Positions 1-36,822 of a DNA stretch of 36,822 nt are shown here, piece after piece (the first letter of the stretch is position 1; every line of letters starts with the position of its first letter). The position numbers and the translations under genes were made by a program. This DNA is from Candidatus Margulisiibacteriota bacterium. Lineage in GTDB: Bacteria > Margulisbacteria > WOR-1 > O2-12-FULL-45-9 > XYB2-FULL-48-7. The notes below the pieces were generated by a model that had not been told where the DNA came from, did no database searches, and was given only the letters and a program-made list of their open reading frames with translations. The stretch spans positions 1-36,822 of the forward strand of contig JAHJKL010000085.1 in NCBI GenBank assembly GCA_018822365.1, in the 5' to 3' direction.

Positions 1-284
1 CGGCAATCAATGTTCCAGGCCAAGTCGATGATCAGATCACCTGGACCAACATATTTGGCCAGGAGTTTCTTGTAGTTTTCCTTGGTTACCCGGTCGATAA
101 CGTATTTAACCCCTTTTTTAAGCGAGTCCTTTACTCGCTTTTTGTTGTCGACAAAATCCATAATAGTGATATTTTTAGGTGGAACATCGATCAATTGCAG
201 GACAATCGGGATCGCGCACTGGGAGACTGAACCGCAACCGATGATCAGGATATTACCTTTAAATTTTACTTGTTTTTTCATCAT
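1..284 (-). CDS. Homospermidine synthase / saccharopine-dehydrogenase-like protein (5' part only)
   Basis: The first 94 codons are visible; the rest lies beyond the left edge. The start reads MMKKQVKFKGNILIIGCGSV, a short basic lead followed by a glycine-rich Rossmann NAD(P)-binding loop (GCGSVSQ). Further on come ITIMDF and DLIIDLAWNID. This layout matches bacterial homospermidine synthases, which join putrescine and another polyamine using NAD; saccharopine dehydrogenase is the related alternative. Two adjacent ATGs (284 and 281) follow a strong AGGAGG Shine-Dalgarno at about 286-292, so the exact start is uncertain by one codon. The gene has its own promoter-like sequence and is not tightly coupled to rdgB upstream. 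The family call rests on the N-terminal third only. Confidence 0.68.
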   Translation of the reverse strand, partial: MMKKQVKFKGNILIIGCGSVSQCAIPIVLQLIDVPPKNITIMDFVDNKKRVKDSLKKGVKYVIDRVTKENYKKLLAKYVGPGDLIIDLAWNIDC

Positions 285-303
285 TTCCTCCTGGATTTTT
301 TTC

Positions 304-332
304 ATTGTAACAAAAGTAATTTGCTTTGGCAA
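304..332 (-). promoter_or_regulatory. Sigma-70-type promoter for the homospermidine-synthase-like gene
   Basis: Read on the minus strand: -35 TTGCCA (332-327), a 17-nt spacer, then -10 TACAAT (309-304) preceded by TG (extended -10). It lies between rdgB and the gene starting at 284, upstream of its AGGAGG ribosome site. Confidence 0.6.
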
Positions 333-349
333 TAAATTTTACGTGCTAA

Positions 350-374
350 TAACCGCAATTAAACATCGCGGTTA
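350..374. repeat. Degenerate inverted repeat of the TAACCGC/GCGGTTA family
   Basis: The arms TAACCGC and GCGGTTA are separated by 11 nt. They match the outer arms of the larger palindromes at 15533-15560 and 29548-29575. The rdgB stop codon (374-372) lies inside the right arm, and the element sits upstream of the gene starting at 284. Confidence 0.5.
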
Positions 375-998
375 CATAGAAGAAAATAATGCTTTTAATT
401 TCTTCAAAGCTAAACCGCGATGAGACAAGCGGTTTTTCATGGCTGGTGACATTTCCGCGAAGGTTTTATTATATCCGCAGGGGCGAAAAACCGGGTCGTA
501 GCCAAAACCTTCCACGCCTCTCATTTCCGCAACGATCCGGCCGTGAACGATCCCTTTGATCACTCTGATCCGGCCGTCAGGAAAGGCAACCGCAATCGCA
601 CAAACAAACTTTGCCCCCCTCGCCCTGCTGTCACGCATTACCTTAAGGAGCTTGCGGCAAAGGTTTTCCGGGGTCGGCGGCGTGGCAAAACGGGCCGATT
701 TGACCCCAGGTTTACCGTTCAAGCAATTGACCATCAGCCCGGAATCATCGGCAATCGCAATCTCCCCTGGTTTAAGCTTGATCGCTTTAACTTTCTTGAT
801 CGCGTTCGCTTCAAAGGTCTTCCCGTTTTCCTTCACCCGTATCTCTTTTCCCGTAACCCGTATCCCCAGAATTTCCCCAATCTCGCGCAGTTTATGCTGG
901 TTAGTCGTCGCGACAATAATTTTTTTGCCCCTCTCCCTCTGGGACCGTGCCTGCCGGCAGGCAGGGAGGGGTTGGGGGTGAGGGCGTCTACCGTTCAT
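372..998 (-). CDS. rdgB: XTP/dITP diphosphatase (RdgB/HAM1 family) with repeat-derived N-terminus
   Basis: House-cleaning pyrophosphatase that hydrolyses dITP, XTP and similar non-canonical purine nucleotides to monophosphates. Recognised by VATTNQHKLREI near the N-terminus, the DDSGL catalytic/metal motif, KPGVKSARFA, GFGYDPVF and the C-terminal KNRLSHRG substrate loop. The only ATG in frame is at 998, overlapping the last 11 bases of purD. It adds about 24 residues (PHPQPLPACRQARSQRERG) encoded by a palindromic repeat. Family members usually begin right at the KKIIVATTN part, so the native start seems to have been lost or replaced. A second short repeat (GATACGGG/GTTACGGG units, about 839-876) encodes the segment LGIRVTGKEIRV between the first strand and the TFEAN motif. 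All recognisable catalytic motifs are kept, so the enzyme is probably functional. Confidence 0.9.
   Translation of the reverse strand: MNGRRPHPQPLPACRQARSQRERGKKIIVATTNQHKLREIGEILGIRVTGKEIRVKENGKTFEANAIKKVKAIKLKPGEIAIADDSGLMVNCLNGKPGVKSARFATPPTPENLCRKLLKVMRDSRARGAKFVCAIAVAFPDGRIRVIKGIVHGRIVAEMRGVEGFGYDPVFRPCGYNKTFAEMSPAMKNRLSHRGLALKKLKALFSSM
839..876. repeat. Short tandem-like GATACGGG/GTTACGGG repeat inside rdgB
   Basis: On the minus strand the segment reads as GGGGATACGGGTTACGGG, then AAAAGAGATACGGG. These are the same 7-9-nt units that fill the insertion in purD at about 1147-1206, but here they are read in another frame (IRVTGKEIRV). Confidence 0.55.
927..985. repeat. Palindromic C/G-rich repeat element fused to the rdgB 5' end
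   Basis: The core is a perfect 16-bp palindrome, TGCCTGCCGGCAGGCA (948-963). It is flanked on the left by CCCCTCTCCCTC and on the right by GGGAGGGGTTGGGGGTGAGG. The element supplies the first ~24 codons of the rdgB reading frame. Its form resembles mobile intergenic palindromic repeats, but only one full copy is seen in this window. Confidence 0.65.
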
Positions 999-2301
999 AC
1001 TTCAGCGCTTTTTTCCCAATATCTTTCCGGTAATGCATCCCTTTAAAGTTGATCAGATCAACCGCTTGATACGCCTTCTTGATCGCTAACTTGATCCCGT
1101 CGCCTAAAGCGGTCACGCCCAGCACTCTCCCACCATTTGTAATAATTGATCCACTCCCGTGTCCCGTATCGCCGTATCCCGTACCCCGTGTCCCGTACCC
1201 CGTCCCCGCGTGAAAGACCACCACATTGTCCAGTTGGCCGATCCGATCAAGCCCTTTTATCTCGACTCCCTTTTCGTATTTGCCGGGATACCCCCCCGCC
1301 GCCAGGACCACACAGACCGCCGCTTTATCGTCCCACTCAATAAGTCGATCATCCAACTTGCCGTCAACAACTGCTTCCAAAATTGAGACCAAATCTGACT
1401 TCATCCGCATTAAGATCGGCTGGGTCTCCGGATCGCCAAAACGGGCGTTAAACTCCAGTACCTTGGGCCCATTTTTCGTGACCATGATCCCGGCGTAAAT
1501 AACTCCTTTATAATCGATCCCTTCCTGCCGCATCCCGTCAACAAACGGTTTGAGGACCGTCACGTCGATCTCCGACATCAAATGATCGGTGACGATCGGC
1601 GCCGGCGAATAAGCTCCCATCCCGCCGGTGTTCGGTCCCTGATCTCCGTCAAAAACCCGCTTGTGGTCTTGAGCTGAAGCTAATGGAATGATCGACTTTC
1701 CATCGGTCAACGCCAGAATTGAGGCTTCTTCTCCGTCAAGAAACTCCTCAATGACCACCTGGTCGCCGGCCGCGCCAAACTCTTTCTTCTCCATGATTAG
1801 TTTTACTGCGTCGATCGCTTCTGTTTCCGTCCGGCAAACAACAACTCCTTTGCCGGCAGCTAAACCATCGGCTTTGACAACTATCGGCGCCCCCATTTCT
1901 TTGACGTAGGCGATCGCTTCTTCCAAACGGCGGAAAGTCCCGGATTGGGCGGTCGGGATGTCGTATTTCGTCATGAAATTCTTGGAGAAAACCTTGCTCC
2001 CTTCGATTTGCGCTCCCAACCTGCCCGGTCCAAACACTTTCAAGCCGGCCGCGGCAAACTCGTCGGCAATCCCGGCGACCAGCGGCACTTCCGGACCGAC
2101 CACGGTCAGCCCGATCTTTTTCTCCAGGGCAAACTTCTTTAAGCCAGCGATATCTTCAACCGCCAGATGAATATTTTCAGCGAATTGAGCAGTCCCGGGA
2201 TTACCAGGAGCACAGTAGATCTTCTCAATCAACGGGCTTTGCGCGATCTTCCAGACCAGCGCGTGCTCCCGGCCCCCGGAACCAATAACCAAAACCTTCA
2301 T
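988..2301 (-). CDS. purD: Phosphoribosylamine--glycine ligase (GAR synthetase)
   Basis: Second step of de novo purine synthesis: ATP-dependent ligation of glycine to 5-phosphoribosylamine in the cytosol. The protein opens with MKVLVIGSGGREHAL, the diagnostic PurD start. ATP-grasp features follow: VVKADGLAAGKGVVV, EEFLDGEEAS, GPNTGGMGAYSPAP and the metal/ATP site LEFNARFGDPETQ. At 437 residues it is slightly longer than usual. The excess is a low-complexity insert of about 20 residues (366-385, GTGYGTRGTGYGDTG...) placed where homologues have a short loop between FHAGT and ITNGGRVLG. The insert is encoded by a GGTACGGG/GATACGGG-type repeat. It starts 12 nt after the stop of the barrel-protein gene and overlaps the rdgB start, so the three genes are probably cotranscribed. 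Confidence 0.96.
   Translation of the reverse strand: MKVLVIGSGGREHALVWKIAQSPLIEKIYCAPGNPGTAQFAENIHLAVEDIAGLKKFALEKKIGLTVVGPEVPLVAGIADEFAAAGLKVFGPGRLGAQIEGSKVFSKNFMTKYDIPTAQSGTFRRLEEAIAYVKEMGAPIVVKADGLAAGKGVVVCRTETEAIDAVKLIMEKKEFGAAGDQVVIEEFLDGEEASILALTDGKSIIPLASAQDHKRVFDGDQGPNTGGMGAYSPAPIVTDHLMSEIDVTVLKPFVDGMRQEGIDYKGVIYAGIMVTKNGPKVLEFNARFGDPETQPILMRMKSDLVSILEAVVDGKLDDRLIEWDDKAAVCVVLAAGGYPGKYEKGVEIKGLDRIGQLDNVVVFHAGTGYGTRGTGYGDTGHGSGSIITNGGRVLGVTALGDGIKLAIKKAYQAVDLINFKGMHYRKDIGKKALKYER
1147..1206. repeat. GGTACGGG/GATACGGG minisatellite inserted in frame in purD
   Basis: The minus strand carries a run of near-identical units (GGGGTACGGGACACGG, GGTACGGGATACGG, CGATACGGGACACGG). It encodes a Gly/Thr/Tyr-rich loop in PurD. 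The total insert keeps the reading frame. Confidence 0.75.
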
Positions 2302-2313
2302 AAAACTTGCTCC

Positions 2314-3165
2314 TTAAAATTCCAAATAAATGCCCATCAACGGAATGACCGCAGACAAACCATTGTTCTGCTTGACATAGACCGGGACCTGCAAGCCGCC
2401 GAAACAATAAGAATTTCCGTCGATCAAACAGGTCACTCCGATCAGATTGGAAATTATCGTTTTCTCCGACCCCCCCGCCTGCGTCCCATTAACAACATCG
2501 GCGCCGGCATATTCGGCCAGCAGCTCATAAGAAAGATTGAACTTCCGATTGATTGGATATTCCGCCGCCAGGTTGACCTGAAGCTGGTCTCCCGGATCAA
2601 CTGTCAGCAATGTTCCGCTGGAAGAATCATTATAAGGGGAGGTGTAAACAAAGCCAAGGTTAAAGTGGGTGGTCAGGGCCCCTTCCTGCTTTTCCAGCAC
2701 CCCCATCACCCCAACCTGGGAATACCCCACCCCCTGGCCGGTCTGGTAATTTTGCGATGGGGATTTGGCTGAAGCAATAAAGGAAAACGAGGGACGCTCG
2801 TCTTTTTCCTTGAAGACAAGATATTGATATTTTACGCCAAAATTAAAAAGACCGCTGTTGGTCGCGATCTGGTTGTTTGTGCCGGCCCCCGGGGTCAGAT
2901 AATAAGGAGCAACGACCCGCAAAACCTGGTCGTCAAAAAGACCGAAATAAAATTCCTGGTTCAGCTGGGAGTCATACCCGCCGGAGTTATCGACAACCGC
3001 GCCGCTGGCGTCGTAACCGCGGGTATAAAACGAGGCCTGATAAATGCCGTAATAACCAAAATGGTTCCGGACCGGAAAATTATTCTCCTCGACCAGGATC
3101 GTATTGGCTAAAGTTACCCCCTGGAATAACAGGACCGCTACCAAAACCGTGAATATGTTTTTCAT
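2314..3165 (-). CDS. Exported outer-membrane beta-barrel protein
   Basis: The 283-residue product begins with a signal peptide (MKNIFTVLVAVLLFQGVTLA, cleavage near residue 20). It continues as alternating amphipathic strands with aromatic girdles (FNFGVKYQYLVF, FSFIASAKSP, HFNLGFVYTSP, FNLSYELLAEYAG) and ends in ...LMGIYLEF. A terminal Phe is the usual BamA-recognition signal for outer-membrane barrels. The overall pattern resembles the MetA-pathway phenol-degradation-like/transporter barrel group, but no specific substrate can be named. The start has a good Shine-Dalgarno (AAGGAG) 9 nt upstream and an extended -10 promoter overlapping the recJ stop codon. It lies just upstream of purD, probably by position rather than function. 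The barrel call is firmer than any subfamily. Confidence 0.62.
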   Translation of the reverse strand: MKNIFTVLVAVLLFQGVTLANTILVEENNFPVRNHFGYYGIYQASFYTRGYDASGAVVDNSGGYDSQLNQEFYFGLFDDQVLRVVAPYYLTPGAGTNNQIATNSGLFNFGVKYQYLVFKEKDERPSFSFIASAKSPSQNYQTGQGVGYSQVGVMGVLEKQEGALTTHFNLGFVYTSPYNDSSSGTLLTVDPGDQLQVNLAAEYPINRKFNLSYELLAEYAGADVVNGTQAGGSEKTIISNLIGVTCLIDGNSYCFGGLQVPVYVKQNNGLSAVIPLMGIYLEF

Positions 3166-3185
3166 CTTGCACTCTCCTTGCGGTA

Positions 3186-3194
3186 ATTATATCA
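3186..3194 (-). promoter_or_regulatory. Extended -10 promoter (TGATATAAT) for the barrel-protein operon
   Basis: TGATATAAT on the minus strand, overlapping the TAA stop of recJ. It is followed by an AAGGAG ribosome site and the ATG at 3165. No convincing -35 box, as is common with TGn-extended -10 elements. Confidence 0.6.
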
Positions 3195-4887
3195 CGCCCG
3201 CCGACTCTTTCAGGTCGACAATGCGAAGCTGGGCCGTTTCAAAACCGTTCCACTCGTTGCTCTCCAGGTTAAAAGCAAGGTCGTAGCGCCTGGAATAGTC
3301 AAGCAGTTCGGCCAGCTTCCCCAGGCCAAAGCCGATCGCCTCGATCTCGGCCCCACCGCGATTAAATTTAATCTTAAGATGCTGGCCCTCTCCTCCCAGC
3401 GTCCGAAAACTTGAAACCGCCAGGTCTCTCATCATCAAGACCGGGACTGGATTCCCCGCGCCAAAAGGGGCAAGCCTGGCAACCTCTTTAACCATGGCCA
3501 GAGAAAGCTCGTTGATCGAAACTTCCGCATCGATCGACAAAGCCGGGACCAGCTCCTCATCCGTTATTCCCCGGTCAGTTTCTTCAATAAACCGCCGCTC
3601 AAAAAGCGGGATATTTTCCTCCGCTATTTTGAAGCCGGCCGCGCCGGGATGCCCCCCAAAATCAATGAACAGGTCGCGGCATTCCGCTAAATAATTAAAA
3701 ATGTTCAGCTTGCCGATCGACCTGGCCGATCCCCGGCCAAATCCGTCGCTTACCCCGATCAAAACTGCCGGCCGGTTACAGGTTTCGGCTACCTGCGACG
3801 CGACAATCCCAATAACCCCTGGGCTCCAGTCCGCGCCGGACATAACGATCGCTTTCCCCTTTTGTCCAGCCGATAAGCGGGAGAAAACTTCTTCCTTGAT
3901 CCGCGAACCGGTCTCCTTCCGCCTGGAATTGATCTGGTCAATTTCCTTCGCCAACCTGCCGGCATCCCCGGGGTCGTCGGTCAACAGCAGGTCGACCGAT
4001 CTTCCGGCATGCTCCAGTCGCCCGGCCGCGTTGAGCCGCGGAGCCAGGCCAAAGTAAACCTGATCGGCACCGATCACTCCTTTTAAACCGGCCGCTTCGG
4101 CCAACTCTTTTATCCCTAAACGCTGGCGCTTATTTAAAATGTTCAGCCCGGTAGCGGACAGAATTCTGTTCTCACCGGTCAAAGGGACAACATCAGCCAA
4201 TGTGCCCAAAGCGGCCAGATCAAGCAGAGAGGTCAAAAACACACTATCCTTCAGCCCGGCCGTTCTAAGCAATCCCCAGGCAAATTTAAAGGCGACACCG
4301 GCGCCGGCCAATTCTCTTGACGGGTGCCCCTGGGAAAGCATTTTGGGATTGACGACCGCGTCCGCCCCTGGAAGCTCCGCGGGAAGGTTATGATGGTCGG
4401 TCACTACCACAGCCATCCCCAGCTCCTTAGCGGCCGCAACCTCATGGATGTTGGAAATGCCGCAATCGACGGTAATGACCAGCCTGGTCCCATCGGCCGC
4501 CAGCTTCCTTAGCGCCTCGACCGATAAACCATACCCTTCACCATACCGGTGAGGAATATAATAAGCGGACGGAATGCCAAGTGTTTTCAGGGCTTGAGAA
4601 ACGATCGCGGTCCCGGTCACTCCGTCAACATCATAGTCGCCAAAAACCGCGACTTTTTCTCCTCTTTGTTTGGCCAAAATAAGCCGCTGGGCCCCCTCTT
4701 TTAAGTTGGGGATCTCGAACGGGTCCCGCAAAAAAGATATTTTTGGAGCTAAAAAAGCAGCCGCGCCCGTTGGATCAGTTTCCCCTCGGACCAAAAGCAA
4801 AGAACCAAGCAGCTTACTTATGCCAAGCCGCGCGGCCAAAGCATCTCTTTTCGTTTCATCGATCGTATTAAAGATCCATTGTTTCAT
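3187..4887 (-). CDS. recJ: Single-stranded-DNA-specific 5'-3' exonuclease RecJ
   Basis: Degrades 5'-ended single strands in RecF-pathway recombination and repair. The 566-residue length is typical. DHH phosphoesterase motifs are in order: FGDYDVDGVTG (metal site), TVDCGIS, VVVTDHHNLP (the DHH signature) and VVNPKM. These are followed by the DHHA1 part with IVMSGADWSPGVIGIVASQ, GRGSARS and FIDFGGHPGAAGF. The C-terminal OB-like segment (HLKIKFNRGGAEIEAIGFG) is also present. The start at 4887 is supported by a TATACT -10 box only 8 nt upstream and by homology at MKQWIF. No Shine-Dalgarno is visible, so the mRNA may be leaderless. The 3' end doubles as the promoter of the next gene. Confidence 0.96.
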   Translation of the reverse strand: MKQWIFNTIDETKRDALAARLGISKLLGSLLLVRGETDPTGAAAFLAPKISFLRDPFEIPNLKEGAQRLILAKQRGEKVAVFGDYDVDGVTGTAIVSQALKTLGIPSAYYIPHRYGEGYGLSVEALRKLAADGTRLVITVDCGISNIHEVAAAKELGMAVVVTDHHNLPAELPGADAVVNPKMLSQGHPSRELAGAGVAFKFAWGLLRTAGLKDSVFLTSLLDLAALGTLADVVPLTGENRILSATGLNILNKRQRLGIKELAEAAGLKGVIGADQVYFGLAPRLNAAGRLEHAGRSVDLLLTDDPGDAGRLAKEIDQINSRRKETGSRIKEEVFSRLSAGQKGKAIVMSGADWSPGVIGIVASQVAETCNRPAVLIGVSDGFGRGSARSIGKLNIFNYLAECRDLFIDFGGHPGAAGFKIAEENIPLFERRFIEETDRGITDEELVPALSIDAEVSINELSLAMVKEVARLAPFGAGNPVPVLMMRDLAVSSFRTLGGEGQHLKIKFNRGGAEIEAIGFGLGKLAELLDYSRRYDLAFNLESNEWNGFETAQLRIVDLKESAGVI

Positions 4888-4895
4888 GATTTTGG

Positions 4896-4925
4896 AGTAT
4901 AACTTAATTCCCCGTTAAAAAGCAA
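4896..4925 (-). promoter_or_regulatory. Promoter for recJ
   Basis: Minus strand -35 TTGCTT (4925-4920), 18-nt spacer, -10 TATACT (4901-4896). The -10 box ends 8 nt before the ATG, leaving almost no 5' leader. Confidence 0.55.
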
Positions 4926-4953
4926 AGAGCCCCCTGATTGATCAGGGGGCTCT
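4915..4953 (-). terminator. Intrinsic terminator after the pilin gene
   Basis: Perfect 12-bp stem AGAGCCCCCTGA / TCAGGGGGCTCT with a 4-nt loop (4926-4953). On the minus strand it is followed by TTTGCTTTTT. It ends the pilin transcript just before the recJ promoter. Confidence 0.9.
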
Positions 4954-4975
4954 ATAATACTACCTAATTCAAATA

Positions 4976-5353
4976 TTAATATTGCGAATAGTCTGTGCTA
5001 TTAATGTAAGCGCGACCATTTGATGAGTCGTATTTCCATCCAGTTCCCGCTGTGGTCGGCTCGCCTGTCCCAACTTCAACCGCCCGGCTGCCAGATATCG
5101 GCTCGGTTGGAACCTGACCATCGGCAAACATGCCGGCTTCAATGGTGGACGGGAGAAGAGGGGAAACATCATTAGCCGCGTTCTCGGCATACTTAATGGC
5201 CACCGCCGCGCGGATCGCGCCAAGTGAACCGCGAGAAGCCGCAAGCTTAGCTTGATCGGACAAATTGACAAACCTTGGCAGTGCTGTCGCCGCTAAAATA
5301 CCAAGGATAACAATCACCATGATTAATTCGATAAGTGTAAAACCTTTTCTCAT
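4976..5353 (-). CDS. Type IV pilin / pseudopilin
   Basis: The N-terminus MRKGFTLIELIMVIVILGIL is the classic class III signal: a four-residue basic leader, cleavage by prepilin peptidase between Gly and Phe, Glu at mature position 5, and a hydrophobic helix that both anchors and polymerises. The rest (about 100 residues) is a short globular domain with TGWKYDSSNGRAYIN near the C-terminus, a pattern frequent in PilA/PulG-like subunits. A GTG four codons upstream could also start it, but the ATG at 5353 gives the better leader length and follows an AAGGGGGTG Shine-Dalgarno. It sits downstream of pilB and pilC and is followed by a strong terminator. Whether it is the main pilin or a minor pseudopilin cannot be told. 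Confidence 0.88.
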   Translation of the reverse strand: MRKGFTLIELIMVIVILGILAATALPRFVNLSDQAKLAASRGSLGAIRAAVAIKYAENAANDVSPLLPSTIEAGMFADGQVPTEPISGSRAVEVGTGEPTTAGTGWKYDSSNGRAYINSTDYSQY

Positions 5354-5406
5354 TATAATATTCACCCCCTTGTTTCTATATTTTTTTAAGGCTCAGCGCC
5401 CTAATC

Positions 5407-5833
5407 CTATCTTGCACCGGAGGAATAGACCAAATAAAATATATATCCGGCCGCAATAATAAGCAAGGCCCCTACCAGTTTCCGCATCCCCAGAACAATG
5501 CCATCGACCGGCATGACCACCGTATCAAGAATTTGGCAAAGACGAGTCAGGGTCCCTGGCAGGAAGATCATAAGGAAACAAATAAAGAGTAGAAAAACCC
5601 CGGGGACATAAAAGAAAATTAAATCAGGGTAAATAACCGCTTCAGCAAGCAAAACTATCGCTAAGATCAGCAACAATAAACCGCATATGATCCTATATTG
5701 AATAGCTTTTTCATCCAAATTTACTACCGGTCGATCAAGCTGTTCGATCAATTTTAAAAACCAACCATTCCACAACAACAAAATACCAAACACTAAACCG
5801 ATAATACTTACTCCAAGTAGCCAGACCTTTCAT
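5407..5833 (-). pseudogene. Four-helix membrane protein with an apparent 1-nt frameshift at its start
   Basis: The open frame runs from a GTG at 5793 to 5407 (128 residues). It encodes hydrophobic helices around residues 33-52, 56-79 and 105-122. Upstream of the GTG the same frame continues without a stop back to about 5832 and encodes KVWLLGVSIIGLVFGILLLW, a complete first membrane helix. The nearest good start, ATG at 5833 after AGGAGG, is out of frame by one base: ATGAAAGG would need to be ATGAAGG. So either a one-base insertion in the A run broke the start, the assembly has an error, or a rare internal codon (ATT/GTG) is used. No known family was recognised. It has its own sigma-70 promoter and lies between pilC and the pilin gene, so a pilus-linked role is possible. 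Confidence 0.5.
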
Positions 5834-5887
5834 TTCCCTCCTAAAACGCAATATTCCTGAAACTCATTCCTGATCGCTGGTGCGGTA

Positions 5888-5915
5888 ATTATATTCTCCC
5901 AAAAGGTTTTGTCAA
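5888..5915 (-). promoter_or_regulatory. Sigma-70 promoter for the membrane protein/pilin unit
   Basis: Consensus -35 TTGACA (5915-5910), 16-nt spacer and consensus -10 TATAAT (5893-5888) on the minus strand. It lies between the pilC stop and the start at 5833. It should drive the small membrane protein and probably the pilin separately from pilB/pilC. Confidence 0.8.
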
Positions 5916-5929
5916 TATACTATTTTGTC

Positions 5930-7156
5930 CTAGAATGACTTCGTGATCCTGACGATATCCCACATCGGCAAAAATATCCCCAGCGCGAAGATCAGCAATA
6001 AACCGGCCAGCCCGAAGATCAGGATCGGCTCCAGCAAGGGGGTCAGATTCGTGATCGTATAATTAACTTCGCGGTCAAAATAATCGGCCATTTTGTTCAG
6101 CATCTTTTCCAGGGTCCCTGATTTTTCCCCGATCGCGATCATTGAGGTGACGATCGGCGGAAAAAGATGGCTGTTCTTCATCGGTTCGGTCAGGCTCTTC
6201 CCCTGATTTACCTGATCCCGAACTTCCATGATCACTTTTGTAATAACAACATTGCCGACCGTCGCAGCCACGATCGCCAAACCCTCAAGGATCGGGACTC
6301 CCGCCGCCAGCATCGCCGAAAATGTCCGGGCAAAGCGTGAAAGATATATTTTAATGAACAGCGGACCAAAAACCGGAACGGTCAGCATGAGCTTATCCCA
6401 TTGATACCGCCCTTTTTCGGTCGCTAAAATCCGGTTAAAGCCAAACGACGCGAGGATCACGCCGATCATTACAAAAGGCCAGTACGCCATAATAAACTTG
6501 TTTGATAACACCAATAACTTGGTTGCCCAGGGAAGCTCAAGCTTAAAAGAAGCGAAAAAATCGGCAAACTTAGGAATGATCCCCACGTTGATCACGACAA
6601 AGGCGACCGATAACGTTATGAGCACGATCAACGGATAGCGGGTTGCCGCCTTGATCTTGTCCAGCGTTTCAGCGTCTTTTTCCAAGAGATTGGAGATCCG
6701 GTCAAGCACATCTGGCAAAATACCGGCCCTCTCTCCAGCTCTGACCATGTTGATCATTAACGGGGAAAAAACGCCTTTATCCCTGGCCAGTGCTTCGGAA
6801 AATGTGTCTCCCCCCTCAATTTGCTTGCGGACCCGCTGCAGCGCCAGCTTGAGCTTGGGCCGGACGATCTGTTCTGACACCGCCTCCAACCCTTCGAGCA
6901 AAGGAATGCCGGCATCAATAACCGAGGCAAGCTGCCTGGTCAGGGCGATCATGTCATCGGTCCTGATCTTCTGAAAAGAGGAGAACAACGTTTCTATTTG
7001 AGCGCCAAGATCAACGGCATGGGGGTCAATAATACTGATCGGCGTCAGCCCCTGGCCTTCAAGCAGCCGGGCCGCTTGTTTCTCGTTCTCGGCCGAGATC
7101 TGCCCCGCAACCTGGACCCCTAAATGGTCGCGCGCGCTATATCTATAATCAATCAA
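5930..7156 (-). CDS. pilC: Type IV pilus / type II secretion inner-membrane platform protein PilC (GspF family)
   Basis: Polytopic inner-membrane protein that couples the PilB motor to pilin assembly. The 408 residues show the two tandem T2SSF domains of the family. The first has DDMIALTRQLASVIDAGIPL and AGERAGILPDVL; the second has RFARTFSAMLAAGVPILEGL and GEKSGTLEKMLNKMADYFDREV. A membrane helix follows each, ending in LLEPILIFGLAGLLLIFALG and PMWDIVRI. It starts with TTG at 7156, overlapping the last 8 bases of pilB, so translation is probably coupled. No stop or deletion is seen. Confidence 0.95.
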   Translation of the reverse strand: MIDYRYSARDHLGVQVAGQISAENEKQAARLLEGQGLTPISIIDPHAVDLGAQIETLFSSFQKIRTDDMIALTRQLASVIDAGIPLLEGLEAVSEQIVRPKLKLALQRVRKQIEGGDTFSEALARDKGVFSPLMINMVRAGERAGILPDVLDRISNLLEKDAETLDKIKAATRYPLIVLITLSVAFVVINVGIIPKFADFFASFKLELPWATKLLVLSNKFIMAYWPFVMIGVILASFGFNRILATEKGRYQWDKLMLTVPVFGPLFIKIYLSRFARTFSAMLAAGVPILEGLAIVAATVGNVVITKVIMEVRDQVNQGKSLTEPMKNSHLFPPIVTSMIAIGEKSGTLEKMLNKMADYFDREVNYTITNLTPLLEPILIFGLAGLLLIFALGIFLPMWDIVRITKSF

Positions 7157-8822
7157 GCTGGGTTACCCTCAAGACCTCGTCAACCGTGGTTTTACCGGCG
7201 ATCGCTTTTTCCATTCCGTCATCGCGCAAGGTTCTCATCCCCCCTTCGATCGCCGCTTTTTTCATCTCGTGGGTAGCTGCTTTGGCAATAACAAGGTCTT
7301 TGATCTTGTCGTTCATGGTCAAGATCTCGTAAATGCCGAAACGCCCTTCATAACCGGTAGTGTGGCACGACTTACATCCCTTGCCATGGTAAAAAGAAAG
7401 ATCGGAGTCAGCTTTCAGGCCAAGCTTTTGGATAACTTCCGGCGCCGGAACAAAAGGGGTCTTGCAATGAACACAGATCAACCTGACCAGCCGCTGGGCA
7501 ATGACCCCGGCAACTGCCGAAGAGACCAGGAACGGCTCGATCCCCATATCGGTCAAGCGATTAAGGGCGCCGGCCGCGTCGTTGGTATGAAGGGTCGAAA
7601 AAACAAGATGGCCGGTCAACGCCGCCTGGATCGCGATCTTTGCCGTATCAAGATCCCGGATCTCGCCGACTAAAATAACATCCGGGTCCTGCCTCAGGAT
7701 CGAAGGAAGGGCGCGGGAAAAATCCATTCCCGCTTTGACATTAACCTGTGACTGCCTGGTCCCCGGCAGTTCGTATTCAACCGGGTCTTCGATCGTCATG
7801 ATGTTCTTTTCCGCGGTAATAATGTTGTTCAATGTGGAGTATAGAGTGGTCGTTTTACCGGAACCGGTCGGCCCGGTCACCAGAACGATCCCGTAAGGTC
7901 GATCGACCAGTACTTTATACTGCTCAAGCATGCGGGCAGAAAAACCCAGGTCCTCCAAAGCGTATAAAACCTTGCTTTTGTCCAGCAATCTCATAACGAT
8001 CGCCTCGCCGTAAATAGTCGGATAAGATGAAACACGGACATCGACCGCTTTGGTCTCCATTTTCAGTTCAAAGCGGCCATCCTGGGGGACGCGGGATTCG
8101 GCGATGTCCATCTTCCCCATGACCTTGATCCTGGTAATGATCAGCGACTGCAGGTAAGCCGGGGCCGATGATACGTCATGTAAAAGACCGTCGATACGGT
8201 AGCGGACCCTGACATTCCTCTCGGTTGGATCAATATGAATATCCGAGGCCTTTTCCGCGATCCCCCGAAAAATAAGCAGGTTGACAAGCTTTGAGATCGG
8301 CCCTTCCTCGTCTTTGATCGCTTTTGGCAGAATAGACGATTGTTCTGCTCCGGGATAGATCCCCTTGATCAGATCATCAACGGAGCCGGCGACGCCATAA
8401 TACTGGGCAATGGCGGCATCGATCTCCCTGGGGGTCGAGACCATCGGTTCAACATCGCATTTTGTTTTTGACCGGACCTCGTCCAAAGCGACAACATCGA
8501 ACGGATCGATCATCGCTACGGTCAAAACATCCCCGACCTTAAAAAGAGGGATAACATGATATTTCTTGGCAAGAGTGATCGGCAAAAGATCGACCGCTTT
8601 CTGGTCAACCAGGTAGGAGGCAAGATCTACCTTGGGGAACTCCATTTCTTTTTCTAAAAAAGAAGCGATCAATTCCTCGGCGACCAGGCTGCTCTTGAGG
8701 ATGGTCATGATCAAGGTTTCGCCGTTGCGGCGGGCGTCTTCTACAGCTTCCTGGATCTGCGCTTCGGTCAGCAGACCGCTTTTTACCAGGCTCTCTCGCA
8801 GTGATTTGCTTTTGTCGACCAT
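7149..8822 (-). CDS. pilB: Type IV pilus assembly ATPase PilB (GspE family)
   Basis: Cytoplasmic hexameric ATPase powering pilus extension. The 557 residues contain an N-terminal MshEN/GspE-N domain (to about 145). The core follows: Walker A GPTGSGKTT (317-325), the Asp box IEDPVEY, Walker B ILVGEIRD and the His box FSTLHTNDA. A tetracysteine zinc site (C450, C453, C483, C486) ends in GYEGRFGIYEIL; this zinc motif marks extension ATPases rather than the retraction ATPase PilT. It has an AGGA-type ribosome site and lies 17 nt after the receiver gene, with pilC overlapping downstream. No pilT or secretin gene lies in the window. Confidence 0.96.
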   Translation of the reverse strand: MVDKSKSLRESLVKSGLLTEAQIQEAVEDARRNGETLIMTILKSSLVAEELIASFLEKEMEFPKVDLASYLVDQKAVDLLPITLAKKYHVIPLFKVGDVLTVAMIDPFDVVALDEVRSKTKCDVEPMVSTPREIDAAIAQYYGVAGSVDDLIKGIYPGAEQSSILPKAIKDEEGPISKLVNLLIFRGIAEKASDIHIDPTERNVRVRYRIDGLLHDVSSAPAYLQSLIITRIKVMGKMDIAESRVPQDGRFELKMETKAVDVRVSSYPTIYGEAIVMRLLDKSKVLYALEDLGFSARMLEQYKVLVDRPYGIVLVTGPTGSGKTTTLYSTLNNIITAEKNIMTIEDPVEYELPGTRQSQVNVKAGMDFSRALPSILRQDPDVILVGEIRDLDTAKIAIQAALTGHLVFSTLHTNDAAGALNRLTDMGIEPFLVSSAVAGVIAQRLVRLICVHCKTPFVPAPEVIQKLGLKADSDLSFYHGKGCKSCHTTGYEGRFGIYEILTMNDKIKDLVIAKAATHEMKKAAIEGGMRTLRDDGMEKAIAGKTTVDEVLRVTQLD

Positions 8823-8839
8823 TTTATGGTTCCTAACCC

Positions 8840-9250
8840 CTAGTGGTCATGATTTTTCTGGTACTTCTGCAGGGCCCTTTCCATCGCCGCCAATAAATTT
8901 TCCGCTTCAAACGGCTTGGTTAAATAAATATCCGCCCCGGTTTCTATCCCCATTTCTTTGTCCCGGTCGGTAACCTTGGCGGTCAACATGATTATCGGGA
9001 TATGCTTGAAGTTTTCGTCAAACTTCAGCATCCTGGCGACCTTATAACCGTCAAGCTTTGGAAGCATGACGTCAAGCAGAATAATATCTGGATGCTCGAC
9101 CCTGGCCTTTTCAAGGGCCTGCTGGCCGTCTGACGCGGTAATGACCGAATAACCGGAAGAAGCAAGCAAGACCTCGATCAATGAGCGGACATCCGGCTCA
9201 TCGTCGACAACCAGGGCTTTCATCTTTAAACTTAAATTATCATCCGCCAT
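8840..9250 (-). CDS. Receiver-only response regulator (CheY/PilH-like)
   Basis: A single receiver domain of 136 residues: acidic pair VVDDEPD near the N-terminus, phosphoacceptor Asp in DIILLDVMLPKLDG, conserved Thr in IIMLTAK and Lys in YLTKPF. No output domain follows, so it should act by protein contact, like CheY or the PilG/PilH regulators of twitching. It is the first gene of the pilB-pilC unit, which suggests a role in pilus control. The start at 9250 is favoured over the internal ATG at 9223 only by the promoter position: an extended -10 ends 10 nt upstream and no Shine-Dalgarno is seen. The short MADDNLSLK lead is not needed for the fold. Confidence 0.88.
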   Translation of the reverse strand: MADDNLSLKMKALVVDDEPDVRSLIEVLLASSGYSVITASDGQQALEKARVEHPDIILLDVMLPKLDGYKVARMLKFDENFKHIPIIMLTAKVTDRDKEMGIETGADIYLTKPFEAENLLAAMERALQKYQKNHDH

Positions 9251-9260
9251 GACTGCGCTG

Positions 9261-9269
9261 ATTATAACA
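9261..9269 (-). promoter_or_regulatory. Extended -10 promoter (TGTTATAAT) for the receiver-pilB-pilC operon
   Basis: TGTTATAAT on the minus strand, preceded by ATATA and ending 10 nt before the ATG at 9250. The same 9-mer and the same 10-nt spacing recur before the glycosyltransferase at 18014. Confidence 0.65.
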
Positions 9270-9273
9270 TATA

Positions 9274-9282
9274 TGCTAAAAT
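9274..9282 (+). promoter_or_regulatory. Extended -10 promoter (TGCTAAAAT) for hflX
   Basis: TGCTAAAAT on the plus strand, about 25 nt before the TTG start of hflX. A GAGGAA ribosome site at 9300-9305 lies in the predicted leader. Confidence 0.5.
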
Positions 9283-9307
9283 AGGGAATAGTAAAATATG
9301 AGGAACC

Positions 9308-10417
9308 TTGAAAAAACCATTTAACAACCCAAATGAATTTATTTTACCGGGACAGGAAAACGCTTTCCTGGTTGGGGTAGAATTCCCGAACGAGCCGGTC
9401 CCGCTTGAGATCAGCATGAACGAACTTGGAGAATTAGCCAGGACCGCCGGAGTACAGCTCGTCGGCTCTCTAATTCAAAAAAGAGCGAAGGTCGACCCCA
9501 AATTCTTTATCGGGACCGGCAAACTGGAGGAGCTGACGGCGGCTGTTTCTGGCTCCGGCGCCAATGTAGTGATCTTCGACCACGAACTCTCCCCCGCCCA
9601 GCAAAATCATCTGGCCGAGGCTCTCGGGGTCAAGGTCATTGACCGGACCGAGTTGATCCTTGATATTTTTGCCCAACACGCGAAAAGCCGGGAAGGAAAG
9701 CTCCAGGTCGAGCTGGCTCAAGCGATCTTTCGGTTGAGCCATTTGACCGGCCAGGGAGAAGCAATGTCTCGGCTCGGAGGAGGGATCGGGACCAGGGGGC
9801 CGGGCGAAACCAAGCTGGAATACGACCGGCGCGAGATCCGCTCCAAGGTCTCTGAATTGAAAAAATTGATCGTAAAATTACGGGAAGGGCGGCAGCGCAA
9901 CAGAGAAAAAAGACGCGGCAGCCTGCTGCCGACCATTGCCTTGGTCGGCTACACCAATTCCGGAAAATCGACCTTGCTCAATACGCTGACCAGGTCTGAC
10001 GTTTTGACCGAAGACAAGCTTTTTGCCACTCTCGACCCTACTACCCGCAGGCTGTACCTTCCGTCCGGCCGGATCGTGCTGCTGACCGACACGGTCGGTT
10101 TTATCCAAAAACTCCCCCACTCACTCGTCACCGCTTTTCAGGCAACCCTGGAAGAAGTAAGCGAAGCGGATGTCCTTATTCATGTTGTTGATTCATCCAG
10201 TCCATATTTAGAGAAACAGATCAGCGCTGTCTACCAGGTACTGAAAGAGTTAAATAGCAACACAAAACCGATCTTGACAGTTTTCAACAAAGAAGATAAG
10301 TTGGCAAAACCGATCAGCAATGATCTATTGCAAAAATTCGCGCCGTCCGTCATGATCTCGGCCAGTAAGAAGACCGGGCTTGATCAGCTGATCAAAAAAC
10401 TCGACTCCCAGCTATAA
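9308..10417 (+). CDS. hflX: Ribosome-associated GTPase HflX
   Basis: GTPase that binds the 50S subunit and can split or rescue stalled ribosomes under stress. At 369 residues it is compact. The HflX N-terminal domain shows [12 protein letters not shown] and [20 protein letters not shown], then the glycine-rich [15 protein letters not shown] linker. The GTPase domain follows: G1 [10 protein letters not shown]2/Thr region DPTTRR, G3 DTVGFI and G4 FNKEDK. The start is TTG at 9308 after GAGGAA; the upstream ATG at 9298 is in another frame and stops quickly. The 3' end overlaps the convergent aroF by 6 bases, with no terminator between them. Confidence 0.95.
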
Positions 10418-11431
10418 AATCCGGTTAACCGCTTGCGCTACCGCCCTCAATTCCGGCATCAGAGCGTTGAACATTTCAGGGGTGAGGGACTGCGGCCCGT
10501 CAGACAAGGCTTCGTTCGGATGGGGGTGGACCTCAATGATCAACCCATCGGCGCCGGCGGCGATCGCCGCTTTAGCCATCGGCCCGACCAGATCACGCTT
10601 ACCGGTCCCGTGGCTCGGGTCAACGACCACCGGCAAATGGCTTAGCTTTTTAATAACTGGAACAGCTGCCAGGTCAAGGGTGTTTCTGGTGTAAGTTTCC
10701 AGGGTCCGGATCCCTCTTTCACACAGCATTACCTGACGGTTCCCTTCGGACATGACGTATTCAGCCGACATCAGCAGTTCTTCAATGGTTGAGCCGGCCC
10801 CCCGTTTCAGCAAGACCGGTTTTCCCGCTTTTCCGACTTCTTTGAGCAAACTAAAGTTTTGCATATTACGCGCCCCGATCTGGACAATATCGGCATAACG
10901 GGCCACCAGCTCAACATCTCTGGTATCAAGGGCTTCGGTCACAACTGGCAGCCCGGTCTTCTTCCTGGCTTCCGCCAGCAGCTTCAATCCCTCTTCCCCC
11001 ATTCCCTGGAAACTGTATGGAGAGGTTCGCGGCTTAAAAGCGCCTCCGCGCAAAATGGTCCCTCCCCCCTGCTTGACCGCTTCGGCCACTTCCATGATCG
11101 CTTCTTTCCCTTCAACCGAACATGGCCCGGCCATGATCGCGATCTTTTCCCCGGCACCGATCTTTAATTTGTCACCGATCTTTACGATCGTATCCTCCGC
11201 CTGAAACTCCCGGCTGACCAGCTTGTACGGTTTGCGGATCGGGACGATCTCGGACACTCCCGGCAACAGCTGGAGAGTCTCCAGTTGAATGGTCGCTTTA
11301 TCACCGATCGCCCCAATAACCGTCCGCTCGATCCCCTTGGATAGATGGATCCCAAAGCCTTTGTTCTTGAGTTTTTCCGCGACCGCGTTGACCTGTTCCT
11401 CAGTCGCATCTTTATTCATTATAATGATCAT
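10412..11431 (-). CDS. aroF: 3-deoxy-7-phosphoheptulonate (DAHP) synthase, AroF/AroA(G) beta type
   Basis: First step of the shikimate pathway: phosphoenolpyruvate plus erythrose 4-phosphate gives DAHP. The 339-residue protein has a ferredoxin-like N-terminal regulatory domain (about 1-70), then the KDO8P-type barrel. Barrel motifs include [48 protein letters not shown] and the metal-site [11 protein letters not shown]. This N-domain type often gives feedback control by tyrosine or phenylalanine. AGGAGG in the last codons of the chorismate mutase gene serves as its ribosome site, so the two are cotranscribed and probably coupled. Confidence 0.95.
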
Positions 11432-11438
11432 TGATTAC

Positions 11439-11789
11439 TTACCTCCTGAGGTTACCCGCTTTCTTTAGGTAGACATGCTTGATCTCTTTCTGCTCTTTAG
11501 AGGAGTTCACCTGCATCAGGACCCGGACACATTTAGGAAGACTTCCGGGGACCTCGATCTCTTTGGCGCAGATCAGCGGAGTATCCTGCCAGCCGATCTC
11601 CCGGGCCGCGACCGCGGGGAATTCCGCGTTCAGATCGGATGTCAGAGTAAAAAGGATCGAAGCGATCTCTTCGATCTTCAGGGAGTTGGCGGCAACTAAT
11701 TCTCTAAGCAATTCTTTGGTCGCCGTTAAGATCTCTTCCCGGGAATTGTTCTCCACCGTCGTCGCGCCGCGGATGCCTCGTACAGCCAT
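11439..11789 (-). CDS. aroH: Chorismate mutase, AroH class
   Basis: Rearranges chorismate to prephenate for phenylalanine and tyrosine synthesis. The product of about 116 residues has the trimeric AroH-type signature: MAVRGIRGATTVENNSREEI at the start, SILFTLTSDLNAEFPAVAAR and a Cys/Arg-containing PKCVRVLMQVN near the end. An in-frame TTG at 11807 would add six residues, but homologues begin at MAVRGIRGAT, so ATG 11789 is chosen. There is no good Shine-Dalgarno; it starts 23 nt after the stop of the TPR gene. Next to aroF it forms a two-gene aromatic amino-acid module. Confidence 0.92.
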   Translation of the reverse strand: MAVRGIRGATTVENNSREEILTATKELLRELVAANSLKIEEIASILFTLTSDLNAEFPAVAAREIGWQDTPLICAKEIEVPGSLPKCVRVLMQVNSSKEQKEIKHVYLKKAGNLRR

Positions 11790-11812
11790 AATGATTAATT
11801 TTATCAAATACT

Positions 11813-13594
11813 TCAGGTCTTTTCCAGTAGCAGACGAAGATCATTTGGATTTAAGCGGAAACCCAGGCGCTGGGCCGCGAGCGCATCCTCATAGGCCAGG
11901 CGGTACTCTCCCAGGTTATAGCGGGCAACGCTCCGGTTGAAATAGGTCAAAGCCAGCGTTGGCTTGAGCTTGAGCGCCGCGGTATAATCGTTGATCGCCG
12001 GCCGGTAATCCCGGATAGCGAGCCAATAATTCCCCCGGTTGTGGAATGCTTCGGCGCTCCGCGGGTCGAGCCGCAGCGCTTCGTTCAAATGCCGCAAAGC
12101 TCCAGGATACTGCTCCATTTGAGTTAAAAGATATCCAAGGTTATTATGTGAGGTCGCATCCCGGGGAGCGATCCTGACCGCCGCCATAAAATCGGCCAGG
12201 GCCAGGTCGGTCTTCCCGGTATAAAAATAAAGATTTCCCCGGCTATTATAAGCAGCCGTGAATTTTGGGTTCAATTTGATCGCGTGGTTAAGGTCGTCGA
12301 GCGCCTTGCCGAACTCCCGCCTGTCAATATTAGTTTGCGCCCGGTGTTGGAAGGCGGCGGGAACGGTTGGATACCAGAGGCAAACTTCGTCATACAAACT
12401 GATCGTGTCGCGCCAGACCTGGCAGCGCTGCCAGGTTAACCCGCCAAGAAACACGACCAAGATCACCCCGCCAATAATTAATGGGGTTCGCCGCTCTTTG
12501 TACTGCTCAAAAAGTAAAACCCCACCCCAGCCGACAATAAAATAGATCCCCAGCGAAGGAAGGTACGCATAGCGGTCGGCAAATATTCCCGGGACCATGA
12601 GTAAGATCACCGGAGCGATCGTCAGCAAAAAAAAGAGGAGACCAAAAACAACTTCACGTTGTTTTCGGCCAAAGTAAAAAAACAGGCCAAAAAAGAGCAG
12701 GAAAAGGGCCGGCGCGGCCAAAAACACCGGGGGAAGCGGGACCAGGCTTTCAACCACGTAAGAACCCAGCGGATAAAGCTGGTTAAAACCAAAGGGTAAA
12801 ATGGTCCGCGGCAAATAATAAAATATCACCCTATACGAAGCGACAAATATATTGGCATAGCTAAAAGGCGGTTCGGGAACGACCAACCCGCCGGTCGACT
12901 GCTTGGCCCACAATGAAACCAGGCCAAATATTAAGGCCAGCAGAAAGAACAGGGTTTTTTCCTTGAGCAGTTTGACGACCGGCTTTCTGCCCCGGTAAAA
13001 ATCGATCAATAAAAGGACGAACGGCAAAGAAAGGGCCATCGGCTTGGCTAAAAGGGCCAATAAAAAAGCGAGCAGCACTTTGAACAACCCTCCGCCTCTC
13101 CCCTGCAAATAACGGAGATAGCAGATCAGCGCCGCCAGATAAAAAAACGCGAACAAAACATCTTTTCGTTCTGTCGCCCAGGCGACAGACTCGACATGGA
13201 CCGGATGGACCCCCCAGAGAAGAGCGGCGGTAAAAGCCAGGGGCCAGCTGCCGGCCAGCAACAGAAGAAAGATAAAGACCAGCAGAGAGTTCCCGATATG
13301 TAAAAGCAGATTATCTAAATGAAAAACAAACGGGTTCAACCCAAACAGTTGATATTCGATCGCGTATGATGCCTGGACCAGCGGATGATACATGCCGTAA
13401 TGCGAAGAGGCAAACCATTGCCTGGCATTATCCAGGGAAAAAGAAGCGATCGTCTGGTTATTGTAGATCATGACATCGTCGTCCCAATCGACGAACTGAT
13501 TGCCAAGCGAAGGAAAATAACTAAAACCGATCAGCAGAACAAGGACCCCAAGCATCAGGATAAAACGAGGCTTGTTTTGCCGCTTATTTGTCAT
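11813..13594 (-). CDS. Multi-spanning membrane protein with C-terminal TPRs (TMTC/GT-C-like)
   Basis: The 593-residue product has about 10-11 hydrophobic helices in residues 12-385. The first loop carries FVDWDDDVMIYNN, an acidic motif of the kind that binds metal or polyprenyl-phosphate in GT-C glycosyltransferases. SVAWATERKDVLFAFFYL follows, very common in bacterial TMTC-like proteins. Residues about 395-590 form roughly five tetratricopeptide repeats (for example AAYNSRGNLYFYTGKTDLAL, AFHNRGNYWLAIRDYRPAI). It may be a protein or lipid glycosyltransferase, but the sugar and acceptor are unknown. It overlaps birA upstream by 11 nt and is followed closely by aroH, so it is part of a longer transcript. 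Confidence 0.72.
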   Translation of the reverse strand: MTNKRQNKPRFILMLGVLVLLIGFSYFPSLGNQFVDWDDDVMIYNNQTIASFSLDNARQWFASSHYGMYHPLVQASYAIEYQLFGLNPFVFHLDNLLLHIGNSLLVFIFLLLLAGSWPLAFTAALLWGVHPVHVESVAWATERKDVLFAFFYLAALICYLRYLQGRGGGLFKVLLAFLLALLAKPMALSLPFVLLLIDFYRGRKPVVKLLKEKTLFFLLALIFGLVSLWAKQSTGGLVVPEPPFSYANIFVASYRVIFYYLPRTILPFGFNQLYPLGSYVVESLVPLPPVFLAAPALFLLFFGLFFYFGRKQREVVFGLLFFLLTIAPVILLMVPGIFADRYAYLPSLGIYFIVGWGGVLLFEQYKERRTPLIIGGVILVVFLGGLTWQRCQVWRDTISLYDEVCLWYPTVPAAFQHRAQTNIDRREFGKALDDLNHAIKLNPKFTAAYNSRGNLYFYTGKTDLALADFMAAVRIAPRDATSHNNLGYLLTQMEQYPGALRHLNEALRLDPRSAEAFHNRGNYWLAIRDYRPAINDYTAALKLKPTLALTYFNRSVARYNLGEYRLAYEDALAAQRLGFRLNPNDLRLLLEKT

Positions 13595-14135
13595 TTTTAT
13601 TGCCCAAAAAAACCAAATAATATTTATTCAATTCGGCGATCAACAGCTCTGATATTTTTTTAAGGTCATGTTTTATCCCGGTTTCCATAAAAAGAGATGA
13701 AGCCTCCCCCCGCAATTCCCGGGGAAAGTCTTCCTCGCCAATATTTACATTTATCCCAATGCCGACGATCAAACAACCCGCGACTCCTTCAACTAAAATG
13801 CCGGCGATTTTCCGGCCATTGACCAGCAGGTCGTTCGGCCATTTGATCACTATCGGCAGATCAGCCGCCTGTAAAAGAGCAGCCCGGGCGGCCAGTGCCG
13901 AAAAAAGGGTGATCGGAGCAAGACTGGGAGGGTTGAGATAAGGCTTGAGCAGAGCGGAAAAATAAATATTACCTTCGGGAGAGAACCAGCCGCTCCCCGG
14001 CTTACCCCGGCCTCCGGTCTGATGGTCGGCAATAATTACCGTCCCTTCCCCCTCTCCACGCATAACAAGCCGCCGAGCCTCGTCGCTGGTCGAGTCGATC
14101 ACCGGATAATGAACGATCTTTCTGCCGATGATCAT
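13584..14135 (-). CDS. birA: Biotin--[acetyl-CoA carboxylase] ligase, catalytic domain only
   Basis: Attaches biotin to the carrier protein of acetyl-CoA carboxylase through biotinyl-AMP. Catalytic motifs are present: DSTSDEARRL, ADHQTGGRGKPGSGWFSPEG (the GRGRxGRxW-type loop), IKWPNDLLVNGRKIAGIL and VGIGINVN. The protein is short (about 183 residues). It has no N-terminal DNA-binding domain, so it cannot repress biotin genes like E. coli BirA, and the C-terminal SH3-like domain (about 45-50 residues) is missing too. The end overlaps the TPR gene. ATG at 14135 is preferred over an upstream TTG at 14141. Neither has a clear ribosome site. Confidence 0.9.
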   Translation of the reverse strand: MIIGRKIVHYPVIDSTSDEARRLVMRGEGEGTVIIADHQTGGRGKPGSGWFSPEGNIYFSALLKPYLNPPSLAPITLFSALAARAALLQAADLPIVIKWPNDLLVNGRKIAGILVEGVAGCLIVGIGINVNIGEEDFPRELRGEASSLFMETGIKHDLKKISELLIAELNKYYLVFLGNKNDK

Positions 14136-14141
14136 GCTCAA

Positions 14142-15518
14142 TTAAAAACGGTACATCAATCCGACCGCCGCCAGGTCTGACGCGTCGCCAAGCTGCATAT
14201 CTTGATGGACCCGGTAAGCGGCATCAAGGTCGATATTCGGGGAAAGAGAATAGATGATCCCGCCTTCCGCGGTGAAACGGGCCAGGTCTCCCGTATATTT
14301 CAAGTCGCTCCCCACCCTGATGTCCCCCCGGCCAAAAAGCCTGGCATTTTCAGCCACCAGCTGGACCAGCTTGCCGCCGAAATTAACCGTCCCGTTCTCC
14401 AGCGGGCGGTTGAAATTATCATAGCCGGCAAAATCAAACCGATCTTCGACAAAAGCCGGACTGATGTATTCGGCGCCGATCTTGGCCGCCTGAACGGTAA
14501 AAACCGTTCCGGTATCCCAGGGATCGTTCAAAGAGACGCTCCCCGCGACCATCATTCTCTTTTTTTCGGTGCCGAACCCGACCGTCCCGCTGGCGGTGAC
14601 TTTTTCACCAAACGGAGCGGTAACCGCGACCTTGGCCCTGGCCGTCCGGTCAGCAACAGAAAAAGATCCTGACGAGAGATAATCGCCGGTCAGCTCCAAT
14701 TTAACAACATTAAGGTTGAAACCGACGGAGCCGGTCAACAGGCTGGAATTAACCTTGCCGGAAAAGTCTCCCTGGGGACGGGAGTAAAAACCACCTTTTA
14801 TTTCCGCGCCATATAATTGAGTGATCGCCAAAACCCCGCTGTCCGGCCGGAGATAAGTAACCCCAATGTCGCTCGGAACGGAGCCGGTCGGATCGGCGAT
14901 GTGCCGTTTTGGCCCCGGACCAAGGATCACCTTGACTTCGACAGGCTCCAATTTGATCCTTGATTCAACATCCATGAGCTCGGGGACCAGCTTTCCGCGG
15001 CCGGCCGCCCCGGTCCCGTCGTCATAGAAACCATAATCCATCGTATCAAGGTTGATCTTTATCCCGGCCCCCTCGCTAAACTCGCGGGAGGCGGTCACCA
15101 TCAACCGGTAATTACCCAGGGTTCCCGGTTTCGCTCCTTTGGTCGCCAGGACATTCCCCGCTTCCCATCTGCTGGCATATTGGCCGGCAACTTCCATCTC
15201 GTCATTTGACTTTGGCCGCCGCTTAAGTTCAACGATCTGATCGCGGAGATCGCCCAATTTCTTTTCAAAATCCTTCCCCTCTAAAGAGTCGGCTATTTTC
15301 GACAAAAAAAGCGCGGTTTCGTAGCGGGTGATCGGTTGATCACCGCGGTAGGTCCCGTCTGGAAAGCCTTTGGTCACCCCAAGCCGGATCAGGTCGTAAA
15401 CTGCCGAATAGGCCCAATGGTCTGCCGGCAGGTCTTTGATCTTAACCTCATCGGTTTGCCCCAGCGCGGCGCCGGTTAAAACAAATAAAAGCAACAAATT
15501 AATTATTAATTTAAACAT
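14142..15518 (-). CDS. SLH-domain outer-membrane porin-like protein (OmpM type), copy 2
   Basis: 458 residues. Signal peptide MFKLIINLLLLFVLTGAALG, then one SLH domain (about 24-85: LPADHWAYSAVYDLIRLGVT, GFPDGTYRGDQPITRYETAL), a short coiled coil (EKKLGDLRDQIVELKRR) and a long strand-rich barrel ending in ...VGLMYRF. In OmpM-like proteins the SLH domain sits in the periplasm, binds modified peptidoglycan and ties the outer membrane to the wall, while the barrel forms a pore. It is a diverged paralogue of the next gene upstream (15628-16920), sharing the SLH-coil-barrel order. A 28-bp palindrome lies 15 bases before the start codon. The barrel and SLH calls are solid; pore function is inferred from the family. 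Confidence 0.85.
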   Translation of the reverse strand: MFKLIINLLLLFVLTGAALGQTDEVKIKDLPADHWAYSAVYDLIRLGVTKGFPDGTYRGDQPITRYETALFLSKIADSLEGKDFEKKLGDLRDQIVELKRRPKSNDEMEVAGQYASRWEAGNVLATKGAKPGTLGNYRLMVTASREFSEGAGIKINLDTMDYGFYDDGTGAAGRGKLVPELMDVESRIKLEPVEVKVILGPGPKRHIADPTGSVPSDIGVTYLRPDSGVLAITQLYGAEIKGGFYSRPQGDFSGKVNSSLLTGSVGFNLNVVKLELTGDYLSSGSFSVADRTARAKVAVTAPFGEKVTASGTVGFGTEKKRMMVAGSVSLNDPWDTGTVFTVQAAKIGAEYISPAFVEDRFDFAGYDNFNRPLENGTVNFGGKLVQLVAENARLFGRGDIRVGSDLKYTGDLARFTAEGGIIYSLSPNIDLDAAYRVHQDMQLGDASDLAAVGLMYRF

Positions 15519-15532
15519 AGCTATTTAACTTA

Positions 15533-15560
15533 TTAACCGCGCAATTAATTGCGCGGTTAA
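15533..15560. repeat. Perfect 28-bp palindrome (TTAACCGCGCAATT and its complement)
   Basis: The half-site TTAACCGCGCAATT is followed directly by its reverse complement. It lies in the gap between the two SLH genes, 15 bases before the start at 15518. A copy with 24 of 28 identical positions lies at 29548-29575 and a degenerate copy at 350-374. There is no T-run, so it is not a standard terminator. It could be an operator, a 5'-UTR hairpin or a small mobile repeat. Confidence 0.85.
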
Positions 15561-15627
15561 ATCCAGGATCATTTTAATATTTCTTTATCTTATCCAGCTC
15601 TTATTACCAATTTTTCAGTATAGACGC

Positions 15628-16920
15628 TTAAAAGACTGTTTTCAACCCTAATTGCGCGATCGAAGACGCAATCACCCCTCCGGCCAATCGATATTTCAAT
15701 TCCAGCATGGAATATGCCGATAATTTATTCCCCAGGGTCAATTCCGCTATCTGATTGGATCCGGGGCCGACCTGGTCTCCGGCTAATAATAGATAATAAT
15801 TGTTGAATTCATGCCAATAGCGGAAACCAAGCTCATACGCCCCGTCGCTTAAGGGGTGGCTGAAAGTATCGTAGATCGGATAATAGCCTTCTCCCCGATG
15901 CAGGCCGCCGATCTTTTGTCCGATCAGGGTCAGTTTGTTCCAGAGAGACAATTCTCCTTTGAAATACAAACCTTGATCAAAATCGGTCAGACGGCCAGCT
16001 CCGATAAGCAGTTCATAGCGCAGGTTGGCGGTCGGCGCGGCTCTAACGGTCAGGTCAAAATGAGCGGCTTTCCGCTCGCCGTTAACGAACAACCTGGGAT
16101 TAATCCCCACCTTAAATCCGCGAAAGTTTTGCAAAAGCGGAAAAGAGAGCTCTTCTTCTGAGACCAGACCGGTCGGATCACTGCTCCTTGCCAGATATTC
16201 CACCCCAAAAGCGGTATTGCGGTAGCTGGTCGCGAGTTTAACCCCTCTTTTCAACCGTCGATAAACTGTTCCATTTTCTGATGGAAAAAGGGGATCACTT
16301 AAATGGACAACATCCCCCGGCCCGGAACTAACGGTCAAGGTCGACCCGTTGAATTTTATCCACCCTTCAACGGCCAGCAGCTCCCTCACCAGATCGCGCT
16401 GGGCATTGTTGAACCCGCTATCCATCGAATCAAAGCCGATCTTCAGTCCGGAACTTTCATCAAACTTCTGGTCCAGGTCCAAAGCCAGGCGGTAGCTGAA
16501 CTGGCTATTGGAGGCTCCCCCAACCTGCCCCGATCTGACCTCACCGTCCATCATCCCTCTAAAAGAAAAGAGGTTTTCTTTTTTGGGAATTTTCAGCAAA
16601 TTCACCTCGGCGCGGAGCTCGGCCAAAAGCTTTTCATGTTCGGCCTGGAGCTTGTCTTCGGCGGTCTCGAATTTGGTTAAAAAGGCCGCCCCCTCGTAGC
16701 GCGAAAGCGGTTTATGCCCCTGATAAGTATCGTCGGGAAATCCTTTGGTCACTCCAAGCTCAAGCAGCCGGGCAACCGCGCCATAAGCATAGTGCCCATA
16801 AGGGACATCTTTTAGCCGATAAACATCACCGTCGTCAGAAAAAGCAAAAACAGAAGGGACGGGCAACAACAAGAACGGGGAGAGCATCAGAAAAATAATT
16901 GTCAGTTTTTTTATCATCAC
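15628..16920 (-). CDS. SLH-domain outer-membrane porin-like protein (OmpM type), copy 1
   Basis: 430 residues with a signal peptide (about 1-26, ending SVFA). One SLH domain follows (about 36-90: VPYGHYAYGAVARLLELGVT, GFPDDTYQGHKPLSRYEGAA), then a coiled coil (ETAEDKLQAEHEKLLAELRA) and a barrel domain with many alternating strands ending in ...GLKTVF. The architecture matches the gene at 14142-15518, indicating an old tandem duplication. Its ATG ATG start overlaps the TGA of the upstream glycosyltransferase, so the two are translationally coupled. This puts a cell-envelope glycolipid enzyme and an outer-membrane tether in one transcript. No Shine-Dalgarno is obvious. Confidence 0.84.
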   Translation of the reverse strand: MMIKKLTIIFLMLSPFLLLPVPSVFAFSDDGDVYRLKDVPYGHYAYGAVARLLELGVTKGFPDDTYQGHKPLSRYEGAAFLTKFETAEDKLQAEHEKLLAELRAEVNLLKIPKKENLFSFRGMMDGEVRSGQVGGASNSQFSYRLALDLDQKFDESSGLKIGFDSMDSGFNNAQRDLVRELLAVEGWIKFNGSTLTVSSGPGDVVHLSDPLFPSENGTVYRRLKRGVKLATSYRNTAFGVEYLARSSDPTGLVSEEELSFPLLQNFRGFKVGINPRLFVNGERKAAHFDLTVRAAPTANLRYELLIGAGRLTDFDQGLYFKGELSLWNKLTLIGQKIGGLHRGEGYYPIYDTFSHPLSDGAYELGFRYWHEFNNYYLLLAGDQVGPGSNQIAELTLGNKLSAYSMLELKYRLAGGVIASSIAQLGLKTVF

Positions 16921-18014
16921 AAATATTTAAATATCTCTTTCGCGATCCCCAGCGCCGCATCAGGTTTGCTGACCCGTTTAATGTTTTTTTTCATTGCCTC
17001 ATATTCGCCGTTGGTCCTGATCCGATTGACCAGATCAACCACTTTTTTGGGGTCCTTGCTGACTTTGCCAACCTTTTCCTTGACGACATAATCAACATTC
17101 CCTTCTTCCTGCCCCGGCAGCCATGAAGTAATGATGATCGGCAGGTTTTTTGCCAGGGCTTCAGCGATCGTTCCCGGCCCTGCTTTGGTAATGATCAGGT
17201 CCGATCTTCCCATGACTTCAGGGACCTGGTCGGTAAAGCCAATCACCTCAAGCTCAAAGCTGAACCTGGCAGACTTTTTTTTCAGCTCTTCTTCCAGGCT
17301 TTTGTTGCGCCCGCAGATCGCGATCAGCCGCCCGTTAAAGCGGGCCCGGTCAAATTCTTTGATGATCTCCCCCATTTTGCCGGCACCTTCGCCCCCCCCC
17401 ATTAATAAAATGGTAAACTTGTCCTCTTTGGTTCGTTTATTCTTCTGGGCCAGGAGAAATTTTGGGTCTATCGGCATGCCGATCACTTTAACTTTGTTCT
17501 CCGGCATGCCGTAGGTAATGGCATTCCGGCGCGCCTCTTTTGTCCCGACTATCACCAGATCGGTCTCCGGCTTGATCCAGGCCCGATGCAAAGTGACCGG
17601 ATCGGTAATGACCACAACGAACGGGATCTTCAGCCCGCTCGCCCGGATCGCCTGAACGGTCAAATGATTGACCATGGGATGGACCGAAACGATCAGCTCC
17701 GGCCGGCGGACCACGATCAGCTTGGTCAGTTCTTTTAGAATGAAAGGCCGCGAGATCTTTTCCAGCTGGGCCAGCTTTTTCTGGTCGTCAAGCCAGTAAT
17801 ACAGCATCCCCCAAAGTTCCGGAGAATATTTAATGACCGGGGCATAGAGCCTGGCAAAAACATTGAGGAAGCCCGAGCACTGGGCAAACGCGTCGACCAT
17901 TTCCTGGTTAAAACGGCCCGGCTTCAGCTGCTCAACCGCTTTGATTATGGCGTTGACGGCGGAACGGTGGCCTCCGCCGGTATCGGAAAAAAGATAGAGG
18001 ACCTTCTTTTTCAT
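16917..18014 (-). CDS. Diacylglycerol glycosyltransferase-like protein (MGDG synthase/UgtP family, MurG-like fold)
   Basis: GT28-type enzyme of about 365 residues. It starts KKKVLYLFSDTGGGHRSA, where the GGGHR loop is the hallmark of MGDG synthases and processive diacylglycerol glucosyltransferases. It continues with SVHPMVNHL, VVVITDPVTLHRAWI, the hinge LLMGGGEGAGKM and the nucleotide-sugar site DLIITKAGPGTIAEALA. It probably adds a hexose to diacylglycerol at the inner membrane. A frame open to 18116 would overlap the divergent promoter; the extended -10 at 18025-18033 means ATG 18014 must be the start. That ATG is 11 nt from the -10 box and has no ribosome site, so the message is probably leaderless. 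Confidence 0.83.
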   Translation of the reverse strand: MKKKVLYLFSDTGGGHRSAVNAIIKAVEQLKPGRFNQEMVDAFAQCSGFLNVFARLYAPVIKYSPELWGMLYYWLDDQKKLAQLEKISRPFILKELTKLIVVRRPELIVSVHPMVNHLTVQAIRASGLKIPFVVVITDPVTLHRAWIKPETDLVIVGTKEARRNAITYGMPENKVKVIGMPIDPKFLLAQKNKRTKEDKFTILLMGGGEGAGKMGEIIKEFDRARFNGRLIAICGRNKSLEEELKKKSARFSFELEVIGFTDQVPEVMGRSDLIITKAGPGTIAEALAKNLPIIITSWLPGQEEGNVDYVVKEKVGKVSKDPKKVVDLVNRIRTNGEYEAMKKNIKRVSKPDAALGIAKEIFKYL

Positions 18015-18024
18015 GATCGGTCGC

Positions 18025-18033
18025 ATTATAACA
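18025..18033 (-). promoter_or_regulatory. Extended -10 promoter (TGTTATAAT) for the glycosyltransferase operon
   Basis: TATATGTTATAAT on the minus strand, ending 10 nt before the ATG at 18014. Motif and spacing are identical to those before the receiver gene at 9250. It lies in the divergent gap to the histidine kinase at 18090, where a weaker plus-strand TAAAAT at 18066-18071 may serve the kinase. Confidence 0.62.
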
Positions 18034-18089
18034 TATAGCGACTTGTAATAATATCGCGGCCAATGTAAAATTCTTGCAAGCTCATAAAC

Positions 18090-19601
18090 ATGAAAATTAA
18101 AATTGAAAAGCTTCAAGCTTATATCGCCATTAAATGGGGATTGGTCCTGATCTCTTCTCCGGCGTTAATCTTCGGCTTATTGATCGGGGGAGTGTCGGCC
18201 GCAGAGTTCTTGTTCCTTTCCTTGCTGCTTATTTTAAGTTCCGCGATAAACTTCTACCTGTTTTATTTGGAGCGGAAGACCGACTTCTCCAGAAAAAGAT
18301 TGTACGCGCCTGTGTTCTTTGATATTTTTCTGATCATTCTCGCGATCAATTACAGCGGGGGGATCGAAAGCGGCTGGCTCTATCTTCCGGCGGTCTTTAT
18401 TTTGGTCGTCAGCATGATCTTTCCTCTTTATCAAAGCCTCGCTTACACTGCCTTTGCCTACCTGCTCTTGGTCGCCCTTTTTCTGGCGCAATATTTCAAT
18501 GTTATGCCGCATCATGCGATGATCTCAGGCCTGCAGCTCCCCTGGCGCGCCCAAGGCTTTTTTGTCGACCGGTTGTCCAGTTATTTCGCTCTTTATTTTT
18601 TAACCGCTTTAGCCGGCAGCCTGCTGAACCGGCAGATCGAGAAAGGACTGCAGCAGGCAACCCTCTCCCAGACAGAATCGGAAAACTCCAGGCGGGCGCT
18701 GATGAACATCGCCAGCGACCTGAAAAGCGCCCAACAAGATCTGGAGTCCAGGGTTAAAGAACGGACCGCTTCGCTGGAAAAAATAAAAGCCGAGCTGGAA
18801 CTCAAGGTCAGAGCCAGGACAGCCGACCTGGAAAACAGCCGAAAAGCGATCCTGCACATGATGAAAGACCTGAAAGAAGACATCAAAAAACTGCGAGAAG
18901 TCGACCAGATCAAAACCGAGTTCCTCTCCATGATCTCCCACGAACTGCGGACCCCCCTCACCCTGATCAAAGGATACGTCTCGCTCCTTCTGGCAGGAAA
19001 GATCGGGCCCCTTTCGTCCGAACAGATGAAAACGGTCAATATTGTCGCCCGACAAGGGGAGCACCTGCAGACCATGATCGAAAGCATCCTCGATATTTCA
19101 CGGCTTGAGATCGGCAAACCGATCCCTTTAATCAAGGCCCCGATGTCAATCAAGCTTACTCTGGAAAGAACGATCGAAGCGATAAAACTGCAGGCCGACG
19201 AAAAGAAGATCGAGCTGGCAGCGGATATCTCCGGTTTTCTCCCCACGATCATCGGCGATGAGACCAAGATCAAACGGCTCTTTATTAACATCCTGGGGAA
19301 CGCACTGAAGTTCACCCCCGAAGGTGGAAAGATCACAGTAAACGCCTTTGTTGATGATTCCCAGGTGAAGGTAGAAGTGATCGACAACGGGATCGGCATC
19401 AGCCAGGAAAACTTGGGGAAATTATTTGAAAAGTTCTTTCAGGCGGACAGCTCAATTACCCGAACAGCCGGCGGAATGGGAATGGGACTGGCGATCGCCA
19501 AGGAACTGGTCGAACTGCACGGCGGTAAAATTAAAGCTGAATCGGCCGGGCCCGGAAAGGGAAGCAAATTTACCTTTTCCCTGCCGATCAATTCTTTATA
19601 G
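18090..19601 (+). CDS. Membrane sensor histidine kinase
   Basis: 503 residues. About six membrane helices (14-180) with no large outer domain form the sensor. A coiled coil (about 190-270) with two repeated RVKERTASLE / KVRARTADLE blocks leads to the HisKA domain (FLSMISHELRTPLTLIKGY, phospho-His 284). The HATPase domain follows, with N box GNALKFTPEGG, G1 VIDNGIGIS, F box EKFFQAD and G2 GMGMGLAIAK. The receiver it phosphorylates is not adjacent. It is the first of three plus-strand genes with 10-nt and 9-nt gaps (kinase, KAS III, kinase). No ribosome site is clear before ATG 18090. Confidence 0.92.
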   Translation: MKIKIEKLQAYIAIKWGLVLISSPALIFGLLIGGVSAAEFLFLSLLLILSSAINFYLFYLERKTDFSRKRLYAPVFFDIFLIILAINYSGGIESGWLYLPAVFILVVSMIFPLYQSLAYTAFAYLLLVALFLAQYFNVMPHHAMISGLQLPWRAQGFFVDRLSSYFALYFLTALAGSLLNRQIEKGLQQATLSQTESENSRRALMNIASDLKSAQQDLESRVKERTASLEKIKAELELKVRARTADLENSRKAILHMMKDLKEDIKKLREVDQIKTEFLSMISHELRTPLTLIKGYVSLLLAGKIGPLSSEQMKTVNIVARQGEHLQTMIESILDISRLEIGKPIPLIKAPMSIKLTLERTIEAIKLQADEKKIELAADISGFLPTIIGDETKIKRLFINILGNALKFTPEGGKITVNAFVDDSQVKVEVIDNGIGISQENLGKLFEKFFQADSSITRTAGGMGMGLAIAKELVELHGGKIKAESAGPGKGSKFTFSLPINSL

Positions 19602-19611
19602 GAAGGGAAAC

Positions 19612-20604
19612 ATGACATCCACGATCCTGCCGGTTGAGGTCCTTGGAACAGGTTATTATGTTCCACCCAATATCGTCACCAATCATGATTACGAGTTGAA
19701 GTACGGCGTCTCCCCGGAATGGATCAAACAGGTGACCGGGGTTGAAAAAAGGCATATCGCCACCCCCGACCTGGCCTGCTCCGACCTGGCCCGCCCGGCG
19801 GCCGAGCTCGCCCTCAAGAATGCCGGGCTGGGCCCCGAAGAGATCGACCTGATCATCCTGACCTCAATGGGACCGGACTTTGCCTCTCCCCCGACATCCG
19901 CCATTGTCCAGGGGCAGATTGGCGCGATCAACGCCGGCGCGTTCGACCTTGACTGCGCCTGCCTCGGTTTCCCCTGGGCCTTTTTTGTCGCCGCCAACCT
20001 GATCAATTCAGGCGGGTTCAACAAGATCATGCTTATCAGCTCCGAGCTCGGCTCGCGCTGTTCCAATTATAACGACCCCAACAGTTTTGTTCTGCTGGGT
20101 GACGGGGCCGGGGCGGCGATCATCGGGAAAAGTCGCGGCCAGGGTAAAGGAATTCTCTCCCATTATTTTAAAACTGACGGCAAACAGGCCGACGTCGCTT
20201 CGATCAGGGCCTGGGGATCGCGTCATTCACGCCTGACCCCGGAAGAGATAGACAACTTTGCCTTCAACATGCAAGGAAAAAAGATCTATAAATTCGCGAC
20301 CGCGGCCCTGCCGGAAGTCATCGATAAGCTTGTCGGACTGGCCAAGATCGCCAAGTCCGAACTTTCCCTGGTGATCCCCCACCAGGCCAACCGCCGTATT
20401 ATAGAAGCGGCCAGAAAAAGAAGCGGCTTGCCCGAGGAATCTTTTTTCATTAATATTCAGGATTTTGGCAACACCGGATCGGCGACCATTGCCATTGCCT
20501 TTGCTCAAGCAGCGGAACAGCAGCGGCTCATCCCCGGCAAGAAAATTATCCTGGCCGGCTTTGGCGCCGGACTTTCCTGGGGAGGGATCCTTGTTCAAAC
20601 TTAA
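19612..20604 (+). CDS. 3-oxoacyl-ACP synthase III-like condensing enzyme (FabH/thiolase fold)
   Basis: 330 residues with the complete KAS III triad: Cys in DLDCACLGF, His in VIPHQAN and Asn in FGNTGSA. The start is LPVEVLGTGYYVPPNIVTN and the C-terminal LAGFGAGLSWGG is typical. KAS III enzymes load an acyl-CoA and extend it with malonyl-ACP; relatives make signalling lipids, alkylquinolones or secondary metabolites. ATG 19612 follows a GGAAGGG ribosome site. A longer frame back to 19426 lies inside the kinase gene and is not used. It lies between two sensor kinases with no other fatty-acid genes nearby, so a role other than housekeeping FabH is likely but unproven. Confidence 0.88.
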   Translation: MTSTILPVEVLGTGYYVPPNIVTNHDYELKYGVSPEWIKQVTGVEKRHIATPDLACSDLARPAAELALKNAGLGPEEIDLIILTSMGPDFASPPTSAIVQGQIGAINAGAFDLDCACLGFPWAFFVAANLINSGGFNKIMLISSELGSRCSNYNDPNSFVLLGDGAGAAIIGKSRGQGKGILSHYFKTDGKQADVASIRAWGSRHSRLTPEEIDNFAFNMQGKKIYKFATAALPEVIDKLVGLAKIAKSELSLVIPHQANRRIIEAARKRSGLPEESFFINIQDFGNTGSATIAIAFAQAAEQQRLIPGKKIILAGFGAGLSWGGILVQT

Positions 20605-20613
20605 GGAGAAACA

Positions 20614-23067
20614 ATGGGACATTATTTGACCACCTTTTTTTCCGGACTGATAACCCTCTCCCTGGGAATATTTGTCTTTTATTTTTCCACCAATAAAGAC
20701 ATCAAGCCCAAGTTCCTTGTTTTCTGCTTAGCGATCGCCGGCTGGAATTTTGCCGGCAGCATCATGGAATTCCAGGTTCATCGTCACATCGTTCCTTTTC
20801 TCGCCTCAAGAATAAGCATCGCTTTCGCTTCTCTGGTTTTTCCCGCCTTCCTGGACTTTGTCTTTTCCTTTCCCAAAAAAGATGACGATCAGAAAAAAAC
20901 TTATTTTATTTATCTTTTTTATCTTTTAGGGGTTATTTCCGCCGTCATCTCCTTAACTTCTGGTTATGTTCAACAGTTCATCTTTGACCAAGGAGGAGGG
21001 GTCCTGCGGGTCTTCCGGCCCAGCTTCTTATATTTTGTCCTATTTGCCATTGCCAGCCTTTTATACGGCTTATATCTGCTGGTCAAAAAATACCTGGCGG
21101 TTAGAAGCCGGGCTGACCGCTCGCGCCTGAATTATCTGATACTGGGGATCGCTTCGGGTTTTTCTTTTGCCGTTATTTTCAGCATCATTCTGCCGACCAT
21201 AAAGATAAACCGCTTCTTTTATTTAGGGGAGCTTGGCCCGCTCGCTTTTGTCGGCCTCACCACTTACGGCATCTTAAAGTACCGTTTGATGAACATTGTA
21301 CTGGTGCTCAAAAAAACTACCGCTTATTCCCTGATCACCACCGGGATAACCTTCATCTATTTAGCGCTCATCATCTCTTTTGAAATGCTGTTCCGGAGCA
21401 TTTATTCCGGACAGTATTCGATCTGGATGGCCCTGCCGGCAGCGCTGGTCATCGCTATCACTTTTATTCCGATGCGCAATTACTTTCAGGGGATAACCGA
21501 CCAGCTCTTTTTCCGCCAATCCATTGAATACCGCAAGATCCTCCGGGAAGTGACCCACGCCATCTCTTCGGTCACCGACCTTAAGGTCCTCTTTCGGCTC
21601 ATTGACCAGACGGTGGTCAGGGTAATGTGCATTAAAACCGTTTCGGTCCTGTTGCTGGAAGAAAAACAGGGCCATTATGTGGTAGAAAAGACCAACGGCT
21701 TGCCTAAAACGTTTGAAGGGGTCTCTTTGAAGAAAGACAACCCTCTTATTGTTTACCTGAACGAGATTAAAGAGCCTGTCCGGCTCGATGAATTACGGGA
21801 ACAATTCTATGACCAGCCAGGCAAAGAAGAAAGGGGAAAACTGGCGGAGATCATTAAAGAACTGGAAAATCTTTCCTCGGCGGTTGCGGTCCCCTCTTTC
21901 GTTAAAAACAGGCTGGTTGGCGTATTAACGCTGGGAGAAAAATTGTCCGAAGAACCGTACAACCAGGAAGATATTGAATTGATCTCAACCATGGCCTCGG
22001 AAGCCGGGATTGCCATCGAGAACGCCAAGCTCTACCGCGACATCGTCGAAACCAAGGATTATCTCAATTCAATCATCCAAAACAGCGACGACGCGATCTT
22101 CACCCTCGATCTGGACGGCACCGTCCTCACCTGGAATTCCGGAGCGGAAAAGATCTTCGGCCGCCCTCCGGTCTTCCTTAGCCAAAGCGAAACCCAGGAG
22201 TTTGTCGGCCGGATCAGCGCCGGAGAAGAAATCAAGGCGCTCGAGGTCGGAATCAACACCAGAGAGAGGGGCCGGGTCGATCTGCTATTGTCCTGCTCTC
22301 CCATCAAGGGGGCCGAGGAAAAAATGATCGGCGCCTCCCTGATCCTCAAAGATATCAGCGGGCTCAAAAAAGTCGACCAGACCAAGCGGGAATTTCTCTC
22401 TATCGTCAGCCACGAACTCCGCACCCCCCTCACCCCGATCAAAGGATATGTCTCCATCCTTCTCCAGGGGAATATCGGCCCGCTGGAACCACGCCAAAAA
22501 AACGCCCTAGAAACAGTCCTTAAGAACACCAATCACTTGCAGGATCTGATCGAATCGATCATCGACATCTCCCGCCTTGAGGCCGGCAAGCCCCTGGAAA
22601 CCGAGAAGGAACCTTTCTTTTTGGAAAAAATGATCAAAGAGAGCGTCGATAACGCCGCCCCTTCTTTCACCGCCAAGGGGATCGGCCTTTCTTTTGATCA
22701 TCACGACGGGGACATCGCGGTGATCGGCGACCGGAAGAAAATAACCCAGGTCATGGACAATCTCCTCGGCAATTCCTTGAAATTTACTCCGGCCGGAGGA
22801 GCGGTCAAAGTCACCATGAACCGAGAAGAAGGGGGCGTCAGGATTACCGTCTCTGATACCGGGATTGGACTGGACGGAAAAAATCTTTTTAAAATATTCG
22901 AGCGTTTCTTCCAGGTAGACAGCTCATATACCAGGGCGACCGGCGGGATCGGCATGGGACTGGCGATTGCTAAAGAGGTCGTGGAAGCGCACGGGGGACG
23001 AATCTGGGCGGAATCGGAAGGACCGGGACATGGATCGAAATTTATTTTTACCCTGCCGCTTAGTTAA
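20614..23067 (+). CDS. Membrane sensor histidine kinase with GAF and PAS domains
   Basis: 817 residues. About eight N-terminal helices (5-290) of the 7TM-sensor kinase type, then a GAF domain (about 310-475, IELISTMASEAGIAIENAKL at its end). A PAS domain follows (about 483-590, SIIQNSDDAIFTLDLDGTVL, WNSGAEKIFG), then HisKA (FLSIVSHELRTPLTPIKGY, His 600) and HATPase (GNSLKFTPAGG, SDTGIGLD, GIGMGLAIAK). Its kinase half is very like that of the kinase at 18090, suggesting a duplication, while the sensor halves differ. An AAGGAG site precedes the ATG. The 3' end overlaps the convergent epimerase by 4 bases. Confidence 0.93.
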   Translation: MGHYLTTFFSGLITLSLGIFVFYFSTNKDIKPKFLVFCLAIAGWNFAGSIMEFQVHRHIVPFLASRISIAFASLVFPAFLDFVFSFPKKDDDQKKTYFIYLFYLLGVISAVISLTSGYVQQFIFDQGGGVLRVFRPSFLYFVLFAIASLLYGLYLLVKKYLAVRSRADRSRLNYLILGIASGFSFAVIFSIILPTIKINRFFYLGELGPLAFVGLTTYGILKYRLMNIVLVLKKTTAYSLITTGITFIYLALIISFEMLFRSIYSGQYSIWMALPAALVIAITFIPMRNYFQGITDQLFFRQSIEYRKILREVTHAISSVTDLKVLFRLIDQTVVRVMCIKTVSVLLLEEKQGHYVVEKTNGLPKTFEGVSLKKDNPLIVYLNEIKEPVRLDELREQFYDQPGKEERGKLAEIIKELENLSSAVAVPSFVKNRLVGVLTLGEKLSEEPYNQEDIELISTMASEAGIAIENAKLYRDIVETKDYLNSIIQNSDDAIFTLDLDGTVLTWNSGAEKIFGRPPVFLSQSETQEFVGRISAGEEIKALEVGINTRERGRVDLLLSCSPIKGAEEKMIGASLILKDISGLKKVDQTKREFLSIVSHELRTPLTPIKGYVSILLQGNIGPLEPRQKNALETVLKNTNHLQDLIESIIDISRLEAGKPLETEKEPFFLEKMIKESVDNAAPSFTAKGIGLSFDHHDGDIAVIGDRKKITQVMDNLLGNSLKFTPAGGAVKVTMNREEGGVRITVSDTGIGLDGKNLFKIFERFFQVDSSYTRATGGIGMGLAIAKEVVEAHGGRIWAESEGPGHGSKFIFTLPLS

Positions 23068-23981
23068 GCGTAATACCAGGCGACCGTTCGCTTCAACCCT
23101 TCTTTAATATCGCAGGCGGCTTGCCAGTTAAGTTCTTTTTTGGCCAGGCGGCAGTCAAGGACACTGCGAAAAAGCTCGCCCGCCCGCGGCGGGGCGTAAA
23201 CGGCCGCTTGATCAAATTTGAACTGCTCTTTTAGAATACCATAAAGCTGGTTGACCGATGTCCCTACCCCGGTCCCAATGTTAAATAACCGGTTATCCCC
23301 TTTTGTTAAAGCGATGAGATTGGCTCTGGCAACCTCTCCAACATAAATATAATCCCGTAATTGCTCACCGTCGCCATAGATCGTCGGGACTTCTTTCTTT
23401 TTTATTTTCCCGCAGAAAATAGCGATCACCCCGGCTTCTCCCAGCGGGTCCTGGCGCGGGCCATAGACATTGCCGTAACGGAGGACCGTATATTTTAAAC
23501 CATAAAGCTGTGAATAAGCGTGCAGATACATCTCAACCGAGCGCTTAGTGATCGCGTAAGGGGAGATCGGCTCCATGGGGTGGTCTTCCGCCGCCCCGTT
23601 TGGTTCTTTGACCTCGCCGTAAAGAGCTCCGCCGGTCGATGAAAAGATAATTTTTCCGACCTTAGCGTCCCGGGCGGCGTTAAGGAGGTTGAGCGTCCCA
23701 AGTTCGTTTATTTCAGCGTTAAAGATCGGGTCAGTGACCGATTTTCTGACATCGATCTGGGCCGCCAGATGGTTGATCAATTCCGGCTTGAAATCAGCAA
23801 TTATCCCGGAGAGGGCCTGGTCCCGCAGATCATTCTGAAAAAAAACCGCTTTGGGGTTGAGGTTCTCCTTCTTGCCGGTCGAAATATTATCCAGGACAGC
23901 AACTTCATGCCCAGCGTCTAGATAACAGTCGACTATGTTTGAGCCGATAAATCCGGCCCCTCCGGTAACCAGGATCCTCAT
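23064..23981 (-). CDS. NAD-dependent sugar-nucleotide epimerase (UDP-glucose 4-epimerase-like)
   Basis: 305-residue extended short-chain dehydrogenase. NAD site GGAGFIGS at the N-terminus, HLAAQIDVRKSV, catalytic Ser region IIFSSTGGALYG, active YAITK (Tyr-x-x-x-Lys), RYGNVYGPRQDP and the C-terminal sugar-binding part. Closest in pattern to GalE and related UDP-hexose 4-epimerases; other NDP-sugar epimerases cannot be ruled out. It is the last gene of the tight operon, its ATG overlapping the TGA of the GT4 gene. It probably supplies the activated sugar used by that glycosyltransferase. Confidence 0.9.
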   Translation of the reverse strand: MRILVTGGAGFIGSNIVDCYLDAGHEVAVLDNISTGKKENLNPKAVFFQNDLRDQALSGIIADFKPELINHLAAQIDVRKSVTDPIFNAEINELGTLNLLNAARDAKVGKIIFSSTGGALYGEVKEPNGAAEDHPMEPISPYAITKRSVEMYLHAYSQLYGLKYTVLRYGNVYGPRQDPLGEAGVIAIFCGKIKKKEVPTIYGDGEQLRDYIYVGEVARANLIALTKGDNRLFNIGTGVGTSVNQLYGILKEQFKFDQAAVYAPPRAGELFRSVLDCRLAKKELNWQAACDIKEGLKRTVAWYYA

Positions 23982-25141
23982 TTATTTTTTTTCGCCAAAA
24001 GTTCGTTGTAGATCCCTATGACTTGTTGAACGATGGTCTTCCAGCTGTATTTGGTCTCGACCTGCTGGCGGCCGTGGCGTCCCATCGCCTTGGCTTTTTC
24101 CGGATCGGCCAGGATCTGGCAGATCGCGGCGGCCAGCGCGTCAGGGTCCTGTTTAGGCACAAGCAAGCCGGACTGGCCGACATCCATTACGGCGTTCGGG
24201 CCAGGGATATCGGAGGCGACAATCGCGGTGTAGTTAGCCATCGCTTCCAGCTGGACGATCCCAAAAGCTTCCAGCCGATTGATCGACGGAAAAATGTAAG
24301 CGATCGAAGTGTAATAGAGCTCGACCAATTTGTCAAAGGTCGCCGTTCCCAGGAAAGTGATCGCCGGACCAATATTAAATTGGGTCACCAGGTCTAAAAT
24401 ATGGGCCTTCTCTTCCCCATCGCCGCAAATGACCAGCTTGGTGTCAGGGAATTTTTCCAGCACTTTTGGCATCGCCTTAACCAGATAATCGCACCCCTTG
24501 TTCCCCGCCAACCGGCCAAGAAAAAGGATCTGCCGGGGATTTTTCTTGTCCGGCGTCAGATTAAGTTTTTTCTGTATCTCGTCGATCTTATCGGAAAATA
24601 TCCCGATCGGAATAACTTTGTGCGGAACATTTTTCATGACCGGCGAGGTTGAGGCGTAGGTTTCGGTCGTATTGTAGATCGTGTCCGCCTTGGCCAACAG
24701 CATCCTGGCGTAAAGGTTATTGGCCCCCTCAAATAACGGGACAAGCCATTGCGGAACAGGAACGCCGAAATACTTTTCCGAAACAGTAACGTCGCAATGG
24801 TAGGTCACGATCAAAGGCTGCTTGATCTTGCCGGCGACCGAACGGAGAAAGCTGAAAGCCGGCACGTGAACGTGAACGATATCGAAGCCTTCCAGCATTT
24901 TCAGGTTGAATTGGGTGCTGACCGGCAGATAACTGAACATATCGACCGCGTCAAGCCGGATAACTTTGATCCCTTCCGGCAGTGTTTCCCGGGCCGGCGC
25001 GTTCTTGGCTTTGGGCAAATTATTGGTGATGACCGTTACCTCGTGACCTTCTTTGATCAGCGCGGTGGAAAGATCCCGGACATATTTCTCGGTACCGCCG
25101 GTGTGAGGGAAAAAATACGGGGAAAGCATCACGATCTTCAT
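23978..25141 (-). CDS. Glycosyltransferase family 4
   Basis: 387 residues from ATG 25141, which has an AGGAG site 8 nt upstream; longer in-frame starts lie inside the radical SAM gene. GT-B fold: N-terminal half MKIVMLSPYFFPHTGGTEKY with the glycine loop and DIVHVHVPAFSF. The C-terminal donor-binding half has ILFLGRLAGNKGCDYL, LVICGDGEEKAHI and the E-x7-E region INRLEAFGIVQLEAMA. Retaining sugar transfer to a lipid or glycan acceptor in the cytosol is expected. It overlaps the radical SAM stop by 4 bases (ATGA) and the epimerase start by 4, so the three are probably made together. Confidence 0.92.
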   Translation of the reverse strand: MKIVMLSPYFFPHTGGTEKYVRDLSTALIKEGHEVTVITNNLPKAKNAPARETLPEGIKVIRLDAVDMFSYLPVSTQFNLKMLEGFDIVHVHVPAFSFLRSVAGKIKQPLIVTYHCDVTVSEKYFGVPVPQWLVPLFEGANNLYARMLLAKADTIYNTTETYASTSPVMKNVPHKVIPIGIFSDKIDEIQKKLNLTPDKKNPRQILFLGRLAGNKGCDYLVKAMPKVLEKFPDTKLVICGDGEEKAHILDLVTQFNIGPAITFLGTATFDKLVELYYTSIAYIFPSINRLEAFGIVQLEAMANYTAIVASDIPGPNAVMDVGQSGLLVPKQDPDALAAAICQILADPEKAKAMGRHGRQQVETKYSWKTIVQQVIGIYNELLAKKNK

Positions 25142-26010
25142 ATATTTGCTCCTTTTCGCCAAGCGTCGAATCTCGAATACAGATTCAACCAATAGTAGCG
25201 ATCCGGCCTTTGGCTAAAGGATGGTAACATATACGGCCAGCGCATGCAAGACGAGCAGGCCGCTTCCCGACCCTGCCGTCCTCCCCGATTGTAAAAACAG
25301 GGTTTAACGAACTGCCCATCGGGCATGACGGTCAAGGTCGTCTCTTCGGCCAAACAGCGGGGGAAAATCAGATTATTCCCGCCCCGCTTGATAAATTCCA
25401 GCGCTGCCCGGTTGACCAAAACATGCTTCCGCCTGGCAAAATACAAAATATGGGCAATGGTCACTTTCTCAAAACCCTGTGTCCCATAATAATCATAGAC
25501 CGGGGAAAGATTTAAATATACCCCCAGCCTTTTTGCCAAATCAACCATTTCCGGAAGGAAACGGACGCTGTCCCTGGTCATGGTATATTGAATGATCGCG
25601 GTTTCCCCAAGGCTTCTGGCATATTCGATCGCCGGCACGACCTGGTTAAAGCATTCCACTCCCCGGCTCCGATCGTGTTCTTCCATGATCGGATAATCAA
25701 GCGCAAAATATATGGCATGCGCCAACCCTTTCAGCTCCCGGCCGACTTCCTGGTAAAGGATCCCGTTGGTCATTAAACCGACCCAAAAATTATTTTTTCG
25801 CCCCTGACGCAATATTTCCGGCAGGTCGGCCCGCAGCAGCGGCTCCCCTCCGGTAATAAAAACTTTTCTCCCTCCCCGGATCCGCATTTCCCTGAATATT
25901 TTCTCATGGTCGGTCGTTTCAACGAACTGCTCCTGTTCCGTCCAAACACGGCAAAACTCGCAGGCATCGTTACAGCGCAGGGTTATATAATAATTGCAGG
26001 TTTTTGACAT
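25138..26010 (-). CDS. Radical SAM enzyme with SPASM-like C-terminal cysteines
   Basis: 290 residues. The iron-sulphur motif CNDACEFC (C13, C17, C20) and the SAM-binding GGEPLLR (54-60) define the radical SAM core. A C-terminal cluster of cysteines (C219, C238, C252, C255; pattern C-x18-C-x13-C-x2-C with MPDGQFVKPCFYN) resembles SPASM or twitch auxiliary iron-sulphur domains, which occur in peptide-modifying and some sugar- or cofactor-modifying enzymes. The start follows directly on the stop codon of the 79-residue coiled-coil gene, with the glycosyltransferase overlapping downstream. The substrate is unknown; the small upstream protein and a glycan precursor are both candidates. Confidence 0.87.
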   Translation of the reverse strand: MSKTCNYYITLRCNDACEFCRVWTEQEQFVETTDHEKIFREMRIRGGRKVFITGGEPLLRADLPEILRQGRKNNFWVGLMTNGILYQEVGRELKGLAHAIYFALDYPIMEEHDRSRGVECFNQVVPAIEYARSLGETAIIQYTMTRDSVRFLPEMVDLAKRLGVYLNLSPVYDYYGTQGFEKVTIAHILYFARRKHVLVNRAALEFIKRGGNNLIFPRCLAEETTLTVMPDGQFVKPCFYNRGGRQGREAACSSCMRWPYMLPSFSQRPDRYYWLNLYSRFDAWRKGANI

Positions 26011-26250
26011 CTAATCTAAACAGCACTTTTTTTGGCGCTCGATCTTCAGCTTGAGCCGGCCAAGCTCGGTGATCGCTTCTTTCTCCCGCAGTTGGATCTC
26101 CAGTTTAATGGCAACCAGCTCCGCCTCCGCTTCTCTGTCCCCAAGATTTTTTTCCCAGGTCTCGCGCCAATGCTCTTTTGTCCGCTTAAGTTTGTTTAAA
26201 ACCCTCCGGCGGAGGCATTCAAAAGAGAATTCCAGTTCAGTTATCCCCAT
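26011..26250 (-). CDS. Small charged coiled-coil protein, unknown function
   Basis: 79 residues, rich in Glu, Lys, Arg and Leu, with a long heptad-like helix (about 15-74, AELVAIKLEIQLREKEAITE) and no signal peptide or membrane segment. Cysteines are at 12, 76 and 77, the last two in a C-terminal KKCCLD. Its ATG shares a base with the MFS stop (TGATG) and its stop abuts the radical SAM ATG, which strongly supports a real, translated gene despite its size. No family recognised. Its place next to a radical SAM/SPASM-like enzyme and an exporter makes it a possible substrate or partner of that enzyme; a structural or adaptor role is just as open. Confidence 0.7.
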   Translation of the reverse strand: MGITELEFSFECLRRRVLNKLKRTKEHWRETWEKNLGDREAEAELVAIKLEIQLREKEAITELGRLKLKIERQKKCCLD

Positions 26251-27452
26251 CAGGCGCGCCTTAATTTCGGCAGGAGAACGCCGATCACCCCGACCAAAAG
26301 AAGGGCCCAGCCAAGCATCGCCATCGAATTAGTTATCCCGGCCAGATCGGCGATCCAGCCAAATAATACGACCGGGAGAGTAAAAGCGGAATTGACCAGC
26401 ATATTTTGCACGCCGAAGACCCGCCCCCTGATCTGCCGCGGGATCCGATGTTGTAAGATGGTCTGAATCGTCGAGGTAATATAAATATTGCCGACCCCGA
26501 GCAGGGTGATCAAGACCAAGGCCAGGCGCAGATCTTTGACCATGGCCAGCCAAACGATCAGTCCGCCGGAAAGAAGAAAGCTCGCGGTCACGATCGTTCC
26601 CATCTTTAAGAAATACCTGATCCGCTCCAGGGTGAACATCCCGATCAGCATGCCGACCCCGACCGCGATGATCAGATAGCCAAAATTCCTCTCGCCGATC
26701 TTTAACACATCCCCGGCATATGAGATCGCCAGCAGCGACAGGGTGGCAATGGCCGAAGCGGCGGCAAAAAGCTGGATCAGGGAAAAACGGACCACTCCAT
26801 GACGGCGAATAAATTCAAAGCCGACCAGAAGATCTTTGCAAACATGGCTTTTCCCCGCGGTTGGCCTGGAGCGGATGGGGATCAGCATAACCGCGGTCGC
26901 CGAAATAAAGTAAAGGGCCGCGGAAACAATAAGGGTGTTTTTTTCCGCAAAAAGGTTGACGATCGGCGCACCCAAGCCAAAGCCGACGACCGAGCTTGCC
27001 ATCCAGGTCATCATGAACAGGGCATTGGCGATGATCAGGTTGTGTTTATCGACAAGCTCCGGGATCGAAGAGGTTTCGGCCGGGGCAAAGAATTGCGCCA
27101 TGGTATAAAGTAAAAGGCTGATCAGGAAGATCAGCTGGAGCGGCGCCGTCAGAAAAGGGATGATCAGCAAGGTCAGCAGGCCGCGCAGCAGGGCGGTCAC
27201 GACCAGGATCCCCTTCCGGTCAAGGCGGTCGACCAGGACCCCGGCCCAGGGGCCAACCAGGACCGACGGAATGCCAAAGGCCAGAAGCGGCAGGGAGACC
27301 CCAAGGTTAGAGCGGGTTTGCTGGTAAATGATGATCATCAGAACATAAACAAATATCCGGTCGGCCAGCTGAGAGGTCAGCTGCCCAAGCCATAAGAGCA
27401 TAAAGCCCAAATTAGAAAAGATCACGCCAAACCCGGTCTTTTTTTCTACCAT
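26250..27452 (-). CDS. Major facilitator superfamily transporter (EntS/MFS_3-like exporter)
   Basis: 400 residues with about 12 hydrophobic helices. Family marks: WLGQLTSQLADRIFVYVL in helix 1, the loop 2-3 motif GVLVDRLDRKG (equivalent to the conserved GxxxDRxxR) and RGRVFGVQNMLVNSAFTLP in the second half. These match proton-driven drug/siderophore exporters of the EntS/MFS_3 group. Its start overlaps recO by 7 nt and its stop overlaps the 79-residue gene. The cargo is unknown, but operon partners (radical SAM, glycosyltransferase, epimerase) suggest export of a small modified product or a glycan precursor. Confidence 0.9.
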   Translation of the reverse strand: MVEKKTGFGVIFSNLGFMLLWLGQLTSQLADRIFVYVLMIIIYQQTRSNLGVSLPLLAFGIPSVLVGPWAGVLVDRLDRKGILVVTALLRGLLTLLIIPFLTAPLQLIFLISLLLYTMAQFFAPAETSSIPELVDKHNLIIANALFMMTWMASSVVGFGLGAPIVNLFAEKNTLIVSAALYFISATAVMLIPIRSRPTAGKSHVCKDLLVGFEFIRRHGVVRFSLIQLFAAASAIATLSLLAISYAGDVLKIGERNFGYLIIAVGVGMLIGMFTLERIRYFLKMGTIVTASFLLSGGLIVWLAMVKDLRLALVLITLLGVGNIYITSTIQTILQHRIPRQIRGRVFGVQNMLVNSAFTLPVVLFGWIADLAGITNSMAMLGWALLLVGVIGVLLPKLRRA

Positions 27453-27952
27453 TCTCTGATATCTCTCCCCACATGATCGCTAATGCAGTATTTTGGATCA
27501 AACCCTTCCCGGAAGATCCCCTCGATCCGCAAGAACGCTTTTTCAAATTCTACCACAACCCTGGGCGCGTCGGTCTTTTCTTTTAACCGCCAGAGCCCGG
27601 CCAAGAGCAGGTCAAATAATTCCGGATTGGGCTGCCCTTCGGCGGTTGACGCGTCGATCAGGCGGAGAAAGTAAAATCCCGCCTTCAAGCCGGCAGGATC
27701 GTCCCGGACGACCTGGAAAGACTCCAAAACTTCGCATTGCGAGACGATATCGAGCGAACGTCCCTTGGCCAGAAAGTAGTCGGCATAGCTGAAGGTTTCG
27801 ACCCGCCCGCCAAACCGGGACGGGATCCGCCTCGCCCCTTTGGCCAAAACCCGGATCTTGCCGTGCTCCCTGGAAAAGAGGGTCACCAGCTTGTCGGCTT
27901 CGGCAAACGGCTTGTTCCTTATGCTGATCGCTTTTGTTTTATAGGCAGGCAT
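27446..27952 (-). CDS. recO: DNA repair protein RecO, C-terminally short
   Basis: 168 residues, against about 230-250 in most RecO proteins. The OB-fold N-domain is intact (KAISIRNKPFAEADKLVTLF, GKIRVLAKGARRIPSRFGG, YADYFLAKGRSLDIVSQCEV), followed by part of the helical domain (FYFLRLIDAS, FEKAFLRIEGI). The protein stops after FDPKYCISDHVGRDIREW, where the zinc-finger region would normally follow, so only one Cys remains. It may still anneal ssDNA and bind SSB/RecR, or it may be decaying. It starts 34 nt inside the upstream kinase gene and overlaps the MFS gene, an unusual company for recO. Confidence 0.85.
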   Translation of the reverse strand: MPAYKTKAISIRNKPFAEADKLVTLFSREHGKIRVLAKGARRIPSRFGGRVETFSYADYFLAKGRSLDIVSQCEVLESFQVVRDDPAGLKAGFYFLRLIDASTAEGQPNPELFDLLLAGLWRLKEKTDAPRVVVEFEKAFLRIEGIFREGFDPKYCISDHVGRDIREW

Positions 27953-29517
27953 ATTTTAAAAGTTGTCCCTTCTCCCAGGCGGCTGGAAACCCCGATCTCT
28001 CCGCCATGCTCATGAACGATCCGATAAGTGACCGCCAACCCCAGCCCGGTCCCCCACCCTTTGGTAGTAAAGAACGGATCAAAAATAAGCGCCAGTTTAT
28101 CGGCCGGGATCCCGGCGCCCGTGTCGGCGATCTCAACCACCGCCTTCTCTCCGGCAAGAGCGGAGCGGATCTTCAGTGTCCCTCCCTGGCGCATTGACTG
28201 GACCGCGTTCAAACAAATATTCAACACCGCCTGGCTAAAACGCTCCGGATCAAGTTCAACCAATAGAGCCGGCAACGGCTCAAGTTCGATCCTGATCTTC
28301 CGTCCCTGGCACTCCCGCGAAAGCAGTTTGAGCGTCTCTTCAAGCAATCCATTAAGATCTGTTTTTCGAAAATTCATTTTACCAGGCCGGCCAAAGGCGA
28401 GCAAATCATCGACTATCTTATTGATCCGGTCAAGCTGGCGCGGCACGATCTCGCTATAGTCGGCCATGAACCGCCGGTCCTTTATATTTTCCGGCAGGAC
28501 CTGGGTCAACCCTTTGATCGCCGCCAGGGGGTTCTTGATCTCGTGCGCCATACCGGCCGCCATGGTCCCCAGAGCGGCCAGCTTGTCGTTCTCCGCCGAC
28601 AGGTCTTTGATCTTTTTTAAGTAATAATATTCTCCCCGGAAAAACAGGCGGTCGATAAATTTCTGGATCAGGTCGCGCAGGGGCTGAAAGATAATAACGG
28701 AAATAAAAACCGCGCCCGCCAAAGCGACCCAATTACTGATACGCGCGACCCTGGAAAAATAATAGTTCAGCAGGATCAGGGAAAGGGAGAAAAATCCGGT
28801 AAAAAGAAAGGTCAGAGAGGAATAGACCAACCCTTCGAACAAAATAACATTAATATCAAATAATTTATGGCGGACGACCGCATAAAGGATCAGCGCCAGA
28901 TAAAGCGGCATAAAGTAATGGCTGATCACCGGCAGGTCGAGGCGGACAATAGGAAAAAAGGCGGTCATCCCCCCCAGAAAACCGATCAGCGAGGCAAGAA
29001 GAACATATTTGGCCTGGTTATTTTTTTCTCCCACGTTTGACCGGAGATATTTTACCAGTTTTATAAAACCGACGATAAATAATAAGATCACATACGCGCC
29101 AAAAAATGGATAAACCGGCCCCGGGACCGGATAATAGCGAAGGCCAAAGATCGGGGCAACATCAACAACAAAATAACTGGTCAGATCAAACAGCAGAAAG
29201 GTCAGCGCGGCCATTGAGGCAAGCCCAAGCATCAATCGCCCTTTTTTCCATTCTCCAATAAAAGCGGCAACAAAACAAATAAAAAAAAGAGGGATCAGGA
29301 TCGCGCCGCCAATATTAACCCTGGTCCAAAAAAGGACCTCCCCCCGGCCGGAAACAACCCCTCCCATAAATTGGCCAAAGCACCAGACCCCGATCGCCAG
29401 TGACATCATGGCCAGGGTAAGATTGACTATTTTGTCTCTGCCAAAAATGATCGCGGCCAAACCGAGCAGGAACGAAATAATAGAAACCAACAAAACCGAA
29501 GCGGTGTTAAATTCCAT
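27919..29517 (-). CDS. Membrane sensor histidine kinase of NtrB/PrsK-like type
   Basis: 532 residues. About eight N-terminal helices (5-280) resemble the 7TM sensor kinase group, ending with FQPLRDLIQKFIDRLFFRGE. This region has the same layout as the equivalent part of the kinase at 20614 but has no GAF or PAS after it. HisKA: AAGMAHEIKNPLAAIKGL (His 325), the NtrB-like HEIKNPL variant. HATPase: CLNAVQSM, IADTGAGIP and GTGLGLAVTY. It is divergent from the NtrC-type regulator at 29686 and is very probably its partner. The start lies 7 nt from an extended -10 (TGATAAAAT) with no ribosome site. It heads a seven-gene overlapping operon. Confidence 0.92.
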   Translation of the reverse strand: MEFNTASVLLVSIISFLLGLAAIIFGRDKIVNLTLAMMSLAIGVWCFGQFMGGVVSGRGEVLFWTRVNIGGAILIPLFFICFVAAFIGEWKKGRLMLGLASMAALTFLLFDLTSYFVVDVAPIFGLRYYPVPGPVYPFFGAYVILLFIVGFIKLVKYLRSNVGEKNNQAKYVLLASLIGFLGGMTAFFPIVRLDLPVISHYFMPLYLALILYAVVRHKLFDINVILFEGLVYSSLTFLFTGFFSLSLILLNYYFSRVARISNWVALAGAVFISVIIFQPLRDLIQKFIDRLFFRGEYYYLKKIKDLSAENDKLAALGTMAAGMAHEIKNPLAAIKGLTQVLPENIKDRRFMADYSEIVPRQLDRINKIVDDLLAFGRPGKMNFRKTDLNGLLEETLKLLSRECQGRKIRIELEPLPALLVELDPERFSQAVLNICLNAVQSMRQGGTLKIRSALAGEKAVVEIADTGAGIPADKLALIFDPFFTTKGWGTGLGLAVTYRIVHEHGGEIGVSSRLGEGTTFKICLPIKQKRSA

Positions 29518-29524
29518 GATCGTT

Positions 29525-29533
29525 ATTTTATCA
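29525..29533 (-). promoter_or_regulatory. Extended -10 promoter (TGATAAAAT) for the kinase-recO-MFS-radical SAM operon
   Basis: TGATAAAAT on the minus strand ends 7 nt before ATG 29517, placing the likely transcription start at the start codon itself. Confidence 0.55.
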
Positions 29534-29547
29534 TAACCGACCCTTTC

Positions 29548-29575
29548 TTAGCCGCGGAATTATGTGCGCGGTTAA
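29548..29575. repeat. 28-bp palindrome, second copy of the TTAACCGCGC family
   Basis: Aligns base for base with the perfect palindrome at 15533-15560, with 24 of 28 positions identical and the outer arms nearly intact. It lies just upstream of the kinase promoter (29525-29533) and 70 bases before the sigma-54 promoter, so it may act as an operator. Confidence 0.75.
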
Positions 29576-29587
29576 ACTTCGCCAGAT

Positions 29588-29603
29588 TGACGAATTCTCG
29601 TCA
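29588..29603. promoter_or_regulatory. Dyad TGACGA-N4-TCGTCA, possible activator-binding site
   Basis: Perfect 6-bp arms with a 4-nt spacer, 41 nt upstream of the sigma-54 -24 element. The position and symmetry suit an enhancer site for the NtrC-type protein encoded downstream. A further CACTCTT (29602-29608) / AAGAGTG (29636-29642) pair lies next to it. Confidence 0.4.
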
Positions 29604-29644
29604 CTCTTCTATCATTATATATATCCTCCCAAGCTAAGAGTGGA

Positions 29645-29660
29645 TGGCAATACAATTGCT
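29645..29660 (+). promoter_or_regulatory. Sigma-54 (RpoN) promoter for the NtrC-type regulator
   Basis: TGGCAATACAATTGCT has the invariant GG and GC with the required 10-nt separation and TTGC at -12. Predicted transcription start is about 29671, just before the AAGGAG ribosome site (29674-29679) and ATG 29686. The regulator is probably self-activated. Confidence 0.75.
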
Positions 29661-29685
29661 TTAATTACAACAAAGGAGCTTACTA

Positions 29686-31026
29686 ATGAAAACATATTCA
29701 ATTTTGGCTATCGATGATGAAAAAGACATGCTTACGACCTACGAATCGATCCTGAAAAAAAAGTACCACCTCTCTCTGGCTGGAAACGCGAATGAAGCGT
29801 TAATATCGATCGAGAGCAGCGAACCGGACCTTATCCTGCTTGATCTGCGCATGCCCGAAACGGACGGACTTGATTTACTAAAACAGATCCATCCCCGCTT
29901 TCCTGAAATCGATATTATTGTCGTTTCGGCTTCCAAAGATATTATTGACGCCGTTGAAGCAATGAAGCTGGGCGCGGTCGACTACATCCCAAAACCGTTT
30001 GAAGTCAGCGAACTTCTGATCACGGTCGAAAAAGCGCTGGAAAAGCACGCCCTGATCAAAGAAAATTTATATCTCAAAGAAATGCTCAAGGAATCCACTT
30101 CTTACTGCAACCTGATCGGCCAAAGCCAGGTAATGAAGCGGGTTTTTGGCACGATCGAAAAAGTGGCCCCGACCGAAAGCACCATCCTGATCCACGGCGA
30201 ATCCGGGACCGGCAAGGAGCTGGTCGCCCGGGCGATCCACCAGAAAAGCCGCCGCGCCAATAAGCCATTTGTCGCGGTCAATTGCGCCGCGATCCCGGAG
30301 AACCTATTGGAGTCGGAACTTTTTGGCCACGAACGGGGCTCATTTACCGGAGCGCATGACCGCAAGCTTGGCAAGTTTGAGCTGGCCGACGAAGGGACCC
30401 TCTTTCTGGACGAGATAGGCTGCATGTCGGCCGCCATGCAATCCAAGCTGCTCCGGGTCCTGGAACACAAGATCATTGAACGGCTGGGAGGAGAAAAAGG
30501 GGTCAAGGTCGACGTCAGGATCATTTCCGCGACCAATATCGATTTCCAAAAAAGTATTGATGAAGGGAAATTCCGCGCCGACCTTTATTACCGGCTCAAC
30601 GTTATTCCGGTCGAACTCCCCCCGCTCCGGGAGAGAAAAGATGACCTCCGCCTTTTAGCGGAATTCTTTATAAAAAAATTCAACAAAGAGCTTAATAAAA
30701 AGATCCTTGCTATCGCCGAGCCCGCGCTGGATGACCTGGATAACTATGACTGGCCGGGGAATGTCCGTGAACTGCAAAACGTCATTGAACGGGCGATCGT
30801 GCTGTCATCCGGCGAAATAATTGAAGAACTTAACCTGCCAACGGGAAAAGGAATGACCAAACCAGCCGCAGCAAGCAGCATCAATAAAACCCTTGCCGAA
30901 TATGAAAAAGAGCTGATCCTGGAAGCTTTGCGCGCCAGCAAAAACAACCATTCCAAAGCGGCCCGCCAGCTGGGGATCCCCCGCTCCACCCTTAATTCCC
31001 GGATGGAATCGCTGGGGCTTGGTTAG
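29686..31026 (+). CDS. Sigma-54-dependent response regulator (NtrC family)
   Basis: 446 residues in the standard order. Receiver domain (1-120; ILAIDDEKDM, phospho-Asp 53 in LILLDLRMPETD, KPFEVSE). AAA+ domain (about 140-370): Walker A HGESGTGKE, the sigma-54 contact loop ERGSFTGAHD (GSFTGA variant of GAFTGA), Walker B EGTLFLDEIG and the arginine region FRADLYYRLNVIPVELPPLR. C-terminal Fis-type HTH (NNHSKAARQLGIPRSTLNSR). It activates RNA polymerase with RpoN. Strong AAGGAG site. Divergent from the kinase at 29517, its likely partner, and driven by its own sigma-54 promoter. Targets are unknown; no second good RpoN site was noticed in the window. Confidence 0.95.
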   Translation: MKTYSILAIDDEKDMLTTYESILKKKYHLSLAGNANEALISIESSEPDLILLDLRMPETDGLDLLKQIHPRFPEIDIIVVSASKDIIDAVEAMKLGAVDYIPKPFEVSELLITVEKALEKHALIKENLYLKEMLKESTSYCNLIGQSQVMKRVFGTIEKVAPTESTILIHGESGTGKELVARAIHQKSRRANKPFVAVNCAAIPENLLESELFGHERGSFTGAHDRKLGKFELADEGTLFLDEIGCMSAAMQSKLLRVLEHKIIERLGGEKGVKVDVRIISATNIDFQKSIDEGKFRADLYYRLNVIPVELPPLRERKDDLRLLAEFFIKKFNKELNKKILAIAEPALDDLDNYDWPGNVRELQNVIERAIVLSSGEIIEELNLPTGKGMTKPAAASSINKTLAEYEKELILEALRASKNNHSKAARQLGIPRSTLNSRMESLGLG

Positions 31027-31050
31027 ATCTTAACCTGCGTCGCGCCGAAG
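31024..31050. repeat. 27-bp direct repeat, left copy (duplicate of the serA 3' end)
   Basis: Begins with the TAG stop of the regulator gene and matches 31654-31680 in all 27 positions (TAGATCTTAACCTGCG...). The right copy encodes the last serA residues. The pair bounds the transposase island. Confidence 0.95.
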
Positions 31051-31063
31051 TCTTCGCGCTAAT

Positions 31064-31088
31064 GTAGGGCAAGGGTTTATCCCTTGCC
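31064..31088 (+). repeat. REP hairpin with GTAG head (left)
   Basis: GTAG followed by an 8-bp stem GGCAAGGG / CCCTTGCC with loop TTTAT. The tetranucleotide head plus GC-rich hairpin is the known form of REP sequences processed by RAYT proteins. It lies 13 nt before the transposase start. Confidence 0.85.
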
Positions 31089-31101
31089 GTAAAGTCTAGT
31101 T

Positions 31102-31569
31102 ATGGAAAACAAACCGAAACGTAAAATAATTAGAGTGAAGGACTTTGATTATGCCACCGCAAGGCCTTATTTCATAACGATCTGCGCCAAAGACAAAAAG
31201 CCCTATTTTCTCAATAAACATTTAAACAATTTAATTATTAAGGAACTATTGGAACAAAAGAAAAAAACAAATATTAATATTTTCGTTTATTGTCTAATGC
31301 CAAATCATCTTCATTTATTATTAGCTCCAGGGGCAAAAGAAATATCGATTTCAACTTTTATCGGTGCCTTTAAAAGCTTAACTTCTAGGATTGCCTGGGA
31401 TTTTGGGGTTTCCGGCAAATTATGGCAAAAGCGGTTTTATGATCGTATTGTAAGAAAAAAAGAAGACTTAGAAACTATCGGACAATATATATTGAATAAT
31501 CCGGTTAGACAAACATTGGTATCCAAGTGGCAGGACTATGAATTTCTTGGATTACCTGATAGTTGGTAA
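31102..31569 (+). CDS. REP-associated tyrosine transposase (RAYT, Y1/HUH family)
   Basis: 155 residues. Single Y1-transposase domain: FITICAKDKKPYF, HUH motif PNHLHLLL (His 69, His 71), FIGAFKSLTSRIA, WQKRFYDRIVR and the helix with GQYILNNPVR, in which Tyr 129 matches the catalytic tyrosine of E. coli TnpA-REP. These proteins cut and join single-stranded DNA at REP hairpins. The gene is markedly AT-rich compared with the GC-balanced genes around it, pointing to recent arrival. It lies between two inverted REP hairpins and a 27-bp duplication. No Shine-Dalgarno is obvious before ATG 31102. No stop or lesion is seen, so it may be active. Confidence 0.92.
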   Translation: MENKPKRKIIRVKDFDYATARPYFITICAKDKKPYFLNKHLNNLIIKELLEQKKKTNINIFVYCLMPNHLHLLLAPGAKEISISTFIGAFKSLTSRIAWDFGVSGKLWQKRFYDRIVRKKEDLETIGQYILNNPVRQTLVSKWQDYEFLGLPDSW

Positions 31570-31578
31570 CCAGCCATC

Positions 31579-31603
31579 GGCAACGGACAAGCCGTTGCCC
31601 TAC
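31579..31603 (-). repeat. REP hairpin with GTAG head (right, inverted)
   Basis: On the minus strand: GTAG then stem GGCAACGG / CCGTTGCC with loop CTTGT. It is the same design as the left REP, in opposite orientation, with one compensated stem pair changed (AAGGG/CCCTT against AACGG/CCGTT). It lies 9 nt after the transposase stop. Confidence 0.87.
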
Positions 31604-31652
31604 ATTTATCCCTGATTCTTACCCTTGAAATTTCAGCAATTTCGTTAGAAAG

Positions 31653-33230
31653 CTAGATCTTAACCTGCGTCGCGCCGAAGATCCCGTCTATTTTGGTCAG
31701 ACCGGCCAAAATCTTGTCGCTTACCGGACCATCAACGTTCAAGACCATGACCGCTTTTTCACCAACCTTGACCCGACCAACATCCATTGCCGCAATGTTG
31801 ATCGATTCCCCACCCAGGAAGGTCCCGACTTTGCCGATCATCCCCGGCTTATCAATATTGGAAAGGATCAAGAGATACCCTTCCGGCACCGCGTCGACCC
31901 GGAACCCATCGATCTCCACCAGCCGGTCGCCGGCACCAACAAAGATCGTGCCGCTGACGGAACGCTCCCCTTTGGGGGTTGTCACTTTGACCCTGATCAG
32001 GCTGGCAAAATCCTTGGCTTCTTTACTTTTGCTTTCAATAACCTCGATGCCCCGTTCTTTGGCGACCAAGGGGGCGTTGACAAAATTAACCACCACTTCC
32101 ATAACCGGGGAAAGAAGTCCTTTGAGAACAACCGTCGTAAGCGGCGAGACCTCGTTCTCGGCCACTTCGCCGGAATACTGGACGTAAACTTTGGCGATCG
32201 GTCCATCGGCCAACTGGGCCGCCAGGTTCCCCAGCTTTTCCGCCAGCCCCATGAACGGTTTGACCGGGGCGATCAGCTCCGGCTTCATCGATGGAATATT
32301 GACCGCCGACCGGGCCGCCCCCCCCTTTAAGACCTCAATGATCTGTTCAACTACGTCGACCGAAACGTTGACCTGCGCTTCAACAGTTGAAGCGCCAAGG
32401 TGAGGGGTCACGACAACATTGTCCAATTCAAATAACGGGCTCGATTCGCACGGCTCCTTCTCAAAGACGTCCAGGGCGGCGGCGGCGACCCGTCCGCTCT
32501 TGAGAGCGTCATATAGATCTTTTTCGTTGATGATCCCGCCACGGGCGACGTTAACCAGCCTAACCCCTTTTTTCATTTTGGCAATCATGGCGGCATTGAC
32601 CATTCCGGCGGTCTCTTTGGTCTTGGGAATGTGAAAAGTAATGAAATCGGCTTCTTTAATGACGTCGTCAAAACTTTTTAGTTCGACCCCCAGGTTTTTG
32701 GCGTACGCTTCGGTCACGAAAGGATCGGAGGCAAGGACCTTCATCCCCATACCGAGAGCATAAGACGCTACCCGGCGGCCAATTTTCCCCAGGCCGACCA
32801 CGCCAAGAGTCTTATTGAGGACCTCCACCCCTTTGAAAGATTTCTTGTCCCAGACGCAGGTTTTAAGCTTGCCGTGAGCCTGCGGGATCATCCGGGCCAT
32901 AGAAAGCAACATCGCAAAGGTATGCTCCGCGGCGGCAACAGTGTTTCCCTCCGGCGAATTGACCACAATAACCCCGTTCTTGGTCGCGGTCGGCAGGTCG
33001 ATATTGTCAACCCCGACCCCGGCCCGGCCGATGATCTTGAGTTTTTTGCCGGCTTCAATGATCTTGGGGGTGACTTTTGTTTCGGAGCGGACCACCAAAG
33101 CGTCGTATTCCGGAATAATTTTAATCAGTTCGTCTTCGGCAAGCCCAGTCTTCATCTCCGCTTCGATCCCGGCATCGCGGAACATTTTCAAGCCAATTTC
33201 TTCAAGTTTATCTGAGGCTAACACTTTCAT
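31653..33230 (-). CDS. serA: D-3-phosphoglycerate dehydrogenase
   Basis: First committed step of serine synthesis: oxidises 3-phosphoglycerate to 3-phosphohydroxypyruvate with NAD. The 525-residue long-form enzyme has the D-2-hydroxyacid dehydrogenase fold: GRAGVGVDNIDL, the NAD loop GVVGLGKIGRRVA, VNVARGGIINEKDLYDAL and VVTPHLGAST with the catalytic His. An intervening ASB domain (about 310-445) and a C-terminal ACT domain (about 450-525, LLILSNIDKPGMIGKVGTFL) that can sense serine follow. Good GGAGGGG ribosome site before ATG 33230. Its last 27 bases are duplicated on the far side of the RAYT island, and the stop is now TAG where the other copy would give TAA. Confidence 0.96.
   Translation of the reverse strand: MKVLASDKLEEIGLKMFRDAGIEAEMKTGLAEDELIKIIPEYDALVVRSETKVTPKIIEAGKKLKIIGRAGVGVDNIDLPTATKNGVIVVNSPEGNTVAAAEHTFAMLLSMARMIPQAHGKLKTCVWDKKSFKGVEVLNKTLGVVGLGKIGRRVASYALGMGMKVLASDPFVTEAYAKNLGVELKSFDDVIKEADFITFHIPKTKETAGMVNAAMIAKMKKGVRLVNVARGGIINEKDLYDALKSGRVAAAALDVFEKEPCESSPLFELDNVVVTPHLGASTVEAQVNVSVDVVEQIIEVLKGGAARSAVNIPSMKPELIAPVKPFMGLAEKLGNLAAQLADGPIAKVYVQYSGEVAENEVSPLTTVVLKGLLSPVMEVVVNFVNAPLVAKERGIEVIESKSKEAKDFASLIRVKVTTPKGERSVSGTIFVGAGDRLVEIDGFRVDAVPEGYLLILSNIDKPGMIGKVGTFLGGESINIAAMDVGRVKVGEKAVMVLNVDGPVSDKILAGLTKIDGIFGATQVKI
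31654..31680. repeat. 27-bp direct repeat, right copy (serA 3' end)
   Basis: Identical to 31024-31050. It encodes the serA C-terminus (FGATQVKI and stop). Confidence 0.95.
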
Positions 33231-33266
33231 TAGGACCCCTCCGTTCAGTAAATAAGGAATAGAGTA

Positions 33267-33275
33267 ATTATATCA
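33267..33275 (-). promoter_or_regulatory. Extended -10 promoter (TGATATAAT) for serA
   Basis: TGATATAAT on the minus strand, about 36 nt before ATG 33230, followed by a leader with GGAGGGG. It has the same 9-mer as the promoter at 3186-3194. Confidence 0.62.
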
Positions 33276-33282
33276 CGCGGTA

Positions 33283-34200
33283 TTAGCGCTTACGCTTATC
33301 AAAGACGACCAGGTAGGTTTTGCCAAGCTCGCGCCCCTCGCCGATCACCTTGATCACATAAATACCATTAGCCAATGGCTGGTTGGAAATATCGGATATT
33401 CCGCTGAATTCAACCTGGTTGTAACCCGCCCTGGCCAGCATCTTTAAGTTCCAATCCGGTCCGCGGCCGGCCGGGTTTAACACGACAAGATTGACCTCGG
33501 TATCCTTGGAAACGCTGAAAGCGACCGGCACCCCTTTCCCCGGGACCGGCGGATAAGTCGGGGAAAATGTCCCGGACGGAACAGAAAGCCCTTCGACTTT
33601 GGCCGGCCCGGTATCGACCGTCAACTCATAGTTCTTGGTAAGACGGCGGTCCTGGCCATCCCTGGCCTCGATCAATAGAGCGTAACTTCCGGCCGCCAGT
33701 TCCGCCGGGTCATAAAGCAGGGTTGAAACCTGGGACGTCTCCTGGGAAGCGGGATCCAGAAAAGAAGCCCGGTTATTGCTGTTGATAACAACTTTATTGT
33801 TAAAAGAAACCGTGATCGAAGCAAGGTCGACCCCGATCCTGTCGGAGATCACCAGTTTGAATTTCGGCAGGTAGTTGATCTTGTCCGAAACATTCAGCGG
33901 CATCCCGCTCTCGCGATTATAAGCAACGATCTGCAGGGAAAACTCGCCGATCCTAACGAACGCCGGAGGGAGTGAAAAAGCCGCCGGGAAGAAAAAACCA
34001 GGATAAAAGATCGTTATTTCCCCAAAAAGAGGAGACTGGCTGTCGATCGCCATTTTCGGCTCGACTACATAATTAGCTGAGCTGACCTTCTTCCCTCCGG
34101 AATCAATAATGCTCTGGGGGAGCTTGTAGTTGGCGCTTTGAGGCGCCAGCATTGCTGCTGCTCCGGTCAAGGCCAATAGAATAAATGCAATTTTTTTCAC
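33283..34200 (-). CDS. Exported protein with Ig-like / FlgD-like C-terminal domain
   Basis: 305 residues. A signal peptide (MKKIAFILLALTGAAAMLA) is followed by a short linker (NYKLPQSIIDSGGKKVSS) of a type often seen before beta-sandwich domains in secreted proteins. Residues about 80-200 form strand-rich segments (LKLVISDRIGVDLASITVSF-like, SYALLIEARDGQDRR). Residues 215-300 resemble the FlgD Ig-like fold (VNLVVLNPAGRG, YNQVEFSGISDISNQPLANG, YVIKVIGEG). The GTG start at 34200 overlaps the TGA of the large fibre-like gene, so the two are coupled and may form a surface assembly. Function unknown; no catalytic motif seen. Confidence 0.68.
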   Translation of the reverse strand: MKKIAFILLALTGAAAMLAPQSANYKLPQSIIDSGGKKVSSANYVVEPKMAIDSQSPLFGEITIFYPGFFFPAAFSLPPAFVRIGEFSLQIVAYNRESGMPLNVSDKINYLPKFKLVISDRIGVDLASITVSFNNKVVINSNNRASFLDPASQETSQVSTLLYDPAELAAGSYALLIEARDGQDRRLTKNYELTVDTGPAKVEGLSVPSGTFSPTYPPVPGKGVPVAFSVSKDTEVNLVVLNPAGRGPDWNLKMLARAGYNQVEFSGISDISNQPLANGIYVIKVIGEGRELGKTYLVVFDKRKR

Positions 34201-36822
34201 TCGATCTCCGGCGGCGGAACGGGATCTTCTTCTGTTTTAATATATTCAACCCCTTTAGGATCAAACCAATCTTTGACCAGCTTATCTTTTCTGGTCCCGA
34301 CCGCCAGGACGTTATACTGCCCATCGGCGTTAGCCGTGATCTCGATCTCGGTCAAAGCACCATTAGCTTCCCCATAGGCTTGGCCAAAATGTTTCTTTGG
34401 AGAGACCCAAACCTGGACATTTTCGTTCAAGAATTTAAAGTAATCGGGAAGAATGATCCTGGCGCTCCCCCCTTCCACCGTCGCCACCCAGCGGTAAAGA
34501 TTGTCACCTCGGGTCGGGCTTTCAACAAAGGAGTGGCGCAGGCGATACCCCTGGCTCGCTTTAGCTGGATCGGGGTGGACGATATCGAAAGAGCCTCCCC
34601 CTTTGGAAAGTGTTCCGTCAACAATACAATCACCCGCGACATGCAACAATGCCTGCGGATTATCAGTCCCAATCCCGGTATCATTCCACAAACAATTCAT
34701 CCCCCCTTGAGCATACAACGCGTAGCCGGCCGCGCTATTCGTTTGACCGAATAAGGCATAATTTACCCCGGAACCTGATTGCGCCTCGGCAAATACGGCA
34801 TAACCGGCATTCGACGCTGAAGTAAAATAACCACCATAATTAGCGCCAGTTGTTGAACTCGCGGTCCCATCAAAACCTATGCCAGTTGAATTTCTCGCTA
34901 GTCCTTTCACTCCATATCTGTCCCCGTTGCCATAAACCCCACTCCCACTATCTGAAGTGTATCCATAAACCCCAGTTTTGGTCGTACCGCTGTCAACAAT
35001 ATTAATAAAATGGGCTAATTCCCCGTAAGTCGTCCCCCCTGGGATTTCCCCTCTGACCCCAATCGCCAGGGTCCCGTCCGATACCTGGCCGCTTCGGAAA
35101 TACCCCCCCATCCCTCCGGTTGAGTAGCTGTTAATCCCGGAGATAGCTCTGCCGGTCGCGGCATTAACTTCCGCTGATATCGCCACCCCGCTGGCATGGG
35201 TGCTTTTTACATTGATCACGTAAGCGGCAGTCGTCGATTGCTGGGTCGTTGGGCCAAGTTGAACATACCCCGATAAGTCCGGGGTGCTCCCGCCAGTCGC
35301 CGCTGTCGTCTGAATTGTCCCGTCCGCAAATTTAAGGCCGCCGCCGCTACCACTGGTTATCTCTATTGTCCCGACCACACTCAATTTCTCTCCAGGATTA
35401 TCTGTCCCAATCCCGGTGTTCCCCTGAAAATAAGTCCGGCCCCCCTCACCATAGACAGCGTATCCATTACTACTATTAGTTTTCGCGCGAAGGCCATAAT
35501 TTGTCCCGCTCGCGTCCTGGGCAAGCGCGTAAACGCCCATACCTGATGAGCCGTCCGCTTTCCCACTAACCCCGCGGCCCGCAGTCGACGAGGAAAAACC
35601 ATACACCCCAGCATAAAATGCGTCATCCCCCTCAATACCACTGGGGGGTTCTCGGCCAATCTCACCATAATTATTCCCGCTCCCTGACTCCCCTTTGGCT
35701 CCGATTGATTTTACTCCGGCAAATGAAATCGTTCCCCCTTTAAAAAACCCTCCTGTCCCGCCGTCTGATGTCGAATTATTTCGTCCATATATTCCATATC
35801 CCGCACTGGCAGTCGTTTCAGCAGAAACACCAATCCCACTCGCGTTCGTCGTCTTAACTCGTATCACGTAAGCGGCGGTCGTTGACTGTTGGGTCGTCGG
35901 GCCAAGCTGAACATAACCGGAGAGGTCGGCTGAATCGAGTTTGTTGTTGAATGTTGTCCAATCCCCGCTGGTCAGGTATCCGTCAGCTCCTCCGCTCGCC
36001 GCCGGCATCGAGATCGTTCCAGTTGTCGTAATCGGTCCGCCAAGCAGAGGCGCTTGCGTATTGACCTGCGTCACCGTCCCGCCGGCGGTCGAAACAGCAG
36101 TGATCTGAATATTCTGCCCAACCTGATTTAAACTGATACCTGCTCCGCTGGATAAAGTCACCGCGTCATGTAGAGCAGTCGCTCCAGTAGATGCCAGGCT
36201 GGTTACCACCTGGCCAGTCCCAATTTTTACCGCCGTAACCGCTCCGTCAGAAATACCGGCGGTAATCACCGCATTGCTGGCAATTGCCCCAGCCGTCACA
36301 ATGCCGGTTCCCAGATGAGTCGCGTTAATCCCTCCAGCCGCGATCGAAACTGTCCCTGTCGTGTTGATCGGCCCGCCGGTCAGGCCGCTCCCAGTATCAA
36401 TCTGGGTCACTGTTCCTGTCCCACCAGCCGCCCCCCAGGCCAGGCCGGTCGCGGTATAGGTCAACAGGTAGCTGTTGACCGGATCGTTCATAACATGGAT
36501 CTTTGGTTCGCTGATCGTGTCATTGGCGATCGCTCCATCAGTCACCACCCCAGTCCCCAGGTGGGTCGCGTTAATTCCTCCCGCCGCGATCGAGACCGTC
36601 CCGGTCGTGTTGATCGGCCCGCCGGTCAAACCGGAGCCGGTATCAACTTGCGTTACCGTCCCCCCGGCAGTTGAGACCGCCGTAATTTGGATATCCTGGC
36701 CAGCCTGGATCAAAGAAATGCCTGACCCGCCGGAGAGGGTCACCGCGTCGCGCAGAGGAGTCGCTCCAGTTGAAGCCAGACTGGTTATCGCTTGTCCAGC
36801 AACGATGCTATCCGCGACCGCC
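34197..36822 (-). CDS. Large repetitive fibre-like surface protein (C-terminal part)
   Basis: The frame is open to the right edge, so the N-terminus is missing; at least 874 residues are visible. The upstream part has repeated blocks (TQVDTGSGLTGGPINTTGTV, GGINATHLGTG, SLASTGAT...DAVTLS). The middle has alternating Gly/Tyr/Ala-rich units (GYGIYGRNNS, GVYGFSSSTAGRGVSGK, NYGLRAKTNSSNGYAVYGEG). It also has the tail-fibre-like tag TGIGTDNPGEKLSVVGTIEI followed by LKFADGTIQTTAA. A C-terminal domain of about 135 residues (FDIVHPDPAK, RHSFVESPTRGDN, ARIILPDYFKFLN) recurs at the end of many bacterial fibre-like surface proteins. It lacks the S74 self-cleaving chaperone motif. It is probably a trimeric or beta-helical adhesin, cotranscribed with the Ig-like protein. 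Confidence 0.72.
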   Translation of the reverse strand, partial: AVADSIVAGQAITSLASTGATPLRDAVTLSGGSGISLIQAGQDIQITAVSTAGGTVTQVDTGSGLTGGPINTTGTVSIAAGGINATHLGTGVVTDGAIANDTISEPKIHVMNDPVNSYLLTYTATGLAWGAAGGTGTVTQIDTGSGLTGGPINTTGTVSIAAGGINATHLGTGIVTAGAIASNAVITAGISDGAVTAVKIGTGQVVTSLASTGATALHDAVTLSSGAGISLNQVGQNIQITAVSTAGGTVTQVNTQAPLLGGPITTTGTISMPAASGGADGYLTSGDWTTFNNKLDSADLSGYVQLGPTTQQSTTAAYVIRVKTTNASGIGVSAETTASAGYGIYGRNNSTSDGGTGGFFKGGTISFAGVKSIGAKGESGSGNNYGEIGREPPSGIEGDDAFYAGVYGFSSSTAGRGVSGKADGSSGMGVYALAQDASGTNYGLRAKTNSSNGYAVYGEGGRTYFQGNTGIGTDNPGEKLSVVGTIEITSGSGGGLKFADGTIQTTAATGGSTPDLSGYVQLGPTTQQSTTAAYVINVKSTHASGVAISAEVNAATGRAISGINSYSTGGMGGYFRSGQVSDGTLAIGVRGEIPGGTTYGELAHFINIVDSGTTKTGVYGYTSDSGSGVYGNGDRYGVKGLARNSTGIGFDGTASSTTGANYGGYFTSASNAGYAVFAEAQSGSGVNYALFGQTNSAAGYALYAQGGMNCLWNDTGIGTDNPQALLHVAGDCIVDGTLSKGGGSFDIVHPDPAKASQGYRLRHSFVESPTRGDNLYRWVATVEGGSARIILPDYFKFLNENVQVWVSPKKHFGQAYGEANGALTEIEITANADGQYNVLAVGTRKDKLVKDWFDPKGVEYIKTEEDPVPPPEIE
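35217..35280. repeat. Internal duplication of fibre gene (copy A)
   Basis: Encodes the YVQLGPTTQQSTTAAYVI block and is nearly the same as 35865-35928. The two copies are about 650 bases apart and each opens a Gly/Tyr-rich section. Confidence 0.75.
35865..35928. repeat. Internal duplication of fibre gene (copy B)
   Basis: Second copy of the YVQLGPTTQQSTTAAYVI block; differences from 35217-35280 are scattered, mostly third-base changes. Confidence 0.75.
36324..36417. repeat. Internal duplication of fibre gene (TGSGLTGGPINTTGTV block, copy A)
   Basis: Encodes TQIDTGSGLTGGPINTTGTVSIAA-type sequence and matches 36570-36663 with silent differences. Confidence 0.75.
36570..36663. repeat. Internal duplication of fibre gene (TGSGLTGGPINTTGTV block, copy B)
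   Basis: Second copy of the block at 36324-36417. The array continues to the right edge with the SLASTGAT block also seen near 36170-36200. Confidence 0.75.

Follow-up and report, generated by a model that had tools for sequence, protein, structure and literature searches.

A twitch-type radical SAM protein linked to a GT4 glycosyltransferase in a possible envelope glycan operon of the WOR-1/Saganbacteria class

Layout of the locus

The window, that is, the whole stretch of 36,822 nucleotides analysed here, carries on its − strand a run of seven open reading frames (ORFs) at 23064-29517, each of which overlaps or abuts the next gene. Such a run had been recognised in the preliminary description and is borne out, although the range given there for the seven genes, 25138-29517, leaves the glycosyltransferase and the epimerase outside. 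From the kinase to the epimerase, the junction overlaps were 34, 7, 1, 0, 4 and 4 nucleotides (nts), where 0 denotes abutting genes. Pfam or NCBIfam matches were clear for six of the seven ORFs, the exception being a 79-aa protein. Tight gene packing is common across the genome of this organism.

The first gene of the run (27919-29517, − strand) encodes a 7TM histidine kinase with HisKA_7TM, HisKA and HATPase_c domains. It is followed by a short RecO of 168 aa (27446-27952, −), in which RecO_N is complete and RecO_C is matched over only 63 of 157 positions, a form present in most relatives too, and by an exporter of the 2A0121/MFS_3 type according to family matches (26250-27452, −). Of the earlier reading as an EntS-type exporter, the EntS part is poorly matched, with a score of only 97 bits where the model requires 324; the best match, TIGR00900, fell below its cut-off as well. 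Then come the gene of the 79-aa protein (26011-26250, −), that of a radical SAM protein of the twitch type (25138-26010, −), a GT4 glycosyltransferase (23978-25141, −) whose best PDB match is PimA, and, by family match, a GalE-like SDR nucleotide-sugar epimerase (23064-23981, −). A further GT28 glycosyltransferase resembling MGDG synthase and diglucosyl-diacylglycerol synthase is found, again by family match, at 16917-18116 (−). In family f2 such a gene comes immediately after the epimerase, and here a + strand block (18090-23067) intervenes.

Domains and closest relatives of the radical SAM protein

The protein matched PF04055 (4.6e-17) from residue 8, and has an intact CX3CX2C motif (C13, C17 and C20) and a GGEP motif at residues 54-57. 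The predicted model (pLDDT 90.7) consists of alternating strands and helices, the first strand being located at residues 3-8. Four cysteines in the C-terminal part, C219, C238, C252 and C255, have the spacing C-x18-C-x13-C-x2-C, as had been reported correctly before, and all four were invariant in 28 of 28 orthologues, in the order expected of a twitch domain and with a glycine between the first two. The SPASM motif contains seven cysteines, CX9-15GX4C-gap-CX2CX5CX3C-gap-C (PMC6231123). With four conserved cysteines only, a SPASM domain was rejected, and the former label "SPASM-like" is a loose one. In the twitch domain of BtrN, the auxiliary cluster is fully ligated by four cysteines (PMC9012708, PMC6231123). 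In this type of domain a beta-hairpin is flanked by one Cys on either side and a helix is followed by the other two, and judging from the residue pattern, the four present here would fit a BtrN-like twitch domain. Neither an N-terminal extension nor a peptide-recognition (RRE-like) domain was detected in the predicted model or by Pfam, and no RRE-like gene was found among the Pfam matches around the radical SAM gene.

The overall architecture therefore resembles that of BtrN and other twitch enzymes, in which a radical SAM core is joined to a short four-Cys domain that could hold a single, fully ligated auxiliary cluster (PMC9012708, PMC6231123). Like BtrN, whose substrate is a sugar-like cyclitol, the protein is compact and lacks a peptide-binding domain. 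It differs from BtrN in that no significant BtrN structure appeared among the PDB sequence matches, the partner genes are not the same, and some members lack the radical cluster. The best profile match (E 8e-13) and the best fold match (E 1.4e-14, TM 0.66) were both to BlsE, a cytosylglucuronate decarboxylase (PDB 7vob). However, the profile match covered the core only (residues 13-146), the fold alignment was 16% identical, no NCBIfam match came near the BlsE cut-off, and no blasticidin-type genes were found at the locus. The substrate of BlsE is a sugar nucleoside.

Other PDB matches were DesII, AbmM, MoaA, SuiB, SkfB and viperin. Such fold matches are generic to radical SAM enzymes (TM of approximately 0.66) and include peptide maturases, and a viral origin of the enzyme, examined by fold, was rejected, with generic radical SAM matches only. 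A viperin (pVip) or viperin-like defence protein was also rejected, with a match limited to the core (residues 5-106) and an NCBIfam score of 40 bits against a cut-off of 180, and so was MoaA, whose best model gave 65 bits against 325 in the core only. No curated functional family was reached. The best NCBIfam match was TIGR03961, the PTO1314 family, over residues 11-239, where 73.9 bits fell far short of the required 306, and NCBI classes this model as a hypothetical equivalog without function.

Distribution and linkage with GT4

We compared 74 Margulisbacteria genomes, 31 from the WOR-1/Saganbacteria class and 43 from the rest of the phylum. Within the class, 29 of the 31 genomes had the radical SAM orthologue, and the other 43 genomes all lacked it (E<=1e-30); GT4 was likewise present in 29 of the 31 and absent outside the class (E<=1e-60). 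The two genes were adjacent in 26 of the 27 loci with both ends visible. Beyond the class, the radical SAM proteins on GTDB contigs were only about 24-35% identical, and a GT4-like ORF lay near one of these non-WOR-1 loci only, as a weak match about 5 kb off.

The usual gene order in the class is kinase, recO, exporter, radical SAM and GT4, followed by the epimerase in about half of the genomes. In most class genomes the exporter precedes the radical SAM gene, and in 13 loci its stop codon is located −4 to +55 nt from the start of that gene. The order was held across families at 45-60% protein identity, even though the surrounding junctions were repeatedly interrupted by inserts. Families f7 and f8 have different neighbours, for example a DUF4015 glycosyl hydrolase gene. 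GT4 identity was 76-96% in f1, f7 and f8 and 52-67% in the other class genomes. G063 carries GT4 and the radical SAM gene on separate contigs, and G010 kept GT4 and has no radical SAM orthologue. By eye, a large ORF directly upstream of GT4 in G010 resembles a YgiQ-type radical SAM protein.

Loss of the CX3CX2C motif

In 23 of the 28 orthologues all three cysteines and GGEP are retained; the remaining five have lost CX3CX2C and kept all four twitch cysteines. Parsimony placed these losses in three events, and a single clade of all five was rejected (p-AU 8e-5), so that at least two independent events, and probably three, would have occurred. Frames were open and selection was purifying in all five. 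Between a Cys-less orthologue (G011) and its counterpart in the same genus (G012), dN/dS was 0.15, no faster than between intact relatives, and on this comparison at least one of the losses is recent. Of 49 radical SAM matches in two of these five genomes, 48 retain CX3CX2C. In G071, a second radical SAM gene adjoins the Cys-less one.

Thus, the radical motif has disappeared in two or three lineages, yet the protein, the auxiliary site and the linkage with GT4 were kept, and this conservation suggests a second, non-radical role. The literature search gave nothing relevant on CX3CX2C loss inside one orthologous family. A comparable model is TIGR04347, described by NCBI as a pseudo type radical SAM/SPASM homologue, which was matched at 27-65 bits. 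Its cut-off is 525, excluding membership, and in the present family, unlike TIGR04347, intact and Cys-less orthologues coexist in one class and the loss can be traced on the tree.

The 79-aa protein

The 79-aa ORF is coding, as indicated by a dN/dS of 0.15 and by 9, 10 and 29 differences at the three codon positions against a genome of the same genus (G018). Its KKCCLD ending had been described correctly, and the C-terminal half that includes it is nearly identical in the two genomes of the genus. The protein had no match in Pfam, NCBIfam, PHROGs, PADLOC or PDB, by sequence or fold, at E<=0.001, and none in plasmids. Within the 74 genomes, the gene occupies this locus in those two only; in the other genomes, the region ahead of the radical SAM gene yielded no related small ORF. 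The sole further relative (G069) lies beside ftsW and a DUF3006 gene and has neither the Cys tail nor a radical SAM neighbour. This gene is a recent, lineage-specific insertion at the junction of the exporter and radical SAM genes, where other relatives carry unrelated inserts.

The preliminary description had suggested a modified peptide, and had named wide occurrence of the enzyme without the small protein as a refuting result. The enzyme proved to be widespread, with 27 of 29 genomes having no small gene at the locus, and this half of the reading is not supported. The rival in question is a RiPP-type system, in which the radical SAM enzyme would act on a 79-aa precursor close to its CC tail and the MFS protein would export it. 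It could appeal to the tight order of the three genes, to the coding small gene with its nearly identical C-terminal half, and to the fact that peptides are often substrates of twitch and SPASM enzymes. Besides the mismatch in distribution and the G069 relative, however, the whole product is predicted to fold as a two-helix hairpin with no free core, and RRE-like N-terminal domains are missing from the enzyme. We rejected the precursor role, and consider a RiPP-type system very improbable.

Proposed function and alternatives

Judged from the enzymes encoded, the most probable function of the gene set is the synthesis or modification of an envelope glycoconjugate or glycolipid. This reading follows from the neighbouring enzymes of sugar and lipid-linked sugar metabolism, the adjacency of radical SAM and GT4 and their shared range in the class, and BlsE as the best match; it is weakened by the epimerase and the lipid glycosyltransferase adjoining the pair in part of the class only, and by G010 and G063. 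The glycolipid or glycan half of the earlier proposal is supported by the conserved order of exporter, radical SAM, GT4 and epimerase, with an MGDG-synthase-like or diglucosyl-diacylglycerol-synthase-like enzyme in part of the class. The conserved succession of a PimA-like GT4, a GalE-like epimerase and an MGDG-synthase-type GT28 recalls membrane glycolipid pathways, but none of the enzymes passes the curated cut-off of characterised diglucosyl-diacylglycerol synthase, MGDG synthase or GT4. In the literature searched, no radical SAM partner was found in a described membrane glycolipid pathway, and a report on Saganbacteria (PMC6349859) mentions neither radical SAM nor glycosyltransferases.

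In the organism of the window, where both Fe-S sites are intact, the enzyme would most likely modify a sugar, a nucleotide-sugar or a lipid-linked sugar that is made or used by GT4. The epimerase may supply the sugar nucleotide, the MFS protein upstream may move the lipid or product, and the auxiliary four-Cys cluster may take an electron, as proposed for BtrN. The non-radical role would most simply be that of a structural partner of GT4. Taken as a whole, a class-specific envelope glycoconjugate or glycolipid operon, in which the radical SAM protein is tied to GT4 and has a non-radical role as well, seems to us somewhat better than an even prospect. A more specific version, in which the auxiliary metal site and the barrel form or regulate a complex with a near-obligate glycosyltransferase partner, so that the radical cluster was repeatedly discarded and the gene kept, is offered only tentatively.

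The motif losses can also be read in two other ways. All members might be non-radical, serving as a metal-site scaffold or a GT4 chaperone with the radical cluster as an optional or vestigial addition. The separate losses with all auxiliary cysteines kept, the unaccelerated divergence of G011 from G012 and the intact motifs of other radical SAM proteins in Cys-less genomes agree with this, but retention of the three cysteines and GGEP by most orthologues is hard to explain if radical chemistry is idle everywhere, and we regard it as unlikely. Alternatively, the Cys-less lineages have given up the radical reaction or passed it to a different radical SAM protein, and the orthologue that they still carry is heading to loss. 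The YgiQ-like ORF in G010 and the second radical SAM gene in G071 would suit such a decay; against it, all five have frames that remain open, are under purifying selection and keep every auxiliary cysteine, which makes it quite improbable. To the same low degree, we credit a chance housekeeping neighbourhood of enzymes from separate pathways. Here recO and the kinase, which have no obvious sugar link, are linked to the pair too, so position alone is no proof of a shared pathway, and packing is tight throughout the genome. On the other hand, chance does not readily account for an order kept at such low protein identity despite repeated inserts, or for the common phylogenetic range of radical SAM and GT4.

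No known enzyme superfamily is larger than that of radical SAM (PMC9012708), and the role of its auxiliary clusters has been hard to show so far. This conserved family has lost the radical cluster repeatedly and the auxiliary site never. Comparing the natural intact and Cys-less orthologues allows a direct test of what the auxiliary domain does, and of what radical SAM pseudoenzymes do; if the non-radical partnership with the glycosyltransferase is true, these orthologues would form natural pairs that show a radical enzyme before the loss and its pseudoenzyme after it. The operon is also a hint that an uncultured lineage close to Cyanobacteria has an envelope sugar pathway extending over the whole class.

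Elements upstream of the response regulator

An NtrC-type sigma-54 response regulator, assigned by family match, is encoded divergently from the run at 29686-31026 (+). Upstream of it are a sigma-54-type −24/−12 element, TGGCAATACAATTGCT (29645-29660, +), and a palindrome, TGACGAATTCTCGTCA (29588-29603, strand-neutral). Since the element points towards the regulator, sigma-54 control of the operon was rejected, and the two-component control proposed earlier was not borne out. Similar sigma-54-type elements were found in five relatives. Apart from the palindrome, the genome contains no exact copy of TGACGA-N4-TCGTCA, and the palindrome is a possible activator site.

Distribution of the radical SAM gene and its linkage to GT4

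The window (contig C85 of a 1.68 Mb genome in 88 contigs) has a minus-strand run of seven genes in which every junction overlaps or abuts; a 7TM histidine kinase gene is the first and a nucleotide-sugar epimerase gene the last. The gene names and the cysteine spacing given in the preliminary description proved correct; the genes of the operon it proposed are real, and the range it assigned to them omits the final two. Here (27446-27952), as in most of the class, RecO has a length of just 168 aa and stops about one third into RecO_C, so that the short form is class-wide.

Among GTDB records, the closest radical SAM orthologues come from WOR-1 (Saganbacteria)/Margulisiibacteriota genomes. We found the orthologue in 29 of the 31 class genomes and in none of the 43 other genomes of the phylum (E ≤ 1e-30), using class-membership E-value thresholds that we set and one genome per species, mostly draft assemblies of uncultured organisms. 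No literature on this family was found among open-licence papers. GT4 shares this distribution (29/31), and the exceptions are partly due to contig ends and incomplete genomes: the radical SAM gene of genome G006 lies at a contig end, and G015, 84% complete, has neither gene. The absence from G010, which keeps GT4, the epimerase and the lipid-type glycosyltransferase without this orthologue, seems genuine. A 592-aa ORF, YgiQ-type radical SAM-like by eye, is located directly 5′ of GT4 in that genome (L176:9332-11110).

The radical SAM gene adjoins GT4 in 26 of 27 resolvable loci, usually in the order kinase-recO-exporter-radical SAM-GT4. Families f1 and f2 of the class often have the epimerase next after GT4, and f2 then has a glycosyltransferase resembling MGDG/diglucosyl-diacylglycerol synthases, with a window counterpart at 16917-18116. 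At four loci of families f7 and f8 (L164, L168, L169, L171), a putative DUF4015 glycosyl hydrolase gene convergent to GT4 occupies the epimerase's place.

Loss of the radical-cluster cysteines

In the class-wide alignment, cysteines of the CX3CX2C motif are replaced in five orthologues, the three positions reading S-C-S in G011, S-C-D in G069, T-C-S in G070, T-Y-S in G071 and S-P-S in G064, and the four auxiliary cysteines are kept in all 28 aligned orthologues. When the motif region was excluded from tree building, parsimony needed a minimum of three changes. A single loss common to all five was rejected (p-AU 8e-5), as was one for f1 plus f8; a joint f5 and f8 loss was weakly rejected (p 0.025), and therefore two independent losses are the safe minimum and three are likely.

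The reading frames of the Cys-less orthologues are open. Comparison of G011 with the intact G012 of the same genus gave dN 0.14 and dS 0.93, a ratio of about 0.15 versus about 0.18 between two intact genera, indicating that selection is not relaxed in G011. For the copies in f8 and f5, where dS is saturated, the evidence of retention is conserved residues and open frames. As a control, 48 of the 49 radical SAM hits of G011 and G071 retain C-x2..9-C-x2-C, the sole exception being the G011 orthologue, which restricts the loss to this family; the G071 orthologue falls below Pfam model detection at E ≤ 0.001. Because the Cys-less protein is under selection without its radical site and retains the auxiliary site and the GT4 neighbour, it must have some further, non-radical function, which we infer to be a structural or regulatory role together with GT4.

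Predicted structure and putative substrate

The model of the radical SAM protein (pLDDT 90.7, pTM 0.89) has a core starting at residue 3 and leaves no space for a peptide-recognition domain. Fold and profile searches placed BlsE at the top, followed by SuiB, MoaA, SkfB, PqqE, viperin and DesII. BtrN has a twitch domain with four cysteines, whereas the SPASM motif has seven (PMC6231123, PMC9012708); the four C-terminal cysteines of the window protein fit the former and do not match the latter. Taken with the GT4 linkage, these features suggest that the putative substrate is a sugar, nucleotide-sugar or lipid-linked sugar.

The exporter/radical SAM junction and the 79-aa gene

The exporter stop overlaps the radical SAM start or lies within 55 nt of it in 13 loci of other relatives, with a 4-nt overlap in eight. 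Most remaining relatives carry unrelated inserts between the two genes. In G011, for instance, the insert (L047:8737-11236) encodes a HaeII-type restriction endonuclease together with its cytosine methylase and a Vsr endonuclease; G017 has a methyltransferase at this point and G072 a formylglycine-enzyme-like domain.

The 79-aa gene is coding (dN/dS 0.15 against G018 of the same genus, with differences mostly at third codon positions), and its product, predicted to form two long helices (3-34 and 39-78), gave no match in family searches. Among the 74 phylum genomes, its family is confined to the window's genus and one 32% identical relative in G069, which has neither the Cys tail nor a radical SAM neighbour. 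The earlier proposal of a modified peptide is not supported, the gene not being conserved with the enzyme; as a substrate defining the enzyme, the 79-aa protein was rejected given its absence from other class loci and the G069 context. The simplest reading is that the gene entered an insertion-prone junction in one genus. In G069, a DUF3006 gene and the 79-aa relative, small and overlapping, lie directly 3′ of a gene that is FtsW-like by eye (L182:6968-7448).

Upstream region of the regulator gene

A sigma-54-type −24/−12 element, TGGCAATACAATTGCT, lies 41 nt 5′ of the divergent NtrC-type regulator gene, and about 56 nt farther upstream is the palindrome TGACGA-N4-TCGTCA, the pattern's sole exact copy in the genome; the two together span 29588-29660. 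The promoter pattern with two mismatches occurs in the window at chance-level frequency, and the sigma-54 case therefore rests on position and on recurrence, similar elements being present in the same region of five relatives (L055, L056, L167, L170, L173). Inverted repeats occur upstream of the regulator in the window, L055, L056 and L170. These candidate sites suggest that the regulator may be autoregulated and self-activating; element and palindrome both point that way and lend no support to the two-component control of the operon envisaged previously. A REP-associated tyrosine transposase (Y1/IS200-like) gene at 31102-31569 adjoins the response regulator.
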